A stretch of 64,000 bases of DNA from a virus. The stretch is taken from IMG/VR virus record IMGVR_UViG_3300042562_000747, positions 19,318 through 83,317 of that record. One strand, given 5' to 3'. Shown here one piece after another: positions 1 through 64,000 of this stretch. Under the pieces are notes generated by a model, which made no database searches, was not told the origin of the DNA, and saw nothing but the letters and a program-made list of their open reading frames with translations. Position numbers and translations under genes: made by a program. Numbering within the stretch: position 1 is the stretch's first letter; each line of letters starts with the position of its first letter.

Positions 1-359
1 AATTCTTCATCCGTATAGATTACTGATTTGTAAACTCTATCACTTACTTTATCCGGTCCTAAATCTTCAATCTTCCAACAATACTCACATTCATTCGGTC
101 TAATACCTTCCATCATTTCTTTACGAACTAATTTCTTATAATGTGTATTATGTAATGCTTTATATGATTTAGATAATTCTTCTAATGGTATTTTATGTGC
201 CGGTGGATGGTGACATGATGTGGTTTGTCCCATATTTAACCATATAGTAGCATTGTACCACTTTGCTCCACAAAAAGAATTAGAGAGTGAGTTTATTGCC
301 CTATCTCTATATTCTTGAAATGTTTCATCACCTTTTTTTGCATATACAAATTCTGCCAT
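1..359 (-). CDS. Radical SAM protein, N-terminal part only (cut by the left edge)
   Basis: The gene starts at an ATG at 359-357 and stays open to base 1, giving 119 codons. The visible part parallels the N-terminus of the intact radical SAM protein at 2039-3430: both have a CHHP segment (here residues 49-52), LHNT (69-72) and a C-x2-C-W motif (CEYCW, 91-95). The CxxxCxxC cluster loop of the family would lie beyond the window, so enzymatic assignment rests on the paralogue. One base separates it from the stop of the epimerase gene upstream, so it belongs to the same coupled block. Substrate unknown. Confidence 0.7.
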   Translation of the reverse strand, partial: MAEFVYAKKGDETFQEYRDRAINSLSNSFCGAKWYNATIWLNMGQTTSCHHPPAHKIPLEELSKSYKALHNTHYKKLVRKEMMEGIRPNECEYCWKIEDLGPDKVSDRVYKSVIYTDEE

Positions 360-360
360 A

Positions 361-1329
361 TTAAAATGTTTGTGCGTATCCTAACGGAAATCCATTTCTA
401 AATTCAGATGCCATTCTAGGAATCAATACCTGATAGGTTTTCATTAATTCTATAATACCATCATCTAATGTGTATTTTGGTTTCCAACCGGTTGCTTCTA
501 TTTTTGCATTAGATACAATATAATCTCTTTTATCCGGGTCTTCGTAGTAATCATTATATGATATTGCAAAGTCTGGAATATATTTTTGAATAGTTTCTAA
601 TAATTCTTGTTTAGTTAAATTTGCGTTACTTAATCCAACATTATAAACATTATGTCTCATTTTATCATAATTATTTAATGCCCATAAGAATACATTTGCC
701 ACATCTTGAATATGAATAAAGTTTCTCTTAAAATGTTTTTCAAATACGGTTATGTATTTATCTGTCATTGCTTTGTATACAAATTCATTAACTAATAAAT
801 CAGTTCTCATTCTTGGTGATGTACCAAACACAGTTGCTAATCTAAAAATTATTGCTGAACTACATTCTAATAGTAATTTTTCTGCTGCACATTTACTTTC
901 ACCATAAACTGAAATAGGATTTAAAGGTGATTCTTCGGTACATTCTGTTTGTCCTTCACCGATACCATATCCACTATTTGTATTTGGATATAATATAATT
1001 TGTTCATCAGTAATTGTATCTAATATAGTTTCTATTTGAGTAAAGTTTACTTCCCATGCTAACTTAGGGTCTTTAGCACAAGCAGGAAAACCTACAATTG
1101 CGGCTAATGGAATAATAACATCATGTATTCCTACTTCATGTCTTAATAATCTTTCATTACGAACATCACCATATATAAAATTATATTTTTTATTTGTTGT
1201 AAATTGTAATGGAGAAATTTGATTGAATGATAAGTTATCTATGACAGTAACACTATGTCCTGCGTTTAACATCTTTTCGGTAATTACTGAACCTAAATAA
1301 CCTGCACCACCTGTAATTAATATTTTCAT
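361..1329 (-). CDS. NAD-dependent epimerase/dehydratase (extended SDR)
   Basis: A 322-residue nucleotide-sugar epimerase/dehydratase of normal family length. The N-terminal Rossmann motif TGGAGYLG (6-13) binds NAD(P); the active site shows S119 in NTNSGYG and the YxxxK pair Y142/K146 in VYGESK. Members interconvert or dehydrate NDP-sugars in the cytoplasm. Its ATG overlaps the stop of the LamG gene upstream by one base (TAATG), so the two are probably translationally coupled. Its place among glycosyltransferases suggests it makes a sugar donor for them; which sugar cannot be told from sequence alone. A second, divergent epimerase is at 46165-47157. Confidence 0.88.
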   Translation of the reverse strand: MKILITGGAGYLGSVITEKMLNAGHSVTVIDNLSFNQISPLQFTTNKKYNFIYGDVRNERLLRHEVGIHDVIIPLAAIVGFPACAKDPKLAWEVNFTQIETILDTITDEQIILYPNTNSGYGIGEGQTECTEESPLNPISVYGESKCAAEKLLLECSSAIIFRLATVFGTSPRMRTDLLVNEFVYKAMTDKYITVFEKHFKRNFIHIQDVANVFLWALNNYDKMRHNVYNVGLSNANLTKQELLETIQKYIPDFAISYNDYYEDPDKRDYIVSNAKIEATGWKPKYTLDDGIIELMKTYQVLIPRMASEFRNGFPLGYAQTF

Positions 1330-2039
1330 TATATTAGAGTTTGTTTTATATTTGTAATATCTGCCGTTTCTAATGAGTTTCCTGCTAATAATTTATTTAA
1401 TTTAATTTGAATTGTTTTATTCATAAATTCTTCAATATATGCAAAATTACCATTACCACTTTTATCCCACACTTTAAATCTATTTACTTTTGTAAAATCT
1501 AAATTAGTAACTATACCTTCATTGTTTGAAACTATAAATTCAGATATTATACCATTAAAATAATATCTTTCATTAGTATCTTTTAAAAATGGATTCATTA
1601 CACCAATCCATAGTGGTACATGTGCATAATCGCAAGTTTTATATTTACATTTAACCATTCGTTTTTCACCATTTACTGAAACCAAAAACATACTGATTCC
1701 TTCTACATTTTGAATTTGATAAATAACTTTATATTCTTTATCATATTCAAAATCAAATTCTTCAATATGCATATCATCCGAAAAATTACCACTTTCAGGA
1801 TTTGCAGTAAATAATACACATTTTAATTTATTATTATCAATATAAACCCCACTATTTACTATTCCAGGTTTTGCAAAAATATATTGTTTTTTTCCATTAT
1901 TTTGTGCAATAAATGTACAATTTATAATTACAGAATCGTTAAACACCGTTCCCAATAAATTAGGTCGTTTGGATGTATTGTGTTTAGATTCGTTCCATAC
2001 ACTGCAACAAAAAGTATCTTTAAATTCAAATAGTTCCAT
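1329..2039 (-). CDS. Stand-alone LamG/concanavalin A-like domain protein
   Basis: A 236-residue protein that looks like a free-standing LamG (Laminin_G_3-like) jelly roll. The segment KPGIVNSGVYI (about 57-67) parallels the PG-x-N-x-GIS strand of the LamG insertions in the three GT7 proteins upstream, and the pattern LWIGV...YYFNGIISEFIVSNNE (about 143-172) parallels their YIG...F-x-G-x-IA-x-F strands. No catalytic motif or signal peptide is visible. It is coupled by one-base overlaps to the radical SAM gene upstream and the epimerase downstream. Probably carbohydrate- or protein-binding; the ligand is unknown. Confidence 0.55.
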   Translation of the reverse strand: MELFEFKDTFCCSVWNESKHNTSKRPNLLGTVFNDSVIINCTFIAQNNGKKQYIFAKPGIVNSGVYIDNNKLKCVLFTANPESGNFSDDMHIEEFDFEYDKEYKVIYQIQNVEGISMFLVSVNGEKRMVKCKYKTCDYAHVPLWIGVMNPFLKDTNERYYFNGIISEFIVSNNEGIVTNLDFTKVNRFKVWDKSGNGNFAYIEEFMNKTIQIKLNKLLAGNSLETADITNIKQTLI

Positions 2040-3430
2040 TATTTCATTTCTTTACATTTGTTATAAAAATCAGCCAATTCAGGGAATGTTTTTTCAAAAT
2101 TAGTTCCCCTTCTTTTATCATGCTCACTAAAAAATTTATAAAAATCTTTTCTATGTGCCATTCTATCTTCATCATCGATTGATATAAAATAATCATAAAT
2201 TCGTCTAATCTTAACGATTTCAACATCACTAAACCCATAACAATTTACATCATCCCTTAATAATTCATAAAATTCAACTAATTGTGCTTGTTTAAATATT
2301 TCGTCCGACCATTCTTTATCTAATATTCTAATAGATTGATGGTTTGGATATCTTAAATATGAACTATCTAATAATAATGGTTGTTTATAATATCTTAATG
2401 CGTTTGTGTGTTTTGCTTTTAGTGAATATACATCATCAATTAATTTACGATACGATGGTACTGATAATGCGTTGTATGTACTCATTATATCTACTGTCAG
2501 TCTTGGGATATACTGGCATAAATCATCTATTCTATCCATCAATTGATTATATACTAAACCATTTCTAACGTACTCAGCCTGTGTACCATATCCATCACAA
2601 CTTGTGTAAATAATTAATTCTTTAACTAATCCTCGATCGGATATAATTTTAAATTTTTCTCTGAATTTTTTATATAACGAATCGGGTACACCTAAATTTG
2701 AATTGATACTTAAACATAAATTCTTATTTGGATTTGGAGAATCAATGATATAATCTAATACTTTCATAGTATCTTTATGCATCATAGGTTCACCACCTGT
2801 GATTCTAAATGTATATAAATCTTGATACAACTCCGGCCACCATTTCCAAAATGCTTCTACATATGGATTAAATTCACTTTGTGGGATTGGTATTCTACCA
2901 CTACTTACAAAATGTTCTAATCCATTAAAATTATCAGATGTTGGGTATCCACCATGTTGTTCAATTTCTTCCATCCATTTTGTTGAGAATGGTGGTGCAC
3001 AATATGAACATTTAAAATTACAAGCATTACTGAATGAAACTTCTACATACGAAGGATTTATATTATCTCTCCAATTACTTTGTTTAATCTTTTCTAAATG
3101 TGGAAATGCCCATGGTTCAGACGATTTAAATGTTCTATCACTAAATTGATTTGAACTATCCTCTACACCCCAACAATAATCACATTCTGCCGGCTTCCCA
3201 CCTTCTAACATTTCTCTTCTTTTTTGTTTTTTGAAGCGTGTATTATGAAGTGCGGAAGGGTCTCTATTTAATTCAGTTGTTGATACCTGATGTGTCATCG
3301 GATGGTGACAACTATGATTATGTCCAATATGTAAATGCATTGTTACTTGCATCCATTTTGCTAAACAGAATCCTACTCCTACCGCATTTAATTGTTCTCT
3401 TACACTTTCAAATTTTTCGTAACTAGCCAT
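2039..3430 (-). CDS. Radical SAM enzyme with N-terminal Cys/His segment
   Basis: A 463-residue protein. The radical SAM [4Fe-4S] loop C137-x3-C141-x2-C144 is in SNACNFKCSYC, and the SAM-binding GGEP is at 212-215. Before the barrel lies a segment with CHHP (41-44) and C83-x2-C86-W, shared with the truncated paralogue at 1-359; it could hold an extra metal or cluster. Such SPASM/twitch-like proteins are often seen in marine phages without a known substrate. The gene overlaps the first GT7-LamG gene and the LamG gene by one base each, tying it to glycan or surface modification. Peptide or sugar radical chemistry are both possible. Confidence 0.8.
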   Translation of the reverse strand: MASYEKFESVREQLNAVGVGFCLAKWMQVTMHLHIGHNHSCHHPMTHQVSTTELNRDPSALHNTRFKKQKRREMLEGGKPAECDYCWGVEDSSNQFSDRTFKSSEPWAFPHLEKIKQSNWRDNINPSYVEVSFSNACNFKCSYCAPPFSTKWMEEIEQHGGYPTSDNFNGLEHFVSSGRIPIPQSEFNPYVEAFWKWWPELYQDLYTFRITGGEPMMHKDTMKVLDYIIDSPNPNKNLCLSINSNLGVPDSLYKKFREKFKIISDRGLVKELIIYTSCDGYGTQAEYVRNGLVYNQLMDRIDDLCQYIPRLTVDIMSTYNALSVPSYRKLIDDVYSLKAKHTNALRYYKQPLLLDSSYLRYPNHQSIRILDKEWSDEIFKQAQLVEFYELLRDDVNCYGFSDVEIVKIRRIYDYFISIDDEDRMAHRKDFYKFFSEHDKRRGTNFEKTFPELADFYNKCKEMK

Positions 3431-4872
3431 TATGCTTTACAATTTATTATTACAGAATTATTACCTATTTCATCTACTGATATGAGTTCGTATTCTAAAC
3501 TATTCATACCATCGTTTTTCCAATTATACTTACCTTGTTGCATTTCTAATATATATCTTCTTTCATTTCTTGCAGTTGTTTCACCCTTTGCCCATTTATC
3601 TACACCACCAACTGTTATTAGACCTTCGGTTTGGTGTGGTAAACATTCAAACTTACCATCTCTACGGAAAGGTAAGATAGTATTATTAACTTTCAAAGTA
3701 TTTTCTTCTTTTATTTCAACATCATTTATTTCGCCATGATTTCCGTTATCACTTAAATCGTTTAATACATTTCCATTTATTGAATTAAAATCATAATGTG
3801 CCACCATATCATTCGGAAATTCCATTATTTCATTTTCTGATAAACATCTATCCCACATCATAACTTTTGCAATATCACCTTTAAACCATCTATTAACCTC
3901 ATCTACTCCTACCGATGGTGTTGTTCCAATATAGTATGGTTCTGTTCCATATCTTTTTAAATACCCACTATATTCTAATGGTGATGTTGCACCTGTTCCA
4001 AATCTTGCATCACTTTTTTTACCATTGATGTGAAGTGAAATTAATTTATTATCATCATCAACTGTCAATGTTACCCAACTCCATTGTTGTTCGTATCTCT
4101 TTGCCCATAGGTATAAAAATTCTCTTTCATTATTCCATAACATAGAAGTAAATGCTCTACTATTATTATACGATATACCCCAATCATGTCCCGGTCTGCG
4201 AAGGATTGGATATTCACAAAATCTTCTATCTGCATCTCCAATTAAATAAATAGGAACTTTCTCCTCTTGTTGATGTGCTCTTACTAATATTGAAACCGTA
4301 TGTGAACGTGAGCATAAATTTCTAATTGAACGAGATGGTTCTATTTTAACATATGATTTTAATCCATCAAAATATCCATACTTTTGGTTGGTTATATCCG
4401 GTAAATAATGTTGTTCTGCATTACCGGTCAATACACATCTCCAAAAAAGGTCATCATCTTCCATACCCCAATCCCAATAATCGTTTGAGTAACCATTTGT
4501 TGCTCCAACTTGTTCTTTTGTAAACAATACTGCACCACCAAAATACTCCTCATATTTAAGGTTATAATCTGTTTGAGATATTCTTACTGCTAAATGCTTA
4601 GGGTTCTCAGGATTGAACGTATAATCACAAGAACTATCCTCTGGTACCATATCTATATCATGCCATACAATATAATCACATCCATCATCAAATGCGTGTT
4701 TCGCTGCAATGTTTTTCATCTTACCTCTATTGAATAACTTATCATCACATTGATGCGCAAAATATATTTTATGTTCAATACCTTGTTCTTCTAAGAATTT
4801 ATGAACTCTAGGTGAAAACTCTTTTAAATGAGCTTCTCTATTTCTATATGGTACACATACTCCTAACTTCAT
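3430..4872 (-). CDS. GT7-type glycosyltransferase with LamG domain nested inside (copy A)
   Basis: A 480-residue protein. Residues 1-150 read as the core of the beta-1,4-galactosyltransferase family (GT7): VPYRNR (8-13), FNRGK (48-52), the metal-binding DxD in HDIDMVP (71-77), YFGG (110-113) and the acceptor/catalytic WDWGMEDDD (133-141). About 165-395 is a LamG-like jelly roll (RRPGHDWGIS, PYYIGTTPSVG, FKGDIAKVMMWDR). The protein then returns to GT7 at about 400-480, with LPH (metal-ligand histidine region) and DGMNSL (454-459), which matches the DGLNSL near the end of animal enzymes. The LamG therefore interrupts the catalytic domain rather than following it. Start is coupled to copy B by a 4-nt ATGA overlap. 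Confidence 0.82.
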   Translation of the reverse strand: MKLGVCVPYRNREAHLKEFSPRVHKFLEEQGIEHKIYFAHQCDDKLFNRGKMKNIAAKHAFDDGCDYIVWHDIDMVPEDSSCDYTFNPENPKHLAVRISQTDYNLKYEEYFGGAVLFTKEQVGATNGYSNDYWDWGMEDDDLFWRCVLTGNAEQHYLPDITNQKYGYFDGLKSYVKIEPSRSIRNLCSRSHTVSILVRAHQQEEKVPIYLIGDADRRFCEYPILRRPGHDWGISYNNSRAFTSMLWNNEREFLYLWAKRYEQQWSWVTLTVDDDNKLISLHINGKKSDARFGTGATSPLEYSGYLKRYGTEPYYIGTTPSVGVDEVNRWFKGDIAKVMMWDRCLSENEIMEFPNDMVAHYDFNSINGNVLNDLSDNGNHGEINDVEIKEENTLKVNNTILPFRRDGKFECLPHQTEGLITVGGVDKWAKGETTARNERRYILEMQQGKYNWKNDGMNSLEYELISVDEIGNNSVIINCKA

Positions 4873-6281
4873 AGTTTAACTGAAATTTTTATTGCTTTTT
4901 CTGAAAGTTTGTTACTTTCTATTTCTTTATATATGCAGGTGTTTAATCCATCTATTGATAAATCTACTATATTACCTTTCATTTCGTTGTAAAATCTTTC
5001 TTGATTTTTTCTTGTTTCTGAATGTACCCAATTATTCCCAATTGTTGAATTTGAACTATGTTTTAATGTTTTAAATTTTCCTTCTCGTCTAATTGGAACT
5101 ATAATTTCTGTTTCAAATTTATCTACCAATATGTTATCTTCACAATTGTAAATAAATCCATTATTTTTATTGCCACTTAAATCTTGTATAATATCACCTT
5201 TAAAATTTTTAAAATCATAATAACATTTTAAGTATTTTGATTTATCATATTTTCTATAATCATTAATTATAGATTTGTATAATGAATTTTCATATACTTC
5301 TTTTATGTTATCTAATTCTAATACAATATTCCAAATAGCAAACTCAGCAATTAATCCTTTAAAATAAAATTGTTTAGCATCTAATGTTGGATTACCTACC
5401 CCAATATAAAAATAATCATTATCATATTCATATATTTGTTCTTTTAATTCTTTGGTATCGATTAGTTCACCATTCATATAAAAAGAAAATATATCATCTT
5501 CTTTTGTAATTACTAAGTGTGACCATACTTCACCAATGATATCACTTTGAATAGATGTTGAAATATCATCTTTAGTCCAAATCTCACCTTTGTATCGTTT
5601 GAATGATGTGTATGATATACCTGTGTTTCTACCTGGTATTGAAGTAATCTGATATTCATCAAACTGCTCTTTTAATGAAGTTTTACTATCTTCTGGTTTT
5701 ACTTTAATTGATATTGTAAAATCACCATTAAAAATAGATGCTAGATTTTTGTAAGGAATTTTAATGTAAGATTCTTTACCATCAAATTTAAAATAATTTA
5801 TTAAATAGTTTTTATCAGGTATACCTACTGAAATTTTATCCAATGGTATGTTTCTCTGAATACATCTATATAATAAATCATCATCTTCAAATCCCCATCC
5901 CCAATACTCATTAGAATATCCATTTACTAATTTGTAATCATGCACATTAAATAACGTAACACCACCAAAGTAATCAATGAATGGTATATCTTTATTAATT
6001 TTAGATACTAAATGAATTGGTGTATCCGGATAAGAATAATCTACTCCCTTTAAAGGTAACATATCTACATCGTGTAATGCAAAATAATCAAACCCTTCTT
6101 TAATTGCAATCCTAGCTCCTACGTTTAAAAGTTTACCTCTATTAAAAGGCTTATCATCACTCTGTTCAATGACAAAGATTTTATAATCGTAATCCTTTAA
6201 ATACTCTTGCATATAAGGAACGAATACTTCTAAATGAGATTTTCTGTCTCTATATGGAACTATTATTGCTAATTTTTTCAT
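4869..6281 (-). CDS. GT7-type glycosyltransferase with LamG domain nested inside (copy B)
   Basis: A 470-residue paralogue of copies A and C and the one closest to the canonical family: VPYRDR (9-14), FNRGK (46-50), DVDMLP (71-76), YFGG (104-107) and WGWGFEDDD (127-135) are all intact. The LamG insertion runs from about 155 to 385 (SIPGRNTGIS, FYIGVGNPTL, FKGLIAEFAIW). GT7 resumes with RREGKFKTLKH and the helix ETRKNQERF, then DGLNT close to the C-terminus. The expected chemistry is retaining-metal, inverting transfer of a hexose from a UDP-sugar to a sugar acceptor; the LamG may choose the acceptor or anchor the enzyme. No transmembrane anchor is present, unlike animal Golgi enzymes. Confidence 0.84.
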   Translation of the reverse strand: MKKLAIIVPYRDRKSHLEVFVPYMQEYLKDYDYKIFVIEQSDDKPFNRGKLLNVGARIAIKEGFDYFALHDVDMLPLKGVDYSYPDTPIHLVSKINKDIPFIDYFGGVTLFNVHDYKLVNGYSNEYWGWGFEDDDLLYRCIQRNIPLDKISVGIPDKNYLINYFKFDGKESYIKIPYKNLASIFNGDFTISIKVKPEDSKTSLKEQFDEYQITSIPGRNTGISYTSFKRYKGEIWTKDDISTSIQSDIIGEVWSHLVITKEDDIFSFYMNGELIDTKELKEQIYEYDNDYFYIGVGNPTLDAKQFYFKGLIAEFAIWNIVLELDNIKEVYENSLYKSIINDYRKYDKSKYLKCYYDFKNFKGDIIQDLSGNKNNGFIYNCEDNILVDKFETEIIVPIRREGKFKTLKHSSNSTIGNNWVHSETRKNQERFYNEMKGNIVDLSIDGLNTCIYKEIESNKLSEKAIKISVKL

Positions 6282-6502
6282 TAAGCTTCTCTTTCGGACT
6301 CTTTATCTGGTCTTGTAGATGTTCCAACTGCTTTGGTTTTAGCAATATTGTAAAACTCATTCAAATACCATTCTAATCTTGTAGACCATCCTTTGGTATC
6401 TAAATCGTATAACCAATCACTAATGTCTTGTGTAGAGTGTGCAATACTTTCTAATGCTTTTACACCTCTTTCTTCGGTTGTTAATTCTTTTTTCTCTGCC
6501 AT
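6281..6502 (-). CDS. Small hypothetical protein (73 aa)
   Basis: Not recognised. A soluble, charged 73-residue protein with a predicted helical middle (WLYDLDTKGWSTRLEWYL) and an acidic/basic tail. Its stop overlaps the ATG-side junction of copy B by one base and it lies between copies B and C of the GT7-LamG genes, so it is co-translated with them. No cysteines, signal peptide or catalytic motif. Confidence 0.6.
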   Translation of the reverse strand: MAEKKELTTEERGVKALESIAHSTQDISDWLYDLDTKGWSTRLEWYLNEFYNIAKTKAVGTSTRPDKESEREA

Positions 6503-6514
6503 TTTATTTGTTTT

Positions 6515-6820
6515 TTAATAATTTAATAATTTAGTTATAACTTCTGCAAATGCTTTATTTTCATGTCCATCTTCCCAAACTTTATCTTTAATTTGTTTTA
6601 ATTTTTCTCTTTCTATTACAAATTTATCATATTGAATTACATAATCAAATGTATTAGAACCATCTTTATGATACATCTTCATTAATCCCTCAATATTTAA
6701 AATCAATTTAGGTAGAAAAAATCCAAAGTCTCCTTTTGTTTCTTTCATCACTTCTAATTCCTGTGCAATTGCTTCTAATTTTTTTACAAATGCCTCATTT
6801 TTTAATAACTTGTTTATCAT
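6515..6820 (-). CDS. Small helical hypothetical protein (101 aa)
   Basis: Not recognised. Mostly helical, lysine/glutamate-rich protein (for example KLEAIAQELEVMKETKGD). Two ATGs are possible: 6838, or 6820, which overlaps the stop of GT7-LamG copy C as ATGA. I prefer 6820 because that junction type recurs throughout this block. The C-terminus VITKLLNY is followed after 12 nt by the next small gene. It may be an accessory to the GT7 enzymes by position only. Confidence 0.55.
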   Translation of the reverse strand: MINKLLKNEAFVKKLEAIAQELEVMKETKGDFGFFLPKLILNIEGLMKMYHKDGSNTFDYVIQYDKFVIEREKLKQIKDKVWEDGHENKAFAEVITKLLNY

Positions 6821-8298
6821 AAAATTATTTTTAACCATTCGGTTTGTTTATCAAATGTTTCTTGTTTAATTAATTTAAATTTTAAATTATTTAATCCTAT
6901 CTTAGTAGTAGAAAACTTTTCAGTTAATATATCATTAAAAAATATTAATCCATTTTCAATAATATCAGGATCAAATGATTTAAATCGATTAACAATATCG
7001 GTATCATTCTCATGTGGTAATGATTGAAAGTTTGCTTCAATTCTTTTTGGTAATTTTATTTTAGAAGTTTTTATTATTTCATCGTTTAAAAGATATTCTG
7101 AATAATTACTACCATGTGTGTTATACAATGTAGAATGATTGTGATGCTTACTACCATCCATTACAAAGTTTTTATAAAAATTATTAAACTGATATTTTAA
7201 CGTTGGTTCAAATTGTGTTTGTAACTTTCTATTATTAATCAATCCATTTAAATATAAATTTTTGATTTCCGAATCACTTAGTGTATAATCAAACATATAA
7301 AGATTAGCCAATTTACCTCTAAACATATTTTTACCATGTGAACCACATCCAATATAAATTTTATCTTTTGTATAATCCCACAATGGTAATTCAAATTGTG
7401 TTAGTGTATCTACTTTTTTATTTTCTTCAAACGTATCTACAATCAATCTTAATTTATTTGAATCAAAATCAACATTACATACAATATGATGCCATTGATT
7501 TGGTTTTAATTTTCTATAATTAAAATAATATTTATTATCTTTTCCCCAAAAATTAAATCGTAATGTGTTGTCTGGTTGAATTGAAATACCACTATTGAAT
7601 CCAGGAAATGAAACTACATATTGTTCCTCTTTAACAAAATCATCAAAGTTAATCCAAGCTGATATTGTAAATGAATCGGTTGTAATTCCTTTTAAGAATT
7701 TATTTGGTAATACTTCCATTTGAGTTTCACCATCAAATTTTAAATACGATACTTTTTCTTTTTTAATTGAATCTGTAATTCTTAGTCTATCTATTTCATA
7801 TTCAGTATCTACTCTTGGGTAAATGTATTCTGAATCTAATTTAACACCGGCTTTTTCCATTCTAAATAATAAATCTAAATCAGCATATCCCCATCCATAA
7901 TATTCATTTGAATATCCATTTACTAAAATAAAATCTTCTTTTGGAATTATTAATACACCACCTAAATATTGTAAATAAGGTAACGTATTTTCATGTACTT
8001 GCACTCGCGTTGCTAAATGTGTTGGATATTGTTTATAAGAATAATCGGCCTTATCGGATGATGGTAACATATCAACATCGTGAAAACAAAAATAATCATA
8101 TTCATCTTTTAGTAAATGAAATGCCGAATTACATAACTTACCATAATTAAAGGGTTTATCATCCGATTGTTCAATTACAAATATTTTATAATCAATATTT
8201 TTATCTTTTAAAAACGATTGTATATGTGGCAAGAAAATATCGAGATGTTCTCTCCTATCTCTATATGGTACTACAATTGCTAATTTATGATTACTCAT
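6817..8298 (-). CDS. GT7-type glycosyltransferase with nested LamG, divergent catalytic motif (copy C)
   Basis: A 493-residue third paralogue. The start chosen is the ATG at 8298 (MSNHKLAIVVPYRDR), which aligns with copies A and B; an upstream TTG adds only five residues. VPYRDR, the DxD in HDVDMLP and YLGG remain, but FNRGK is FNYGK, the EDDD motif is ADLD (YGWGYADLDLLFR), and the C-terminal DGLN is IGLN. In the GT7 family the second and third residues of EDDD contact the reaction centre and acceptor, so acceptor choice may have changed or activity been lost. The LamG insertion (SFPGFNSGIS, IYIGCGSHGK, FRGKLANLYMF) is intact and lies in the same place as in its paralogues. Confidence 0.8.
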   Translation of the reverse strand: MSNHKLAIVVPYRDRREHLDIFLPHIQSFLKDKNIDYKIFVIEQSDDKPFNYGKLCNSAFHLLKDEYDYFCFHDVDMLPSSDKADYSYKQYPTHLATRVQVHENTLPYLQYLGGVLIIPKEDFILVNGYSNEYYGWGYADLDLLFRMEKAGVKLDSEYIYPRVDTEYEIDRLRITDSIKKEKVSYLKFDGETQMEVLPNKFLKGITTDSFTISAWINFDDFVKEEQYVVSFPGFNSGISIQPDNTLRFNFWGKDNKYYFNYRKLKPNQWHHIVCNVDFDSNKLRLIVDTFEENKKVDTLTQFELPLWDYTKDKIYIGCGSHGKNMFRGKLANLYMFDYTLSDSEIKNLYLNGLINNRKLQTQFEPTLKYQFNNFYKNFVMDGSKHHNHSTLYNTHGSNYSEYLLNDEIIKTSKIKLPKRIEANFQSLPHENDTDIVNRFKSFDPDIIENGLIFFNDILTEKFSTTKIGLNNLKFKLIKQETFDKQTEWLKIIL

Positions 8299-8333
8299 AT
8301 CTAAATGTAACAAATTTTATTTATAAAACCAAA

Positions 8334-9173
8334 TTAAACTGACTGAATTATTTTGAAGATTATCCGCCATAAACTATAACCCAATACACCCGCATCTTCA
8401 ATCATAAATCTCTCATCATAAATATCAATTTTAAAATTATTTGATTTTAATGCATCATACATTATTTGATATTCTTTTGAATAGGCGTAATCTTTTTTGA
8501 TATCTGCCACTGCTTTAATTCGTTCTACACAAGTTGAATCCCATTTAAAATGATGAACTTGTACATTGTATTCATTTGTTGGTGCTATTAATGGATGATT
8601 CCAACCTTGCCATTTCCAAGTTGTTTGTCCATCTATTATTGCATAGTGTTGACCTGGTGTAATTTCTACCCATCCTTTCATTATACACATTTTATTTGGA
8701 CATGCATTACTCAATGGATAACGAAAGCATCCTGCTAATGGAAATTGTTCAAATATATTTATATCTTCTTTTAATTCTGGAAATTCACCATCCCTACCAA
8801 TTCTGTCAACAAATCCACCTCTAACCATTACCCATCCATTCGATTCACATTCATCTATAATTGTATTTAAATCTTTTGAATATACATGAAACTCGTCATC
8901 ATCTGATACTATCCACCAATCATCAGGATACATCATTTTTATTTCATTATACAATTTAGTTACATATTCCCAATTGAATTTTTCTTTATAAACTCTCTTT
9001 ACTATTTTTGCCGTTGGAAATTGTGAAACAATATCATTTACTGCTTCGTATAAACTTTTTCCTTCCCATTCATATACCACCACATACATTTCATCTACTA
9101 AATCTTTATAGTGATTTAGCATATGTTTTAATGTTGATGTTCTACTACCTGTAACTGTAACTAATCTTTTCAT
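8334..9173 (-). CDS. Glycosyltransferase, GT-A type (GT2/GT92-like)
   Basis: A 279-residue protein beginning with a short Rossmann-like strand (RLVTVTGSRTSTL) and carrying DDDEF at 91-95 after WWIVS, the expected place of the metal-binding DxD of GT-A enzymes. A later stretch HYAIIDGQTTW and HHFKWDSTC resembles the acceptor side of GT92/GT2 proteins found in other phages and capsule loci. It is followed by the methyltransferase start junction at 9173 (one-base overlap). The donor sugar is not predictable. Confidence 0.7.
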   Translation of the reverse strand: MKRLVTVTGSRTSTLKHMLNHYKDLVDEMYVVVYEWEGKSLYEAVNDIVSQFPTAKIVKRVYKEKFNWEYVTKLYNEIKMMYPDDWWIVSDDDEFHVYSKDLNTIIDECESNGWVMVRGGFVDRIGRDGEFPELKEDINIFEQFPLAGCFRYPLSNACPNKMCIMKGWVEITPGQHYAIIDGQTTWKWQGWNHPLIAPTNEYNVQVHHFKWDSTCVERIKAVADIKKDYAYSKEYQIMYDALKSNNFKIDIYDERFMIEDAGVLGYSLWRIIFKIIQSV

Positions 9174-9928
9174 TATTTTTTTCTTACTAATGTTAATCCT
9201 GTTGATGCCGGTTTGTTTTTTTGAATACCAAAGTTAAATAAATCAAACACTTGCCATTTATCTGTATCTATTTCTTTTGCCAATTGTATAGGTCCTTTCC
9301 AATCATCAAAATCACCCCTATCTTTAACCTCATTTGTCACTATGTATTTATCTGCATAATTAGGGTCAGTATCGTGAATTGATATAATACCATTTTCACT
9401 CATTAACTGAGAATATAAGTCAAAATCTTCTTTTACATTTTCATAACTATGTCCTGCATCAATATGCAAATAATCAATCTTAATATCATTTAATATAAAG
9501 AAATTATGAAACGCATTTGCAGTTGTATCGTTTATAATTCTTGGTGAAAACAATCTTCTAAAAAATGATTCTTCTTTTAACCAATTCACATTACCACCAA
9601 TACCATTTGCTGCATCTACAATATATGTAGTACCAATATCACCCCAACTTTTATCATTATTACCTTCAAATATATTTTGAGAATGCAAATCCATTTTAGC
9701 CTGCGTCATAATTCTAGGTATAAATCCGCCACCACTACCTAAACATACACATACTTTTGCTCTCATATATTGAATCAACGAATAAATAATTAATCCATCA
9801 CCCAAATGGTCATCCGTTGCACCATGTGACCAACGATATGGAACATTAATTAAAACCTGGTCTCCATACTCATCTATTTCTTGATTATTAGAAATAAATT
9901 CTTTTATGTAATCTTTATTTGTTATCAT
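9173..9928 (-). CDS. Class I SAM-dependent methyltransferase
   Basis: A 251-residue protein of the Methyltransf_24/cephalosporin hydroxylase-like group. The glycine-rich SAM loop is CLGSGGG (62-68); DYLHIDAGHSYE (152-163) is the typical DAGHxYE segment of the group and IISIHDTDP (181-189) the following strand. Such enzymes in polysaccharide loci usually O-methylate sugars. The gene overlaps both neighbours, placing it with the glycosyltransferases, so sugar methylation is the simplest reading; no experimental support. Confidence 0.75.
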   Translation of the reverse strand: MITNKDYIKEFISNNQEIDEYGDQVLINVPYRWSHGATDDHLGDGLIIYSLIQYMRAKVCVCLGSGGGFIPRIMTQAKMDLHSQNIFEGNNDKSWGDIGTTYIVDAANGIGGNVNWLKEESFFRRLFSPRIINDTTANAFHNFFILNDIKIDYLHIDAGHSYENVKEDFDLYSQLMSENGIISIHDTDPNYADKYIVTNEVKDRGDFDDWKGPIQLAKEIDTDKWQVFDLFNFGIQKNKPASTGLTLVRKK

Positions 9929-10703
9929 TTAATAATTTATTTTTATGATATAACTGAACATTTTTTAATGTATCTTCGTTTATTTTATAAAATGTGTTTG
10001 GCATTAATATTGGTTTTATTTTATCAATATACCAATGATAATATACAATTGAATTAAAATGTAAATCGTATTTTGAAATATAAGCTGAGTATAAATTATC
10101 TGAATCTTTGTTTAGATAGTTTTCTAACATTCCATCTAATTTAGAATCATTATTAGTTAAAAAATATTCTTTTATTTTATTTACTTCTAATTCAAAATTT
10201 ATTTCCTTTAACCCATAGTGTTTGAATATATCCTGTTGAAAAAAGAAATTAAATGAAATATTTTTTTGTTTTATAAAATTTGCTAACTCATTTATATCAT
10301 TTAATGTTTTTTTAATATATTCAAATTTGTTTAAAATTGGTTTATTTAAATCAAAATAATCATCTTGTAATTCTTTTGTTATCATTTTAGTTTTATCCAT
10401 TGATAACATATTTCTAAAAAAATAAGTAAATTGAATTCCACAATATATTAAATCTGCATCTATTCCTTTTTGTAATAATTCTTCAATTTTAGTTTTTATT
10501 CTGTCTATTATATAATGATTTCCGGCCGAAGGTCTTCCTAAATAATAAAATTTATATTCTATATTATTTTCTCGATATTCATCTTCTAAAAAATGAAACC
10601 AATTACCATTATCCATATTAATAATTTGTTCTGGTGTTTTGGTTTTTTTTAATTCATTTGTATAATAACTAAATGAATCCCCCGCTACTATTATATGTTT
10701 CAT
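9915..10703 (-). CDS. SGNH/GDSL hydrolase-like protein
   Basis: A 262-residue protein with GDSF at 8-11 right after a first strand (MKHIIVAGDS), GRPSAGN further in (the block II Gly/Asn region), and near the C-terminus DLHF with a second histidine in YYHW (D213, H215, H223), resembling the DxxH block. SGNH enzymes are esterases or acetyl-esterases, and in surface-glycan loci often act on O-acetyl groups. Spacing of the DxH block is not fully canonical, so activity is uncertain. A second SGNH protein is at 48866-49723. Confidence 0.6.
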   Translation of the reverse strand: MKHIIVAGDSFSYYTNELKKTKTPEQIINMDNGNWFHFLEDEYRENNIEYKFYYLGRPSAGNHYIIDRIKTKIEELLQKGIDADLIYCGIQFTYFFRNMLSMDKTKMITKELQDDYFDLNKPILNKFEYIKKTLNDINELANFIKQKNISFNFFFQQDIFKHYGLKEINFELEVNKIKEYFLTNNDSKLDGMLENYLNKDSDNLYSAYISKYDLHFNSIVYYHWYIDKIKPILMPNTFYKINEDTLKNVQLYHKNKLLNDNK

Positions 10704-11713
10704 TTATTTAAAATATTTGTAATTTCATATATCCATTCCTCTTTACTACTATATTGTTGTAATGCTTCTTTTAATTTAAAAAAGTTATATTGTCTTTCTA
10801 ATTCAAAATCATTACACATTATTTCATACATCTTATTAAATTCCTCTTTTGTATTTGCTCTATATTTGTAATCTATTTTAGGTAACCAAAACTTATTTAG
10901 AATTGGAAGCTTACCATAATCAATTGCGTTAAATATAGAATAACCAAATGGTTCGTTTACATAACATCCGTGAAATACCGTAAAGTCTAAGTTAAAGAAA
11001 TTTCTGTGGTTTTCCAAATTATATGGGTAGAATCTTACTTTTTTTAAATCTAAGTTTAATCCTTCTTTTAAATTTTCATATCCCATCCAATCGGTAATAG
11101 CATATCCTTTATGTTTATCTAAGAAATGAAAACACTTTCTTGTCTCACTTCTTGCCGCATATCCTATCTTATCCGTATTCCATCTATATTCTATATTATG
11201 ATTAAACTCATAGTAATTTGATATCTGAATTGTTTTTTCTTTAAAATCTGTTTGTACTAATCCATTATTACAACCAATCCAAACTATTTGTTTACATTTT
11301 TCTAATACATCCTGTTCCCATTGTAAATCCATTGTAGTAGGTAAATAAACTCTATCTAATCCTAAATCTATATTGGTGTTTATAATTTCTTTTATATAAG
11401 CGTGACAAAATATTGTATGGAATTTATGTTTGTATTCCCACAATTCATCTCTACGATAATAGTTGTTGTGTAAAAAATGTATTCTTCTACAATTTCTTAA
11501 AAGTGGTGGTATTAATAGTGGTGTTTCTTTTGAAAATACAAATTGACAAGGAATAGATGTGGGGTTAAATCCATTTGGTTTTCTACCATCAATTAATAAT
11601 ATTATTGGGTATTTTAAATATGGTACAACATTCTCTAAAAAATTATTTACCCATATATCACTACCACCCATCGGAACATTACCTGCTCCAGTCGTAACTA
11701 ATAAATCAAACAT
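10700..11713 (-). CDS. Glycosyltransferase, GT-B fold (GT4-like)
   Basis: A 337-residue protein. The N-terminus LLVTTGAGNVPMGGSDIWV resembles the acceptor-side glycine-rich start of GT4 enzymes, and EPFGYSIFNAIDYGKLPI (from residue 254) is the donor-binding E-x7-E region, with the second Glu replaced by Asn. It overlaps the SGNH gene by 4 nt. Expected to move a sugar from an NDP donor in the cytoplasm. It is the first glycosyltransferase downstream of the tail-fibre genes, so a virion or host surface glycan are both possible targets. Confidence 0.68.
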   Translation of the reverse strand: MFDLLVTTGAGNVPMGGSDIWVNNFLENVVPYLKYPIILLIDGRKPNGFNPTSIPCQFVFSKETPLLIPPLLRNCRRIHFLHNNYYRRDELWEYKHKFHTIFCHAYIKEIINTNIDLGLDRVYLPTTMDLQWEQDVLEKCKQIVWIGCNNGLVQTDFKEKTIQISNYYEFNHNIEYRWNTDKIGYAARSETRKCFHFLDKHKGYAITDWMGYENLKEGLNLDLKKVRFYPYNLENHRNFFNLDFTVFHGCYVNEPFGYSIFNAIDYGKLPILNKFWLPKIDYKYRANTKEEFNKMYEIMCNDFELERQYNFFKLKEALQQYSSKEEWIYEITNILNK

Positions 11714-11720
11714 AACTTAT

Positions 11721-11981
11721 TTATTTATAGGGTGTTTCACCTAATATTTCTACATCCCATAATGCTTTCACATCACTTAAATTAGTAATTGAACCTGAAT
11801 CAATATTCGTTGCATCTCTTAGTGCTTGTTTTTTTGCACCAATTTCTGCTGCTAATGTTGTATTTCCTACTTCTAATGCTCTCATAAATTGTACATCCAA
11901 ATCTTTAAAAATAATTTCTCTCTTTGTTCTAATTTGGGTTTTATGTACATCTAATGCTCTATTTACATTTATATTTAACAT
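11721..11981 (-). CDS. Tail (fibre) assembly chaperone-like protein
   Basis: An 86-residue protein with the pattern R-x2-R-x6-LD-x4-RA-x-E-x-G ... KKQALRD (about 18-55), which is the usual signature of small phage tail-assembly chaperones that sit next to fibre genes. It lies between the tail fibre module and the first glycosyltransferase. Expected to help trimerise or attach the fibre. The match is to a short, loose motif, so function is inferred from motif plus position. Confidence 0.5.
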   Translation of the reverse strand: MLNINVNRALDVHKTQIRTKREIIFKDLDVQFMRALEVGNTTLAAEIGAKKQALRDATNIDSGSITNLSDVKALWDVEILGETPYK

Positions 11982-11986
11982 ATTAT

Positions 11987-12274
11987 TTAATTTGTAACCC
12001 AGTCAATAAAACCGGAAGCTTTAAGTGATTTTAAAATTTTTTCATTAGTACCATACCCATCTGGATTAGAAAAGTCCGGAGCATATGCATCATGAAACAT
12101 ACTATCATATTCTATACTTTCTACTATTAAAAATGGATACGCGTTTGGTGTCACCTCTCTTGCATCCTGTACGGCATCTAATTTATTATCAGATTTAGTG
12201 GTTATAAGACTTGTACATAATTCTGATATTGTGTCTGGATGCGTGTTTGGAAATATTGTTATATATGTTTTCAT
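11987..12274 (-). CDS. Small hypothetical protein next to the tail fibre (95 aa)
   Basis: Not recognised. A 95-residue protein with no signal peptide, cysteine motif or clear repeat; the sequence is mixed alpha/beta with a C-terminal IDWVTN. It is separated by 25 nt from the tail fibre gene and by 5 nt from the chaperone-like gene, so a role in fibre assembly or attachment is the likeliest guess. Confidence 0.6.
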   Translation of the reverse strand: MKTYITIFPNTHPDTISELCTSLITTKSDNKLDAVQDAREVTPNAYPFLIVESIEYDSMFHDAYAPDFSNPDGYGTNEKILKSLKASGFIDWVTN

Positions 12275-12299
12275 TGTATTTTAATTTAAATTACTATTA

Positions 12300-15200
12300 T
12301 TATTGAATTATCATTATTGATACAAACCTATTATCCGGTGTTTCGACACCTAAATCCATAGTAAATCCTGTGTGGAATATATTACTTATACCTGCCTGTT
12401 GAAATTGTGTGGGGCCGTCATTGGTTCTATTTCCTATAAATACACTATATGTACCACCACCGGAGTATGCACCATATGAATCCATAATTGCTTCTGCAAA
12501 TGTTACTTGAAATTTACCATAACTAATTCTAGTTATACTTTCAATATTATATGCGTAAGGCCACCAAGAATCTTCGTATACACTAAATCCGGTATTAGTA
12601 TTTGGTTGAAACCATCCATATGCTCTAGTTAAATTAAATGACCGTGCATATCCACCAAAGAAAAATGAAGTAATAAAATTACCACCAGCTGCTCTATTTG
12701 CAAATGAATATTGTGCACTTCGGATATATTGTTTTTGTTTACCACTATGCCAATCATTTTTATCAGTTGCATTTAATACAACCAAAGTACCACCCATTAT
12801 ACCGGTAACTTCCGTATTTCCCTGGTCACCCAAATATTGTGGTGGAGAAGCACCATACAATGCAGGGTCATTATACATATACCAACCTGATGGCCTGATT
12901 TGTAAGTATCTATTTGTATCTTGTACAACCTGAAATCCTTGTTGGTTTATATTTGTTTTAGGCACATTGGAAATATATTGCACATTTGTTGCCGGCCAAT
13001 ATGCGTTAATTGTCAAATTTGCACCATAAGGAATATTATAAACTATATATTGTATTGTAAATCTAACAGCAACACCTGCGGTTAATAATTGGTTAGAGAA
13101 ATATGCACCTGTTCCATCTCTGTCATATTGATTACCATATGTTCCAGGTGCAAAATACGGACGACCTGCAGGTGGAGTTGCATTAACATCTGCACCTTCT
13201 ACCGGGCCTTCGATATATTCTCTACCTTCATCGTTTATTAAAGAATTACCCGCCATATCATATATGTATGCTCTTAATCCTTGATAACCACCACCAGTTC
13301 CACTACTTCCCAACCCAACATGCTTTGGAAACCAAGTTGTAAATTCATAGAATCCTGTAATAGTTGGTGTAAATACAACTTGTTGTGACCATTGTAATGA
13401 ATATGTATTAGTTCCCGCATTGTACGTTACTGCAGTATTACCACCAGATGCTGCACCATTATTATAGTAACTTGTTTGTGCAGCTTGTGCCGGTACTACA
13501 ATGTTTCCACTATCACTACCCGCTGAAGGACTTGGTAATGTTGCACTTGAATCTATTGTTACTTTATTTTGACCGGCTGAATCTTTTAATTCAATAAATC
13601 CAGTACTATATAAATAAGTTTGTGAATTTGATGAACGTAAATATCCATTACCAATTTCCCATCCTCCAATATTTCCAGATATAGTTGTTATATTTCCATT
13701 TACGGTTAGGGTATTATTTGCTGCATTAAAATTTAATTTGTTACTTAATGAAAAATAACCACCATCATTTATATAGAATCCAGTATCTGCATTATACCAA
13801 TTTCCTGCTCCTGAATATATTGCTTTGTTTAATCCACTAATTGTTAATGCACTAGTACCACCAACCTTTACTGTATTTGAAAAATACCCATCGGCTCCTG
13901 CTATAATAGGAGATACGATACTTTGTCCTGAAATTAATGTTCCCCCGCTATAAGAACCATTTGCTATATTATCTGCAATTGTTTTTGCATTTGTGTATGC
14001 TGTATTTGCTGATAAATATGCTGAATGCGAAGCGTTACTATATGCTCCTGCTGCCATTATAAATGCACTTGATGATGCATTTGTGTATGCACCACCTGCT
14101 ATTGTAAATGCGGAGGCGGATGCATTTGTGTATGCACCACCTGCCATTGTAAATGCGGAGGCGGATGCATTTGATTGTGCTGTATTTGCAGAATTAGTTG
14201 CCATTGTAAAAGCAGAGGCAGATGTTGCTGCATCACCACCGGTAACGTTAATAATACCATTTATAGTTAATACACCATTTGCCCAAGTTAAAGCATTGGT
14301 TCCAGGTCCACTTAAATAAAAGTTACCATTGTTAGCCATATAGGTTTTCCAATCAGTTCCATTGTAATATCCTAAATAAGATGAGCCTAAATATAACCCC
14401 GATGTACTACCTACCAAAACAACAGGTGGTCTATTTATTAAACCAGTTGTAGAGGTAAATATATTTGGTGCTAAAGAATTACTAACATTATTTGCTGCAT
14501 TTGAACCCGAAGTTACTGCGTTTGCAGCTGCCGTTGCAACACTACTTGTTGTTGCAGCATTTCCACCTTGAATATTAATTACACCTTGAACTTGTAATGT
14601 TCCTAATGAACTATTCCAAGCTAAAAAATTATTGTTTGAACCAGTAAGATAGAAATCACCCTGATTATCCATATATGTTTTCCAACTACTTCCACTATAA
14701 AATCCTAAATAAGTTGAACCTAAATATAATCCATTTATTGTGGATGATGTTGTTGGTGTTTTATTTAATTTACCATTTTCATCTGTAAAAATAAATTTCT
14801 CTAAATATGCGGATGCTGAATAAACTGTAAAAGATGAATTAGATACTGAACTACTAATATTTGATAAGGATGCACTTAATGATGAGGATAAAGTTGATAA
14901 TGATGTACTTACTGATGAACTTAAATTAACTACACTTCCACTTACTACATTGATAGAACTACTCAATGAACCACTTACTAAATTTATAGATGTGCTCACC
15001 GAACCACTTAATGTAGATACCGATGCACTTGTAAATAATGATGCCGTAAATGTTGATTGAGAAATACTACTACTTAAAGATGCACTTGTTGCGGCAATAC
15101 TGCTACTTACACTTTGTGATGTTGATGAAATACTACTACTAACTGATTGTGATAATGCAGTTAATGCCGCGTTTGATGATGATGCTGAACCACTAATCAA

Positions 15201-16496
15201 CGCCTGTGTTAAACTATTGCCCCCATTAAATGTTGCACTTTGTGTTACTGCAACTGGAACATAATTATTGTTTATATCATAAAATTCAAACTTAAAATTA
15301 AAAATATCATTACCTAATATAGTTGGCATTGATGTAATAAAACTAATTTCGTTTGGGGAGAATGCGGTATCTTGTGAAAGGTTTAACGATATATTTCCAA
15401 CATGCCATTGGTTTGTTCCAGATGATTGTGATAAGTATAAACTTGCAGTTGGTTCATCCTTTGGTATTTTAAATGCAGTTATAGTTGTTTCAAAGTTTTT
15501 AGTTGGAATTGAACCACTAAATGTTGTAATTGGAATTTCACCATTTTGAGTACCACTTATATACGCTACTAAATTTGTTGCACTTGAACCTGTATAAAAT
15601 ACATCTAATTGTAATTCATATGTATTTGAACTAAGTAAATTTAATGATGATGTAAAACTGAATTTACCACTACCACTTAATTGTAAACCATTTTCAACAT
15701 TGGTTGTATCTAATACGGCGTACAATGAACTTGTATTCCAAACTTTACTTAAAGTATCAGGACCAAATGTTCCTGCATTTCCAACTACACTCCCACTTAA
15801 TTCATATGTAGTTAAAAGATTTTTAGCTTCTATTGAAATATCTTGTATTAAATCATAATCCGATATATCACCTTCGGATGTTCTATATACTTTAACTCTA
15901 GCTACATCTCCGGCGAATGTATCTAATTGATTTACAGTTATACTTGCAAATGATTGTGTTACTAACGATGCTACTTTACTACCACTTACAATTGAATATA
16001 ATGGTTGTAATAATTCTGTAATTGTAACTACCGGTCTTTTTTTAAATCTTACTCTTGTAGTGTTGGATAATGCTGGATTAATATTAACTCTACCCTGCCA
16101 CTTTACATTATATTTGTTTTGCCAATCAATTGGAACATTTACATTTTTAGTATTAAGTTCACCTAAAATTGTAATTGTTGCCGGTCCAAATGCGGTTTCG
16201 GTTGGATAAACATATACTGCTACTACTTTAGAATTACCTTCATAGTATTCGTTTGGACTACCATCTGAAAATTCATGATAAACAATATTGCCAGCTGCAT
16301 CTCTAATTTGAATTTTTATTTCTGAATTCGCTTCTAATAAATCAGAACCTGCTATTAGGAATGCGTTTTTACCTCCTGAAAAAGAATCGGAGAGTTCACT
16401 TATATTAAAGTATTCTGAATTTATTGAAGTATCTGTAATTAGTGTCTGTACTAATTCTAATTTTTCTTCGGGTGCAACTTTTATATCAACGGCCAT
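12300..16496 (-). CDS. Long tail fibre / receptor-binding protein
   Basis: A 1398-residue modular fibre. Residues about 1-430 hold beta-rich domains that likely attach to the baseplate. About 439-545 is a Ser-rich, heptad-like rod (SQSVSSSI, SGSLSSSI). Two homologous modules follow (about 570-645 and 690-755), each with GLYLGS-x-YLG-x-Y-x-G-x2-WKTYM, a FYL strand and a GG-x-AA end. Then come five 15-residue repeats of the SAFTMAGGAYTNASA type (about 755-835). The C-terminal 500 residues are Gly/Tyr/Asn-rich beta structure, expected to be the host-contact head. No intramolecular chaperone motif was recognised. An ATATTTATA box lies 17 nt upstream of the ATG. Confidence 0.82.
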   Translation of the reverse strand: MAVDIKVAPEEKLELVQTLITDTSINSEYFNISELSDSFSGGKNAFLIAGSDLLEANSEIKIQIRDAAGNIVYHEFSDGSPNEYYEGNSKVVAVYVYPTETAFGPATITILGELNTKNVNVPIDWQNKYNVKWQGRVNINPALSNTTRVRFKKRPVVTITELLQPLYSIVSGSKVASLVTQSFASITVNQLDTFAGDVARVKVYRTSEGDISDYDLIQDISIEAKNLLTTYELSGSVVGNAGTFGPDTLSKVWNTSSLYAVLDTTNVENGLQLSGSGKFSFTSSLNLLSSNTYELQLDVFYTGSSATNLVAYISGTQNGEIPITTFSGSIPTKNFETTITAFKIPKDEPTASLYLSQSSGTNQWHVGNISLNLSQDTAFSPNEISFITSMPTILGNDIFNFKFEFYDINNNYVPVAVTQSATFNGGNSLTQALISGSASSSNAALTALSQSVSSSISSTSQSVSSSIAATSASLSSSISQSTFTASLFTSASVSTLSGSVSTSINLVSGSLSSSINVVSGSVVNLSSSVSTSLSTLSSSLSASLSNISSSVSNSSFTVYSASAYLEKFIFTDENGKLNKTPTTSSTINGLYLGSTYLGFYSGSSWKTYMDNQGDFYLTGSNNNFLAWNSSLGTLQVQGVINIQGGNAATTSSVATAAANAVTSGSNAANNVSNSLAPNIFTSTTGLINRPPVVLVGSTSGLYLGSSYLGYYNGTDWKTYMANNGNFYLSGPGTNALTWANGVLTINGIINVTGGDAATSASAFTMATNSANTAQSNASASAFTMAGGAYTNASASAFTIAGGAYTNASSSAFIMAAGAYSNASHSAYLSANTAYTNAKTIADNIANGSYSGGTLISGQSIVSPIIAGADGYFSNTVKVGGTSALTISGLNKAIYSGAGNWYNADTGFYINDGGYFSLSNKLNFNAANNTLTVNGNITTISGNIGGWEIGNGYLRSSNSQTYLYSTGFIELKDSAGQNKVTIDSSATLPSPSAGSDSGNIVVPAQAAQTSYYNNGAASGGNTAVTYNAGTNTYSLQWSQQVVFTPTITGFYEFTTWFPKHVGLGSSGTGGGYQGLRAYIYDMAGNSLINDEGREYIEGPVEGADVNATPPAGRPYFAPGTYGNQYDRDGTGAYFSNQLLTAGVAVRFTIQYIVYNIPYGANLTINAYWPATNVQYISNVPKTNINQQGFQVVQDTNRYLQIRPSGWYMYNDPALYGASPPQYLGDQGNTEVTGIMGGTLVVLNATDKNDWHSGKQKQYIRSAQYSFANRAAGGNFITSFFFGGYARSFNLTRAYGWFQPNTNTGFSVYEDSWWPYAYNIESITRISYGKFQVTFAEAIMDSYGAYSGGGTYSVFIGNRTNDGPTQFQQAGISNIFHTGFTMDLGVETPDNRFVSIMIIQ
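14029..14208 (-). repeat. 45-bp tandem repeat inside the tail fibre gene
   Basis: Units begin at gatgcattt at 14074, 14119 and 14164, exactly 45 bp apart; the 14074 and 14119 units are nearly identical at DNA level and their flanks are degenerate copies. Each encodes 15 residues (SAF-x-MA-x-GAY-x-NAS). In-frame length means copy-number change would lengthen or shorten the fibre without a frameshift. Confidence 0.85.
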
Positions 16497-16513
16497 TTAT
16501 AGAATGTATTTCT

Positions 16514-16522
16514 TATAAATAT
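16514..16522 (-). promoter_or_regulatory. ATATTTATA box (candidate late promoter), tail fibre
   Basis: Coding-strand ATATTTATA, 17 nt before the tail-fibre ATG. One of seven identical boxes upstream of genes, mostly virion genes, in this window. Confidence 0.4.
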
Positions 16523-16527
16523 TCCAT

Positions 16528-17169
16528 TTATTTATTATTATATATAAATGAAGTTAAAATAGCAAATCGTTTAAAGTTATCATCTAACACTTCGGTTACT
16601 TCGTGTTTTGGATTTGCGGTTGTAAAATCTAATACTGCCAATGCACCAAACTCTGGTTTTACTACAACATTACCATTTATAACTAATTCACCACCATACC
16701 CATCCTTATAATCTTCATTTAAATAAAGTAAAATATTACATATTTTATTTTTACTAATACCATCTTGATGTTGATTTATATAACATTGTTTATTATACAT
16801 AGTATAAGATAAATGACAATTTTCTAAATCGTATAAATCAGCAGGATAACATTCTTGTATTAAACTTCTAAAAACTTCATCTTTAATAAATTCTACTTCA
16901 TCTCTATCTAAAAATTTATATAAATTATGATTAGAATACCAGAATTGCCATTTCTTTAATGGTGCATATTCTTTTTTTAATTCCTCTAATACTTCAAAAT
17001 CGGTATCATGTGTGTAACCCGTTTCACCACAAGACGTATGTGTTGCATCTCTAAATTCTATATCTTTTATTTTACTAAAAATTTGTTTTAGTTTTTCAGT
17101 TATAGTAGGATTTATTGTTGTTGTATAATATCCTTTACTTGTTAATTGATTGTGTATTTTTTCATTCAT
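16528..17169 (-). CDS. 2OG-Fe(II) oxygenase, prolyl 4-hydroxylase-like
   Basis: A 213-residue protein with the double-stranded beta-helix iron site H134-x-D136 (INQHQDG), distal H189 (NPKHEV) and the 2-oxoglutarate-binding R201 (FKRFAIL). The stretch YGGELVINGNVVVKPEFGALAVLD is typical of P4H-like proteins. It should hydroxylate a protein side chain or small molecule using Fe(II), O2 and 2-oxoglutarate. It lies between the recombination fusion and the tail fibre, so a virion protein is one candidate substrate. At least three other 2OG oxygenases are present in the window. Confidence 0.85.
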   Translation of the reverse strand: MNEKIHNQLTSKGYYTTTINPTITEKLKQIFSKIKDIEFRDATHTSCGETGYTHDTDFEVLEELKKEYAPLKKWQFWYSNHNLYKFLDRDEVEFIKDEVFRSLIQECYPADLYDLENCHLSYTMYNKQCYINQHQDGISKNKICNILLYLNEDYKDGYGGELVINGNVVVKPEFGALAVLDFTTANPKHEVTEVLDDNFKRFAILTSFIYNNK

Positions 17170-17181
17170 AGAAATAAATAT

Positions 17182-20100
17182 CTATTTATATTGAATTTGA
17201 GAAAATCCATCTACTTTTTTAATCTCAACCAATGTATCTACAATATCTCGCATTGCATCCAAGTGAGAAATGATATTAATGAAATCGAATTGTGTTTTAA
17301 GGTAATCAAACATCATAAATATAGATTGTAAATTGTCACTATCTAATGTACCAAATCCTTCATCAATAACTAAAAAGTTTGGACGAGGTAAATTACATAC
17401 ATTAATAAGTGCAACTCTAATTGCTAATCCACTTACGAATTTTTCCATACCACTACACATCTCTAATGGCCAATGTTGGTCCTCATAAACAATCCTAGCG
17501 TTCACATTCTTGCCACTCATATCAAATACGATACCAAACTCTACAATTTGCTGTAAGATGTTATTAACCTCACCTTCTATCACCGGTAAAGCCTTTGCAA
17601 TCAATTCATATGAAACACCATCTCTCTTAACTGCATCTAAGTAGTATTCGTAGATTTGGAACTTTTCTTCTAAATCTTTTGCTTCTGTCATCTTATCGGT
17701 AACTGATGTAATATAAGATTGTGTTTGAACTATCTGTCCATTCATATCTAATAATCGTGCAGCTATCTCTCTTAGGTCTTTACTAACTCCCGCTAACTCT
17801 TGTTTCTTAATATCAATTTGTTCCTCTAATGAATCATTGTTTTGAATAGTAGTTTCGTTAGCGTGGTATCTTTCAATATCTAATTCTACTGCTGTTAATT
17901 GTGCTTCATACAATTCTTTTTGAGTAATCAATCCACTTAATTCTAAGTATGTAGTTTTATGAAGGGCTTTACCTTTTTCCAATTTAGATTTGTAATCTTC
18001 AAATTGAGAATATTGTTCATCAATACCTTCCCAAGAATCTAAAGTTTGTTGAATACCAGTTGCATCAATTGTTGCTTGTTTAAGTGCTTCTTTCAATTGA
18101 GGTAATAACTCTTTTACTCTCATTGCATCTTTTACAAAAGTATTATCACAACAAAACTTACAATTAGGGTCATATTCATGATTATCCAAATGTTTTATCG
18201 TTTCTTCTGCGGAACTTAGGTGTACTTTTGCAATATCATAAATTTTCGTAGCTTCAATTAAATCCTTTTGTTGTTGTTGATAGTTGGAATATACAACATC
18301 TATATCAATACCATTAAATTGTTTTTTACTATCAATTGCAATTGTCAACTCAGCCATTACATCCATTATCTTACCAATACTTAAAGATTTGGTTTGTATA
18401 GTTGCATCGGAGCCTGTGATTTGGGATTGTAAAGTTGATTGTTTACTTTCTAATTCAGTAATATCTAAGTTACCATCAATAGGAACTAATTGAGCTGATA
18501 GATTAGTTATTTCTTCATTCAAATCATCTTGTCTATCTTCGTAACCTTCTTTCTCAATTTCAAATTCCTCATACTCATCCTTTAAGGTTTCTAATTTATT
18601 TTCAGCAATTGCTAATTCAGATGTAAAATCAGTTCTCTTAAAGTTTCTTAATAAGACCTGAACTTCTTTAATATCTTCACTTGCTAAATCATATAACTTA
18701 TCAAATACATTAATACCCATAAACTGAGCTAATAAATCCTTTCTTTCTGATTGTGATTTATCAATGAATAAAGAATTGTTTCCTTGTAAAGATAATGCAG
18801 TTAATACAAAATCCTCATACTTTCCTAAATAAGATTCAATTACTTTATCCGTTCCTCTACGTTCATCACCATTTAAGTTTACAATTTCGCCACCCTCTAT
18901 TTTCCAAAAGTTTACATCACATTTAACCGCATCACCTTTCTTTGTAGTTTTAGCAGTTCTCTCAATAAAAAATCTCTCATCATTAATATCAAACTCTAAC
19001 TTACAACTAAATGATGTTTTACGATTGTTTAGAATGTTAGCTGCCTTAAATGCTCTACTACTTTTATCAAATATACAAAATGAAAGAGCATCAAATAAAG
19101 AGGACTTACCACTAGCGTTTGGAGCGAACACCCCCATTAACCCTTTCATATTCTCAAAGTTAACGATATTATCCTCACCATAAGAGAACATATTATCAAA
19201 CTCAAAACGAATTGGTTTCCAAGCTATGTTCTTAACTAAATCATCATCGTTTAATCGTTTGTTTAGTTTATTGTTCAAATCCTCAATCTTACCTAATGTT
19301 TCATTATCCAACATATAGTTTCTACCTAAGTAATCTTTAATAAGACCGGCTTGGTATTGAGGGTCATTCACATTACCTACGTTTAATTTACCATCTTTGG
19401 TACCCGTCCTTAAACGAGCCAAAGTGTCGGTACGAGTAATAGTGAACTCATCTACTTTATATTTCTTTTTAATCTCCGTAGTAACTCTCTTAATATCTGC
19501 TGCATCGGTTTTAGATACGAACACTCTAAGACGAGGTTTCATTGGCATATCGGTTACATCTGGCACAACACCATTCTCAACGTGCAAAGTATAATAACCA
19601 TAATCATTCTGAACATCTACATATTCAACTGATAAATCATCAACATTCCAAATAGCATAACCATGCTTGTCTAATGCTTCACCATGATTCTGTTGTATTA
19701 AAGAACCTGGATAAACTACTTTACATCCTTCAGGAGAAATCATAGTTTGTCTTCTATGTATATCCCCTAATAAAGCTAAATCATATCCATCAAACATTTC
19801 TGATGTAAAATGACGAGAGGAAATTGTATAACCAACATCCGTAGTTGCATCTAATACCGGTCCATGAAACAATGCAATATTTTTAGTATCTGATGTTAAT
19901 GGTTTAAATATCCAATTCTCTTTATCATCAAAAATGGAGAATGTATCAAATCTTACACCCCCATAGGTATAACTTTGAGTATTTCTTAAATAAGTTAAAT
20001 TAGGTAAATCTAATGCTTCTACAATTGGAGTTAATACATCCAATCTACCAGCATTGTTTAAGTTACAATCGTGGTTTCCAGCGATTAATATGGTAGGACA

Positions 20101-20328
20101 TAATTCACAGCACTTCTTAAGAAAATAATTTATTTCGTTAAGAAGCTCCGGTGACATTTCTAATTTTGCGTGTGCTAAGTCTCCCGCTAAATAAATAAGA
20201 GAGTCATCGACTCCCTTAGATTTAATATCATTAAATAATCTGTCAAATACCTCTCTATATTCCTGGTGTCTTTTTAGATTTCTAATGTGAATGTCTGCAA
20301 TGTGATAAATCCTTTTTAATTTATTCAT
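17182..20328 (-). CDS. Mre11(SbcD)-Rad50(SbcC) single-chain fusion, gp47-gp46-like
   Basis: A 1048-residue polypeptide joining two proteins that are normally separate (T4 gp47 and gp46; SbcD and SbcC). Residues 1-300 are the Mre11 nuclease: D12/H14, GD50, GNHD (84-87), H155 and GDIH (188-191). Residues about 370-1048 are Rad50: Walker A PNASGKSS (403-410), a coiled coil broken by a short zinc hook C723-x2-C726, an ABC signature near 950 and Walker B FLVIDEGFG (985-993). It should resect DNA ends for recombination-dependent replication. No stop or frameshift lies at the junction, so the fusion is real in this sequence. 21 nt separate it from the primase. Confidence 0.9.
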   Translation of the reverse strand: MNKLKRIYHIADIHIRNLKRHQEYREVFDRLFNDIKSKGVDDSLIYLAGDLAHAKLEMSPELLNEINYFLKKCCELCPTILIAGNHDCNLNNAGRLDVLTPIVEALDLPNLTYLRNTQSYTYGGVRFDTFSIFDDKENWIFKPLTSDTKNIALFHGPVLDATTDVGYTISSRHFTSEMFDGYDLALLGDIHRRQTMISPEGCKVVYPGSLIQQNHGEALDKHGYAIWNVDDLSVEYVDVQNDYGYYTLHVENGVVPDVTDMPMKPRLRVFVSKTDAADIKRVTTEIKKKYKVDEFTITRTDTLARLRTGTKDGKLNVGNVNDPQYQAGLIKDYLGRNYMLDNETLGKIEDLNNKLNKRLNDDDLVKNIAWKPIRFEFDNMFSYGEDNIVNFENMKGLMGVFAPNASGKSSLFDALSFCIFDKSSRAFKAANILNNRKTSFSCKLEFDINDERFFIERTAKTTKKGDAVKCDVNFWKIEGGEIVNLNGDERRGTDKVIESYLGKYEDFVLTALSLQGNNSLFIDKSQSERKDLLAQFMGINVFDKLYDLASEDIKEVQVLLRNFKRTDFTSELAIAENKLETLKDEYEEFEIEKEGYEDRQDDLNEEITNLSAQLVPIDGNLDITELESKQSTLQSQITGSDATIQTKSLSIGKIMDVMAELTIAIDSKKQFNGIDIDVVYSNYQQQQKDLIEATKIYDIAKVHLSSAEETIKHLDNHEYDPNCKFCCDNTFVKDAMRVKELLPQLKEALKQATIDATGIQQTLDSWEGIDEQYSQFEDYKSKLEKGKALHKTTYLELSGLITQKELYEAQLTAVELDIERYHANETTIQNNDSLEEQIDIKKQELAGVSKDLREIAARLLDMNGQIVQTQSYITSVTDKMTEAKDLEEKFQIYEYYLDAVKRDGVSYELIAKALPVIEGEVNNILQQIVEFGIVFDMSGKNVNARIVYEDQHWPLEMCSGMEKFVSGLAIRVALINVCNLPRPNFLVIDEGFGTLDSDNLQSIFMMFDYLKTQFDFINIISHLDAMRDIVDTLVEIKKVDGFSQIQYK

Positions 20329-20349
20329 TTATATTTTATTTGATAAATT

Positions 20350-21351
20350 CTATTTTAATATACTACTACTGAAATTAGATAGTTTTTCTCTTAATACTGT
20401 TTCCCAACTTAAAGTTACGGAATTTTTCTGATATTTCAAAATATTTTGGAAGGTATTTTCACCGGCATCTTTACTATCTAACTTAATGTTCCTCACCGAC
20501 TTTACATATGGTTTTATTTTATTATATAATACCATTGCATCCTCTTGTGCATCACTATCCAAACAAATGTAGATATCAGGATTGGTATTTTTAATAGCCC
20601 CCATTAATGTTTTTTGTACAAATTTACCTAATAACGGGATAGAATTTCTTTTTAAAGCAATTGCATCAAATACACCTTCACATAAAGTAATAGGTTGTTT
20701 CCAATCAATTTGATTAAAAAATACTATAACATCCTTAGATACAGGTGGATTTTTATATTTTTGTTTCTCTTCTGCAAAGATACTTCTTGCTATAAAATAA
20801 TTTAATTGATTTCTACTATCATATGAAGGAACGATAATTCTACCACCATATAATCCTGTTGGACAAAATCCTATGTTATATTTAATGATATGTTTTTTAG
20901 TAATACCTCTTTGTTTAAGATATGATATTGCATTTCTTTCTAATGGATTTGTAATACTATTTGATAATTCTAATGCAGATTTAAATTCAGATGGTAAAAA
21001 TAATTGTGATGTGTTTTCATCATCTTCTTCTGCAATTTCTGCTGTTATTTTATCTAACAATTCTTTTATAGAACCACCCCAATCATCTTTTAATTTTTTT
21101 CTAACTTCTTCACTCATTCCACATCTACCAATCAAATCACTTAAGTCAAAATCACTCATTCCAATTCTCTTACCTAAGTACATAAGATTACCACCTGCAT
21201 TACAAGTCCAACAATGAAACTTAAAAGTCTTATCATTTATTTGTAGTTTAGGTTTGTGGTGATGACAGAAAGGACAATGGTATGCATACTCATTTTTCTT
21301 TAGAGGTTTGCTTGGTCCTATGTATTTATCAAAAAGTTGTATTATCTCCAT
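20350..21351 (-). CDS. DnaG-type DNA primase
   Basis: A 333-residue primase. The N-terminal zinc ribbon has C26-x2-C29 and C47-x2-C50 (HCPFC, HCWTC). The TOPRIM catalytic residues are E225 (LCEGVFDA) and D265/D267 (ICLDSDAQ). It is shorter than bacterial DnaG because the helicase-interaction domain is missing, as in phage gp61-type primases. It should make RNA primers for lagging-strand synthesis. Its ATG lies 4 nt after the -7 element of a Bacteroidota-type promoter, so the message may be leaderless; no other in-frame Met occurs before the zinc ribbon. Confidence 0.9.
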   Translation of the reverse strand: MEIIQLFDKYIGPSKPLKKNEYAYHCPFCHHHKPKLQINDKTFKFHCWTCNAGGNLMYLGKRIGMSDFDLSDLIGRCGMSEEVRKKLKDDWGGSIKELLDKITAEIAEEDDENTSQLFLPSEFKSALELSNSITNPLERNAISYLKQRGITKKHIIKYNIGFCPTGLYGGRIIVPSYDSRNQLNYFIARSIFAEEKQKYKNPPVSKDVIVFFNQIDWKQPITLCEGVFDAIALKRNSIPLLGKFVQKTLMGAIKNTNPDIYICLDSDAQEDAMVLYNKIKPYVKSVRNIKLDSKDAGENTFQNILKYQKNSVTLSWETVLREKLSNFSSSILK

Positions 21352-21355
21352 ATAC

Positions 21356-21387
21356 CAAAGATATGGAAAATAGTCCGAATTACCAAA
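21356..21387 (-). promoter_or_regulatory. Bacteroidota-type promoter for the primase gene
   Basis: On the minus strand TTTG (21387-21384), 20-nt spacer, TATCTTTG (21363-21356): a full match to the Bacteroidota vegetative consensus TTTG-N19/20-TAnnTTTG. Four bases separate it from the primase ATG. The -33 element touches the stop region of the endonuclease gene. Confidence 0.75.
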
Positions 21388-21792
21388 TTATTCTGAGAAC
21401 CATTCTTCTGGTATCAGCTTATCGGCATACTTAAATCCATACTTGTCACACCAATCGGAGTAAGTTGTTTTGGATTTTTTGTTAATTTTGTTCTTTGAAT
21501 TGGTAAATACAAAACGAATATCTATGGTAGGATTTTGTTCTTTAACTAATAGATGTTTCTTTCTATCGGCTAATACAAACCTACCTTTCGTTTCTACCCT
21601 AATGTTATTGGGTAATTTAAAATCCGGACTATATGTGTGAGGTGAGGAAGGTATAATATAATTAACCTTTTCAGTTTCGTATTCTACTTTAATTCCTTTA
21701 CTCTCTATTTGTTGGGAAACGGTATCTTCTAATCCACTCTTATAACCATTCTTCTTTGCTACCCAACCCTTTTTTGTAACTTTTTTTGTCAT
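21388..21792 (-). CDS. Holliday-junction resolvase, T7 endonuclease I homologue
   Basis: A 134-residue protein colinear with T7 gp3: SGLED, SKGIK-x-EYE, HTYSPDF, VETKG, DRKKHLL and ADKLIP-EW all occur in order. The catalytic set E22, D57, E67, K69 corresponds to T7 E20, D55, E65, K67. It should cleave four-way junctions and branched DNA during packaging or recombination. T4 itself uses the unrelated endonuclease VII for this job. Lies in the DNA-metabolism block, 3 nt from the small gene upstream. Confidence 0.93.
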   Translation of the reverse strand: MTKKVTKKGWVAKKNGYKSGLEDTVSQQIESKGIKVEYETEKVNYIIPSSPHTYSPDFKLPNNIRVETKGRFVLADRKKHLLVKEQNPTIDIRFVFTNSKNKINKKSKTTYSDWCDKYGFKYADKLIPEEWFSE

Positions 21793-21794
21793 TA

Positions 21795-22007
21795 TTATTT
21801 TCTAGGTGTAACCGCTTCATAGTTTTTCTTAGGAGTATATGGTGCGGTTACATTACCATTTAAATTTTTTTTCTCTAAAGCCTTTTCACTTAAATCAAAT
21901 TCAGATATACCACCTAATTGTTGCTTTGGAGTAAATCCCGATGTTTTAGCATTACTATCAACTTTTGCTGCGATGCCACTTTTATTGTATGTGTCTATTA
22001 TTGCCAT
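21795..22007 (-). CDS. Small hypothetical protein (70 aa)
   Basis: Not recognised. Hydrophilic, Lys/Asn-rich, likely disordered in parts (KTSGFTPKQQ, YTPKKNYEAVTPRK). An ATATTTATA box is 14 nt upstream of its ATG and it follows the virion-protein genes, so it may be a small virion component rather than a DNA enzyme. Confidence 0.6.
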   Translation of the reverse strand: MAIIDTYNKSGIAAKVDSNAKTSGFTPKQQLGGISEFDLSEKALEKKNLNGNVTAPYTPKKNYEAVTPRK

Positions 22008-22021
22008 TGTGTTTTGTTTTA

Positions 22022-22030
22022 TATAAATAT
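22022..22030 (-). promoter_or_regulatory. ATATTTATA box (candidate late promoter), 70-aa gene
   Basis: Same coding-strand nonamer as at 16514, here 14 nt before the ATG at 22007. Confidence 0.4.
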
Positions 22031-22033
22031 ACG

Positions 22034-23137
22034 TTAAGTATCAAATCGAATCAAAAAGTTTACAGGAAGGTCTGGAGTTGATTTAATAGGGGTTGCTAAT
22101 TTAGCTACTGCTACCATATCCATATTATCATCATATAAACCAATAGTTGTAATGTAAGGTGCAATAAAAGAACCAGTAGGGTCCATTGATGAACTATATT
22201 CGTATGCATTAAAAGAAGGTAATTGATAATTATCACTATATGTAGTTTTTTTAATTCCTTCGAATGTAGTTGATATAGAACCTGTTATAACATTAGTTGC
22301 AATCGTAGCGGTTGGATTAGTTGATACATTAAATTCATCCTCGCCAACAATCAACAATACTTCGTTTTCATAAATAGTAGTAGTTGATTTGTATGAACCG
22401 CTAAACGTACTTAATGAATTGTATCTTACTCCACCTAATTGTGTTAATTTTGTTATAACAATTAAACCATGTGAATAAAATACATTACCAATAGTAGGTA
22501 CATCAAATGTTTTCTTTTTAAATACACCTAAAAAACTAATAGTACCCGCTTCTACATCTATTGTTAATAAATAAAAAGCAGCTTCATCATCTACAAATAA
22601 TGTATTAGTTTCAATATCTAACGATAATATTGTACTTTGAATTTCATTATTATTTGCATCGTAAAATATAAATTCACCCGTTTCAATATTGATTAATTTA
22701 AAATTATATGAACTATAATTTGATATTAAATTACCATGACCATCATCAAAAATAGTTTCATTTAATTCGTTATCATAAATGTTTATTGAAAATGGTTTTA
22801 TTTGTTCGCCATATTTTATTTGCGGTATTGCTATAACTCTTGCTCTATCTACTAATAATCTTTGTTTAGCATTATCTATTGTAGTTGTAGTTGGTTTTAT
22901 ATCACCATAAGATGTAAATGGATTATTAGGGTCTCTATAATACATTGTATATAGTTGATGATATAATCCCTTTTCATTTAATTCAGTAGATGTTAATAAA
23001 TCAGCACTTGCCGTATAATTTTCTCCACTCAAAGTTGTTACATAATCAATTGAAGTTGAATCACTGGTAACATCCCAATTTTTATAAGCCTTAAAAGGTC
23101 TTAAATTAATATCTGATTTAGGTATTTGTTTTAACAT
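22034..23137 (-). CDS. Virion structural protein with shared C-terminal module
   Basis: A 367-residue beta-rich protein, not assigned to a named family. Its last ~130 residues match the end of the neighbour at 23242-24456: both have EFN-x-S-x-NPT, then PY-x4-T-x-GLY-(D/N)D and AVAK-x4-PI before a final beta-strand. Shared modules of this kind are typical of tandem tail or neck decoration proteins. No signal peptide or catalytic residues. It is separated from the neighbour by a terminator and has its own ATATTTATA box. Confidence 0.65.
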   Translation of the reverse strand: MLKQIPKSDINLRPFKAYKNWDVTSDSTSIDYVTTLSGENYTASADLLTSTELNEKGLYHQLYTMYYRDPNNPFTSYGDIKPTTTTIDNAKQRLLVDRARVIAIPQIKYGEQIKPFSINIYDNELNETIFDDGHGNLISNYSSYNFKLINIETGEFIFYDANNNEIQSTILSLDIETNTLFVDDEAAFYLLTIDVEAGTISFLGVFKKKTFDVPTIGNVFYSHGLIVITKLTQLGGVRYNSLSTFSGSYKSTTTIYENEVLLIVGEDEFNVSTNPTATIATNVITGSISTTFEGIKKTTYSDNYQLPSFNAYEYSSSMDPTGSFIAPYITTIGLYDDNMDMVAVAKLATPIKSTPDLPVNFLIRFDT

Positions 23138-23143
23138 ATCTTA

Positions 23144-23152
23144 TATAAATAT
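23144..23152 (-). promoter_or_regulatory. ATATTTATA box (candidate late promoter), structural gene
   Basis: Coding-strand ATATTTATA, only 6 nt before the ATG at 23137 and just downstream of a terminator, where a new promoter is expected. Confidence 0.45.
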
Positions 23153-23161
23153 CTTATTAAA

Positions 23162-23190
23162 CAAAAACCCAACTTTTTAGGGTTGGGTTC
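23162..23190 (-). terminator. Rho-independent terminator after the structural gene at 23242
   Basis: On the minus strand an 8-bp perfect stem AACCCAAC/GTTGGGTT (plus-strand arms 23166-23173 and 23182-23189), 8-nt loop, then a U run. It lies in the 104-nt gap between two structural genes. Confidence 0.8.
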
Positions 23191-23241
23191 TTAATTATGT
23201 GTTTGGTTTTTGTCCTACGATACTCCCAAACAAATATTTTA

Positions 23242-24456
23242 TTAGAAATCTAACTTAACCTTTAATAGTAATTCTTTACTAAAAGATTTAGCGATTGGTT
23301 GAGATGTTTTAGCTACTGCTATTAATTCATTTGAATCATTATATAAACCAACCGTAGTAGGATATACATAAGGTTCTGCTTTGAAAGTAGGATTGGCCAT
23401 TGAACCCGTTGCATCTACAAATGTAGGGTTATTAGAAAAATTAAATTCTCTATTGTTAACTCTTACAAAGTAGTGTGCCGTTGATACGTTTTCAATTCTT
23501 CTTGCTTCAAAATTTGCACCACCACTAATTGCATTAAAAAACTTATGTGAATCATATGAATCCACTCCTGTTCCAGATGGAGTAATGGTTTGTGCACCCA
23601 ATGTAGCCGCCAATGCGGTTGGGTTGAATACTAAAATACCATAATCAGGATAGAATTTACCAAATCCTTGTTGATTAGATGCGGTGTATGTGTTTATAAC
23701 CGAATCAATATTTTGTCCTAAATTTAATGTACCACTTACAATGTTGTACTCATTTGTACCTGCATTAGTAGTATTGAATTTTTCATTACTATTATCTATG
23801 AAAGTAAATGAACCACTAGTTCCCTTTAAAGTAATCTGCCAGTTTCCAGCATCCATTCTTTCTCTATAATTAGAACGAGCTACATTAATTACATATATTT
23901 CATCAGTTGCGTAACCATCCGGTGTACTAGATGAATAAAAATAAAAACTAGTTTCCGCCGTATCAGTTAATAAAGCTCTATATTGAAAATAAGTTGCTTT
24001 AGTTGCAAATGTAGTATTTGGATTATTTGTGTATGTTGCAGAACCACTACCATATTTATGTCCGTATGCTACTGAAAATTCAATAGAACTTGTAGCTGCC
24101 GATGCATATACATTATGATAGTAATTAGCCGTTGCTGAACCACTCATACCCGCAATAGATGTAGAAGAACCGGTAAAAAAAGTATTTAAACTTCCACTAT
24201 CATCACTCCATAATCCAGTTGTTACGATTTCATTTTTAGCAGTTACAATATCAGTTGTATTGAATTTTTTGTATACTGAGTTTGTTGTTACTCCAGTTTC
24301 TGCTACTAATTGCTCACCTGTTGTAAGATAAGTATTAATAATAGTAGCCAATTGATTTGTATCAATAACCCCATTAGCTGATTGCTTTTGTTGGTTAAGA
24401 TATGTTGCTAAATCATTGGTTAATTGTGTTCCGGTATTTGTACCTAAAGTTGCCAT
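23242..24456 (-). CDS. Virion structural protein (404 aa)
   Basis: A 404-residue Ser/Thr/Asn-rich beta protein. The C-terminal part (EFNFSNNPT, TTVGLYNDSNELIAVAK-x3-PI) is homologous to the end of the gene at 22034, suggesting duplication of a virion component. The N-terminal half (TFFTGSSTS and TDTAETSFYFYS regions) has no recognised match. A terminator follows its stop by about 50 nt, closing the baseplate transcription unit. Confidence 0.65.
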   Translation of the reverse strand: MATLGTNTGTQLTNDLATYLNQQKQSANGVIDTNQLATIINTYLTTGEQLVAETGVTTNSVYKKFNTTDIVTAKNEIVTTGLWSDDSGSLNTFFTGSSTSIAGMSGSATANYYHNVYASAATSSIEFSVAYGHKYGSGSATYTNNPNTTFATKATYFQYRALLTDTAETSFYFYSSSTPDGYATDEIYVINVARSNYRERMDAGNWQITLKGTSGSFTFIDNSNEKFNTTNAGTNEYNIVSGTLNLGQNIDSVINTYTASNQQGFGKFYPDYGILVFNPTALAATLGAQTITPSGTGVDSYDSHKFFNAISGGANFEARRIENVSTAHYFVRVNNREFNFSNNPTFVDATGSMANPTFKAEPYVYPTTVGLYNDSNELIAVAKTSQPIAKSFSKELLLKVKLDF

Positions 24457-24473
24457 ATTCTTTTATTATATTT

Positions 24474-25097
24474 TTATGCTATTGTATAAGTAACTGTTAC
24501 AGGTATAGTTACACTACCACCAGTTTCGTTACCAAATATAGTCAATGTTGTTGTTAATGTTGAAGTCAATGAACTATTAGGAATAAATGTAAATGTTAAT
24601 CCTTTTACAACTTCTGCAGTTGCAGTTACACTATTACTGAAAGTATTTGTTGTTGTAGTTACATTTGTTAAACCTGCTCCTACAATACTACCCGCATTTT
24701 TATTACCTAAAACCGCCGTATACCCACCATTCATATTTCCTGCTGGAGATGTTGAAGGATTAATTGGATATTGTCCTCCGGTTGTTTTAGCTGCAATACC
24801 AGTAACATTTAAAGATACTTGTGGTATTCTTGTTGTGTTTTTTGGTAAAGTTACTAATTTATATTTCAACGCCTGAGTTTCATCAGGAGATGCTTCTAAT
24901 ACCGGTGTTTTCAAAATTGCATTATCATAATATGCAGAACCTTTTGGATGTGCTGCATCATATAATAGGTAATCAATTTCATCATCACCCAATGCAAATT
25001 GACTAATTGCTAAAGGTTGTCCAGCTGCTAATTTCTCTCTACCTTTTTTGGTAAGGATAGCATCTACTGTAATTGTTGTGTTATCTAAGTATGCCAT
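24474..25097 (-). CDS. Conserved virion structural protein (LTKKGRE...FALGDDEIDY type)
   Basis: A 207-residue protein whose first 50 residues carry AILTKKGREKLAAGQ and ISQFALGDDEIDYLLYD, a pattern I recall from structural proteins of many uncultured T4-like aquatic phages. The rest is Thr/Gly-rich beta structure. Position between the large LamG-bearing protein and the 404-aa protein supports a baseplate or tail role; the exact place in the virion is unknown. An ATATTTATA box is 20 nt upstream. Confidence 0.68.
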   Translation of the reverse strand: MAYLDNTTITVDAILTKKGREKLAAGQPLAISQFALGDDEIDYLLYDAAHPKGSAYYDNAILKTPVLEASPDETQALKYKLVTLPKNTTRIPQVSLNVTGIAAKTTGGQYPINPSTSPAGNMNGGYTAVLGNKNAGSIVGAGLTNVTTTTNTFSNSVTATAEVVKGLTFTFIPNSSLTSTLTTTLTIFGNETGGSVTIPVTVTYTIA

Positions 25098-25117
25098 AGT
25101 TTGTTTATTATTCTTTT

Positions 25118-25126
25118 ATAAATATA
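25118..25126 (-). promoter_or_regulatory. ATATTTATA box (candidate late promoter), structural gene
   Basis: Coding-strand ATATTTATA, 20 nt before the ATG at 25097, in a 55-nt intergenic gap. Confidence 0.42.
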
Positions 25127-25152
25127 TAAAATATTTTTTTGTTACATTATTT

Positions 25153-28100
25153 TTAATCTACTTCTAAGATTGGTTCGTTATTACTTCTACCTTGTGCCGT
25201 TACTCTTAATGTAGTTGGGTTAGTTACAAATGATTCAACCGCTTCTTTACCATCAATTGTAGTGTTTATTGTTTGCTTAGAACCTCTATAAAACAAATTC
25301 TGAGTTCCGGTATGTTTCTCTCCTTTATAAATATAATGAGATGGTAAATATCCACTAGCGGTTTGTATTGCAATAATATTTCCACCAATTGTTAATCCTA
25401 CACTTGTATTAAAATCTTGTACTATTAGTTCTTGTGAATATGATGAGGTTACAACATTAGCTTCACTACCACTTACACCATTTTGATTTAATTGTGTAAG
25501 AATAGTATTTTGTTTTGTTACTATAAATGCTCTTACACCCTTTGATTTAAATGTGCCATTTTCTTCATAATGATATTTACCATATCCATTATTAAAATAA
25601 GTATTATATCCATAATTAATATAGTTATCATCCATTCCGATAATTTGACCAGCGTTTATTAAATCAAGTTCAGTTGTTATTGTTGCTTCATTTCTTCTAT
25701 AATCAATCTCAGCTTCATATGTAATGTATTGACCGGTTGCTATATCTAATATAATATTATCAATATTTGCATCATATGTATCATACTCACCTTTAAAATT
25801 ATAAACATTTGATGCCGTTAAAAATACATCATATCCTAAATTTATACCACTAATATTTTCTAAAGAACCAGATAAACTTAAATCCGTATTTAACACATCA
25901 AACGTACTACTTACTTCTGTTATTGTAGTATCAGTAATTGTTCCTTCATGTTGTTCATTAATTGCCGTTGGTTTATTTCTTTTAACTTTACTTCTTTCTA
26001 AAAAGTGCGGTGCTATTAATAATCCTTCTGTTACCTTTGCTCTTGCCGGCAGCATTTCTTTAAGATTAACAAAGAATGATTTATCAAAGAATTTAATTAA
26101 TTTAATAAAATCATAAATGTTTCTATTAGATACTCTTTCAAAATAATATTCTCTAAGTGTATCTAATTTTTTATATGTGTTTTTATAATCATCTGAAGGG
26201 TCACCAATATAATCATCCAAACTTCCACCACCTAATGATTTTGCAATATCTAAATCTAAATCTTTATTAGGTGAGAAAAATATACCAACTCTATTTGAAT
26301 CCATTTTAGCGGTATCAAATGCTTTTTTAGTTGCTCTTTTAACAGGAGATAAATCAACACCAACACTTCCGGTTATTTTTTCACCTGCTAATGTGTATTG
26401 TGATTCAAATCTAATTTTATCATTTGATAATCTATTAGCACCTGTATTTGGTAGAGTAATTGTTACATCTTTATCAATGTATTTGTAGTTCCAATGTTGT
26501 GAAGAACTACTATTATATTGTGATGCGGTATCAAATCCACTTGCACTTACATCGTTCATATAAGTTGCAATAGGTGCTACGTTTTTAATTTTAGAAATTT
26601 CAGAACCAGATGGATATAAAGAGTGTGGATTTTCAAAATCTAATCTTAATAATAAATCTTCGGTAGAACTTTTCATTGTATTTCCTACAATAACCTCACT
26701 ACCTAATACATGTATATCAAATATAGAAGAACTTAATGCAGTTTTCCATATTCTAACTTCATCCATTTCTCCATTAAAATTACCAAATACAATTTGAGAA
26801 CCACTATTCCATGCCAATGTACCACTACCTGTTACACTACCTTGTTTTACTATTCTATCTTTTTCTGCATTTCCATAATAAGCCGTATATGCACCATTTT
26901 GATTATTTACTAATATAGAATGAAAATTACCATCAAAGAATGAATATGCAGATGATGATAAAATTGTTGTTCCATTCACTTTTAATTGTAAACTACCAAT
27001 TTGATTAGTTGTGTTTGCTCCACCACTTATAAATAATTTAAATCCACTGCCACTTACTAAATCTACCGATGATGAATATGTTGGTTTAACTCTAAATTCA
27101 ATTGCTTGCGGTGCTCCACTCCAACTAGACGTTAAATATGAACCGGTATTAAATACTAAGGTAGAACTTAATGTTTCATATGTAAAAGTAGAAGGTGCCG
27201 CATCATCTGCAACAGGTCCACCAAATTCCAGTATGGTTAACATTGATTGTGGAATACCATATGAACTCATCAATGCTTTTATACCACGTTTAGAACCTTT
27301 ATGTTTTAATAAATAAGGTAAATTATTTGCAATTCTTCTCCAAATAGTTTTTGTATATTGTTCAGGTGTAATTGTATATCCATCGGCATCATTTAATACA
27401 CTTTTACCATCTACAATACCAACACCGTCACCATTATAACCAAACAAATATCCCCATAAGTTTTTATTTGAATTTAAATTTTTAGCATTCCAACTAAATG
27501 ATTCTAAATAGTTATAAAGTAATTCATCATTAATACCATATGAATTAGTTTCGGTAATCATCCTTTGGTCTGTCATACCTTTAATATAACTCCAAAGAAT
27601 ATCAAAGTGGTTACCCACCATATCTAAGAACAATAAGTAATCTGAATTGTTTTCATCTTCACTTATAAATTGTGGAATATTATTTTTTAAAGCATTAAGG
27701 TTCATATTATCATAAACCGATGCAGAATCCATAGTACCTAAATACCAATTAGTAAGTGTTGTATTTGGATTAGTAATATAAGTTGTACCATCATTACTAA
27801 ATGCAGTTTCTCCACTTTCTAAATTAAATCTACCACCAGGAAATGATTGATATGAAGCACTATCTGCAGTGAATACCAATGAACTACTTACTAAGTTATT
27901 TTCCCAACCATCAAACCCACTAACTAATGTAGATAATTTTTCAGAATATTTTGTTACATCCTGTATTACATTAATACTTTGTGTTTGTTCGTTATATAGT
28001 ACATCAGTTAAATAACCAATTCTATCCTCATAGTATTCTGCTAATTCTTTTTTATATTTAAAGTTTGCTAATCTTTCAACTGCACTACTATATTTTATAA

Positions 28101-30339
28101 AGTTAGAAAAATTAGAATAATCTATATTAATTCTATCTGTTTCTACAAAATTTTGTGAAAGTAATTTATCTACAATTTGTTGAGATGATTCACTACCACT
28201 TAATATTAAATCATCGTATGATTCGTATATTGTAGATTGACCCTTTACATAATCAACTTCTATATTAAAGTTTGGTGCTCTTAATGGTAATGCATTTGTT
28301 TCCGGTTTACTACTTACTACTACTCTTTGGATAATAGGCAAAGACATTAAACGAGATACCCATAATGTATCATTCTTGTTTATATTAGCAGGTAATGCTT
28401 CATATAATTTTAATACAATACTTTTACTTATTTCACCATCTGGAATACTATTACCTACACTATCTTTTTTGAATTTGGTAAATGTACTGTAATCTATATC
28501 CCAATTAGAAACTAATATTTCTTTGTCATCAATATCAAATGAAGCTAAGTGAGATAAATATTTTTGTTCGTTTCCTAATGATAAGTTTAAATTAACGGCA
28601 ATTGCATCAAACAAACTAGTTTTTAAATCTTGGGTAGAAACATATATTTGTTCATCTTCAAAATTAATAGTAATTCTTTCTATTTCACCTTTAACATTTC
28701 CATTATACGGAATAATTAATAAATCTAATGGTGAATTAATTATTTTTCTATTTTTTAAATCTTTATAGTTTAAACTAATAAAATCTTTATTAGAAAACTT
28801 TCCTAACGCAGTATTAGCATCTTCTTTAGAATGATATACTAATACAGTAGTTGCTAAATTGGACTCAAATGTTACTTTAAAATTAACATCACCAAATGTA
28901 TATGAGGGTATGTATACATCGGTAGGATAATCAATTTTATCAATTATCGGTGTATCAAATATTTTAGATAAGGTAACAATAACATATTCCACATTTCCAT
29001 CGCCATATAAATTGGAACTTGGAACTAATGCTATTTTAAATGCACCCTCATTATTTAAAAAATCTTTCTTTAAATCTAAATCTATTTTTGTACGAAGTAA
29101 ACCTGTCGCACTTACTGCTACATTATATTGTTTATACGGTGTAGTTACTTTAACAAAATCTGTATTTTTTAAATCAAAATCAATTGTAATTAATTTAGAA
29201 TCGGTTGTAGATGCATATATTGATTCTAAAATACTTTGTTGTATTGTATTAGTAGTTAATTTTAATACTGGATAATCTGCATTATCTGGTTCTACTTCTA
29301 CTAAGATTAAAATGTTTTTATTAAAAACCGATGCATCAATATTAAATACCGTATCATTTACAACATTGAAATCACCTAAATTTAAATCAGAATTTTCACT
29401 AAATTTGTCAGTATATTGCCATCTAATACTTTTAAATAAAAATTTATCAAATCCACTAAGTTCTATTTTAACAGGACCCGCTACCCCATTGGAATTTGCA
29501 AACCTTACTTCATTTTGTATTTTTGTATTAACTACTCCATTTGGTACATCGCTTGAGGTAACTTTAATATTTACTTCATTATTTAATATATCGTTTTTGT
29601 AATTTGAGATAAATTGAATAGCTTGTGTAATTGTATTTGTTACTACTTTTACCGCAACTTTATCTAAATCAAATTGTAAATCGGTGGTCAATGGTAATTC
29701 ATAATCCGTACTACCTTGATAAACATTATCACCATTAAATTGTTGTATTTTAATACCAGGAATATTTACACTTTCTGTTTTTTCTACTAAACGTGTATTA
29801 ATACCACCACTATTCCAGCCATCATAATACCCCATCCCCCCAAATCCTGAATTTCCACCCATCCCCCCAAACATAGAACTGCCGGCATTAAATCCAAAAT
29901 TACCACCATAATCAGTTACCCATTCACTTGTACGAATATATTTTGGAATTACGGTCTTTACTAGTGCAGAATAATTTTTTGATTTAAAATTATCATTTAC
30001 AATTGGTTTAATTAAAAGTGTATCGTTAATTGTATTTGAATCAATTAAAACAGTAGCACCTTCTTGATATACATTATTTTGTATATTGAATGTAATTTGA
30101 TTTTTAAATTCACTTATATTGGATAAGTTTAATTTTATATCACTTCCGGGGGTTGATTTAGGCACAGGCACCGGCATTCCAACATCACCACCAAATCCAC
30201 CACCACCACCAAATCCACCACCACCGAACGCACCTCCACCTGAAAGGCTACCATCATTCAATAACTCTCCCATTGGATTATATAAATAATCCCAGTTATC
30301 CACCGGCTTCATATATTGTCTATTGTGTCGTATTGCCAT
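25153..30339 (-). CDS. Very large baseplate/tail protein with embedded LamG domain
   Basis: A 1728-residue virion protein. After a short start comes a glycine-rich stretch (residues 34-51, repeats of GGGFGG) that may be a flexible linker. The central region has the tail-protein pattern RIANNLPYLLKHKGSKRGI and SYGIP (about 1010-1035) seen in phage baseplate proteins. A LamG domain follows (about 1056-1240; IEFRVKPTYSS, FNGEMDEVRIWK). By size, position beside gp6 and gp25 genes and content it may be the counterpart of the T4 gp7 wedge protein, but sequence identity to gp7 cannot be claimed. The LamG may bind host surface glycans. Confidence 0.7.
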   Translation of the reverse strand: MAIRHNRQYMKPVDNWDYLYNPMGELLNDGSLSGGGAFGGGGFGGGGGFGGDVGMPVPVPKSTPGSDIKLNLSNISEFKNQITFNIQNNVYQEGATVLIDSNTINDTLLIKPIVNDNFKSKNYSALVKTVIPKYIRTSEWVTDYGGNFGFNAGSSMFGGMGGNSGFGGMGYYDGWNSGGINTRLVEKTESVNIPGIKIQQFNGDNVYQGSTDYELPLTTDLQFDLDKVAVKVVTNTITQAIQFISNYKNDILNNEVNIKVTSSDVPNGVVNTKIQNEVRFANSNGVAGPVKIELSGFDKFLFKSIRWQYTDKFSENSDLNLGDFNVVNDTVFNIDASVFNKNILILVEVEPDNADYPVLKLTTNTIQQSILESIYASTTDSKLITIDFDLKNTDFVKVTTPYKQYNVAVSATGLLRTKIDLDLKKDFLNNEGAFKIALVPSSNLYGDGNVEYVIVTLSKIFDTPIIDKIDYPTDVYIPSYTFGDVNFKVTFESNLATTVLVYHSKEDANTALGKFSNKDFISLNYKDLKNRKIINSPLDLLIIPYNGNVKGEIERITINFEDEQIYVSTQDLKTSLFDAIAVNLNLSLGNEQKYLSHLASFDIDDKEILVSNWDIDYSTFTKFKKDSVGNSIPDGEISKSIVLKLYEALPANINKNDTLWVSRLMSLPIIQRVVVSSKPETNALPLRAPNFNIEVDYVKGQSTIYESYDDLILSGSESSQQIVDKLLSQNFVETDRINIDYSNFSNFIKYSSAVERLANFKYKKELAEYYEDRIGYLTDVLYNEQTQSINVIQDVTKYSEKLSTLVSGFDGWENNLVSSSLVFTADSASYQSFPGGRFNLESGETAFSNDGTTYITNPNTTLTNWYLGTMDSASVYDNMNLNALKNNIPQFISEDENNSDYLLFLDMVGNHFDILWSYIKGMTDQRMITETNSYGINDELLYNYLESFSWNAKNLNSNKNLWGYLFGYNGDGVGIVDGKSVLNDADGYTITPEQYTKTIWRRIANNLPYLLKHKGSKRGIKALMSSYGIPQSMLTILEFGGPVADDAAPSTFTYETLSSTLVFNTGSYLTSSWSGAPQAIEFRVKPTYSSSVDLVSGSGFKLFISGGANTTNQIGSLQLKVNGTTILSSSAYSFFDGNFHSILVNNQNGAYTAYYGNAEKDRIVKQGSVTGSGTLAWNSGSQIVFGNFNGEMDEVRIWKTALSSSIFDIHVLGSEVIVGNTMKSSTEDLLLRLDFENPHSLYPSGSEISKIKNVAPIATYMNDVSASGFDTASQYNSSSSQHWNYKYIDKDVTITLPNTGANRLSNDKIRFESQYTLAGEKITGSVGVDLSPVKRATKKAFDTAKMDSNRVGIFFSPNKDLDLDIAKSLGGGSLDDYIGDPSDDYKNTYKKLDTLREYYFERVSNRNIYDFIKLIKFFDKSFFVNLKEMLPARAKVTEGLLIAPHFLERSKVKRNKPTAINEQHEGTITDTTITEVSSTFDVLNTDLSLSGSLENISGINLGYDVFLTASNVYNFKGEYDTYDANIDNIILDIATGQYITYEAEIDYRRNEATITTELDLINAGQIIGMDDNYINYGYNTYFNNGYGKYHYEENGTFKSKGVRAFIVTKQNTILTQLNQNGVSGSEANVVTSSYSQELIVQDFNTSVGLTIGGNIIAIQTASGYLPSHYIYKGEKHTGTQNLFYRGSKQTINTTIDGKEAVESFVTNPTTLRVTAQGRSNNEPILEVD

Positions 30340-30343
30340 TATC

Positions 30344-30352
30344 TATAAATAT
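30344..30352 (-). promoter_or_regulatory. ATATTTATA box (candidate late promoter), large baseplate gene
   Basis: Coding-strand ATATTTATA, 4 nt before the ATG at 30339. If this is a promoter the message is leaderless or nearly so. Confidence 0.38.
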
Positions 30353-30379
30353 CCTATTATTACTTTTATATTATTAATA

Positions 30380-31627
30380 TTACTTTGGTCTTATTTTACC
30401 AAAAATCCCACGGTTTAGTGTAGTTGATGCATCAGCAAACGTACCACGCCCAAATAACCCACCAATACGTCTAGTTCTATTATTACCAGACTTAACCGGT
30501 TTCACCGTATCAGGGACAGGTTTTTCCACCGGTTGTATATCCGGTTCAACTCCTGCTTTTATAGAACCATCATCTTTTATCGGTGTATTTGGTGTAATTG
30601 TAATTGTTTTATCTAATCCTTTTAATTTATCGTTTTGTGTTAGATTAGAAGTAGCGGTAACCGTAGTTGTTATTAATGATTGCAATAATTGATTATCTAC
30701 TTTGGTGTTTATTACATCTTTTATATCTTGTGGATAATCTACGAATGTAATATTTTTCATATTGTAATCAATAGAATCACTTAATCTATTTGTTAATAAT
30801 TGTCCTACTTGTTGTACATTATAAAACTCATCTAAATCAATTGGTTGCGATGACAATTGTCCATAATTAGAATTACCCAAAATATATTCTTTACCTTCAA
30901 ATTGGTTATATAAACTTTTTTTAAAATCTGTAAATATTTTTTCTTTAAATGCTTTATATTGTGAATCGTTTCCAAACTTAAAATCACGCTTAACTACATT
31001 TAACCAATTTTTACCATATTCTTTTATTAAATAGTTATCTATTAAATCACTTATTTGTAATTGTATTGAATCTATTTGTTTTTGTATTAAATCTAAATTT
31101 TCTCTTAATTCCAATGCATTGTCAATAAATGAATTGTATCTAGCTGTTATTTTATTATTTTGAACAACATCCGTAGTTATTAATGGTTGAATACGAATCT
31201 CCGTTCTACTTGGTGAAATTTCATGTATCCAAACTCTTTGTTTTTTATCATCCAATCCAATATAGTTTTTAACAAAATTAAATACTACATTAAATTCACC
31301 ATTACCATATCCCGCATCATTCACCAATTTTTCAACATCAATATCAAATACTTTTTCTTGAGTTAATGGGTCTATATCACTCTTAAGATATTTTGTTAAA
31401 TTATCTTTATGAATATATCTAACCGTCACACCATTTGTTTGTTGTAATAAGTTATTAGCTAAATCATATAATCTAAATTCAATAACATCATTTTTTGACA
31501 TTCCAAAATCAGTTACATTTTTAGCTATTGTTTTAAATACATTCAAATCTTTAGAACTAACTAATTGCGCAGTTGAATCTAAATTAAGATTAATGTTTTC
31601 AATATTTTTAAAATCTTTTATTGACAT
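30380..31627 (-). CDS. Baseplate-region structural protein (415 aa)
   Basis: A 415-residue protein with a beta-rich N-terminal domain (VIEFRLYDLANNLL, NGEFNVVFNFVKNYIG, RVWIHEISPSRTEIRI), a helical central part with coiled-coil character (about 180-240), and a proline/lysine/glycine-rich tail. I recall the ISPSRTEIRI pattern from structural proteins of other uncultured phages but cannot name the family. Gap to the coiled-coil gene upstream is 3 nt, so they are probably made together. Confidence 0.6.
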   Translation of the reverse strand: MSIKDFKNIENINLNLDSTAQLVSSKDLNVFKTIAKNVTDFGMSKNDVIEFRLYDLANNLLQQTNGVTVRYIHKDNLTKYLKSDIDPLTQEKVFDIDVEKLVNDAGYGNGEFNVVFNFVKNYIGLDDKKQRVWIHEISPSRTEIRIQPLITTDVVQNNKITARYNSFIDNALELRENLDLIQKQIDSIQLQISDLIDNYLIKEYGKNWLNVVKRDFKFGNDSQYKAFKEKIFTDFKKSLYNQFEGKEYILGNSNYGQLSSQPIDLDEFYNVQQVGQLLTNRLSDSIDYNMKNITFVDYPQDIKDVINTKVDNQLLQSLITTTVTATSNLTQNDKLKGLDKTITITPNTPIKDDGSIKAGVEPDIQPVEKPVPDTVKPVKSGNNRTRRIGGLFGRGTFADASTTLNRGIFGKIRPK

Positions 31628-31630
31628 ATA

Positions 31631-32695
31631 TTAATATTTATGTGTTCTAAATGTGAATTTTTTATCTTCACTTTTACCATTAGCATCCACATCTTTAACT
31701 GTAATTTTTAAAGTCCAATCAGTTCTAGATGGTCCTTTGGAACTCCACCAGTGTTCTCTGTAAGTACCTCCATTCCCTGTAGTCCAAGCTGAATTAGGGT
31801 TTTCTGTTGAAAATCGTTTTGTTTCGTTTGCTTTTAATGTAATTGGCAATGTAAATCCAAAATCAAATGGAAGTTGTTTATAACCGGCGGCGCATTCTAC
31901 CATTACAGTTACATCCTTTGGTCCAACTACTATATCAAAATAAGCACTCCAAGCAGTTTTTAAATTACCACCGGCGGGTATAAATTTATTAGCAACTCCA
32001 TTAGGTCCACCATTAAAATCATTTATAAAATCAAATCCATCTAATTTTCGTTTTGTAGGGTCACCACCATCGAATACAATAGTAGATAATTCACCAGTTG
32101 CAATACCACCTGCTGCTACCGCCTGTGCTTTTGCACTTAGTTGTTGTGCTGCTACTTGTAAACTTGCATTTGCTTGCGCTAATAAATTATTTAATGTATC
32201 TATTTGTTTAATTAATGCTGTTTTTTGTGCAACTAATCCCGTATTCTCTGCTTCTAATGAAGTTCTTTCTGTTGCTTCATTTATTGCCTTAGTTAATGAT
32301 GTTGTTAAATTAGATTTTAAATCTAATGTAGTTTGTTGTATTGAACCTAATTTATTATTTAATCCTGCGTTTTGTACTCTTAAATTATCATTATCAAGAT
32401 ATAAAGAACTACTATCTGCCATTAGCGCCTGAACCCTTGCTTTTAAAGAATCAACATCTGCAGTTAACATATTTACTTGAATTTGTAAATCTGCACTATG
32501 TGATAATTCAGTATCATATATTGGTTTAGGAACTAAATCTAATCTTATTTCAGGCAATGGTTTTATAAGTTCCGTTACTTGTAAATTAACTGATTTAGAC
32601 AATTCATTACTATTGTATTGGTCTAAATATAATTTAGTAGTAATCGTTTCTTCCGTACTATTAGTTGTATCTATATATTTTTTAGTTAATGCCAT
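31631..32695 (-). CDS. Coiled-coil tail/baseplate protein
   Basis: A 354-residue protein. Residues about 65-195 form a long coiled coil with Ala/Leu/Gln/Ser heptads (for example SLKARVQALMADSSSL and LQVAAQQLSAKAQA). The C-terminal ~150 residues are a beta domain (IVVGPKDVTVMVECAAGY, ITLKANETKRF) reminiscent of an Ig-like fold. Its stop overlaps the DNRLRE-like gene start by one base. Likely a fibrous or whisker-like part of the tail; no enzyme motif. Confidence 0.6.
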   Translation of the reverse strand: MALTKKYIDTTNSTEETITTKLYLDQYNSNELSKSVNLQVTELIKPLPEIRLDLVPKPIYDTELSHSADLQIQVNMLTADVDSLKARVQALMADSSSLYLDNDNLRVQNAGLNNKLGSIQQTTLDLKSNLTTSLTKAINEATERTSLEAENTGLVAQKTALIKQIDTLNNLLAQANASLQVAAQQLSAKAQAVAAGGIATGELSTIVFDGGDPTKRKLDGFDFINDFNGGPNGVANKFIPAGGNLKTAWSAYFDIVVGPKDVTVMVECAAGYKQLPFDFGFTLPITLKANETKRFSTENPNSAWTTGNGGTYREHWWSSKGPSRTDWTLKITVKDVDANGKSEDKKFTFRTHKY

Positions 32696-33807
32696 TATTT
32701 GTAAATATCAAATGTACCGATTTCAAAAATTTCTTCATTATCACTAGTAATTGATTTTACTAATAATGTATAATTTCTACCAACTGGCCAATTCTGAAAA
32801 TTTAATTTTACTAAACTATTAAATTGACCTTTTATAACTTTACTTGCATCGGAATATCCTATAATAGTTTCTTTTGTTAAAGTATCAATTACACTATAAT
32901 ATGCCGTTGATGGTAAATAATATTTTACTTGATATACAAAGGCAGTATTAAATTGTTTTATTGGATATAATTCTCTTGCATCAATTTTAAGTGTTACCTT
33001 TTGTCCTTCTTGATATGATGTTTTTAAATTTGGTGAATAGCATCTATACGAAACATCATAACTACTGCTATTAATAAAATCAGTAATGTTTGTCAAACTT
33101 CCACTAACTACATCCGTTTCTAAATAAGTAATAACTAATTTAGGTTGATAAATTGTATTAGTTTCTTTTGAAAACATTTTAATACTACCATAATCAACTA
33201 AATCAGTTTCTTTATCAGTTGGAAACTTAAGTATAATACCATTATTTGTTATACTGCCACTATTCCATTTTTTAACAAATTCAGTAACATCTAAATTAAT
33301 ATCTTCTAAGGTGTACTGGAACGATTGTGAGGATACCGATGAGGTAAACCACGTACCACCAAGCCCACTCTGAGAACCGGTTGTAAAGGGGTTAAAACTA
33401 GCTCCTTGCCCCTCTACATATGTATTGTTCCAAATAGTAGAAGTGTCATCTCCATTTTTATAATACCAGGTTGCACCATTTGTAGTAATGTTATCAAAAC
33501 GAGTACCAGTACCATTTTCCCAACTTTGAGAAATTGGATATGCCTCTACATTAAATCTCGCGGCAATTTCGTCTGCTTTAGTTATTTTTAATTGCAATGA
33601 TGCAGTAAATGAACCACTTGGTATTGTACGATTTGCTATACTCTTAGATATTTCAGTAGTATCAAACTGAATTAATACTCTACTCGTATCAGGTGTGCCA
33701 CCATAATACACTTTAGAAATTTCTAACATTTCATCTATACCAGTATTTTGGTAAGGTTGTTGTAAGTATATAGTTGCATCTTGTGATGCGGTATAAAATA
33801 ATATCAT
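32695..33807 (-). CDS. Baseplate-associated protein with DNRLRE-like domain
   Basis: A 370-residue protein. The first ~230 residues follow the DNRLRE/CBM-like layout: ATIYLQQPYQNTG near the start, SRVLIQFDTTEI, a pair of strands ending SWENGTGTRF, GATWYY, then INLDVTEFVKKWNSG and NGIILKFP. That jelly roll usually binds carbohydrate in secreted bacterial proteins. The C-terminal part is beta-rich and unassigned. It is coupled to the gp6-like gene (one-base overlap). Inference: an exposed baseplate component that touches cell-surface glycans. Confidence 0.6.
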   Translation of the reverse strand: MILFYTASQDATIYLQQPYQNTGIDEMLEISKVYYGGTPDTSRVLIQFDTTEISKSIANRTIPSGSFTASLQLKITKADEIAARFNVEAYPISQSWENGTGTRFDNITTNGATWYYKNGDDTSTIWNNTYVEGQGASFNPFTTGSQSGLGGTWFTSSVSSQSFQYTLEDINLDVTEFVKKWNSGSITNNGIILKFPTDKETDLVDYGSIKMFSKETNTIYQPKLVITYLETDVVSGSLTNITDFINSSSYDVSYRCYSPNLKTSYQEGQKVTLKIDARELYPIKQFNTAFVYQVKYYLPSTAYYSVIDTLTKETIIGYSDASKVIKGQFNSLVKLNFQNWPVGRNYTLLVKSITSDNEEIFEIGTFDIYK

Positions 33808-35822
33808 TATAATGCTCTCCCTTTAATATCTTTCCCTGGATATTTTAATTCAAATATAGAAGGGTCTAATGATGGATAAACAATTTTGTTTTTAGTTGCT
33901 TCTACTATATTATAAGAATATTGTGAATATATAGTTCCACTCGCATCTACTAAATTTACAACCTCAACTTTAGGAACAGATGAAACACCCGATACATTTG
34001 CTATTTCTAATTCTAATTCACTTATATTAATTGGTTGTGAAATTTTCCATTTTGTAATATCAAAATAATTAGCAATTGCTTGTGTACATTTTAATACCAC
34101 TTCTCTTTTATTATAATTTGAAAATACAGTTATATCAAAGTTAACCCCAATATTAACTACATACCCATCTATAATATTTATAGCATCTGTCATTAATCTA
34201 AATTCTTCTAAATATATTTTTAAGTTTTGTTTAATAGTAGAATTTAATACACTTAATTTACCATATGTATTATATCCCAATAAATACAAATTAATTGCAA
34301 ATGGATTGCTTTCTACTGCAAATGTTTGTTTTGTTTTTAAAAATACATCCAATGCATCTATAATCTCAGTATCAGATGATTTTTGTAAATTTTTAACTAA
34401 TCCAATAAAATCTTTTTTAACTGATGGATTTCTTAGTAATTGTTGCGCTGCTCCCGTATCTATATTTCCATCTTGTTCAACATATGCTTTTGCAATACTA
34501 CCAAAAATTGGGTCCATTGCTAATGCTCTAACTTCATAATCCTTTTTAGTTACTGCTCTATTTTGTGCTCCAAAATTTGCAATTGCATTTTCTCTTATTT
34601 CTTCTAATGTTTCATTTCCTCTACCACCACTTGCGGGTTCTAAATTTTCAACACCCAATGAATTTTTACTTTGTTGATATGTTGGTAAATCTATATCAGC
34701 TATAGCAATTATATCTTCATTAAATGGTGTATAATTTATTTGTGTCAAATCGCCACTTGGTACATTTGCTACTAAACCACCACCCGCTAAATAAGTAACT
34801 GTCAATATTGTATTTGCCGGTGCTATACCATATGTGTTTGTTTTTAAAAAATTAGATGGGTCAAATGATTCACCCATTCTATTAATTGAATTCTTTAATC
34901 CTAATCCTACGTTTTTAGTATTTGGTATTAATAATTCATCTGGTGTAGATGCGTTTCCACTACCAAATCTTAATTCAACATTTTGTTCATCCAGTAATCT
35001 AGTGACAAACCTTCTAGCTGTTTTTTGTAACTTTAAAAGATACTTAGGTGATTCCGGTCCATGAGAAAGTTTTGGTTCTGCATATTCTGAATTTGGTGAT
35101 TTTATATAAACCAATTCTTGTGCTAAATAAGGAACTTCATAATAGATATTTTCATTTTCATCAATTACTTTTTCTATTTTAATAAAATTTGTACTATTAA
35201 TTTTAACCGTTGGGTTTGGTTTAAATTCACCCAAATCAAATTTTTGTGTATATCTAGTTGCACTTACTGCCGTTACTGTTTTTGTTACCAAATATAACAA
35301 TACATTACCAGTTGTACTTTCCGTTTGAAATATTGTAATTTCTCTATTATGTGCGTCGGCAAAGTCAACCATATCCGTTGTTATAAATTGTAAAGTTGGA
35401 GATGATTTAGAATTAACAACCATACCTTCATTTATTTTTAAATAGTATCTTTCATCTGGTTCACCATTTATTGCAGGTAAGGTTTGGTATAATGTTAATG
35501 TAGTAGCAGCCGGTGAGGAAATTTTTGGTTTATATCCTAAATTTTGCGCCAATTGATAAATATTATTTTTATTACCAGCTAAATTAATAAAAGATTCTTT
35601 TAATTGTGCATCGGTATAATAAGAAAGTACATCACCTACATATGAAGCTTGTTCAATAAACATCATACCAGGTGATGCTTCACTAAAATCATTGTATGTA
35701 CTACTAAAATATGTTTTAGTAAATTCTATTAATGCTTGTCTTAAAGAACTAAAATCTCTATTGGTATATTTTATATCCTTTTTATTAGTTGACCAGCTTT
35801 TATCTATTGGATTAAGAGCCAT
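33807..35822 (-). CDS. Baseplate wedge protein, T4 gp6-like (baseplate J family)
   Basis: A 671-residue protein with the gp6/baseplate-J start DFSEASPGMMFIEQASYVGD and YYTDAQLKES, followed by LAQNLGYKP, and a central RENAIANFGAQNRAVTKKDYE that is typical of the J-like core. Length matches T4 gp6 (660 aa). In T4 it forms the dodecameric ring that holds the wedges together. It lies directly beside the gp25-like gene, as in many contractile-tail phages. Confidence 0.88.
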   Translation of the reverse strand: MALNPIDKSWSTNKKDIKYTNRDFSSLRQALIEFTKTYFSSTYNDFSEASPGMMFIEQASYVGDVLSYYTDAQLKESFINLAGNKNNIYQLAQNLGYKPKISSPAATTLTLYQTLPAINGEPDERYYLKINEGMVVNSKSSPTLQFITTDMVDFADAHNREITIFQTESTTGNVLLYLVTKTVTAVSATRYTQKFDLGEFKPNPTVKINSTNFIKIEKVIDENENIYYEVPYLAQELVYIKSPNSEYAEPKLSHGPESPKYLLKLQKTARRFVTRLLDEQNVELRFGSGNASTPDELLIPNTKNVGLGLKNSINRMGESFDPSNFLKTNTYGIAPANTILTVTYLAGGGLVANVPSGDLTQINYTPFNEDIIAIADIDLPTYQQSKNSLGVENLEPASGGRGNETLEEIRENAIANFGAQNRAVTKKDYEVRALAMDPIFGSIAKAYVEQDGNIDTGAAQQLLRNPSVKKDFIGLVKNLQKSSDTEIIDALDVFLKTKQTFAVESNPFAINLYLLGYNTYGKLSVLNSTIKQNLKIYLEEFRLMTDAINIIDGYVVNIGVNFDITVFSNYNKREVVLKCTQAIANYFDITKWKISQPINISELELEIANVSGVSSVPKVEVVNLVDASGTIYSQYSYNIVEATKNKIVYPSLDPSIFELKYPGKDIKGRAL

Positions 35823-35823
35823 A

Positions 35824-36246
35824 TTATATTACTATGTTTAATTGTTCTAATGTTGTTGAATTTGAATATTTCAAACTATATTTCAATTCTAAATCTATTC
35901 TATTCATATCTTTTAATGAATCAGATATATCATATACAATACTTTCAATATTAACATATGGCATCCATCTATTAATTGCTTCAGTAATTCTTGTTTCTAA
36001 TATAGTATCTAAATCAGATGTAATTGGTTCAAATAAAACTTTTCTTAAATCAGCCCCAAAATCAGGCTCCATTAATCTTTCACCTTTGTTAGTTAGTATT
36101 AAAGATTTAATATTAGTTTTAATTTGTTCTTTAGTTGTATAAGACACATTAAAATAACCATTATCACCTTTGGTGAGTGGTAATGTAATACCTACACTTT
36201 TATCTTGTTCATCAATTACAAATTTCTTTTCTAATACTATTGCCAC
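35824..36246 (-). CDS. Baseplate wedge protein, gp25-like
   Basis: A 140-residue GPW/gp25 family protein: IKTNIKSLILTNKGERLMEP then FGADLRKVLFEP is the family core (about 41-75). It joins gp6-type proteins in the wedge and helps start sheath assembly. The start codon is GTG at 36246-36244; an in-frame TAA lies immediately upstream so no ATG alternative exists, and AAGGGG sits about 8 nt before it, one of few Shine-Dalgarno-like sites in the window. Confidence 0.9.
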   Translation of the reverse strand: MAIVLEKKFVIDEQDKSVGITLPLTKGDNGYFNVSYTTKEQIKTNIKSLILTNKGERLMEPDFGADLRKVLFEPITSDLDTILETRITEAINRWMPYVNIESIVYDISDSLKDMNRIDLELKYSLKYSNSTTLEQLNIVI

Positions 36247-36258
36247 TTAGGTTACCCC

Positions 36259-36714
36259 TTATTTGAATTTTTTTACTAATTGTGAATAATCTCTTGTCAT
36301 TGCTTTCATAACCGCATTAGCCGCTTCTGGATTCCTTCTTGCTGCCATTGCCATCTTATGTTCTAATGGAATTCCACCTTCTTCTTGTCCTTGCATATAA
36401 GAACTATACTCCGATTGAATTCCACCAACAGGTGCTTCGGGTTGTGCGTATTCTTTAAAATTATCTCCATATCCTAAATCAGCCGGTGATATCATAGGTC
36501 TTGCGGCCTGTGGTCTTTGCCCGTATTGGATTGTGCCGTAGCTACCATCATCTTTTGATTTAAATTCGTAACTTTCGTTCACTTGTTTCTTTGGTGTTTC
36601 AATTTGTTCGTTTAACACTTCGTGAACAGCATTTCGTATTTCTTCTTTAAGAGTTTTTTTAATATCCTCTCTTAAAACTTTTACTATTGCTTTGATTAAT
36701 TGTGTTTGGTCCAT
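36259..36714 (-). CDS. Hypothetical protein between hub and wedge genes (151 aa)
   Basis: Not recognised. The N-terminal 35 residues form a charged helix (KAIVKVLREDIKKTLKEE), the middle is Gln/Pro/Gly-rich and probably unstructured, and the last 35 residues (MAMAARRNPEAANAVMKAM) form another helix. Location among baseplate genes suggests a linker, chaperone or small virion protein. Confidence 0.6.
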   Translation of the reverse strand: MDQTQLIKAIVKVLREDIKKTLKEEIRNAVHEVLNEQIETPKKQVNESYEFKSKDDGSYGTIQYGQRPQAARPMISPADLGYGDNFKEYAQPEAPVGGIQSEYSSYMQGQEEGGIPLEHKMAMAARRNPEAANAVMKAMTRDYSQLVKKFK

Positions 36715-36744
36715 AAAATTGTTTTTTCTATATATAATTATTTG

Positions 36745-38109
36745 TTATTTCTTTTTTGGGATAATAAATCCATTAATTGATGCTAATCTTGGGTTCTTTA
36801 AAAATACACCCACCCCATCTCTATTAAATCCACCACCGGTTGTGTTTCCTTCAATTGATGTAATCCTACCTTGTGAATTTGGTTTAGGGTCAGTTACTAT
36901 ACCAATATGATGTGGATGTCCTACTCCATTTGCATAAATAATAGCTGCACCAATTACCGGAGTTGATGACCATAATCCGTTTTTAATTGCCCATGCTTTC
37001 CATGCTGCACATCCCGCTGAGTTTGGTGATTTAGCGCCTGCTTGCTTAAACCAATAACTAACGGCAGCCGCACACCAAAACGCAGGCCCATTAATCCCAG
37101 TTCCATTTAAATATGTAGTAACATACCCACCATAGTTAGATTTGGGTGGAGTTTCCATTACAGGAATAGAAGCCGCTGCTTTTGCATATGCTACAATTCT
37201 TTTACCCACATCATCATCCTTAGTAGATTGTTGTATATTATTTAATGCGGCAGGGTCTACTCCTTTTGATACATTCATTCCGGTGGCCAACTTTTCAACC
37301 GCTAATGATTTCATTTCTCTAGCGGTTTGTACTGTCCTTGTCGCAGGTCCACTATAATCTGCCTCTTGGTCTTCTAATGCTATACCAGGTTTTTTTGTTT
37401 CTTCTTTTGCCGCTGCATCTGAATATTTTTCTATAACTGCATCTGCTTGTTTTATTTCTTCTTTTGCACCCTCTTCTTCTTCTTTTGTTAATTTAAAATC
37501 TGCATTATTAAATTCAAATAATGGCGCAGCTTTTATAGAGTTAGATTGTCCAGGTTCTACTATATACACACTCCAATTAATAATAGCAGGCCCAACTGGC
37601 ATAGGAGGAATGTATTGTGATAATGTATAACAAACCCCTTGAATTGTTTGTAAATGTATTTTAGCTAACATAATAAAGTTATCTAAAAAAATATCAACCT
37701 CTTTTATGGGTGGCGTATATCCACTACCAAATTTACCAGGAGTAGTAACTAAGTTATCGGTTACTGATAAATTTAATATTGTACCAATTGCAGGTATAAT
37801 CGGTGTGTTTGTTTTTTGTAATGTTGCACCCGTCCAATATCCAACTACTGCTAATCCTAATAATGTTAAATATGAATTATAAAACGCTGGTGTTTTTGCA
37901 ACCAAAGCAATATTACCGGCGTTTATAATTAATTGTTGCATTAATTCTGTATTGCCTTTCAATACGGGATTGCCGGTTGTAGCATCTTTACCACGCTTCA
38001 TTGCCTCATCATATTTTCTAGTAAAGAAAATGGCAAATTCGTCAGAAGTTTTCCAACTTGCTGCTTTCATTTTATCACCCACTTCATCTTTAAATTGAGA
38101 CCAAGACAT
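36745..38109 (-). CDS. Tail-associated lysin: structural N-terminus plus CHAP peptidase
   Basis: A 454-residue protein. The first ~210 residues have a hydrophobic helical and beta structural region (YLTLLGLAVVGYWTGATL); about 215-320 is a charged linker. The C-terminal ~130 residues form a CHAP domain: C346 in FWCAAAVSYW, H401 in HPHHIGIV and E420/N422 in SIEGNT make the catalytic set. It should cut peptidoglycan at injection. T4 carries its lysozyme within gp5, whereas here the gp5-like neighbour has none, so this protein may take over that role. One-base overlap with the gp5-like gene. Confidence 0.82.
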   Translation of the reverse strand: MSWSQFKDEVGDKMKAASWKTSDEFAIFFTRKYDEAMKRGKDATTGNPVLKGNTELMQQLIINAGNIALVAKTPAFYNSYLTLLGLAVVGYWTGATLQKTNTPIIPAIGTILNLSVTDNLVTTPGKFGSGYTPPIKEVDIFLDNFIMLAKIHLQTIQGVCYTLSQYIPPMPVGPAIINWSVYIVEPGQSNSIKAAPLFEFNNADFKLTKEEEEGAKEEIKQADAVIEKYSDAAAKEETKKPGIALEDQEADYSGPATRTVQTAREMKSLAVEKLATGMNVSKGVDPAALNNIQQSTKDDDVGKRIVAYAKAAASIPVMETPPKSNYGGYVTTYLNGTGINGPAFWCAAAVSYWFKQAGAKSPNSAGCAAWKAWAIKNGLWSSTPVIGAAIIYANGVGHPHHIGIVTDPKPNSQGRITSIEGNTTGGGFNRDGVGVFLKNPRLASINGFIIPKKK

Positions 38110-39407
38110 TATATTAAATAATTAGTTTTAGATAACGCTGTTTTTAAATTATTCTTAACTTGATTAAATGGAGATTTATCAATAGGCCCTGGAGCCGAAG
38201 GACCAGATGGAGTTGCAATCGTCATTGCATTTATTGCATCTATTAATTGTGTTAATAAATCAACCAATGTATTACCTAATATCATTTGTTGTGTTGCACC
38301 ATCCTTACCTGCATATATTTTTCCATTCTCAACTGTTAATACAATATTCTTACTACCTTTTGTTTGTAATTGTACATTACCATTTTGAGAAATAAGATTA
38401 AATCCTTTTTCCGTATCTATGGTAACAATATCATCTGTAAAAATACTAAATGTTTTTTTACTAAACAAAAATGTTTCAGCTGTTTTTGATGAAAAAATTA
38501 ATCTACCACTATTAACAACTAATTGATTTCCTTTTAAATCATCCGATGATGGATATTTAGCAATTGCTTCTTTATTAACTTTTATAGTGGTGGAATCATA
38601 TAATGTACTATATTCACCTGATGTAATTTGAATTGAAGTACCATCTTTATTAATATCTTCAATCGTTGTTCCAAATACTTTATTATTTTGTTGTGAATCT
38701 GCATTTTCTCCATTACGAATTAATATAGCTGGATATTGTTTACCATCTATCTTATCACTATGAATATAACCACTAAATCTAATACTATTACCAAATTTAC
38801 CCTGAATAATAGTATCGCCTTCGTTTGGTTTTAATTGGTGTAATTTAATGTTCCTTTTATAGTATTTTCCTTGAAACCCTTTATTTGTTTTTGATTTGGT
38901 ATTTGTTGGTACATCACTATTTGCTATACCTGTTTGTGATACTTCTTTATAATTTTCAACGCCACCACCTGTTGATGATTCATCTGTTTTTTTAATGGAT
39001 GCATTTAATATATTAATATTAGTATTAAATCCAGTTGTGTTTTGAAATGAAATTGGTGTATAAAAATTTTTACCATTTATTGTTTGAATATAAACTGTTT
39101 CATTTTTTACAGGTAATGTAAAATTATATCTATTTAATGGAAATGCAATAGGTAAACCCTCTTCTTTAGTTTCACTACTATCTGGCAATCTATATTTTAT
39201 AGCACCATAATATACACCATCTTTTTCTTCATAATCAGAATTGTTTTCTATTTCTTCAAATAATTTATCGGAATCATTTGTTTTCTCAACTAAATCATCA
39301 ATTTCGGTAAATACAAAATTGACAATACCAAGTAACGAAGCATCTGCTTTTGAAGATTGCCCCGCTGCTACTCTACCTCCGGTGGTAGATTGTCCAAATT
39401 GTGCCAT
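38109..39407 (-). CDS. Baseplate hub/tail-spike protein, gp5-like without lysozyme
   Basis: A 432-residue protein with the gp5-type OB-fold region (EEGLPIAFPLNRYNFTLPV, ETVYI) and GDTIIQGKFGNSIRFSG, followed by a repetitive beta C-terminus (STLYDSTTIKVN, GKIYAGKDGA) that should form a triple-stranded spike. The T4 lysozyme insertion is absent. It would sit at the tip of the tail tube and puncture the outer membrane. The CHAP lysin downstream is translationally coupled. Confidence 0.78.
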   Translation of the reverse strand: MAQFGQSTTGGRVAAGQSSKADASLLGIVNFVFTEIDDLVEKTNDSDKLFEEIENNSDYEEKDGVYYGAIKYRLPDSSETKEEGLPIAFPLNRYNFTLPVKNETVYIQTINGKNFYTPISFQNTTGFNTNINILNASIKKTDESSTGGGVENYKEVSQTGIANSDVPTNTKSKTNKGFQGKYYKRNIKLHQLKPNEGDTIIQGKFGNSIRFSGYIHSDKIDGKQYPAILIRNGENADSQQNNKVFGTTIEDINKDGTSIQITSGEYSTLYDSTTIKVNKEAIAKYPSSDDLKGNQLVVNSGRLIFSSKTAETFLFSKKTFSIFTDDIVTIDTEKGFNLISQNGNVQLQTKGSKNIVLTVENGKIYAGKDGATQQMILGNTLVDLLTQLIDAINAMTIATPSGPSAPGPIDKSPFNQVKNNLKTALSKTNYLI

Positions 39408-39408
39408 T

Positions 39409-39828
39409 TTATTTTCCTAATGTTTCTTTTAATAAATCAATTTCGTATTCTAAATCTTCAATCTTATCATCTGTACTTTGTGTAATTTCTTTAGCTACTA
39501 CATCCATTTCTTCTAATAATGCTTTTTTATCATCTTCACTTAACCAACCTTCATCACCTGCTTTTTTAGTGTTTGCTAATACTAACTTTTGTGCTATATT
39601 TGCAATCTTAATTAAATGGTCATCATTACTAATACTTGCTTCAATTAGTTGTGTAATTATTGGTCCTATTGTAATTACATCTGATGCTTTGGTTACCAAT
39701 TTTCGCATTTCTTGAATTAAATCCGAAATGTTTTTCTTTTTACTTTGTTGATTTTCATAAATATCACCCAACAAATCACTAAATGTTTTTCCTTTAAATA
39801 AAGGAAAATTCATGTCTACGCTTGCCAT
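39409..39828 (-). CDS. Helical hypothetical protein upstream of gp5-like gene (139 aa)
   Basis: Not recognised. Almost entirely helical and charged; the end (STDDKIEDLEYEIDLLKETLG) is a short coiled coil. One base separates it from the gp5-like gene and an ATATTTATA box is 10 nt upstream of the ATG, so it heads the baseplate unit. May be an assembly factor or minor hub protein. Confidence 0.62.
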   Translation of the reverse strand: MASVDMNFPLFKGKTFSDLLGDIYENQQSKKKNISDLIQEMRKLVTKASDVITIGPIITQLIEASISNDDHLIKIANIAQKLVLANTKKAGDEGWLSEDDKKALLEEMDVVAKEITQSTDDKIEDLEYEIDLLKETLGK

Positions 39829-39838
39829 AAATCTTTTT

Positions 39839-39847
39839 TATAAATAT
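39839..39847 (-). promoter_or_regulatory. ATATTTATA box (candidate late promoter), head of baseplate unit
   Basis: Coding-strand ATATTTATA, 10 nt before the ATG at 39828 and just after the carbamoyltransferase stop; placed where a transcription unit for baseplate genes should begin. Confidence 0.48.
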
Positions 39848-39862
39848 TGTGTATTTAAAAAC

Positions 39863-41557
39863 TTACTTACTAATCAAATAATTACCTAATACTAAGTAAT
39901 CCATTTCACAACTATAAAATGTTTTAATAGCAGTTACTGGGTCTAATACCATAGTTTGACCTCTAAGATTGAATGAGGTATTGAGTAAGATAGGATAACC
40001 ACTTAACTTTTCAAATTTCTTAAGTAGTGTAAAAATATGTGGATTGAAAGTAGAACGAACTGTTTGAACTCTCGCGGTTTCATCAGCATGAGTAATTGAT
40101 GGTAAACCTGCAATAAATTTATCCTTAACTTTAAATACTTGATTCATATAAGGAACTTCTTGTCCTAACATCTCAAAGTATTTATTTGCATCATCGGATG
40201 TAACCATTGGTGCGAAAGGTCTAAATCCTTCTCTTTTTTTAATTACTCTATTTACCTTTGGTTTAATATCTTTGATTGTTGGATTTGCTAATATAGAACG
40301 ATGTCCTAATGCTCTTTGTCCAAATTCACTACCATCTTGAAACCATCCTATAATTGCACCATCATTAATTAAACCAGCCACTTTTTCTATTAATGGATTA
40401 TAGTTTTCAAATCTTTTTACTTTATCATGTGGAACTAAATCTGCGATTGCAGATATAAAATCCGCTGCTCCATACGAAGGTCCTAAAAATGGATTTGAAT
40501 TATCCACTCTTTTATAATTTGATGTTTTGTAATAAACGTATAAAGCACATCCAATAGCAGAACCTGCATCAGATGGGGCTGGTGGTACATATACATTCTT
40601 ATAAGGAGTTTCTATTGTTATCTTACCATTTGCTAATCCATTATATGCACACCCACCACTTAAACATAAATTGTCTTGTGGGTAATGTTTATAAAAGTTA
40701 TTTAACATTTGGAAAAATAATCTTTCGTAATGTGCTTGTAATGAAAATGCAATATCCATATAAACAGGTTCTAACTCACTTTCGGGAACTCTCGGTGCTA
40801 CATTAAATAGTTCTGCTAGTTTAGAAGTAAACATACCTTTCTCTGAATAATGATATGAGAAATATTTCATATCTAATTCTAATGTATTACCATTTAATTT
40901 AGCAATCTTTTCAAATTGTTCTCTATATAAATCTTTTTGATTACCATATGCCACTAATCCCATTACTTTGTATTCACCACTATTTGGTTTAAATCCTAAG
41001 AATGCGGTAATACTTGCATATAATAATCCTAATGAATGTGGGAAATAAGTTCTCTCTAATGGTTGTATATATCTACTTTTTAACCCTAATCCTAATATTG
41101 CTGTTTCGTTTTCGCCAACACCATCTACGGAGAATAGATGTGCATTTTCAAATGGTGATGTATAGAATGAATATGCTAAATGTGATATGTGATGTTCTAC
41201 ATATTCTATTGAACCTTTATATCCTAATTGTGTACGAATAATATTTTCAATGTTATTATTCTTTCTCCAAAATATAAGTTTCTTAGTTAATCCAATTGTT
41301 TTAGGGAAATACCTAAACCATTGTTCTTTAAATCTTTCGTATTTTTTCTTAGGGTCTTCGTACCAAACAATTTTATCTATTTGGTTAATCTTTAATTTGT
41401 TTTGTTTTAGAATCCAATTAATTGAATTGATAGGAAATCTTTGGTCGTGCTTTATACCTGTAAATCTTTCTTCTTCTTGTGCCGATACAACTTTGCCATC
41501 TACAATCAATGCAGCTGCTGAGTCGTGGTAAAATGCTGATATTCCTAATATTCTCAT
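39863..41557 (-). CDS. Carbamoyltransferase, NodU/TobZ family
   Basis: A 564-residue protein of usual family length. N-terminal Kae1-like domain: MRILGISAFYHDSA, E121-H122-H123-x2-H126 (metal/substrate region) and VDGVGE; later LSGGCAYNG and PAPSDAGSAIG; C-terminal YrdC-like part with EFGQRALGHRSILANP and FRPFAP. It moves a carbamoyl group from carbamoyl phosphate via carbamoyl-AMP to a hydroxyl. The chosen ATG (41557) overlaps the sigma-gene stop as ATGA; an upstream TTG is possible. Substrate could be a sugar in the glycan pathway or, as reported for some viral members, 5-hydroxymethylcytosine in DNA; no hydroxymethylase gene is visible here. Confidence 0.88.
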   Translation of the reverse strand: MRILGISAFYHDSAAALIVDGKVVSAQEEERFTGIKHDQRFPINSINWILKQNKLKINQIDKIVWYEDPKKKYERFKEQWFRYFPKTIGLTKKLIFWRKNNNIENIIRTQLGYKGSIEYVEHHISHLAYSFYTSPFENAHLFSVDGVGENETAILGLGLKSRYIQPLERTYFPHSLGLLYASITAFLGFKPNSGEYKVMGLVAYGNQKDLYREQFEKIAKLNGNTLELDMKYFSYHYSEKGMFTSKLAELFNVAPRVPESELEPVYMDIAFSLQAHYERLFFQMLNNFYKHYPQDNLCLSGGCAYNGLANGKITIETPYKNVYVPPAPSDAGSAIGCALYVYYKTSNYKRVDNSNPFLGPSYGAADFISAIADLVPHDKVKRFENYNPLIEKVAGLINDGAIIGWFQDGSEFGQRALGHRSILANPTIKDIKPKVNRVIKKREGFRPFAPMVTSDDANKYFEMLGQEVPYMNQVFKVKDKFIAGLPSITHADETARVQTVRSTFNPHIFTLLKKFEKLSGYPILLNTSFNLRGQTMVLDPVTAIKTFYSCEMDYLVLGNYLISK

Positions 41558-42282
41558 CTTGTAATTGTTCGTTTCCAAAACGGGTCTTTTGATTCTTGTG
41601 TTATATCACCTTCATCTAAGAATTGATAGTATAACTTCATTTGGGTTTCTTTCATCTTTGAAACAACCTTAGTTATATAGTGTGTTTTATAACCAGTCAT
41701 TTCTCTCACCAATAAGTATAGTGATTTTTTATTAAATGATTCTATAAATTCTGCTCGTCTAAATAATTCTAATACAGCATCTGCAATCTGAATATCTCTT
41801 TTTTTAGAAAATTCTTTATTAAGATTTAAATCCCAATATTGTAACATTCTATCATTAAAAGTTTTAAATTCTTCGTTGTGTGATGTTTGTTTAAAATCGT
41901 TTTCTAAATCCCAACTAACCGGCATTGCACTTAATTGTGATGTTGCTTTGAAACGTTTGTAGTTAGAATTGTTATTTAAGATAAGATAGTTACGAGCTGC
42001 AATTGTAAAGTAACTAAATGCTTTACCTTTACCTTCTTCAAATTTATGTATCTTCTCTAATAAGAAAGAAACTACTTCATGTTTGATATCTTCTTTATCA
42101 TCATCAAAGTAAGTAAATCCCCAAGTGTTTAATACGTTTTCCGATAACTTATAAAATGAATAATGGATGTGTTCGGTATATAATTTATTTCGTTCTCTAT
42201 TATCATCCGATTTGTTATATGCGATAATAGCTGCTTCTGTCATTTCTGTAAAGTATCTAGTATCTTTTTTCTTTCTACCCAT
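41554..42282 (-). CDS. Late-transcription sigma factor, gp55-like
   Basis: A 242-residue protein with a sigma region 2-like segment at about 60-112: DDKEDIKHEVVSFLLEKIHK then GKAFSYFTIAARNYLI and NYKRFK, the pattern of T4-like gp55 proteins. No recognisable region 4. In T4, gp55 directs host RNA polymerase to late promoters through a short -10 box with help from the sliding clamp. It overlaps the small membrane protein gene by 8 nt and the carbamoyltransferase by 4 nt. A matching candidate box (ATATTTATA) recurs upstream of virion genes. Confidence 0.75.
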   Translation of the reverse strand: MGRKKKDTRYFTEMTEAAIIAYNKSDDNRERNKLYTEHIHYSFYKLSENVLNTWGFTYFDDDKEDIKHEVVSFLLEKIHKFEEGKGKAFSYFTIAARNYLILNNNSNYKRFKATSQLSAMPVSWDLENDFKQTSHNEEFKTFNDRMLQYWDLNLNKEFSKKRDIQIADAVLELFRRAEFIESFNKKSLYLLVREMTGYKTHYITKVVSKMKETQMKLYYQFLDEGDITQESKDPFWKRTITR

Positions 42283-42535
42283 TATTGTTTCCGTTTAATA
42301 TTTTTTGGTTATTAGAAATAAGATTCTTTAAGTCTTGAAAGGTAGAGCCAACCTCATCATCCGATTCGAATGCTCCGGTTGAATCAATTTCTTTCATAGC
42401 ATTTAAAATTTGAATATAAGATTCTGTGTTAGCTGCGATTGCATCTTCGTATCTTTCTAATTTATTTAAAAGATTGTATATTCCATAACCTGCTGCGGAT
42501 AAGAATATAGTTAAAATTATTATTATTAATTCCAT
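42275..42535 (-). CDS. Small single-pass membrane protein (86 aa)
   Basis: Residues 2-22 are a hydrophobic helix (ELIIIILTIFLSAAGYGIYN), followed by a charged, mostly helical soluble part. No signal-cleavage site or lipobox, so it should be anchored in the inner membrane. It overlaps the sigma gene and touches the deformylase gene. Function unknown; size and topology would suit a holin accessory or a signal anchor, but no such family is recognised. Confidence 0.6.
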   Translation of the reverse strand: MELIIIILTIFLSAAGYGIYNLLNKLERYEDAIAANTESYIQILNAMKEIDSTGAFESDDEVGSTFQDLKNLISNNQKILNGNNNG

Positions 42536-42536
42536 A

Positions 42537-43154
42537 TTATGCTACCTCCCATCCTTGTTCTAAGTAAGTTGATAAATTCTTTTTCTTAACTGAAAGTGTT
42601 TCATTATCTTTCTTTAGGATAAATCTTTCGTTTCTACCTAATTTAGCAAATGTAGTTAATCTAACCGTTTCAGTATATTGTCTATCTCTAATTGTCAATC
42701 CATTCAAATGGTCAATTTCATGTTGAACACAAACTGATTCTAATAAATCTACATCTCCAAATAATGCATTTATATCTTCGTGCTTTCTTTCTTTTGTAGA
42801 AAAATCTAATACATCAGGAAAGTTATCTGCTTTTACTTTAACACCATAAGAACGAACTGTCTTAATTGGTTTTTTCATTGTTTTAGGTAAAGATAAACAT
42901 CCTTCAAAGTACATTATCTTTTCTTCGGTTTCTTCTACGATTGTAGGATTAACCAATACCAAAGGTTCTTCTCTAACATTGATTACACAAATTCGTTTAT
43001 TTAATCCTATTTGATTTGCACTCATACCTAACCCCTGGTGTTCGGTTACTGCGGTTAATAATGCAGCTGTTGCTAAATCTTGTTCTTCTTTTGTAAATGT
43101 TGTAGTAGGAATTGACTTTCTTAGAGCCGATGTGTCTGTTACTATTTTTATCAT
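42537..43154 (-). CDS. def: Peptide deformylase
   Basis: A 205-residue Fe(II)/Zn deformylase that removes formyl from new N-termini. All three motifs are present: GLGMSANQ (41-48), EGCLS (84-88, metal ligand C86) and QHEIDHL (144-150, ligands H145, H149, catalytic E146). Between motifs II and III there is an extra ~20-residue charged segment (STKERKHEDINALFGD). Phage deformylases are known in marine phages and are thought to boost production of phage proteins. Intergenic gap to IscA is 63 nt with no clear promoter. Confidence 0.93.
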   Translation of the reverse strand: MIKIVTDTSALRKSIPTTTFTKEEQDLATAALLTAVTEHQGLGMSANQIGLNKRICVINVREEPLVLVNPTIVEETEEKIMYFEGCLSLPKTMKKPIKTVRSYGVKVKADNFPDVLDFSTKERKHEDINALFGDVDLLESVCVQHEIDHLNGLTIRDRQYTETVRLTTFAKLGRNERFILKKDNETLSVKKKNLSTYLEQGWEVA

Positions 43155-43217
43155 ATGTAATTGTTTATAACTCTAATATACATTAAATAATTATACTTTC
43201 CAAATAATAATACGAAT

Positions 43218-43550
43218 TTATAATGCAAATGATTCACCACATCCGCAAGTTCGGGATGCGTTTGGATTCTCCCACGCAAACCCTTTACCATTCAATCCAT
43301 CTGAATAAGTAAGTTGCGTACCAAATAAGTATAAAACTGATTTCTTATCTATTACTACTTTTAAACCACCATCGGCTTCTACTACTTCATCCATATCGGT
43401 TATTGTAGTATCAAAGTCCATTGTGTATGATAAACCACTACACCCACCCCCTTTTACACCTACTCTTAAATTATGTGTATCTGGTGTCATTCCACTTTCC
43501 ATCATTAGATTAACGACGTGAGTTAAGGCTTTTTCTGATATTGTTACCAT
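43218..43550 (-). CDS. A-type iron-sulfur carrier (IscA/ErpA/HesB)
   Basis: A 110-residue protein of standard length. The three conserved cysteines are C37 (GGGCSGLSY) and C102/C104 (TCGCGESF). These proteins carry Fe-S clusters or iron to target apoproteins. A scaffold IscU is encoded 3.6 kb upstream at 47157-47558. Radical SAM proteins in the same window need [4Fe-4S] clusters and are possible clients. IscA, ErpA and HesB subtypes cannot be told apart here. Confidence 0.92.
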   Translation of the reverse strand: MVTISEKALTHVVNLMMESGMTPDTHNLRVGVKGGGCSGLSYTMDFDTTITDMDEVVEADGGLKVVIDKKSVLYLFGTQLTYSDGLNGKGFAWENPNASRTCGCGESFAL

Positions 43551-43558
43551 ACTAATAA

Positions 43559-44215
43559 TTATATCTTTTCAAAATATCCACCAACATCAAATTTTGATTT
43601 CATATTAATTGAACCTGCTTCGTTTGGTACAAATTTAACAGGGTCTACTAATCTAAAATCAACCGATACTCTACTTTGGCTACTATCATTGTTTTTATTA
43701 CCATGATATAAGTTTGCGCCACTAAATACTAAAATTTCACCATAGTTTACTTTATATGGTTGGTAATCACCTTTATCTGCTTTACTTTCCATCCAAATAG
43801 TGTTTTGTTCGTTGGTATTTACAAAGGGCATCCAAAAATTTACTTCCGATGTTCCATGATTGTAAGTGCTATCTTTATGCCATTCACCTACACCTAAATT
43901 ACCTTCTGCTAATTGAACTCTAAATGTTGGAATATTCTGATAAATAATTTCATCATAACCAAACCTTTCTTTAAGTTCTTTAACTAATTCTAAATAAGTT
44001 GGTAAGAATTGTGTTTTATATTTGTCGTAATATCTTTTATGCCAAATTGTAGATTGGTCCTTTTCTCTAACTAATAAATCATAGTGTTCTAATATATGTA
44101 AATCTTCTAATGGAATAGTATTCCCTTCCCATACTTCTAACATTTCTGAAACTATTTGTCTAAATGGATACTTTGTGGTATCGTAACTAATTTTGTAAGG
44201 TGTTTGTAAGTACAT
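43559..44215 (-). CDS. 2OG-Fe(II) oxygenase-like protein
   Basis: A 218-residue protein with H113-x-D115 in WHKDSTYNHG, H171 in NLYHGN and R182 in SRVSVDFR, a full iron and 2-oxoglutarate set. The GEILVFSGANLYHGN strand resembles phytanoyl-CoA/StrG-like dioxygenases that act on small molecules. It lies between IscA and two glycosyltransferases, with 2-8 nt gaps. A hydroxylated sugar or metabolite is plausible; substrate unknown. Confidence 0.72.
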   Translation of the reverse strand: MYLQTPYKISYDTTKYPFRQIVSEMLEVWEGNTIPLEDLHILEHYDLLVREKDQSTIWHKRYYDKYKTQFLPTYLELVKELKERFGYDEIIYQNIPTFRVQLAEGNLGVGEWHKDSTYNHGTSEVNFWMPFVNTNEQNTIWMESKADKGDYQPYKVNYGEILVFSGANLYHGNKNNDSSQSRVSVDFRLVDPVKFVPNEAGSINMKSKFDVGGYFEKI

Positions 44216-44217
44216 AA

Positions 44218-44850
44218 CTAAAATAAATTATATTGTTGTTTTAATCGTAAATCGTTTTCTCTTATTGCATGGATTTCACTATCTGCATCTAAAATATTAT
44301 TTGTTACCGATAATTCACCATCTATTCTATATCCTACCAATTTGTAATTTTGTTTTCTTCTATTTCTAGCTTTTACAAATAACCAATCATCTTGTCCCCA
44401 TACTTTCATTTCTTCGGGTATTGGAGTGTAGTTTTCTTTATGAACAAATATTGCACAACCCCATCCACCGTGTCTATGTTCAATCGGTTGTAATCCAAAA
44501 CTTAAACTAGGATATGTATTGTATGGGATTTCATCTAATCCTATTAATCCAATTTCAGGTGTAATAAAATCATATAAGGTGTTCAATATCTGCCAATCCA
44601 TCCAAATGTCATCATTTAGGATTAAAAGTTTATCATACTTTGCCATTTTTGCTCCTTTATTCCAAGGTGCAGTAACATATGTATTTTTTCCTTCTAATAT
44701 ATGAATTAATTTTGGTAATTCTATTTTTAAATCATTTGGTGTATTATCTATTAAGATAATTTCCCCAACTAATTCATGTGCACTTAATTCTCTAAGTGTT
44801 TGTTGGAATCTATTACATTTCCACATTGTAGGTATAATAACTGAATACAT
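44218..44850 (-). CDS. Glycosyltransferase, GT-A type
   Basis: A 210-residue GT-A enzyme: YSVIIPTMWKCNRF opens the nucleotide-binding fold, LILNDDIWMD (76-85) holds the metal-binding acidic motif, and WGQDDW (151-156) matches the catalytic-base region of small GT2-like proteins. It lacks membrane segments. It sits with another glycosyltransferase-like gene, an epimerase and a methyltransferase, forming a second sugar-modification cluster apart from that at 0-12 kb. Confidence 0.72.
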   Translation of the reverse strand: MYSVIIPTMWKCNRFQQTLRELSAHELVGEIILIDNTPNDLKIELPKLIHILEGKNTYVTAPWNKGAKMAKYDKLLILNDDIWMDWQILNTLYDFITPEIGLIGLDEIPYNTYPSLSFGLQPIEHRHGGWGCAIFVHKENYTPIPEEMKVWGQDDWLFVKARNRRKQNYKLVGYRIDGELSVTNNILDADSEIHAIRENDLRLKQQYNLF

Positions 44851-44851
44851 T

Positions 44852-45589
44852 TTAAAATATTTGATTATATAATTCCCAATATTGGGTATATTGAATTGCT
44901 TCTAATGTTGTTTCATTTAGATATTTATTCCATATCATTGGTTGATATGAATTCCAATTACAATTTTCACTACATAATGTAACATGTGAATTAGATACAT
45001 CTACCATTTTTCCAGGATAACCTTCTACTGAAAATCTTCCTTTTTCAAAGTTATCCCATCCATCTATACTAAATAATTTTTCTGTGTTAAACCAAAAAAA
45101 TGTTCCACTATAATGCCAATTAGTTGTAACCCAAGGAGGACATGGTACAGTTATTTGCATTATACCACTAAATGTTTTATCGGTTGTTAAATTATATTCA
45201 ATATTAGATAAATAACGTTCTTCTAAATTAAAAAAATACATTGATAATAACCAAACCTTTACTACATTATTTTCAGCACCACCATTTTTACTTCCTTTAT
45301 TATGTGCAAAAAATGTAAGTGAATTTTTGTTTTTAATTTCCTTTAAGGATTGTATAAAATATTCAGATTCTCTAGTTTCTGGATTATTTTGTACTAATTC
45401 AATTTCACAATTAGGAAATAAATTAATTAAATGTGAATTATTCCTTAATAAATCATCTACTGCAATTTTAATAATTCTTTGTCCATTAAATAGTGGTAAA
45501 TATTTATTTATTAAGGTGATATTATAATTTGCAAATTCGTTTATTTCCGAATTTTCAAAATAACAATAATATACTAAATTTTTAATCAT
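44852..45589 (-). CDS. Putative glycosyltransferase (245 aa)
   Basis: A 245-residue protein. FFAHNKGS (about 93-100) and WHYSGTFFWFN (about 158-168) are reminiscent of glycosyltransferase-like proteins of phages and giant viruses, but I could not assign a CAZy family or see a clean DxD. No membrane segment. Assignment rests on those short patterns and on its neighbours, a GT-A enzyme on one side and a methyltransferase on the other. Confidence 0.45.
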   Translation of the reverse strand: MIKNLVYYCYFENSEINEFANYNITLINKYLPLFNGQRIIKIAVDDLLRNNSHLINLFPNCEIELVQNNPETRESEYFIQSLKEIKNKNSLTFFAHNKGSKNGGAENNVVKVWLLSMYFFNLEERYLSNIEYNLTTDKTFSGIMQITVPCPPWVTTNWHYSGTFFWFNTEKLFSIDGWDNFEKGRFSVEGYPGKMVDVSNSHVTLCSENCNWNSYQPMIWNKYLNETTLEAIQYTQYWELYNQIF

Positions 45590-45592
45590 TTA

Positions 45593-46159
45593 TTATAACT
45601 TTTTAATTATTATTAAAACATCATCATATCTATTTTTATTTTTTCTCAAGTCAATACATTCATAAGATATTCCTAATGAATTACATATTTCATCAAAGAA
45701 TTGTTTTTCGTTATCCCAATCTTGTATATCTTCTATTATAAGTGTACCACCTTTTTTTACTTTTTCTAACCATTTTTGTATTGAAATTATTTGAGTTTGA
45801 ATCGTATGTGGTCCATCATCTATTAAGTAATCTATTGAATTATCTTCAAATTTATCAATAGTAGTATCTGAATATGCGGTATCTAATATTAGAGTTGTAT
45901 TTGGTATTTTACTTACAAATTCTAAATCATTGTTATTCATTTCACTACCATTATCAATACCTGTTATAGTTGAATTAATAAACCACTTACTCAATAAATT
46001 TAGAGAATCTCCTCTTCTAACACCAATTTCTACTATATTAAGTTTATCCAATCTAACATCAGTAAATTCTGTTGAATAATATCCATTGATATAATCATGC
46101 AATGTTCCTTTGTCACTTTTTGGTTCTATTGAATCATAGAACTCTGAAAATGTAATCAT
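45593..46159 (-). CDS. Class I SAM-dependent methyltransferase
   Basis: A 188-residue methyltransferase. Motif I VEIGVRRG (43-50), acidic GIDNG (67-71) and motif IDDGPHT (113-119) match macrolide O-methyltransferase/cephalosporin hydroxylase-type proteins that methylate sugars or small molecules. I take the ATG at 46159, 5 nt after the epimerase stop; a TTG at 46177 would overlap the epimerase by 13 nt. A related enzyme is at 9173-9928. Confidence 0.72.
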   Translation of the reverse strand: MITFSEFYDSIEPKSDKGTLHDYINGYYSTEFTDVRLDKLNIVEIGVRRGDSLNLLSKWFINSTITGIDNGSEMNNNDLEFVSKIPNTTLILDTAYSDTTIDKFEDNSIDYLIDDGPHTIQTQIISIQKWLEKVKKGGTLIIEDIQDWDNEKQFFDEICNSLGISYECIDLRKNKNRYDDVLIIIKKL

Positions 46160-46164
46160 ATTTT

Positions 46165-47157
46165 TTATTTTTTCCAAAATGAATAAATGCCATTATCTAA
46201 TTCGTAAGTATCCCAAACGAATTGGTTTCTTCTAGGTTGTTTTTGTGCCCATTCCCACATATCTTTCAAACCATCTTCAAAATTGGTTTTATGTTCAAAC
46301 CCTAATATATCAATAGATTTTTGCCAGGTTGGAATAGCATGTTTAACTTCATGTCTACCCTCTTTATAAACCACTTCACCACCACCAATTACATTTCTTA
46401 ATACTTCACATGCTTTATTAACTGTCCATTCCTCTACACCACCCAAATTAATAATTTCTTTAGATGCGGTAGGTAATATAGCCGATTTCCATAATGGTTC
46501 AACAATATCATCAATACAACTAAATGCACGTGTTTGTTCACCATCACCAAATATTGTCATTGGTAATCCGTTTAAATGTTGATACATCCAAATACCCAAT
46601 ACATTACGATACTTATCCCAAATATTTTGATTTCTACCATATACATTATGTGGACGGATAATACACCAATCTAAACCATGTTGCTCACCTGCAATTTGAA
46701 TATCCATCTCACATCCATACTTAGCTACTCCATACGGGTCAATTGGTGTTTGTTGTTGCTTCTCATCAAATATTCCACCTTCACCATGTCCATATACTGC
46801 TAACGTAGATGTAAACACCAATCTTTTAACATTATGTTTAATACATTGATTTAATATTCTTGCAGTTGCAACTAAATTGTTTTCATAATTGTATTGACGA
46901 ATAAATGGAGATAATCCTTCTGCTGCATACGCTGCTAAATGAAACACATAATCAAATTTATGATTTTCAAAACAATTTTCAATTGGATGTTCTACTAAGT
47001 TCATTTCCCAAAACGTAACTTTTGAATTCACATTTTCTTTGTAACCACCAGATAAATCATCTATCCCAACTACTTCTACATTTGGTACATTTTCAATTAT
47101 ATAATCTGCAAGTCTACTACCCAATAGCCCCGCTACACCTGTAATTAATACTTTCAT
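46165..47157 (-). CDS. NAD-dependent epimerase/dehydratase (GalE-like SDR)
   Basis: A 330-residue extended SDR: TGVAGLLG (6-13) for NAD binding, FTSTLAVYG (115-123) with the catalytic Ser/Thr, and Y142/K146 in DPYGVAK. Closest in feel to UDP-glucose 4-epimerases and related UDP-sugar enzymes. It is not the same subtype as the epimerase at 361-1329 (only motif-level similarity). One-base overlap with iscU upstream. It probably provides a nucleotide sugar to the adjoining glycosyltransferases. Confidence 0.85.
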   Translation of the reverse strand: MKVLITGVAGLLGSRLADYIIENVPNVEVVGIDDLSGGYKENVNSKVTFWEMNLVEHPIENCFENHKFDYVFHLAAYAAEGLSPFIRQYNYENNLVATARILNQCIKHNVKRLVFTSTLAVYGHGEGGIFDEKQQQTPIDPYGVAKYGCEMDIQIAGEQHGLDWCIIRPHNVYGRNQNIWDKYRNVLGIWMYQHLNGLPMTIFGDGEQTRAFSCIDDIVEPLWKSAILPTASKEIINLGGVEEWTVNKACEVLRNVIGGGEVVYKEGRHEVKHAIPTWQKSIDILGFEHKTNFEDGLKDMWEWAQKQPRRNQFVWDTYELDNGIYSFWKK

Positions 47158-47558
47158 TAATCTTCAAATTTAATTGGTTCTAAATTGTTTTTTTGTCTAT
47201 AATCATTTATTGCTGATTTTATAGCATCTTCTGCTAATACCGAACAATGGATTTTAACTGGTGGTAGGTTTAATTCCTCTACCAATTCCATATTATCTAA
47301 TTTAACCGCATCTTCCAATGTCATACCTTTTAACCACTCCGTTGCTAATGAAGATGCTGCTATTGCACTTCCACAACCAAATGTTTTAAATTTTGCATCA
47401 ATAATTCTGTTATCTTCAACTTCTATTTGTAATCTCATTACATCACCACATTCGGGTGCTCCTACTAGACCTGTACCCACGTTAGATTTACTTTTATCTA
47501 AAGTTCCTACGTTTTTTGGGTTTTGGTAATGGTCAATTACCTTTTCTGAATATGCCAT
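47157..47558 (-). CDS. iscU: Iron-sulfur cluster scaffold IscU
   Basis: A 133-residue, near-standard IscU: C37 and D39 in APECGDVM, C62 in FGCGSAIAAS, H104-C105 in KIHCSV and an intact LPPVK (98-102). In cellular systems LPPVK is bound by the chaperone HscA, and sulfur comes from IscS; neither is encoded in the window. With IscA at 43218 it gives the phage scaffold and carrier of Fe-S assembly. Retained cysteines and LPPVK suggest it is functional rather than decaying. Confidence 0.93.
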   Translation of the reverse strand: MAYSEKVIDHYQNPKNVGTLDKSKSNVGTGLVGAPECGDVMRLQIEVEDNRIIDAKFKTFGCGSAIAASSLATEWLKGMTLEDAVKLDNMELVEELNLPPVKIHCSVLAEDAIKSAINDYRQKNNLEPIKFED

Positions 47559-47564
47559 ATTATT

Positions 47565-48671
47565 TTAGTATGTTTTTGTTAAATCATCTTTGTTATCTAC
47601 TTCGTTTAGATGGTCTCTATATAATTTGTTGTATTTGTGTATAGAATTACCATTATTCATCCAATATTTCACTGCCGATGGGTTATTTATCCATAGATTT
47701 TTGTTTTCCCAATCAAATGTAGGTTCTGCGTAATAGGGTATTGGTAAGGGTTCTATGGGTTCATTTTGAGGAATATTTTCCACTATAACCTCATTTTGTT
47801 CCTTTTTTGTAGAATATTTTCCACTATCTCCGTATATTTGGTAATTTTTGTAGTTTTCTTCCATTAAATCATCTAAATTATCATATAAACCTAATTTTTC
47901 ATCATTTTCTATTATTTCACCTAATAATTTTCTTTGTTTTGTCTTTTTATCATCAATCATTCCGTTAAATGCGATAATTAACGCAACTGCCAATGGGTCA
48001 AACACAATTACAATCAAAAATATGAAGAATTTTACTACATTTTTCAATTCCATACCAAATGCTTCAGCTACAAAACGAAATCCACCCACTTCTTTCTCTA
48101 AATCTAAGTTTGTCACTTTGATTTTATTGATTTCATCGTTGCTTTTAGCATTTTCGGTTTGTAAACTACTAATTTGTTTATTAATAGTTGCAACCTGTCT
48201 ATCTTTACTATCAATTGAACGTAAAAGTCGGTTACTCACCTTACCTTTATCTAAAATTGTGTTCTGAGTTGCCGACAATTGTCCTAATTGTGCCGACAAC
48301 TGTCCGATTTGTGTTTCATTGGTAGTAATCTTAGTAGAATATACTGCAATCTCTCTATCTACTTGTTGTAATTTAAGATTTTGCTGTTGGAATGCATTTG
48401 AAAGGTAACCAAATATACCAGCAGATGTAATTAGCATCAATAGTGCCACTGCTGATACTAAATACCACTTATTAAATCCACCAATATCATTCCATTTTTG
48501 TTTTAGATAAGTTGCTGCTACCAGTTTGGCAAATTCCAATGAACCTGCCATTACCATAACAGATACAGCTGCTCCACTAAATAGAACACCCAATCCAGTT
48601 ATAGAAAAAAATGCAGCACAACCAGCTATGATTAATGCTGATATTCCTACTAACCATTTTAACCAATTCAT
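47565..48671 (-). CDS. Multi-pass membrane protein with long coiled coil
   Basis: A 368-residue protein. Hydrophobic helices at about 5-22, 26-47, 70-90 and 213-236 flank a coiled coil at about 92-195 (QLSAQLGQLSATQN, INKQISSLQTEN). The last 130 residues are soluble and Asn/Glu-rich, with WMNNGNSIHKYNKLY. I recall similar proteins in marine phage genomes without known role. The coiled coil between membrane segments would lie on one side of the inner membrane. Possibilities include exclusion of other phages or a lysis-timing device; neither is supported directly. Confidence 0.65.
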   Translation of the reverse strand: MNWLKWLVGISALIIAGCAAFFSITGLGVLFSGAAVSVMVMAGSLEFAKLVAATYLKQKWNDIGGFNKWYLVSAVALLMLITSAGIFGYLSNAFQQQNLKLQQVDREIAVYSTKITTNETQIGQLSAQLGQLSATQNTILDKGKVSNRLLRSIDSKDRQVATINKQISSLQTENAKSNDEINKIKVTNLDLEKEVGGFRFVAEAFGMELKNVVKFFIFLIVIVFDPLAVALIIAFNGMIDDKKTKQRKLLGEIIENDEKLGLYDNLDDLMEENYKNYQIYGDSGKYSTKKEQNEVIVENIPQNEPIEPLPIPYYAEPTFDWENKNLWINNPSAVKYWMNNGNSIHKYNKLYRDHLNEVDNKDDLTKTY

Positions 48672-48853
48672 TATCCCTCTCTTTCTAGGTCAATTAAATC
48701 ATTAACTTTACCTAATGCAAATAATAATTCATCAAACATCCTTACTGCATCTGCATTAGAAATTTGTTTACTACCTTCTGCCGCTTGTTTTAAGAAGTTT
48801 GTTCTGATTTCAATTGCTTCTAAGTTTTGTCTAATTTGTACTTTGTATCTCAT
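48671..48853 (-). CDS. Small helical hypothetical protein (60 aa)
   Basis: Not recognised. A 60-residue, charged, two-helix protein (RQNLEAIEIRTNFLKQAAEG; MFDELLFALGKVNDLIDLE). Its stop overlaps the membrane protein start by one base, so the two are co-translated and may interact. Confidence 0.6.
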   Translation of the reverse strand: MRYKVQIRQNLEAIEIRTNFLKQAAEGSKQISNADAVRMFDELLFALGKVNDLIDLEREG

Positions 48854-48865
48854 ATACTTTATTTT

Positions 48866-49723
48866 TTATAATAATTTGTTATTTTTATATAAATATTTGT
48901 TATTTAAAAATGTAACTATACCCTCCGCCCATAGTTGGTGGGCTTGAAATCCAGGGTGTCCATCATTTATTATATCAACCCCAATTTCATCAAATATTCT
49001 TGTTTTAGTTTTTTCACTTAATGTAACAATATTATTTTCAAATTGACCATTAATTTCTAATTTTAAAATTCTATTATTAAGAAAATTTGGAATAAATTTA
49101 TTAAAATCAATTTGGTTAATAAAATAAGTGTAATTACCCGATATGTAATATTCTATATTGTGTAATTTAAAAAATGAACATAATCCTAAATATTTTTTAG
49201 CAGTTTCTAACTCCCATTGAATTGGATTTATAAAACTATTAGAATATTGTTTAATTATAGAATCTATATTATCTTTATACACTATATTTGTCATAAACCC
49301 ATCTGTAATCCAATTGAACGTAGTTGCTACACTATCTACTTTACCATTATTATCATAATTAACATTTGCTACCAAATATTTATTATACTTGTTTGAAAAT
49401 ATATCTAATCTATTTATCGCGTCAGGTAATTCTAATATGAATAGGGTTTTTTTAACTTCATCTAGTGTATTTTTTAGAATGTAATCATATACTTTTCTAA
49501 TAATTCTATCCGTACCACTACCACTCTTTGCATCGTTTATTATTTTAATCCCCATTTGTTTTCCAACCAACGTAGGATAACATACATCTACTTGAGATTC
49601 ATACTCAAACCCATATTGTTTTTTATATGCTTCTCTAACGTGTTCTTTCTTTGCTTCAAATCCACCACCTTCGGTAAACGAGCAACCATTAAAATATATT
49701 TGATTAAATTTATTTTGTATCAT
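48866..49723 (-). CDS. SGNH/GDSL-type hydrolase
   Basis: A 285-residue protein. Block I is GCSFTEG (14-20), with Ser in the GDS position; block II-like NDAKSGSGTDR (about 62-72); and the C-terminal DGHPGFQAHQLWA gives the catalytic Asp/His. Expected to hydrolyse an ester, for example sugar O-acetyl. The ATG is directly preceded by the U run of a terminator hairpin, and a promoter-like element ends at the foot of the same hairpin, so initiation is unusual here. It is one of two SGNH proteins in the window. Confidence 0.75.
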   Translation of the reverse strand: MIQNKFNQIYFNGCSFTEGGGFEAKKEHVREAYKKQYGFEYESQVDVCYPTLVGKQMGIKIINDAKSGSGTDRIIRKVYDYILKNTLDEVKKTLFILELPDAINRLDIFSNKYNKYLVANVNYDNNGKVDSVATTFNWITDGFMTNIVYKDNIDSIIKQYSNSFINPIQWELETAKKYLGLCSFFKLHNIEYYISGNYTYFINQIDFNKFIPNFLNNRILKLEINGQFENNIVTLSEKTKTRIFDEIGVDIINDGHPGFQAHQLWAEGIVTFLNNKYLYKNNKLL

Positions 49724-49752
49724 AAAAAAAGGTAGTCTTTGTGACTACCTTT
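49724..49752 (-). terminator. Rho-independent terminator after hsp20, abutting the next ATG
   Basis: Minus-strand 10-bp perfect stem GAAAGGTAGTC-type/GACTACCTTT (plus arms 49728-49737 and 49743-49752), 5-nt loop, then seven U. The last U is the base before the ATG of the SGNH gene at 49723. Confidence 0.88.
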
Positions 49753-49784
49753 CAAATATACGAAATATAACTCAGTTATCCAAC
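49753..49784 (-). promoter_or_regulatory. Bacteroidota-type promoter overlapping the terminator foot
   Basis: Minus-strand TATATTTG at 49760-49753 fits the -7 element exactly; GTTG at 49784-49781 with a 20-nt spacer is a 3-of-4 match to the -33 TTTG. Transcription would start inside the terminator stem, giving a message that opens with a hairpin. Confidence 0.5.
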
Positions 49785-50156
49785 TTTAATGGATACTTTT
49801 TTTGGTTTCTTTTCTTCTATCTTAGGTAAAGAGATATGTAATATACCATCTTTTACCGTTGCTAATGTAGCACTAAGGTCCCAATTAGTTCCAATGTTTA
49901 ATGATTCATCAACCGGAAGTGCAATCGCATTCCAAATTTTATCATCGGTTTCTTTTTCTATTGATTTAACTTTAATAAAGCTTTCCTCAATTGTAATTTC
50001 TAATGTTTCCTTTGTTTGACCAGGAACTGCTAATCCAATTCGTAAGATATCTTCGGTTATATCAACTACTACTTGTTTGTGGGTTGATGTAGCTGTTTTT
50101 GTTTTTGGTGTTTCGAAAAAATCTTCAAATAATTTGTTGTAATCTACTAAATACAT
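49776..50156 (-). CDS. Small heat-shock protein, Hsp20/alpha-crystallin
   Basis: A 126-residue Hsp20. The alpha-crystallin domain spans about 27-112: VDITEDILRIGLAVPG, EITIEESFIKV and the closing ATVKDGILHISLPK. A short N-terminal arm and basic tail flank it. It holds unfolding proteins; phage Hsp20 genes are common in T4-like cyanophages and may help virion assembly. It is followed by a strong terminator, and a small inverted repeat lies 33 nt upstream of the ATG. Confidence 0.9.
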   Translation of the reverse strand: MYLVDYNKLFEDFFETPKTKTATSTHKQVVVDITEDILRIGLAVPGQTKETLEITIEESFIKVKSIEKETDDKIWNAIALPVDESLNIGTNWDLSATLATVKDGILHISLPKIEEKKPKKVSIKVG

Positions 50157-50188
50157 AATTTAATGTTTTTTTTGTTAATAATATTCTA

Positions 50189-50206
50189 TATAGTTCAAAT
50201 ACTATA
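50189..50206 (-). repeat. Inverted repeat upstream of hsp20
   Basis: TATAGT-N6-ACTATA, centred in the 75-nt gap before hsp20. The minus strand across it reads TATAGTATTTG, close to a -7 element (TA, three bases, TTTG). It could be an operator or a weak promoter. Confidence 0.3.
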
Positions 50207-50231
50207 CCATTGGGTTTAATCTGACAATTTG

Positions 50232-50906
50232 TTAGAATTTACCAACATTAAATGAAAATTTGTCATCTTTTACCGACTGTCTTTCAATTACCGTACTCAT
50301 ATGGTCTGCCCAATGCATAATATACTGAATATTTGATTTAAGATATTTTGATGTATCATATACTTTATAATATTTTTCATTGTCCTCATCGTATAGACCA
50401 TCCGTAAGTTTTATACCAAAATATTCATTCTCATTGATTGCAATACCATATTGTGATAATGTAAATAATGTTCTATCAGTTATTGCCATAAAAGAGTTTT
50501 TTTCATTTCTTTTGTATAACTCACCTCTATTTTCAATATGCCATTTAGAATCATTTGGTGCATAATGTAGTTCTTCTTTAGTACCCAATTTACCCAAATC
50601 ATGATGTATTGCAACAAATAGTAATTCTTCTTCGGTGAAATCACATACTCCACCCGCTTCTTCAAATGTTTTTTTCATTTTTAATGCGTTCTTACATACA
50701 TTAAAGATATGGTCAATATACCCACCCTCATATGCATTGTGATAGTTTTTATTACCACTTGCAGGTGATACCATTAAGTTTCCACCTAATTCATCATCCG
50801 AGTACATAAACAAAAGTTTTTCTAATCTTTCGCCTGTAAAATATTTGTTAACGATGGCTAGAAACTTATCGTAGTTCTGCTTTAATTCTGATTCTGTCTT
50901 TTTCAT
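50232..50906 (-). CDS. HD-domain phosphohydrolase
   Basis: A 224-residue HD protein: H66 in GGYIDH, the H102-D103 pair in AIHHDLGKLG, and a later HWADHMST. The HD residues hold a divalent metal pair that cleaves phosphate esters such as nucleotides or cyclic nucleotides. Similar proteins occur in T4-like and other aquatic phages, often related to nucleotide metabolism or anti-defence. No second domain. Stop and start overlap the 100-aa gene upstream by 4 nt. Confidence 0.8.
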   Translation of the reverse strand: MKKTESELKQNYDKFLAIVNKYFTGERLEKLLFMYSDDELGGNLMVSPASGNKNYHNAYEGGYIDHIFNVCKNALKMKKTFEEAGGVCDFTEEELLFVAIHHDLGKLGTKEELHYAPNDSKWHIENRGELYKRNEKNSFMAITDRTLFTLSQYGIAINENEYFGIKLTDGLYDEDNEKYYKVYDTSKYLKSNIQYIMHWADHMSTVIERQSVKDDKFSFNVGKF

Positions 50907-51205
50907 TTTGTTAAATTTTCTTTTGTTAAGATTTTATATAAAAGTTCAATTTCTTCTTCAGTTTCTAACATTGGTAAGTTATCAAATAGGGTTACCAAAT
51001 ATTCACCCTCATTCAAATCCATATTTTTCCACTCATCACTTGCTATTGATATTAACGTAGGTCTTTCACTTACATCATCATCTTCTTTTGGTAAAGGTAA
51101 TATCCAATAATAAAAATCAGTTTCACCATCACTTTCTTCTATTCGTATCGCTCCCCATCTTTTAAAGGAATGGTCGGTAATCGGTGTTTGTGGCATTGTT
51201 ATCAT
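50903..51205 (-). CDS. Hypothetical acidic protein (100 aa)
   Basis: Not recognised. An acidic protein with a beta-rich first half (RWGAIRIEESDGETDFYYWI) and helical end. It directly follows a perfect Bacteroidota promoter: TATATTTG ends 4 nt before the ATG at 51205. If transcription starts as usual, either the message is leaderless or translation begins at the second ATG (51196, MPQTP). It heads the unit containing the HD protein and hsp20. Confidence 0.68.
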   Translation of the reverse strand: MITMPQTPITDHSFKRWGAIRIEESDGETDFYYWILPLPKEDDDVSERPTLISIASDEWKNMDLNEGEYLVTLFDNLPMLETEEEIELLYKILTKENLTK

Positions 51206-51209
51206 AACT

Positions 51210-51240
51210 CAAATATACAACTTTTTTTCCTAATCACAAA
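51210..51240 (-). promoter_or_regulatory. Perfect Bacteroidota promoter for the HD/hsp20 unit
   Basis: Minus-strand TTTG (51240-51237), exactly 19-nt spacer, TATATTTG (51217-51210). Full match to TTTG-N19-TAnnTTTG. The -33 element lies in the final codons of the lipoprotein gene. Confidence 0.8.
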
Positions 51241-51838
51241 TAATTCTAATGGATTTTTGAATTGAATCTAGTTTAGAATTTGAAAATAAATTACTATTTG
51301 GGGTTTCAATTGTATATTTTGCTTTGCCTATAATTGTAATTGTATCACCTTTCATTTTATATATTGGTGCACCCATAGTATTTATTTCACCGGAAAAATA
51401 TCCTAATTGTGATGTACTATTTACAATAGGAATTATTTGGTCTTGCTGTGAAACTAAAGAAGGTAGTTGTGATATTTGTAATTGACCTGTATATGGATTA
51501 AAATACGTTTTAACCACTCTACCAATCGTATCGCCGGCTTTTAATATCCAATAGTGAGAACTACTCCATTCTATTCTACCATTAACCGGAGAAGGTGTTT
51601 TATTTGGTTTGCCATCTACTAAGAATTTACCGGTGATTCTACTTAACGTTTGGTTTGTTAGAGTAGATAACGATAAATGATAAAATCCATTATTATCCAA
51701 TGGTAAACTTTGCTTACCATTTGAACTTAATGCAGAATCAATTGTAAATGTAATTGTGTGAGTTTGTGGTATTGGTGTAACTATATCTTTATTACACGCC
51801 ATTAAAGCCATAATACCTAAAAAGGGTAAAATCTTCAT
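51230..51838 (-). CDS. Phage-encoded lipoprotein
   Basis: A 202-residue protein with a short lipoprotein signal: MKILPFLGIMALMAC, lipobox L12-M-A-C15, then NKD. Residue D at +3/+4 after Cys may affect sorting. The mature part is beta-rich and Thr/Ser-rich, with no catalytic motif. It should be lipidated and exposed on a membrane of the infected cell. Phage lipoproteins often block superinfection by binding receptors or injection machinery; that role is inferred only from its location. It appears to have its own promoter 24 nt upstream. Confidence 0.75.
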   Translation of the reverse strand: MKILPFLGIMALMACNKDIVTPIPQTHTITFTIDSALSSNGKQSLPLDNNGFYHLSLSTLTNQTLSRITGKFLVDGKPNKTPSPVNGRIEWSSSHYWILKAGDTIGRVVKTYFNPYTGQLQISQLPSLVSQQDQIIPIVNSTSQLGYFSGEINTMGAPIYKMKGDTITIIGKAKYTIETPNSNLFSNSKLDSIQKSIRIICD

Positions 51839-51862
51839 ATCTTAGAGTTTAGTGTTTATACT

Positions 51863-51894
51863 TAAAGATACGACTTTTTTGTGGTTTTTCCAAT
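51863..51894 (-). promoter_or_regulatory. Probable Bacteroidota-type promoter for the lipoprotein gene
   Basis: Minus-strand ATTG (51894-51891), 20-nt spacer, TATCTTTA (51870-51863): one mismatch in each element against TTTG/TAnnTTTG. It leaves a 24-nt leader region to the ATG at 51838. The 97-nt gap shows no terminator. Confidence 0.45.
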
Positions 51895-51935
51895 TATTTG
51901 AGAGTATTTGGTATAAACAATTGATTATCAATTAC

Positions 51936-52367
51936 TTATAATTGTTCAAATCCTAATTTTGTGAATACGTTTATTGACCGTATGTTCCAATCATCTATAT
52001 TGGTTAATATGTTCGTATTGGTATAATTTTGTATAACATAAAATAACATATCCGTTGCTCCATACATTCTACTATAATTTGTAGTTTTTATAAATACATT
52101 GTAAATATAATAAGTTGTAGAATCTATACATTTTAACCAACAATATCCAACAATTTCACCTTTATAATAAGATACAAACATTTTATCACCCCGTTCAATC
52201 CTATCTTCTGCAGCTTGGAGATTAAACATACCATCCCAATTTATTTCAGAGTTGAATAAATCAATACAATATTGAATAATAGTATCATCTGATATTTCTA
52301 CTATCTTAAAATCCGAATGAATATTACGTTGTATTAAATCTTCATATTTTAATTTATATTCTATCAT
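51936..52367 (-). CDS. GNAT-family N-acetyltransferase
   Basis: A 143-residue GNAT fold: MFVSYYKGEIVGYCWLK (beta-2 to beta-3), YYIYNVFI (beta-4), a degenerate acetyl-CoA loop RMYGATDMLFYVI, and the C-terminal NIRSINVFTKLGFEQL typical of the family. I start at the ATG at 52367, which has GGAG 6 nt upstream; an upstream TTG adds two residues. The usual R/QxxGxG/A loop is present only as R-x2-G-A. Substrate unknown; it may acetylate an amino-sugar or protein. Confidence 0.75.
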   Translation of the reverse strand: MIEYKLKYEDLIQRNIHSDFKIVEISDDTIIQYCIDLFNSEINWDGMFNLQAAEDRIERGDKMFVSYYKGEIVGYCWLKCIDSTTYYIYNVFIKTTNYSRMYGATDMLFYVIQNYTNTNILTNIDDWNIRSINVFTKLGFEQL

Positions 52368-52415
52368 ACTCAACTCCTAAATAATTAAAATTTTTCGGAT
52401 TTAATTTAAAATCAA

Positions 52416-52925
52416 TCATATTAATCGTTTATCTATATGTGTGTGTCGTAATCTTTCTGGTGAATTTACATCAAATATATCTTCATAATATGTTATATCA
52501 ATTTTTAATATTTTACTAAGTTCTAATAACTTAGTATAATAGTTATTCACCATTTCTTGTACTTCCGTATAGTTTGGTGTTGGTTCCCAAATATATTGCA
52601 TCCCGCCATTTAAATGAGTACGTTCTCTGTTATATCTTAAGTATGCAATACTTTCTGCACAAGATTTCAAATCCCTCCTACCTAGTAGCACTACTTTGTC
52701 AAACCTGCCGGCTAAGTCAACCCACCATTTCATTTCATCGGTTATCCCGGTAGGTATATGCCACATTATAATCTTAACTATGGTATTATCATCCTTGTCA
52801 TTTGGTAAATAATCACTACCATTTTTAGTTGGTTCGGATACCCATTTTAAATTATGTTCGGCTGCTAATTTTAGCAGTAAAGAACTAGTACCGGTTCTAG
52901 CCATTGCAATTATTACTATTTTCAT
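52416..52925 (-). CDS. Sulfotransferase-like P-loop protein (1)
   Basis: A 169-residue protein. MARTGTSSLLLKL (8-20) fits the 5'-phosphosulfate-binding loop of PAPS-dependent sulfotransferases, and VVLLGRRDLKSCAES (78-92) fits the 3'-phosphate-binding strand with R83 or R84 and S92. It is shorter than typical sulfotransferases (over 220 aa) so acceptor-side elements are minimal. One-base overlap with the oxygenase upstream. Sulfation of a hydroxyl made by that oxygenase is a reasonable guess. Confidence 0.62.
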   Translation of the reverse strand: MKIVIIAMARTGTSSLLLKLAAEHNLKWVSEPTKNGSDYLPNDKDDNTIVKIIMWHIPTGITDEMKWWVDLAGRFDKVVLLGRRDLKSCAESIAYLRYNRERTHLNGGMQYIWEPTPNYTEVQEMVNNYYTKLLELSKILKIDITYYEDIFDVNSPERLRHTHIDKRLI

Positions 52926-53428
52926 TATATTAAAGATTTTTTAAATGTCAAATTCTCAACACATAAAAATAAAATTAAAGACCACCGCTCACCTGTTTTT
53001 ATTTCCATAACTTCATGTTCGGTGTGACTGTTGAAACAATAAATTTCGCCTCTTTTTTTTGATAATAATTTATGTGGCTCATATAAATAAAAATCGCCCC
53101 CGGTGTATTCTTCATTTAGATTAGTGCCAACCGCCCATATTCTGTTTTTATTTGTATCAGAATGTCTTGTAAATTTGTCGCCAATATTAAATTTATGCAA
53201 ACCTATGTGTGTGGGATAATTATTAACAATAACATTTTTATTATCCATAATCAATTTACCAATCATTCTATCAAATATCCATTTATAATTTTGAATATTT
53301 GGTATTTGCCATCCGGTGTAGTTAACCGCACTATTATTAGGATACCCACCATCGGTTTTTATTACCGTCAATACTTTACTTAAATTTATGATATCTAAAC
53401 ATTCTTTTGGTGTAAAATAATTTTCCAT
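52925..53428 (-). CDS. 2OG-Fe(II) oxygenase (first of the alternating pair)
   Basis: A 167-residue oxygenase with H89-x-D91 (FTRHSDTNK), H138 (HTEHEV) and R148 (GERWSL), plus YTGGDFYLYEP before the iron site's second half, as in P4H-like enzymes. It begins 4 nt after the stop of the second sulfotransferase-like gene and its own stop overlaps the first one. No fused domain. Substrate unknown. Confidence 0.83.
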   Translation of the reverse strand: MENYFTPKECLDIINLSKVLTVIKTDGGYPNNSAVNYTGWQIPNIQNYKWIFDRMIGKLIMDNKNVIVNNYPTHIGLHKFNIGDKFTRHSDTNKNRIWAVGTNLNEEYTGGDFYLYEPHKLLSKKRGEIYCFNSHTEHEVMEIKTGERWSLILFLCVENLTFKKSLI

Positions 53429-53432
53429 ATGA

Positions 53433-54032
53433 TTATATTAATGAATTTGTTTTTTTTGTAATAATATCACCCATTCTATATTTGTTTGTAGTATCTAATA
53501 ACTCTTTGTAATATAACTCATTATATTCTATTTCTAATTCATTAAATAGTGGATTAAAATTTCCATAATATAAATCTTCGTAATAAAAAATTGGTAAATT
53601 ATTTAGTGTTGCAAAATTAAAAAGTGTTTCATTTAAAAAACTATATCTATCGTATGTTGTTTGGAATTCGGCATCCGTAATATTGTAAAGGTTATAGATA
53701 CGTGGTGTATTATTTAAAAATGATGCCTCTTTGTGTACAAGAATTGAACTTTCAACTTGTTCTTTTTGATTTTTTCTTAAAAGGATTACTATCTTATCAA
53801 AATCATTTACCAATGTATCTAATGAGACCGGTAACGTTCTATATGCTGATTTTACGAATATATTTCGTTTAGTAATTAAATCGGAATATTCATTTTTATT
53901 TTTATGTACGTTTTCAACCATCCATTCAAACCAAGGCTCATTGAAGCATTCATATTCAGTTTTAATTTTTTCGAAATATTTTAGTATTGAGGTCGAACCA
54001 CATCTAGGAGTATATAGAAGTAAAATTTTCAT
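53433..54032 (-). CDS. Sulfotransferase-like P-loop protein (2)
   Basis: A 199-residue protein: YTPRCGSTSILKYF (7-20) is a good 5'-phosphosulfate loop (PRSGST type), NEPW (31-34) follows as in many bacterial sulfotransferases, and IVILLRKNQKEQVESSI (81-97) supplies R86 and S95/S96 for the 3'-phosphate. Later YYEDLY is the usual FYEDL-like strand. Paralogous in layout to the protein at 52416. PAPS would have to come from the host; no PAPS-synthesis gene is in the window. Confidence 0.72.
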   Translation of the reverse strand: MKILLLYTPRCGSTSILKYFEKIKTEYECFNEPWFEWMVENVHKNKNEYSDLITKRNIFVKSAYRTLPVSLDTLVNDFDKIVILLRKNQKEQVESSILVHKEASFLNNTPRIYNLYNITDAEFQTTYDRYSFLNETLFNFATLNNLPIFYYEDLYYGNFNPLFNELEIEYNELYYKELLDTTNKYRMGDIITKKTNSLI

Positions 54033-54554
54033 TTATAGTTTAACTTTAATTCCATTAATCCACACAATTCTATATGTAGAACAATTTAAAACATTTGTCT
54101 CATGTTCATGTATTGATGCGAAAAAATAAAGACAATCACCCTCATTTATTTTATAAACTACATTATTAATAATCAAATCACCACCAGCATCTCCGGTTGA
54201 AGTTTTTATTATAAAATGTAAACTCTCGGTATCATCGTATTTTGGGTCTTTGTGTTTTATTAACTTAGAACCATTGAAAGATATTGCACATATTATACCA
54301 TCTTTACCTTGTGGTACATTTTCATTTTCTGAAAAATTAAGTTTTTCTTTTATTTTTTTAAACGCATTTACAATTAAATCCGGATAATCATATTTAACAT
54401 CATTTGTAAATCTGGTAGTTTTTCTATTATTTGCCGCTCTACCTATTTGAAAAATGTTAGTATTATGGTTATCTAATGCCCATTTATTTAAAATATTACA
54501 TTCATCATGTGTTAATACAGATGGGATGATTTCAATTGAATTTGTATCAATCAT
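54033..54554 (-). CDS. 2OG-Fe(II) oxygenase (second of the alternating pair)
   Basis: A 173-residue oxygenase with H101-x-D103 (IKHKDPKYDD), a distal histidine H149 or H151 (SIHEHETN) and R162 (TYRIVW). GGDLIINNVVY and NEGDCLYFFAS mark the beta-helix core. It follows the zinc-ribbon gene after 2 nt and touches the second sulfotransferase-like gene. Only motif-level similarity to the oxygenase at 52925, so the two are either old duplicates or independent recruits. Confidence 0.8.
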   Translation of the reverse strand: MIDTNSIEIIPSVLTHDECNILNKWALDNHNTNIFQIGRAANNRKTTRFTNDVKYDYPDLIVNAFKKIKEKLNFSENENVPQGKDGIICAISFNGSKLIKHKDPKYDDTESLHFIIKTSTGDAGGDLIINNVVYKINEGDCLYFFASIHEHETNVLNCSTYRIVWINGIKVKL

Positions 54555-54556
54555 AT

Positions 54557-54838
54557 TTAAAATAAAGTTTTTTCCACTTTTTGTTTTGGAAAATATAGAG
54601 TATCAACACTTTCCCATTTTTTCAATGGACAATCATTAAAATCTGCTGAAAATATTTTTTTAGTTATTGGGCAACCACATTCGTTGCATATAACACCAAT
54701 ATCTAATTTAGTAGTGAGTACCTTTCTAGACGGACATACTTCACATATTTCATTTCTTTTTTCTGCTAGTAGTTTTTGATTTTCAGAAGGTTTATACGCT
54801 GTAACCCATGCATTGAAAATTTTTTTAAAATTCAACAT
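54557..54838 (-). CDS. Zinc-ribbon protein (93 aa)
   Basis: A 93-residue protein with two cysteine clusters: C32-x2-C35 (ICEVCPSR) and C51-x2-C54-x-C56 (CNECGCPI), then a further C at FNDCPLKKW. This looks like a rubredoxin/zinc-ribbon type metal site, and I recall similar short proteins from aquatic phages. A soluble N-terminal helix has no known partner. Located between the Hint/ATP-grasp gene and the oxygenase/sulfotransferase run. May be an accessory or DNA/RNA-binding protein. Confidence 0.7.
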   Translation of the reverse strand: MLNFKKIFNAWVTAYKPSENQKLLAEKRNEICEVCPSRKVLTTKLDIGVICNECGCPITKKIFSADFNDCPLKKWESVDTLYFPKQKVEKTLF

Positions 54839-54853
54839 GTTTTTAAATTTTTA

Positions 54854-54931
54854 TTAAGAATTAGAACTAACAATTAATGCACCCATTTGTGTCATTATTG
54901 TATTTATTGTTTGAGTTTGAGTTGTTGTCAT
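54854..54931 (-). CDS. Possible 25-aa micro-protein
   Basis: ATG at 54931-54929 to TAA at 54856-54854, giving a Thr/Gln-rich peptide ending SSNS, in the otherwise empty 115-nt gap between the zinc-ribbon and Hint genes. No Shine-Dalgarno-like site is evident. It has no cysteine or clear leader/core shape. It may be a real small gene or chance. Confidence 0.25.
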   Translation of the reverse strand: MTTTQTQTINTIMTQMGALIVSSNS

Positions 54932-54953
54932 TTTTAATTAATTTTTAATATTA

Positions 54954-56504
54954 TTAAGATTTTGGAGCTACCGGTGGTACACAGTTAGCAAAATTAACAC
55001 ACTTACATGGAGCGGAATTGGCGTAGCAGGGGAAGGTGCTGAACGTTTGTTTAGTACAGGCCTCACCCTTTGCGCAGTCGGATTGTGAACAAGAAGCTTT
55101 CCTCTCGGAACAACTCGCACCAATATTATGTTCAATTGCAACAAATGAGGTATTGTCCATAGTTTGTGTTAAAAATAAATGTTGTCTTTCTACACTTATT
55201 GCCCATCCACTAAATATGGTATTTGTTCTTACAATTGTCGAAACTTCTTTTAGGACAGTTGTTAATGTTTCATTTTCAGTATTAATTAATATTACAGAAT
55301 CACCAATTTGTATAGATTCATCTGACCCCAAACTTCCCAATGAAACAAATTTAACATTATTATTTCTAACGATTAAATAATTAGAAGAAATTGTATCTTC
55401 CCAATAAGTAGTATCAGTAAATACAAGCTTAACATATTCTACAATTACAGAAACCTTTTCTTTTGCAGTTACCTCATTTGTACTGTATACTGTATTATTT
55501 ACAAAATCTTCATATGTTATACCAAAATCAGCTGTATCCAATGTTAAATCAATATTATTTGGATTTGGAATATCAATTGTTTTTAATAAATCACCTACTT
55601 GTAAATCCAACGCAGTTTTGAATGAACCATCTGCCATTTCAACCGTATCGGTATCTAATAATTTAGGTGCTGCGAACAAATATTCATTATTTAAATATCT
55701 ATTTTTATATGTATTTACTATCTCAAATGTTTCTGCATTATATTCTACATCAGTATCTAATACTGCTCCGGTCAACGATGTGTAACCACCTAATGATATA
55801 CTTTCTAAATTTGGAGGAAATAATAAATTTAATCCTCTAAAAACTTGTATTTGATTTTGATATAAATTGTTCAAATCTAAATGAAATTCCATCAAAAAAT
55901 ACTCGTTGTTAACATTTTGTAAAACAATATTTAATTCCTCATTAGTTGATACTTTAAACAACTTAGGGTAAATATTCTTATCATATGCCGCACCAACTGC
56001 TTTTAAAATAAAATTTGGATGAATACCATTATCTGGTATTGTAGTTATGTTGTTTACAATTTCATTTGTTTCGTTAAGATATGCAAATTGAGAACCAAAT
56101 GATGAATTTTTAATTAAATTCATAAAATTAATTTTATTTGCACAATACGTATCATCTACCAATGCGGTAGTATCATATGCACTTCTAATAATCAACGTTG
56201 TATCGTTATCTTCAACATAAGGTACTGTTATAGAATTTGGACTAGAAATCATATTTTTAAATTCAAATCCTAAAATGGTAGATAATTCAGTTAATTTGTT
56301 AGATAGTGGCTCTAAATTTCCGATGTATACTACCTTAGTAAATGTATTATTACTAATGAAATTAGATAGTTCTGTTAAATCTAAGGAGGTTTCAGTACCT
56401 TCTAATGTAACATATATCCAGCCTAAATTAGTGTTTATTTCAATTGGTTTTAAATCACCATTTTTATCGTACATAAAGTCCGAACCTATTAATACTGTTC
56501 TCAT
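54954..56504 (-). CDS. ATP-grasp-like plus Hint-domain protein with Cys-rich tail
   Basis: A 516-residue composite. Residues 1-250 resemble ATP-grasp: GDLKPIEINTNLGW (16-29) looks like the metal-binding EINTNPG strand and NFILKAVGAAYD (164-175) the ATP-binding Lys strand, though the fold is degenerate. Residues about 281-462 resemble a Hint (hedgehog/intein) domain: DTDTVEMADGSFK then LQVGDLL (284-306) at the start, HLFLTQ and IEHN (442-460) at the end. The position of the usual splice-initiating Cys is Lys281. The last 50 residues hold eight cysteines (465-508). Whether it is a virion or modifying protein is unknown. Confidence 0.5.
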   Translation of the reverse strand: MRTVLIGSDFMYDKNGDLKPIEINTNLGWIYVTLEGTETSLDLTELSNFISNNTFTKVVYIGNLEPLSNKLTELSTILGFEFKNMISSPNSITVPYVEDNDTTLIIRSAYDTTALVDDTYCANKINFMNLIKNSSFGSQFAYLNETNEIVNNITTIPDNGIHPNFILKAVGAAYDKNIYPKLFKVSTNEELNIVLQNVNNEYFLMEFHLDLNNLYQNQIQVFRGLNLLFPPNLESISLGGYTSLTGAVLDTDVEYNAETFEIVNTYKNRYLNNEYLFAAPKLLDTDTVEMADGSFKTALDLQVGDLLKTIDIPNPNNIDLTLDTADFGITYEDFVNNTVYSTNEVTAKEKVSVIVEYVKLVFTDTTYWEDTISSNYLIVRNNNVKFVSLGSLGSDESIQIGDSVILINTENETLTTVLKEVSTIVRTNTIFSGWAISVERQHLFLTQTMDNTSFVAIEHNIGASCSERKASCSQSDCAKGEACTKQTFSTFPCYANSAPCKCVNFANCVPPVAPKS

Positions 56505-56529
56505 AATTTTAGTTTTCCTTATTATTTCT

Positions 56530-56538
56530 TATAAATAT
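56530..56538 (-). promoter_or_regulatory. ATATTTATA box (candidate late promoter), Hint protein gene
   Basis: Coding-strand ATATTTATA, 25 nt before the ATG at 56504, in the short gap after the UVR-like gene. Confidence 0.42.
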
Positions 56539-56539
56539 A

Positions 56540-56932
56540 CTAACTTTGTAATTTAGTAGTTCTTTTGGTATATTTTCTTTTTGGTTTTGGTAGCGGTGGA
56601 TTATCAATAGATGTGATTAAATCCCTTATTGCACCACATTGTTCGTATTGTTCTTTAGATACAAAGTAATCCATCATTTTATTTAGAAGGTCCTTATACT
56701 CACTCTTATTGATTGTAGCAAACATTTTACTATCGGTAAACTTAATAATTGCAACTTCTTCTAAATTTTCTTCAATAGCTCCTTTTAATATTTGTAAAAT
56801 CCAGGGATATAAGGTATCACCATTCATAGAAATATAGTTTGAAACAGCAGGAGATGCATCTTCATCAAAGTATTTTCTCCAATTAGTTTTTGCGTACATA
56901 TCGGTAATTTTTAATAATTTGTTAATATCCAT
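56540..56932 (-). CDS. Hypothetical protein with UVR-like motif (130 aa)
   Basis: A 130-residue protein. Residues about 81-110 (LLNKMMDYFVSKEQYEQCG then AIRDLI) resemble the UVR motif of UvrB/UvrC and ClpA adaptors such as McsA. The C-terminus KPKRKYTKRTTK is strongly basic and may contact nucleic acid. The first 75 residues are unassigned. Interaction with a host Clp or Uvr partner is possible but not shown. Confidence 0.5.
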   Translation of the reverse strand: MDINKLLKITDMYAKTNWRKYFDEDASPAVSNYISMNGDTLYPWILQILKGAIEENLEEVAIIKFTDSKMFATINKSEYKDLLNKMMDYFVSKEQYEQCGAIRDLITSIDNPPLPKPKRKYTKRTTKLQS

Positions 56933-56942
56933 ATATAACTAT

Positions 56943-57671
56943 TTAATTTGTACGAACCACATCTTTTAAATAATCATCCATACTCGTAACTCTAGTTGTT
57001 ACCGGCTTTACTACATCTGTTGATGCTGGTAAATTTTCTACTATTACACTACCATCTTTGTTTTGATAAGTTTGGATTTTTGAAATTCCCGTAACTCTTA
57101 TAGTAGTATCTTCAAATAAAAATCTAATTTGATTTATAATTGCATTATCATTTAATATAGTTGGTTCGTTATTAACGTAAAATTGATATTCTACACTTTG
57201 TACGCCTGCTTGAGTGAATCTACTGCCTATACCTGTTTTACTAACTGAATTTACTTGCACTGCAGTTACCGAACCACTAACTGACCCGGATGGATTATCT
57301 GCGGTAATTACACTACCACTATAAGAAATAGTATTTGTTTCTATATTAGAAGAAAATTTGTTTTTATTATATGCTAATGCTTTAGATATATCTAATTGGA
57401 CTGAAATTATATCTTTAATAGTATAATATGGATTGCCTTCATCATACGCTTTTTTTAATGCGGAAAATATATGAGATGGTATGTAAATTGAATTACCTAC
57501 ACTTATAGTAAAATTAATATTATTAGAATCAAACACTTTATAGGTAATAGTATTAGGGTCTATGGTCGGTAATTCAATAAAGTTTTTGTCAAACACACCC
57601 GTTAAAAGTGCAGTTGATTTATTCTTTATTGAATAACTACCATAATCATTTACTATTTCTCTACTAAACAT
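56943..57671 (-). CDS. Virion-type structural protein (242 aa)
   Basis: Start taken as the ATG at 57671 (MFSREIVNDYGSY), one base after the stop of the 41-aa gene; a longer reading from 57758 would overlap that gene entirely. Beta-rich with a Ser/Thr/Val-rich middle (GSVITADNPSGSVSGSV) like the virion proteins in the 22-30 kb block, so structural by composition only. The end VTSMDDYLKDVV is helical. Confidence 0.6.
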   Translation of the reverse strand: MFSREIVNDYGSYSIKNKSTALLTGVFDKNFIELPTIDPNTITYKVFDSNNINFTISVGNSIYIPSHIFSALKKAYDEGNPYYTIKDIISVQLDISKALAYNKNKFSSNIETNTISYSGSVITADNPSGSVSGSVTAVQVNSVSKTGIGSRFTQAGVQSVEYQFYVNNEPTILNDNAIINQIRFLFEDTTIRVTGISKIQTYQNKDGSVIVENLPASTDVVKPVTTRVTSMDDYLKDVVRTN

Positions 57672-57672
57672 T

Positions 57673-57798
57673 TTATCTTCCTTGTCCTTTGTACGCCTTT
57701 GGACGTGGACTGTGTTTGTTATAAGATTTCTTTGCCGAACCGGATTTACGAGAACCAAATGAAACCTTTGATGATGTTAATGAACCTTTCTTTGCCAT
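57673..57798 (-). CDS. Small basic protein (41 aa)
   Basis: A 41-residue Lys/Arg/Ser-rich peptide (MAKKGSLTSSKVSFGSRKSG, ending KAYKGQGR) with a proper ATG and an AAGGAG 9 nt upstream. It is likely disordered and nucleic-acid binding or a scaffold cement. It touches the 242-aa gene by one base, so it is co-translated. Below the size many gene finders report. Confidence 0.65.
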   Translation of the reverse strand: MAKKGSLTSSKVSFGSRKSGSAKKSYNKHSPRPKAYKGQGR

Positions 57799-57807
57799 AA
57801 ATTGTTA

Positions 57808-57813
57808 CTCCTT
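57808..57813 (-). promoter_or_regulatory. Shine-Dalgarno site for the 41-aa gene
   Basis: AAGGAG on the coding strand, 9 nt before the ATG at 57798. It stands out because most genes here have only A-rich upstream sequence, and it supports this short gene as real. Confidence 0.6.
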
Positions 57814-57840
57814 TGTTTAGGAATAAATATATGGAAATAA

Positions 57841-58086
57841 TTAATTCGTTGTATAAGCTACTTCATCTTTAAGGTATTTCTTAAGTGTATCGAACTCCTC
57901 TGCTTTTTCTGATACTGTCATTCTCAAACTTTTAAAGATAACTTTTAAATCATCTATTGTTTGAATTTTGTTATCCCAATCAAACTCATACCAGTTAATA
58001 GGTTGAGGGGTCGGTTGTGGTTCTTGTACCTGTGTTTCTTCAATTGGAAACAACTCTAATTGTTCTAATTCTTTTTTCTTTGCCAT
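57841..58086 (-). CDS. Hypothetical acidic protein (81 aa)
   Basis: Not recognised. Gln/Glu/Pro-rich N-terminus (VQEPQPTPQPINWYEF) and a helical C-terminal half (LKVIFKSLRMTVSEKAEEF). Probably a small phage accessory or virion-linked protein. The 57-nt gap upstream holds no identified signal. Confidence 0.6.
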   Translation of the reverse strand: MAKKKELEQLELFPIEETQVQEPQPTPQPINWYEFDWDNKIQTIDDLKVIFKSLRMTVSEKAEEFDTLKKYLKDEVAYTTN

Positions 58087-58143
58087 TTTTATTTTATTTT
58101 TGTTAATTGAATTATTGTTTACTTACTAAATCAAATTTTTAAT

Positions 58144-58521
58144 CTATACTAATTTTTTCTCTCTACTTTTCCAATACATCGGTCCATAATGATGCGCAAT
58201 CTCCTCACCTTCTTCTATATCTTTAATTGAATAAAATTCCATTATATTTAATTCTTTCGATTTTATCCTCCAATCACAATTTGGGTGTGAACTATGATTA
58301 TAAATTGAACCGTACCCAAAAGGTAAGTATGAAGTATCATTATCGTTAACGTCGGTGAATACATAATCATACGATGGGTGGGTTGCTACCACAAATAATT
58401 TTATAAAATAGCATGTTTCTATAATTGTTCCGTTTGGTATAAATTCGCCGGCAAACACACCAAATCCCATTACTTCATCAATATAACGTACCTCTAATTT
58501 TGTTTGTGGTTTTATAACCAT
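58144..58521 (-). CDS. SET-domain protein (putative lysine methyltransferase)
   Basis: A 125-residue, near-minimal SET domain. Key elements in order: GFGVFAGEFIPNGTIIE (19-35), LPFGYGSIYNHSSHPNC (66-82; the NHS-x2-PN pseudoknot region), DIEEGEEIAHHYG (101-113; GEE and catalytic-Tyr strand) and YW. It transfers methyl from SAM to protein lysines in eukaryotes and some bacteria. Viral SET proteins are known in chloroviruses; a phage target is unknown. Overlaps the 92-aa gene by 10 nt. Confidence 0.75.
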   Translation of the reverse strand: MVIKPQTKLEVRYIDEVMGFGVFAGEFIPNGTIIETCYFIKLFVVATHPSYDYVFTDVNDNDTSYLPFGYGSIYNHSSHPNCDWRIKSKELNIMEFYSIKDIEEGEEIAHHYGPMYWKSREKKLV

Positions 58522-58790
58522 TTTATTTTATTAATGATTGTATTAAATTCTTGTCTTTCTATCTTATCTGCGTTATACATTTCAAATTCATCCTTATCCT
58601 TATCGTTTCTTAAACAAATGATATGATATTCATTATTCATATCCGATTTGTATATTACATCTTTAACATATCCAAATTCAGCATCATCCATTGAAGCTCT
58701 AAACCTCATTACGAATATTGGTTTAGGTTTATGGACGATATTTGGATTCACACTCATTGGTGGCGGGATTGGTATTGAATTTCCGAACAT
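58512..58790 (-). CDS. Hypothetical protein (92 aa)
   Basis: Not recognised. The Pro-rich start (SIPIPPPMSVNPN) is followed by a beta-rich domain (IFVMRFRASMDDAEFGYVKD, YHIICLRNDKDKDEFEMY). Overlaps the SET gene, so it may be its partner. Starts downstream of a 72-nt gap containing a G-rich plus-strand patch. Confidence 0.55.
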   Translation of the reverse strand: MFGNSIPIPPPMSVNPNIVHKPKPIFVMRFRASMDDAEFGYVKDVIYKSDMNNEYHIICLRNDKDKDEFEMYNADKIERQEFNTIINKIKWL

Positions 58791-58862
58791 AGGATTGAGA
58801 GAGGGGGTTGGGGGGTGAGAGTAGTCGTTTTTAAACTTTTTAGTAAATCTTTTTTGTATATA

Positions 58863-59081
58863 TTAACTTATTGTACATTCAGTTCCATTCCATTGAATTC
58901 TATCCGCATCACACGCTATATGCCACTTCTCTACACCATCTACTAATTCTTTTGTGGTATAAGTAGGTATACTCAATTTAACGAAGGTGGCGAGGTTCTC
59001 CTTTCCATCTATAAGTACTCTCCAATGTAAATCACTACCTTCACTTACTTTTGTGTTATATCTAATTCTTACTTTATACAT
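58863..59081 (-). CDS. Hypothetical protein (72 aa)
   Basis: Not recognised. A compact beta-rich 72-residue protein (YKVRIRYNTKVS, DLHWRVLIDGKENLATFVKL) with two cysteines (CDAD, TECTIS). It sits two bases from the acidic coiled-coil gene downstream of its own start region. No catalytic signature. Confidence 0.6.
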   Translation of the reverse strand: MYKVRIRYNTKVSEGSDLHWRVLIDGKENLATFVKLSIPTYTTKELVDGVEKWHIACDADRIQWNGTECTIS

Positions 59082-59083
59082 TC

Positions 59084-60097
59084 TTATTTCTTTAGGTCTT
59101 TAATCTTTCCTTTACGCACTTTTGTTTTATCTAACTTAACTACCTCTTTGGTTTTATTATCAATTTGCCATTTACCCATTACCTTTTCGGTTACCTTTTG
59201 GTTTGGTTTCTTTGCATATGGTGCAAAAATTGCTTTACCATCAAATCCACCATCATTAGATACCTCACCACTTTCCATATCTACTACATCATTAGCAAAC
59301 TTAACGGGTTGGTGTTTCTCTTTTACTTCTTCATTATATCTCGCTACCGCTTTGATTAACTTTTCTTTGATTGGATTTTCGATATTGAATTCTATATTTG
59401 CTACATCGGCGTTTAAGATACCTAATTGCTCATCGATGTTATCCATTTTTAAATCAATATCTACCATTCGGTCTTTGATAAGTGTAATGGAATCGTTGAT
59501 ACTATTAAGGATTGTATTCGATTCGTATTCATAAGATTTAATATTATCATCCCAATCAAATCCATAGTGAGTACCTTCGTTACCATTTTGACCAATGATA
59601 TCCATTCTTCGTTCCGCTTCCCTTTCCATTTCGTCTTCGGCATACTTTCTCATTTCCTCCACAGCATCTATATTACTTTCATTTTCTTCTATTGGTGTTT
59701 CGTTTTCCCAATCTTTAAATTGACCTTTGTAATCTTCTTCTATCATTTCATCATCTTCATCACCAAATTCTTTAAATGGAGCTTTGTCTTTACTATCTTC
59801 GGTCCAACTACCATATGAATGTCGTAGGTCCTTATATTCATTTTCATCATCGTTTTTCCATTCGTTTAACTTTTCTTTTAAGTCTTCTCTTTCATAGTCG
59901 TGAATATCGGCGGAAAGTTGTTTGATTACATCATTCCAAGAACTCATTTCAAAGCCGGAAGCAATGGTGAGACCTTTAAAAACCTCCATTAATTCACTTA
60001 AATCAAAATCGGAGTGGTCTAATTCAATAGTTACTTGCTTACCATACATAGAAGCGGTAAACTTAGCGGGTGGGTTGGGTGTGTTAGAATATATCAT
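59084..60097 (-). CDS. Acidic coiled-coil hypothetical protein (337 aa)
   Basis: A 337-residue protein. The first 30 residues (KFTASMYGKQVTIELDHSDF) are beta; 60-180 is extremely Asp/Glu-rich (EDDEMIEEDYKGQF); about 190-265 is a coiled coil (DRMVDIDLKMDNIDEQLG); the end is basic (KLDKTKVRKGKIKDLKK). Function unknown; the layout suits a scaffold or inhibitor that binds a basic partner, such as the histone-like protein at 62849. A possible promoter lies 21 nt upstream. Confidence 0.6.
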   Translation of the reverse strand: MIYSNTPNPPAKFTASMYGKQVTIELDHSDFDLSELMEVFKGLTIASGFEMSSWNDVIKQLSADIHDYEREDLKEKLNEWKNDDENEYKDLRHSYGSWTEDSKDKAPFKEFGDEDDEMIEEDYKGQFKDWENETPIEENESNIDAVEEMRKYAEDEMEREAERRMDIIGQNGNEGTHYGFDWDDNIKSYEYESNTILNSINDSITLIKDRMVDIDLKMDNIDEQLGILNADVANIEFNIENPIKEKLIKAVARYNEEVKEKHQPVKFANDVVDMESGEVSNDGGFDGKAIFAPYAKKPNQKVTEKVMGKWQIDNKTKEVVKLDKTKVRKGKIKDLKK

Positions 60098-60118
60098 TAT
60101 AGTATTTTTATGTTACTA

Positions 60119-60149
60119 TAAAGATAGTGAAAAGAAATGGAATAAAAAA
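60119..60149 (-). promoter_or_regulatory. Possible Bacteroidota-type promoter for the acidic protein
   Basis: Minus-strand TATCTTTA (60126-60119), one mismatch from TAnnTTTG, with TTTT about 19-20 nt further upstream in place of TTTG. The same TATCTTTA occurs before the lipoprotein gene. A-rich surroundings make chance possible. Confidence 0.3.
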
Positions 60150-60159
60150 ATAAAATACT

Positions 60160-61356
60160 CTAAAACTTTAAGTGTTCTCGTAAGTGTGTATCGAATATAA
60201 GATGATTACAATACTCTCTATTCTCATTAGCAATACCCATAGCAACCTCAATACGTTCTTTCCACTCACTATCCTTCATATCCCTTATCCACTCTATATT
60301 ATGGATTAAAGCGGGAATCCAACTACTATCGTATTGTTCAATGGGTTTTGAAATATTCCAATTAGAGTATATATCCCATAACTCATCCGTATATAGAGAA
60401 CGATAGGGAGTAAGCCCATTCATTTCCATTAACTTATGTGCAAGGGGGTCTGTATGTATAAAGGGTTTACCTAAGTATAATAGTTTAGTAGTTTTCTCAT
60501 TGAACTTAATAAGGTGTAAGTAAGGAGATATAATTGTAAACGTTTCATACACTACTTCCATTTGTGAGTGTATAGTATGTTCTATAAACTGATGTGTATA
60601 AGAATCCTTATGTATTCCATTGTTTTGACCTGAATTGGATAAGTAAGGATTAAAATATGGAGAAGTGTAGTTTAATAACGGCAAGTGTACTTTATTATGT
60701 GTAGGTATAGTATTCGTTGTAAACTTTAATTCTACCTTATCATTTTGGAGAAAGTGTTTTGCTAACGATATCCTTACTCTATCCGTCAACTTATTAATAT
60801 GTAGACCTACTCTATGCCCTTTAGGATGCTCTTTAAATACCTCACTTCCATAGAAAAACATCTCACCGGGAAAGACCTCATTGTTATAATAGCTTTGTAA
60901 TGCTACCTTATTAGAAAACTTAAAGTTAGTGTAGTTAATGAAAGGTATATCCCATACTATCTTAACTCCTTTCATTTTCTCTATTCGTAGTAGTAACTCA
61001 TCCGATTCTCTTACCTCATTGTGTATAAAGTAATCTTCGGTATGTTTTGCTATAATAATTAGGACCTTTGTACCCTCATCTAAACCCTCTAACCTATCTA
61101 ATAGAGCGAGATAATCACTTTCCATTAGACCATGTTTGGTTATCAATAAAACATTAATCCATCCGGCTTTAAATGGAGTAGAAAGGATTTCTTGTGGATT
61201 AGTAAACTCCCAATGGAAATTATACTCATCTAATTTAAAATTACGGGTAGTATGGTTAGAGGACCAGAGACGGGATATATTTTTTATCTCATCCTTTGTC
61301 CAAAAATAGGGTTCTATTGATTGCCAATCCGCAATGAAGTTTACATTTATATCCAT
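60160..61356 (-). CDS. Glycosyltransferase-like protein, paralogue 1 (398 aa)
   Basis: A 398-residue protein related to its upstream neighbour at 61347. The diagnostic C-terminal stretch FNEKTTKLLYLGKPFIHTDP, followed about 10 residues later by a short GLTPYRSLYTDEL, matches the E-K-T-x-K-x2-xKPFI pattern of glycosyltransferase-like proteins. An N-terminal Rossmann-like region (VLLITKHGL, KVLIIIAKH) precedes it. Stop and start overlap the paralogue by 10 nt. Acts presumably on sugars, but no donor-binding motif is certain. Confidence 0.5.
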   Translation of the reverse strand: MDINVNFIADWQSIEPYFWTKDEIKNISRLWSSNHTTRNFKLDEYNFHWEFTNPQEILSTPFKAGWINVLLITKHGLMESDYLALLDRLEGLDEGTKVLIIIAKHTEDYFIHNEVRESDELLLRIEKMKGVKIVWDIPFINYTNFKFSNKVALQSYYNNEVFPGEMFFYGSEVFKEHPKGHRVGLHINKLTDRVRISLAKHFLQNDKVELKFTTNTIPTHNKVHLPLLNYTSPYFNPYLSNSGQNNGIHKDSYTHQFIEHTIHSQMEVVYETFTIISPYLHLIKFNEKTTKLLYLGKPFIHTDPLAHKLMEMNGLTPYRSLYTDELWDIYSNWNISKPIEQYDSSWIPALIHNIEWIRDMKDSEWKERIEVAMGIANENREYCNHLIFDTHLREHLKF

Positions 61357-62603
61357 CCTAATTCTTTTATCCTACCAAATATTGAGGTGTTATAATATAC
61401 ATCTTCGAAGTGTTTAATATTTTCTTTAGCGATAAGGTTTGCCTCATTTATCAAATCGTTATATTCCATTTCATCCATATCTAACAATTGTTGGATTCTC
61501 TCAAACAATAAATCTAACCACATTGTGTTACCTACCTCTATGTAAGTATCTTTATTGAAATAATTAGCATTATACATTTGTAATAACTCCGGTCCTAATA
61601 AGCAATCATATTGTTTAAACCCATACTCTTTTACTAAATGATACATAACAGGATCAGTATTAATAAAAGGTTTACCTAATAAAATATTCTTTAATATTTT
61701 TTCAGTAGGTTTTCTATGTGCTTTTGATGGTTCTTTGGTATTAGTTTCATATACTATATCGATATCTGAATTGATAAATAGTTTAGCTAACCCTAAGAAA
61801 TAATTTGGTGGGTGATACCCATGCTCTGCGTTTTTGTTTGGATTGTACCTTAGTGTACTACTTCGTTCTATAAAGTAAGAATCATGCTCCATATACTTTT
61901 CTAATGGATAATTAGTTTCACTTAATAATCTATTATGATGTACGAACTGATGTTTATAGTTAATAGTTAAAAACATTTTAGGATGTGATATATAATCCGT
62001 AGTAACAAATCGTTTAACCAGTCTATACCTTTCACCGATACCATTACCGATTGTACCCATATGAAACCCAATTCGTTTATCTTTTTTTAATCTACTGAAT
62101 ACATCTTTGTTATAATAGAAATTAGTAATGCCATCCCCACTCAATTCTTTTTGTAAATTAATATAATCGTAGAAATATATTTTGGGTTCAAACACTGCGG
62201 TCTCTGTATTAATCAATGGTGCGTTATGTATAACCTTTATATTATTACATTTAGAAATTTTATCAAACATTATATCCTCAATCGCACCTCTAATACTAAA
62301 TATGCTTTGTTCTAAATTACCACCAATGATTATAATCTTTACATCCGTATTGATATATTTGTTTACTATATCACATAACGGTTGGTAATCCTCAGCGAAC
62401 ATTCCTATCTTTATAATATGAATTATGTCACTACACAAATCCGTATCAGGTATAGTTGTACCTACAACGTGCTCAATGGTATATCCATTCCAGTCACATT
62501 TTTGTTCCATAAAATTTTTGGTAAGGTCTTTGATTTCATCCAATTCTGCGTATGTGAAAAGTAACCCATTATCCTGCCGTTGATAGAAATTTATTTTCTT
62601 CAT
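61347..62603 (-). CDS. Glycosyltransferase-like protein, paralogue 2 (418 aa)
   Basis: The start is set at the ATG at 62603 (MKKINFYQRQDNG), which aligns with MDINVNFIADWQS of paralogue 1; an upstream ATG at 62723 would add 40 unrelated residues through the intergenic region. The shared pattern is TEKILKNILLGKPFINTDPV and FNYGFKQYD-like GFKQYDCL. The middle has HMGTIGNGIGERYR parallel to HINKLTDRVR in paralogue 1. Probably a pair of enzymes with related but separate acceptors. Confidence 0.5.
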   Translation of the reverse strand: MKKINFYQRQDNGLLFTYAELDEIKDLTKNFMEQKCDWNGYTIEHVVGTTIPDTDLCSDIIHIIKIGMFAEDYQPLCDIVNKYINTDVKIIIIGGNLEQSIFSIRGAIEDIMFDKISKCNNIKVIHNAPLINTETAVFEPKIYFYDYINLQKELSGDGITNFYYNKDVFSRLKKDKRIGFHMGTIGNGIGERYRLVKRFVTTDYISHPKMFLTINYKHQFVHHNRLLSETNYPLEKYMEHDSYFIERSSTLRYNPNKNAEHGYHPPNYFLGLAKLFINSDIDIVYETNTKEPSKAHRKPTEKILKNILLGKPFINTDPVMYHLVKEYGFKQYDCLLGPELLQMYNANYFNKDTYIEVGNTMWLDLLFERIQQLLDMDEMEYNDLINEANLIAKENIKHFEDVYYNTSIFGRIKELGWI

Positions 62604-62745
62604 TATAACATATTTAGTTTGTGTACTACACATATAAGTATATGATTTTCCTAGAGTGGAAATTTTAACCTCACAATATTTGTGTACCAGGTTCACATAT
62701 AAAAAAAAATTAATTTGTCGCATTACAAGAAATGGAGAAGTCGTA

Positions 62746-62775
62746 TTTTTGATATCACATTTTGTGACATCAAAA
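62746..62775 (-). repeat. 13-bp inverted repeat in the 245-nt intergenic region
   Basis: TTTTGATATCACA (62746-62758) pairs with TGTGACATCAAAA (62763-62775) around a 4-nt loop. The single mismatch becomes a G-U pair in minus-strand RNA. No U run follows in that direction, so it is not a terminator by itself; it may be an operator or a 5'-leader hairpin for the 62603 gene. The rest of 62604-62745 is AT-rich with no recognised gene or consensus promoter. Confidence 0.55.
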
Positions 62776-62786
62776 TTTTGGGCATG

Positions 62787-62814
62787 AAAAAACCGGATAG
62801 ATTTCTCTACCCGG
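62787..62814 (-). terminator. Rho-independent terminator after the H1-like gene
   Basis: Minus-strand CCGGGTAG-N6-CTATCCGG (plus arms 62793-62800 and 62807-62814), 8 bp with one G-U pair, then six U. It follows the stop at 62849 by about 35 nt. Confidence 0.88.
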
Positions 62815-62848
62815 CCCTTACACTATGAAAAACTAACCAATAAAATTT

Positions 62849-63262
62849 CTATTCAAACTCACTCGCTAACTCCTTAGATACAGCTCTGCTTTTCTTAGCC
62901 GTACTTATAGCGTGTTCATTCATTCTTAATAGTATCTCTTGTCCTATGTACCTATTAGCTAAGTTCTCGTTTACAAATCTCTTTAGTGTTCTACTCTTAT
63001 ATACTACACTATATACGTCTTGCATTAAGTTCTCGCTATACTCTGATACTATCTTATATAACTTCTCGTACTTTTGCTTTATTGTCTCTCTCTTTGTCAG
63101 CTTCTTAGCTATTATCTTTTTAGCTACCGCCTTTGTTTGTTTCTTAGCTACTACCTTACGTGCCGCTGCTACCTTCTTAGCTATTAACTTAGGGCTTACT
63201 ACCTTCTTAGCTCCTTTCTTAGTTACTACTTTCTTTGCTTTCATTGTTACTTTCTTACTCAT
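62849..63262 (-). CDS. Lysine-rich histone H1-like protein
   Basis: A 137-residue protein. Residues 1-70 are Lys/Ala/Val repeats (KKVTMKAKKVVTKKG, AKKVAAARKVVAKKQTKA), like the tails of bacterial Hc1-type histones, which occur in several bacterial phyla. The second half (about 72-137) is a more normal helical domain (YEKLYKIVSEYSENLMQD). It should bind DNA non-specifically, for example to compact phage DNA or alter host nucleoid. Strong terminator downstream ends its unit. Confidence 0.7.
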   Translation of the reverse strand: MSKKVTMKAKKVVTKKGAKKVVSPKLIAKKVAAARKVVAKKQTKAVAKKIIAKKLTKRETIKQKYEKLYKIVSEYSENLMQDVYSVVYKSRTLKRFVNENLANRYIGQEILLRMNEHAISTAKKSRAVSKELASEFE

Positions 63263-63309
63263 ATGTTTGTTATTTTGTTTTAAAGAATTTATTTTTGTTA
63301 CCGCCCGTA

Positions 63310-63600
63310 TTAGTTAAGTCCGTATTGTGTTAATATGTTATTGCCTTCCGCTACCCGCTCTATTTGTTTATTACGTTGCTTTACTACATCATTCATTGCC
63401 TCACCCATTGCCATAGTCATACCCATCATAGTATCACTCGCTTGAAAGGGACCATTTTCGTCATTGAATAATTTTTCAAGTGTTTGTATCGTAGCTTCGG
63501 CAGTATGTTTCGGTGTCCTGTCACTATGTACTATTGCTACTAATACTGAATACAATTGACTTATTGCTTCCTGTTCGTTTGTTAGTTCTCTTTTACTCAT
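63310..63600 (-). CDS. Hypothetical helical protein (96 aa)
   Basis: Not recognised. A 96-residue, mainly helical protein with a methionine-rich stretch (SDTMMGMTMAMGEAMNDV, about 55-72). No metal or catalytic signature beyond that; Met-rich segments can bind metals or membranes, but nothing else supports this. Follows the 59-aa gene by 6 nt. Confidence 0.6.
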   Translation of the reverse strand: MSKRELTNEQEAISQLYSVLVAIVHSDRTPKHTAEATIQTLEKLFNDENGPFQASDTMMGMTMAMGEAMNDVVKQRNKQIERVAEGNNILTQYGLN

Positions 63601-63606
63601 ATGTTA

Positions 63607-63786
63607 TTATTTTATAGTTTTACTCATTGTTTGTAATGCATCGTATAAGTTTAATAGCTTATCCAATTGCTCATTGCTTAGATTCGTCATTGCTTTACAA
63701 TCTGATTCCAATGCTATACCCATTGTTAATACTACCATTTTCAATTGCTTCTTACTCATTGTAATTGTGATGTCGCTTCTTTTCAT
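63607..63786 (-). CDS. Small hypothetical protein (59 aa)
   Basis: ATG at 63786 to TAA at 63609-63607. Helical, with a pattern of alternating hydrophobic and Lys residues (SKKQLKMVVLTMGIALES) and a Leu-rich end (NEQLDKLLNLYDALQTM). An internal ATG at 63759 (MSKKQLK) is an alternative start. It fills the gap between the 96-aa gene and the partial gene at the right edge. Confidence 0.6.
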   Translation of the reverse strand: MKRSDITITMSKKQLKMVVLTMGIALESDCKAMTNLSNEQLDKLLNLYDALQTMSKTIK

Positions 63787-63791
63787 GTTGA

Positions 63792-64000
63792 TTATTTATG
63801 TGTTGAATTTAATTTATAAGATTTTTGTTGTAAGAACTCAGTCTCTATTGTATGTGCTAATTTCTTACCCTTTACTACATCCAGTATCCATACATTGTAA
63901 ACATCAGCACCATACTTACGCATGTCCTTATGTAATAACCAAGTACATTCACCGGTCCTAGCTTTACTCATATGTTTTTGAAATCTACGATTAGCTGCAT
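63792..64000 (-). CDS. GIY-YIG-like endonuclease, C-terminal part (runs off the right edge)
   Basis: Ends at 63792. The reading frame continues upstream of the ATG at 63971 to the edge, and the joined sequence RRFQKHMSKA ... LLHKDMRKYGADVY-x-VWIL ... TEFLQQ-x2-YKLNSTHK follows the second half of GIY-YIG proteins (RF-x2-H, then KYG-x2-F/Y, then a catalytic Glu). The GIY-YIG motif itself would lie outside. It may be a homing or repair nuclease; an independent 59-aa gene starting at 63971 is the alternative. Confidence 0.4.
   Translation of the reverse strand, partial: AANRRFQKHMSKARTGECTWLLHKDMRKYGADVYNVWILDVVKGKKLAHTIETEFLQQKSYKLNSTHK

Follow-up and report, generated by a model that had tools for sequence, protein, structure and literature searches.

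A LamG domain is, with near certainty, inserted within the GT7 glycosyltransferase domain in the products of three adjacent genes of an uncultured virus, a new arrangement of domains within a known family of enzymes that is conserved and apparently functional. The window, i.e., the whole 64,000-nucleotide stretch that was analyzed, comprises bases 19318 to 83317 of an 83,317-base virus record. Genes for a baseplate wedge protein, a primase, an SbcCD-type nuclease, and a Nol-like carbamoyltransferase indicate that the source virus is a tailed phage, probably T4-like. The nuclease gene (17182 to 20328) encodes a 1048-aa fused SbcCD, with residues 2 to 302 SbcD-like and 349 to 1047 SbcC-like, and fusions of similar length are also found in L192, L195, and L199. 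The carbamoyltransferase gene (39863 to 41578; PHROG E value, 2e-121) is another possible glycan-modifying gene of the phage. The three nested GT7 copies, C, B, and A, are adjacent on the minus strand at the low-coordinate end of the window, where a sequence-only reading had placed their ORFs, and the region contains the following features:

361 to 1329, minus strand: NAD-dependent sugar epimerase/dehydratase (best NCBIfam model, galE, E value of 3e-29, below cut-off)
1329 to 2039, minus strand: stand-alone LamG-like protein; relatives match the inserted-LamG profile, the protein itself has no Pfam match
2039 to 3430, minus strand: twitch-domain radical SAM protein (NF033640), conserved, downstream of copy A
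3430 to 4872, minus strand: copy A, 480 aa; GT7 core, residues 1 to 155; LamG, about 166 to 395; GT7 C-terminal part, about 399 to 480; key catalytic residues retained
4869 to 6281, minus strand: copy B, 470 aa; GT7 core, residues 1 to 147; LamG, about 158 to 388; GT7 C-terminal part, 391 to 470; C-terminal metal-binding His, H408; structure predicted
6515 to 6838, minus strand: 107-aa protein between C and B, function not assigned, in closest relatives only
6817 to 8298, minus strand: copy C, 493 aa; GT7-LamG-GT7 nesting as in A and B; acceptor-side motif degenerate
8334 to 9173, minus strand: GT2-like glycosyltransferase (weak Pfam match), directly upstream of the GT7 genes
9173 to 9928, minus strand: methyltransferase (Methyltransf_24), cassette member
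10700 to 11713, minus strand: possible glycosyltransferase, named from context, without family match; conserved first cassette gene in many loci
12300 to 16496, minus strand: long tail-fiber-like protein upstream of the cassette; homologues in L195 and L199 have a C-terminal Peptidase_S74 fiber chaperone domain

Each copy consists of a beta-1,4-galactosyltransferase-type GT7 core, a complete LamG jelly roll, and approximately 80 residues completing the GT7 domain. Pfam matches in A, B, and C run in the order Glyco_transf_7N, Glyco_transf_7C, and Laminin_G_3 (E values of 1e-18 to 4e-25, 1e-14 to 1e-18, and 1e-10 to 4e-21, respectively), every one above the curated cut-off, which bears out the domain assignments previously made from the sequence alone. 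The jelly-roll motifs then described, PG-x3-GIS, YIG, and F-x-G-x-(I/L)A, were likewise found in all three copies. The WGWG-x-EDDD motif ascribed to every copy is exact in B and reads WDWGMEDDD in A, but copy C has YGWGYADLD and thus no EDDD.

Un-nested bacterial GT7 proteins without LamG (L086 to L103), obtained from a one-genome-per-species scan, were used as the reference for the domain boundaries. In these proteins, the core continues directly into R-x-G-x-(Y/F)-x-x-L-x-H, a helix, DGL, and two strands. In the phage proteins, the final 80 residues correspond to exactly this segment, positions 160 to 235 of the un-nested GT7 profile (hhalign, 98%; E values of 2.9e-13 and 2.1e-13), and the LamG stretch has no match to that profile (hhalign, 0.1%). 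The un-nested profile spans B4GalT1 end to end (E value, 3e-54); this bacterial bridge is needed because the direct match of the C-terminal piece to PDB sequences is weak, with B4GalT1 at an E value of about 0.9. The C-terminal LxH plus (D/I)G(L/M)N segment of A, B, and C is homologous to the un-nested GT7 C terminus, as had been proposed, but the DGLN-like ending reads IGLN in copy C. This homology rules out a LamG appended at the protein end and upholds the insertion argued for in the sequence-only reading; the outcome which that reading had said would count against it, i.e., that the C-terminal 80 residues are not GT7, is contradicted by the hhalign match. LamG enters after the xED helix and before the strand bearing the C-terminal metal-binding His. 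No described example of a nested GT7-LamG was found among the structures and models searched or in the papers covered, which took in few subscription journals and no preprints.

Structure prediction gave a concordant picture. In an AlphaFold2 model of copy B (pLDDT, 94.3; pTM, 0.88), the LamG is followed by strands at residues 391 to 395 and 402 to 405, a helix at 421 to 434, and strands at 452 to 460 and 463 to 469. The order of C-terminal GT7 elements is identical in the model of an un-nested GT7 (strand, 161 to 169; helix, 180 to 192; strands, 209 to 217 and 220 to 226), and the C-terminal segment, with its metal-binding His strand, helix, DGLN, and two strands, is thereby predicted to complete the GT7 fold. 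Aligned with B4GalT1, the model of one un-nested bacterial GT7 matches about 235 columns, with a TM score of up to 0.85. The LamG of the copy B model is mostly beta, with fold matches to 4dqa and pentraxins. When the nested model was used in Foldseek, it matched B4GalT1 over the first 154 columns only, or LamG alone, since local alignments do not bridge the insertion.

A search with copy B retrieved 73 viral loci, which together with the window hold 165 ORFs ordered as GT7, LamG, and C terminus; reduction at 85% identity left 88 nonredundant proteins. The recurrence of this order in 165 ORFs excludes chance, and an assembly-error fusion or other artifact is ruled out by the identical architecture in dozens of independent contigs. 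A wider search for viral GT7 proteins returned two size classes, un-nested mostly at 208 to 259 aa and nested at 455 to 568 aa, and a few longer un-nested proteins have an N-terminal extension in place of LamG. In viral contigs (L147, L165, L170, L175, and L142), an un-nested GT7 is fused behind an N-terminal domain of about 230 residues that appears by eye to be another glycosyltransferase. The cultured phages searched yielded no relative. Order C-B-A on a common strand is kept in 73/73 loci. Three tandem copies, as first read from the window, are present there, but all three paralogues occur in only 28/73 loci, C being usually absent, and two or more in 70/73, absences that are upper bounds because contig ends cut some loci. 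In L053 (5465 to 6875), copy A lies in two overlapping frames, GT7-LamG and then the C-terminal part, reflecting a frameshift or a sequencing error. The G009 record (behind L060) has, at 74028 to 80095, more LamG-like matches near a nested GT7, some with internal stop codons, and these may represent LamG gene expansion or decay.

Separate trees were built for the two parts of the protein. A GT7-part tree of 131 sequences, built by a quick method, separates nested from un-nested proteins in two changes, which is compatible with a single origin of nesting, and places A, B, and C in separate groups. The LamG tree separates A, B, C, and the stand-alone LamGs in four changes (minimum, three), with the stand-alone LamGs forming one clade distinct from the inserted ones. 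Exchange of LamG between paralogues was considered and rejected, as A, B, and C stay almost separate in the LamG tree. With matching groups in both trees, LamG was probably inserted once, ahead of the duplications, and the paralogues probably never swapped it later. The tandem paralogues of the sequence-only reading are ancient, orthologous clades. Among orthologues, LamG identity is 30 to 41% compared to 57 to 65% for the core; this faster divergence fits changing ligands but also weaker constraint.

The phage setting that had been assumed for the architecture is supported by the 73 viral loci but is not exclusive, as nested GT7 genes also occur in bacteria, in a pair of genomes from a single family, one of them titled Fibrobacter succinogenes (L083:5944-7434 and L082:409-1884). 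The two proteins are 78% identical to each other and about 38% identical to A, and in the GT7-part tree the bacterial nested GT7 joins clade A. Its neighbors in L083 are chromosomal in kind, including an SNF2 helicase, a kinase, GT2 enzymes, ABC exporters, an HlyD-like protein, a papain-like DUF1796 protein, and an acetyltransferase. From this gene content, the bacterial nested GT7 may serve an exported product, with L083 possibly carrying a glycosylated-export operon.

Residues were mapped onto B4GalT1 via profile alignments, with residue roles taken from PMC6198961, and sequences were allotted to clade A, B, or C according to which window copy they matched best. The DxD, the Trp-loop Trp, the Glu-Asp pair, and the C-terminal metal-binding His are all present in clade A (28/28) and clade B (40/40), and the donor-site Tyr is present in 28/28 and 39/40, respectively. 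Across the nested proteins, the Tyr289 equivalent is retained in 85/88, which suggests UDP-Gal as the donor. The DxD and C-terminal metal-binding His are found in all three window copies. Clade C has lost the equivalent of bovine D319, the residue after the catalytic Asp, in 20/20 sequences, and its Trp314 and Glu317 equivalents are often replaced; the catalytic base Asp is retained in 18/20, the DxD in 17 to 18/20, and the C-terminal His in 15/20. Judged from these losses, copy C is possibly an enzyme of altered specificity or an inactive partner (pseudoenzyme).

The genes around the nested copies are themselves conserved. A GT2-like gene directly precedes the first GT7 copy in 64/73 loci, a methyltransferase lies upstream of the GT7 copies in 61/73, and 65/73 have a twitch radical SAM gene downstream; this set flanks no un-nested viral GT7 gene among those examined. 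The upstream 20 kb was read in eight other records. A homologue of the window fiber adjoins the cassette in three of the eight, and a very long protein (1378 to 2801 aa) lies within a few kilobases in four more; the stretch read in the L197 record contained no long fiber. Four of the long proteins scanned have a Peptidase_S74 fiber chaperone domain near the C terminus, and 3/3 checked against PHROGs match tail-fiber families. The dedicated system suggested at the outset takes the form of a conserved cassette beside a tail fiber, carried by uncultured aquatic phages with two or three nested GT7 enzymes each. Counts of N-x-S/T sequons in the fibers equal the chance expectation, and no fiber-glycosylation signature was found. 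Downstream of the window, the same phage has a large sugar island (L077, positions 6200 to 19700) that looks like a phage-encoded sugar pathway, with an RmlC-type enzyme and several other sugar epimerases, two TPP-enzyme halves, two 2OG oxygenases, and another twitch radical SAM protein. A 1385-aa protein on the minus strand of L077 (1935 to 6089, in record bases before the window) has a start that is nucleotidyltransferase-like by eye (VVYGGRFQPFHKGHKK), followed by a long part without assignment.

We favor, at roughly even chances, a reading in which A and B are galactosyltransferases, LamG recruits the acceptor, and the glycan is linked to the tail-fiber module, likely the fiber itself. As metal-dependent inverting GT7 transferases, A and B would transfer galactose from UDP-Gal to an acceptor glycan or glycoprotein. 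In B4GalT1, the lid follows the insertion point and carries the metal ligands Met340 and His343 (human numbering) and an acceptor-contacting helix (PMC6198961), and the hypervariable regions of GT-A enzymes, including the C-terminal one, bear family-specific acceptor determinants (PMC7185993, PMC7948508). Given these roles, an insertion at the base of the lid puts LamG in a good position for presenting an acceptor. Anchored at the base of the mobile lid (hypervariable region 3), where the acceptor site is built, LamG would bind the acceptor and position it over the active site, with the binding part free to change fast while the catalytic core stays constant. The GT7 set, with the GT2-like enzyme, the methyltransferase, and the radical SAM protein, would then produce a phage-encoded glycan on the tail-fiber module, most likely on the fiber.

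Gene order is the sole reason for favoring the fiber, and the glycan target is the weakest step of the proposal. A live rival, though on balance an unlikely one, is that the same enzymes, with the same role for LamG, re-decorate host-surface glycans during infection and so block superinfection or change receptors. The downstream sugar island, with its RmlC, epimerases, TPP enzymes, and 2OG oxygenases, could supply either target, and the company of ABC exporters and GT2 enzymes around the cellular homologue suggests surface or exported glycans; however, no flippase or polymerase genes were seen in the cassette, and the close linkage to the fiber gene better fits modification of the virion. LamG domains can also have structural or oligomerization-mediating roles. 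A pentraxin-like module of this kind, in enzymes that use ordinary acceptors, would agree with the presence of pentraxins among the solved structures nearest to LamG in profile and fold and with the failure to find a conserved ligand site in LamG, but we think it improbable given an insertion in the very region that forms the acceptor site of GT7 enzymes. More doubtful again is a scheme in which LamG is an acceptor-gated switch, its binding of a ligand causing the GT7 lid to close, and in which A, B, and degenerate C assemble into a hetero-complex that makes a defined glycan on the tail fiber of the phage itself. Finally, that the nested proteins are former enzymes, now virion or binding proteins with a GT7 scaffold displaying LamG, is hardly credible, as the clade C losses (D319 equivalent in 20/20, often those of Trp314 and Glu317, in some members the DxD or C-terminal His) are countered by DxD, Trp, ED, and C-terminal His in every A and B sequence.

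Compared to known systems, the phage proteins share a homologous core with the CAZy GT7 enzymes B4GalT1 and B4GalT7 (PF13733 plus PF02709; PDB profile E value of about 1e-54 for B4GalT1), including the DxD, donor-site Tyr, Trp loop, xED, C-terminal His, and DGLN-type C terminus, but differ by the LamG of about 230 residues between the xED helix and the C-terminal His strand. Unlike animal GT7 enzymes, the nested ORFs are phage encoded and begin at the catalytic core, without a stem or membrane anchor. The nearest un-inserted relatives are the un-nested bacterial and viral GT7 proteins (e.g., L086 to L103 and L105 to L182), which have the same core and C-terminal segment without LamG. The inserted LamG itself matches, by profile and fold, Laminin_G_3 (PF13385) and pentraxin-type jelly rolls (4dqa, pentraxins, and sialidase lectin domains), and no match obtained lies within a glycosyltransferase. 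The GT27 polypeptide GalNAc-transferases are GT-A enzymes with a C-terminal ricin-type lectin domain that aids acceptor choice; that lectin has a different fold and is appended, whereas the LamG of nested GT7 proteins is inserted in the catalytic domain.

Overall, an entire binding domain sits inside a GT-A catalytic domain exactly where acceptor sites are elaborated, and this nesting apparently arose once and then persisted through duplications across many phages. The nesting provides a test case from nature for the idea that GT-A enzymes choose their acceptors through a module distinct from catalysis. It also supplies a natural scaffold for enzymes whose acceptor-binding part can be exchanged and points toward fiber-linked glycans in widespread uncultured phages.

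Follow-up and report, generated by a model that had tools for sequence, protein, structure and literature searches.

Four adjacent genes on the minus strand of a phage genome encode, in alternation, two 2OG oxygenases and two small sulfotransferase-like P-loop proteins. They lie in a window of 64,000 bases, the whole stretch of DNA analysed here, which is part of an 83,317-base virus record; the surrounding genome is that of a T4-like phage, with family matches to baseplate wedge subunits, an SbcCD-like nuclease and a primase. Transcription runs from the oxygenase-like gene at 54033-54554 through 53433-54032 and 52925-53428 to 52416-52925, with intergenic distances of 0 and 4 nt and then an overlap of 1 nt, and after 42 nt more reaches a GNAT gene at 51936-52373. 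An earlier note on this DNA had described just this alternation followed by a GNAT enzyme, and the description holds, with gaps of -1 to 4 nt. Open reading frames were called mechanically, and all records used are metagenomic and possibly fragments. The features of the locus, in window positions, are listed below; "tag" denotes a short C-terminal motif and "island" the recurring gene group to which the run belongs, both treated further on, and names such as L006 or G003 are handles of individual records.

48866-49723, minus strand: SGNH-like protein ending NNKLL, a probable outlying tagged gene; candidate family, recognized by a GCSxTxG motif only
51936-52373, minus strand: GNAT-family protein with TTG start, untagged (PF00583, 22.1 bits against a cut-off of 20.7); also downstream of some other islands
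52416-52925, minus strand: sulfotransferase-like protein A, 169 aa, tag KRLI at 52419-52430; identified by motifs and AlphaFold model
52925-53428, minus strand: 2OG-Fe(II) oxygenase, 167 aa, tag KSLI at 52928-52939; PF13640 at 39.2 bits (cut-off 27) and HxD...H
53433-54032, minus strand: sulfotransferase-like protein B, 199 aa, tag NSLI at 53436-53447; homologous to A in the alignment
54033-54554, minus strand: 2OG oxygenase-like protein, 173 aa, ending KVKL, outside the tag consensus; identified by BLAST cluster and HxD...H
54557-54838, minus strand: small Zn-ribbon-like protein, 93 aa, a conserved island member, tag KTLF at 54560-54571
54954-56504, minus strand: ATP-grasp plus intein-like (Hint) protein, 516 aa; intein profile match and structural model
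54957-55124, minus strand: Cys-rich tail of that protein after an invariant His-Asn, 56 aa with 8 Cys, proposed to be a released peptide
58144-58521, minus strand: SET-like protein (label given by eye) with the near-tag KKLV, related to island proteins in L006 and L012

Several relatives of island genes lie elsewhere in this genome. Two further oxygenases of the same family (G000:10805-11461 and 35845-36486, window -8512 to -7856 and 16528-17169) and two radical SAM proteins of the island family (window 2039-3430 and -1191 to 359) are outside the island and untagged. Also untagged is a Nol-like carbamoyltransferase at 39863-41578 (phrog_1601, 1.7e-121), to which genes near the islands in L006 and L040 are related. 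A small heat-shock-like protein at 49776-50156 (HSP20 label given by eye) belongs to a type that is conserved 3' of several islands and never tagged.

Identity of the four enzymes

In Stf0-type sulfotransferases the R-x-G-[ST] loop has no Walker A lysine, and the sequence also contains an Arg...Ser pair and YE[DE]. Profile and sequence searches said little about the two P-loop proteins of the window: neither has a convincing Pfam match of its own, PDB sequence searches with both single proteins and with an alignment profile returned no sulfotransferase, and Sulfotransfer_3 was matched by only 3 of 22 family members (best E-value 2.5e-4). The alignment of these 22 sequences, the window pair and 20 relatives, is more informative. 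R10, G12, K51, R83 and S92 are invariant and S13 is nearly so; the loop for the 5' phosphosulfate is of the R-x-G-[ST] type and lacks the Walker A lysine, R83 and S92 form the Arg...Ser pair, nine residues apart, of a 3'-phosphate-binding motif, and the YE[DE] motif is present. The Walker A motif GxxxxGK[ST], the hallmark of kinases and GTPases, was found nowhere in the family alignment. In the AlphaFold model of 52416-52925 (pLDDT 89), Stf0 (1tex) has the top TM-score, 0.55-0.57, among the 50 Foldseek hits listed, while by E-value two P-loop kinase-like entries outrank it. The fold alone would not decide the matter; the motifs do, and they support a sulfotransferase-like identity with PAPS binding and sulfate transfer as the predicted role. 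The earlier note's suggestion that these proteins are sulfotransferase-like, which their being kinases or GTPases would have refuted, is borne out by the loop, the missing GK[ST], the Sulfotransfer_3 relatives and the Stf0 fold. Relatives occur in IMG/VR at 27 loci for protein A and 10 for protein B; a tblastn search of 50,697 phage records found none for A.

For the oxygenases, the HxD...H iron-binding residues are invariant in an alignment that includes both window proteins, supporting the assignment of both neighbours of the sulfotransferases to the 2OG oxygenases. The profile check suggested earlier succeeded in part, with PF13640 for 52925-53428 and Sulfotransfer_3 in the few relatives mentioned; 54033-54554 has no match above cut-off and is grouped with the 2OG family by BLAST clustering.

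A C-terminal tag shared by unrelated enzymes

Mutually unrelated proteins in these islands, namely oxygenases, two sulfotransferase families, SGNH-like proteins, radical SAM proteins, a halogenase-like flavoenzyme and the Zn-ribbon protein, end in a common motif. Its consensus is close to [KN]-[TSK]-L-[IL], with K or N commonest at position -4, T, S or K at -3, L at -2 and I or L at -1. Counted with the pattern [TSKNRYHQEP][LI][ILF] at the C-terminus, it occurs in 300 of 809 ORFs, where a rate of 1.9% for the pattern inside proteins would give 15.4; the ORFs are non-redundant at 70% identity, and this filter is the only reduction of relatedness among loci. The tag is found on most modifying enzymes: 62 of 71 2OG oxygenases, 33 of 41 and 34 of 35 members of the two sulfotransferase families and 24 of 30 Zn-ribbon proteins. 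Cofactor-supply and structural proteins do not have it, and the untagged families include the ATP-grasp/Hint protein (0/34), APS kinase (0/10), the nucleotidyltransferase (0/6), the carbamoyltransferase (0/7) and the small heat-shock protein (0/6). The tag is statistically firm as such, and we regard both the enzyme identities and the tag as well supported.

Two other origins were considered and rejected. An AT-rich bias does not account for the tag, given the low internal rate, the presence of untagged genes alongside in these genomes and its absence from all 54 ORFs in a 49-kb stretch of the related Flavobacterium phage immuto. A DNA signal such as a ribosome site, promoter or recombination site is contradicted by essentially background synonymous usage at positions -2 to -4; the one exception is an excess of ATA at the last position, which probably stems from the overlap of stop and start codons (ATGA and ATAATG junctions). 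Because synonymous codon usage is near background, the tag is selected as protein. In the AlphaFold model of 52416-52925 the tag residues are disordered.

Tagged genes cluster. Among genes at positions +1 to +5 relative to the one for ATP-grasp/Hint, 66-77% carry the tag, and from a distance of 12 genes outward the share is about 10%. Strict confinement of the tag to the island became less tenable, since 8 of 24 SGNH-like and 2 of 9 radical SAM proteins outside it are tagged; outside the island the same families carry the tag less often, yet not never. Tagged SGNH-like and glycosyltransferase-like genes are also found far from the island at G003:60163-64025 and G010:122467-150061, perhaps as a second island using the same tag.

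Hydrophobic C-termini with T or S at -2 are typical of PDZ class I ligands and of some protease signals. The tag resembles these, and it could accordingly be a turnover or localization signal for a host protease or PDZ-like factor, with no relation to any peptide. Its limitation to certain enzyme families and its concentration near the ATP-grasp/Hint gene speak against this, as does the lack of any match to PDZ_2 (PF13180) or PDZ_6 (PF17820) in 12 phage contigs, possibly fragments. We consider such a signal improbable.

A modular island with PAPS supply and a Cys-rich tail

A search with the ATP-grasp/Hint protein found 195 viral loci, of which 80 were read. A core recurs, written as the string "an#zs" for APS kinase, nucleotidyltransferase, ATP-grasp/Hint protein, Zn-ribbon protein and sulfotransferase, together with a changing accessory set of oxygenases, further sulfotransferases, radical SAM, SGNH-like, halogenase-like and glycosyltransferase-like genes. 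As the ATP-grasp/Hint protein served as second bait, its constancy is best judged from the contigs baited with the sulfotransferase, where the gene is present in 12 of 18 records; five of the other six either are short records or break off near the sulfotransferase gene. The clear exception is G013, itself perhaps a fragment, whose 73 kb include tagged genes and lack the one for ATP-grasp/Hint.

Gene order and copy number differ from phage to phage, and oxygenases and sulfotransferases are not paired in a fixed way. The order oxygenase-sulfotransferase-oxygenase-sulfotransferase (O-S-O-S) was seen only in this phage and in contigs identical in that region, and other contigs have S-O-S, S-O-O-S, O-S and similar orders. 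The order seen here is one permutation of a modular island, and the phages that carry it are uncultured and T4-like, with hosts perhaps among the Bacteroidota. The earlier note had proposed checking whether gene order is conserved in other contigs; what recurs is the neighbourhood and not the order: an oxygenase-type gene adjoins 46 of 76 non-redundant sulfotransferase genes, with oxygenase-type genes making up 17% of ORFs (some oxygenase-type clusters, like the SGNH-like labels, are assigned by resemblance only). This more than expected adjacency, and the adjacency in this phage, would suit two hydroxylate-then-sulfate pairs in which each oxygenase makes the hydroxyl used by the next sulfotransferase, as the earlier note had proposed. 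However, order, pairing and numbers are not conserved, and islands of the types "zsSN" and "#zs." have sulfotransferases without an adjacent oxygenase. Two discrete units of this kind are not upheld, and we attach little credence to the idea.

APS kinase makes PAPS. A gene for it scores above the Pfam cut-off in 9 of 14 contigs searched, and PAPS use by the island sulfotransferases is therefore supported, as is sulfation itself; the window's own record, a fragment, has no APS kinase match. An attempt to identify the small, HIGH-type core nucleotidyltransferase beside the APS kinase as an ATP sulfurylase did not succeed; it resembles NMN and pantetheine-phosphate adenylyltransferases. A DUF2061 membrane protein lies beside APS kinase or nucleotidyltransferase genes at L006:3440-3652 (57.2 bits) and L009:1092-1301.

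The flavoenzyme and the radical SAM protein, which matches a Twitch-domain family, are among the island enzymes with a resemblance to modifiers of proteins or peptides. In L036 (299-1510) the flavoenzyme belongs to the Trp_halogenase family (2.3e-88), with the tag KTLI and a weak match also to a LodB maturase model. In the 50,697 phage records, tblastn found no relative of the radical SAM protein, of two other island proteins or of the ATP-grasp/Hint protein; a tail-sheath control of this search worked, with phage immuto as the isolate with the closest sheath. A profile search of 84,980 bacterial and archaeal GTDB genomes was likewise without relatives of the ATP-grasp/Hint protein, so that in the databases searched here it is found only in phages.

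The enzymes could also modify virion parts or glycans, such as tail fibres, the capsid or a surface sugar, with the tag directing them to the assembling virion and the ATP-grasp/Hint protein as one more member and not the substrate. Sugars are frequent substrates of sulfotransferases; in several loci (L009, L017 and L027) the island adjoins genes for the tail sheath and for long fibre-like proteins, and the same genomes hold glycosyltransferase-like, epimerase and carbamoyltransferase genes, some of them tagged. On the other hand, the most constant neighbours of tagged genes are those for the ATP-grasp/Hint and Zn-ribbon proteins, and the tag rate drops with distance from the former. Virion or glycan modification is a serious rival to a peptide substrate, even if on balance we hold it unlikely.

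The ATP-grasp/Hint protein itself suggests what that peptide may be. Its family profile matches an intein (2jmz, E 0.0011), and its model matches a BIL2 domain (6y75, E 7e-9, TMt 0.74). In 12 aligned sequences His-Asn is invariant and is followed by a short tail, usually with 6-8 Cys; the tail in L016 has only six residues, YCPNQK, and one Cys. The catalytic Cys or Ser at position 1 is absent from the first Hint, as read by eye from the alignment, and because Cys 1 is missing, C-terminal cleavage without splicing would be expected. Two double-Hint variants, L143:10001-11944 and L144:10001-11923, have the Cys-rich peptide between a first Hint that ends in HN and a second, canonical Hint that starts with Cys (Intein_splicing, 46.7 and 44.3 bits against a cut-off of 35.8); this Hint-peptide-Hint order could in principle allow a cyclic product. 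The tail evolves faster than the core, with mean identities of 0.60 and 0.85 in pairs with a core identity of 0.80-0.90. Correlation between enzyme repertoire and tail composition is weak or none: oxygenases go with tail Pro at rho 0.49 (p 0.009, n=27, uncorrected for phylogeny, tail length and multiple tests), halogenase with tail Trp at p 0.06, and sulfotransferases with tail Tyr not significantly. The anatomy of the protein and the double-Hint variants suggest that the Cys-rich peptide may be the substrate of the enzymes, to which we would give somewhat less than an even chance.

The N-terminal part of the model has weak fold matches to glutathione synthase (1m0t) and LysX, and ATP-grasp enzymes such as RimK, tubulin-tyrosine ligase and LysX activate substrate carboxylates. 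The exactly C-terminal tag might then be a conjugation site, its carboxylate being activated by the ATP-grasp part and joined to an amine, for example the N-terminus of the released peptide. Against this stand the several family members that lack a tag, and we know of no precedent for ATP-grasp conjugation through such enzyme tags; we regard it as quite improbable.

Proposed mechanism and known systems

Together, our data suggest a model in which the enzymes would use the tag to dock together onto a single partner; the simplest candidates for this partner are the ATP-grasp/Hint protein and the Zn-ribbon protein. Once docked, the enzymes would add hydroxyl, sulfate and other groups to the Cys-rich tail, and asparagine cyclization by the Hint module would then free the modified peptide, whose site of action might be the virion or the exterior of the cell. 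In the window protein this asparagine would be N460, and the freed 56-aa peptide would begin with IGASC. The accessory set of this phage would be its two oxygenases and two sulfotransferases. Membership of the run in a phage-encoded modular island for post-translational modification, with docking through the tag and with tag-recruited enzymes that modify a self-released Cys-rich peptide, is, taken jointly, our best explanation, at a rough probability of 0.4. A tag-addressed line in which mix-and-match enzymes are recruited to a self-cleaving carrier, yielding fast-diversifying sulfated and hydroxylated Cys-rich peptides, is put forward tentatively, and about one such proposal in three might be expected to hold.

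Each element has known relatives. Like Stf0 and Sulfotransfer_3 proteins, the island sulfotransferases have the P-loop fold, the R-x-G-[ST] loop without Lys, Arg and Ser nine apart and YE[DE] near the end; they differ in length (160-200 aa, against about 240 for Stf0 chains), in the short C-terminal tag and in their location in phage gene islands. The tag is comparable to PTS1 and PDZ ligands as a short, exactly C-terminal motif on unrelated enzymes, but here there is no organelle, and the 12 contigs yielded no phage PDZ domain. With BIL and pretoxin-HINT proteins, including ciliate BUBL loci, the carrier shares a Hint fold with a terminal His-Asn, followed by a short variable C-terminal module, and in L143 and L144 the two Hint modules flanking a peptide; it differs by its ATP-grasp N-terminal half, its Cys-rich peptide, the surrounding modification enzymes and a first Hint without Cys 1. 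RiPP clusters similarly have a short peptide at the end of a longer protein, with radical SAM, halogenase-like, sulfotransferase and ATP-grasp functions nearby. The island peptide, in contrast, is fused behind an ATP-grasp and Hint module and not to a leader, the enzymes have a common C-terminal tag, and the island is found in phage contigs only. Its anatomy would fit a RiPP-type precursor that is released after modification.

The earlier note knew of no described phage system of this kind. This stands for the open-access journal literature, where searches on phage sulfotransferases with APS kinase, ATP-grasp with Hint, halogenase peptide clusters and shared C-terminal motifs found no such system, and the tag appears undescribed there. 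It needs qualification for sulfotransferases as such, which in one paper are already annotated as auxiliary genes of OM43 phages and cyanophages, with their function stated to be unclear (PMC10580990). Those are also Sulfotransfer_3 proteins, in genomes that may likewise have PF13640 oxygenases, but the passages on them mention neither a tag nor an ATP-grasp/Hint protein, nor an island with APS kinase (PMC10580990).

The island appears to be a so far undescribed line on which viruses assemble modified peptides, and even without the peptide step the tag is directly testable. If the model is true, phage sulfotransferases and many phage 2OG oxygenases would gain a function. Viruses would have a modular code for enzyme recruitment, with a dozen unrelated enzyme families sharing one short C-terminal address, and phages would carry a family of Cys-rich peptides that evolve fast and are heavily modified.
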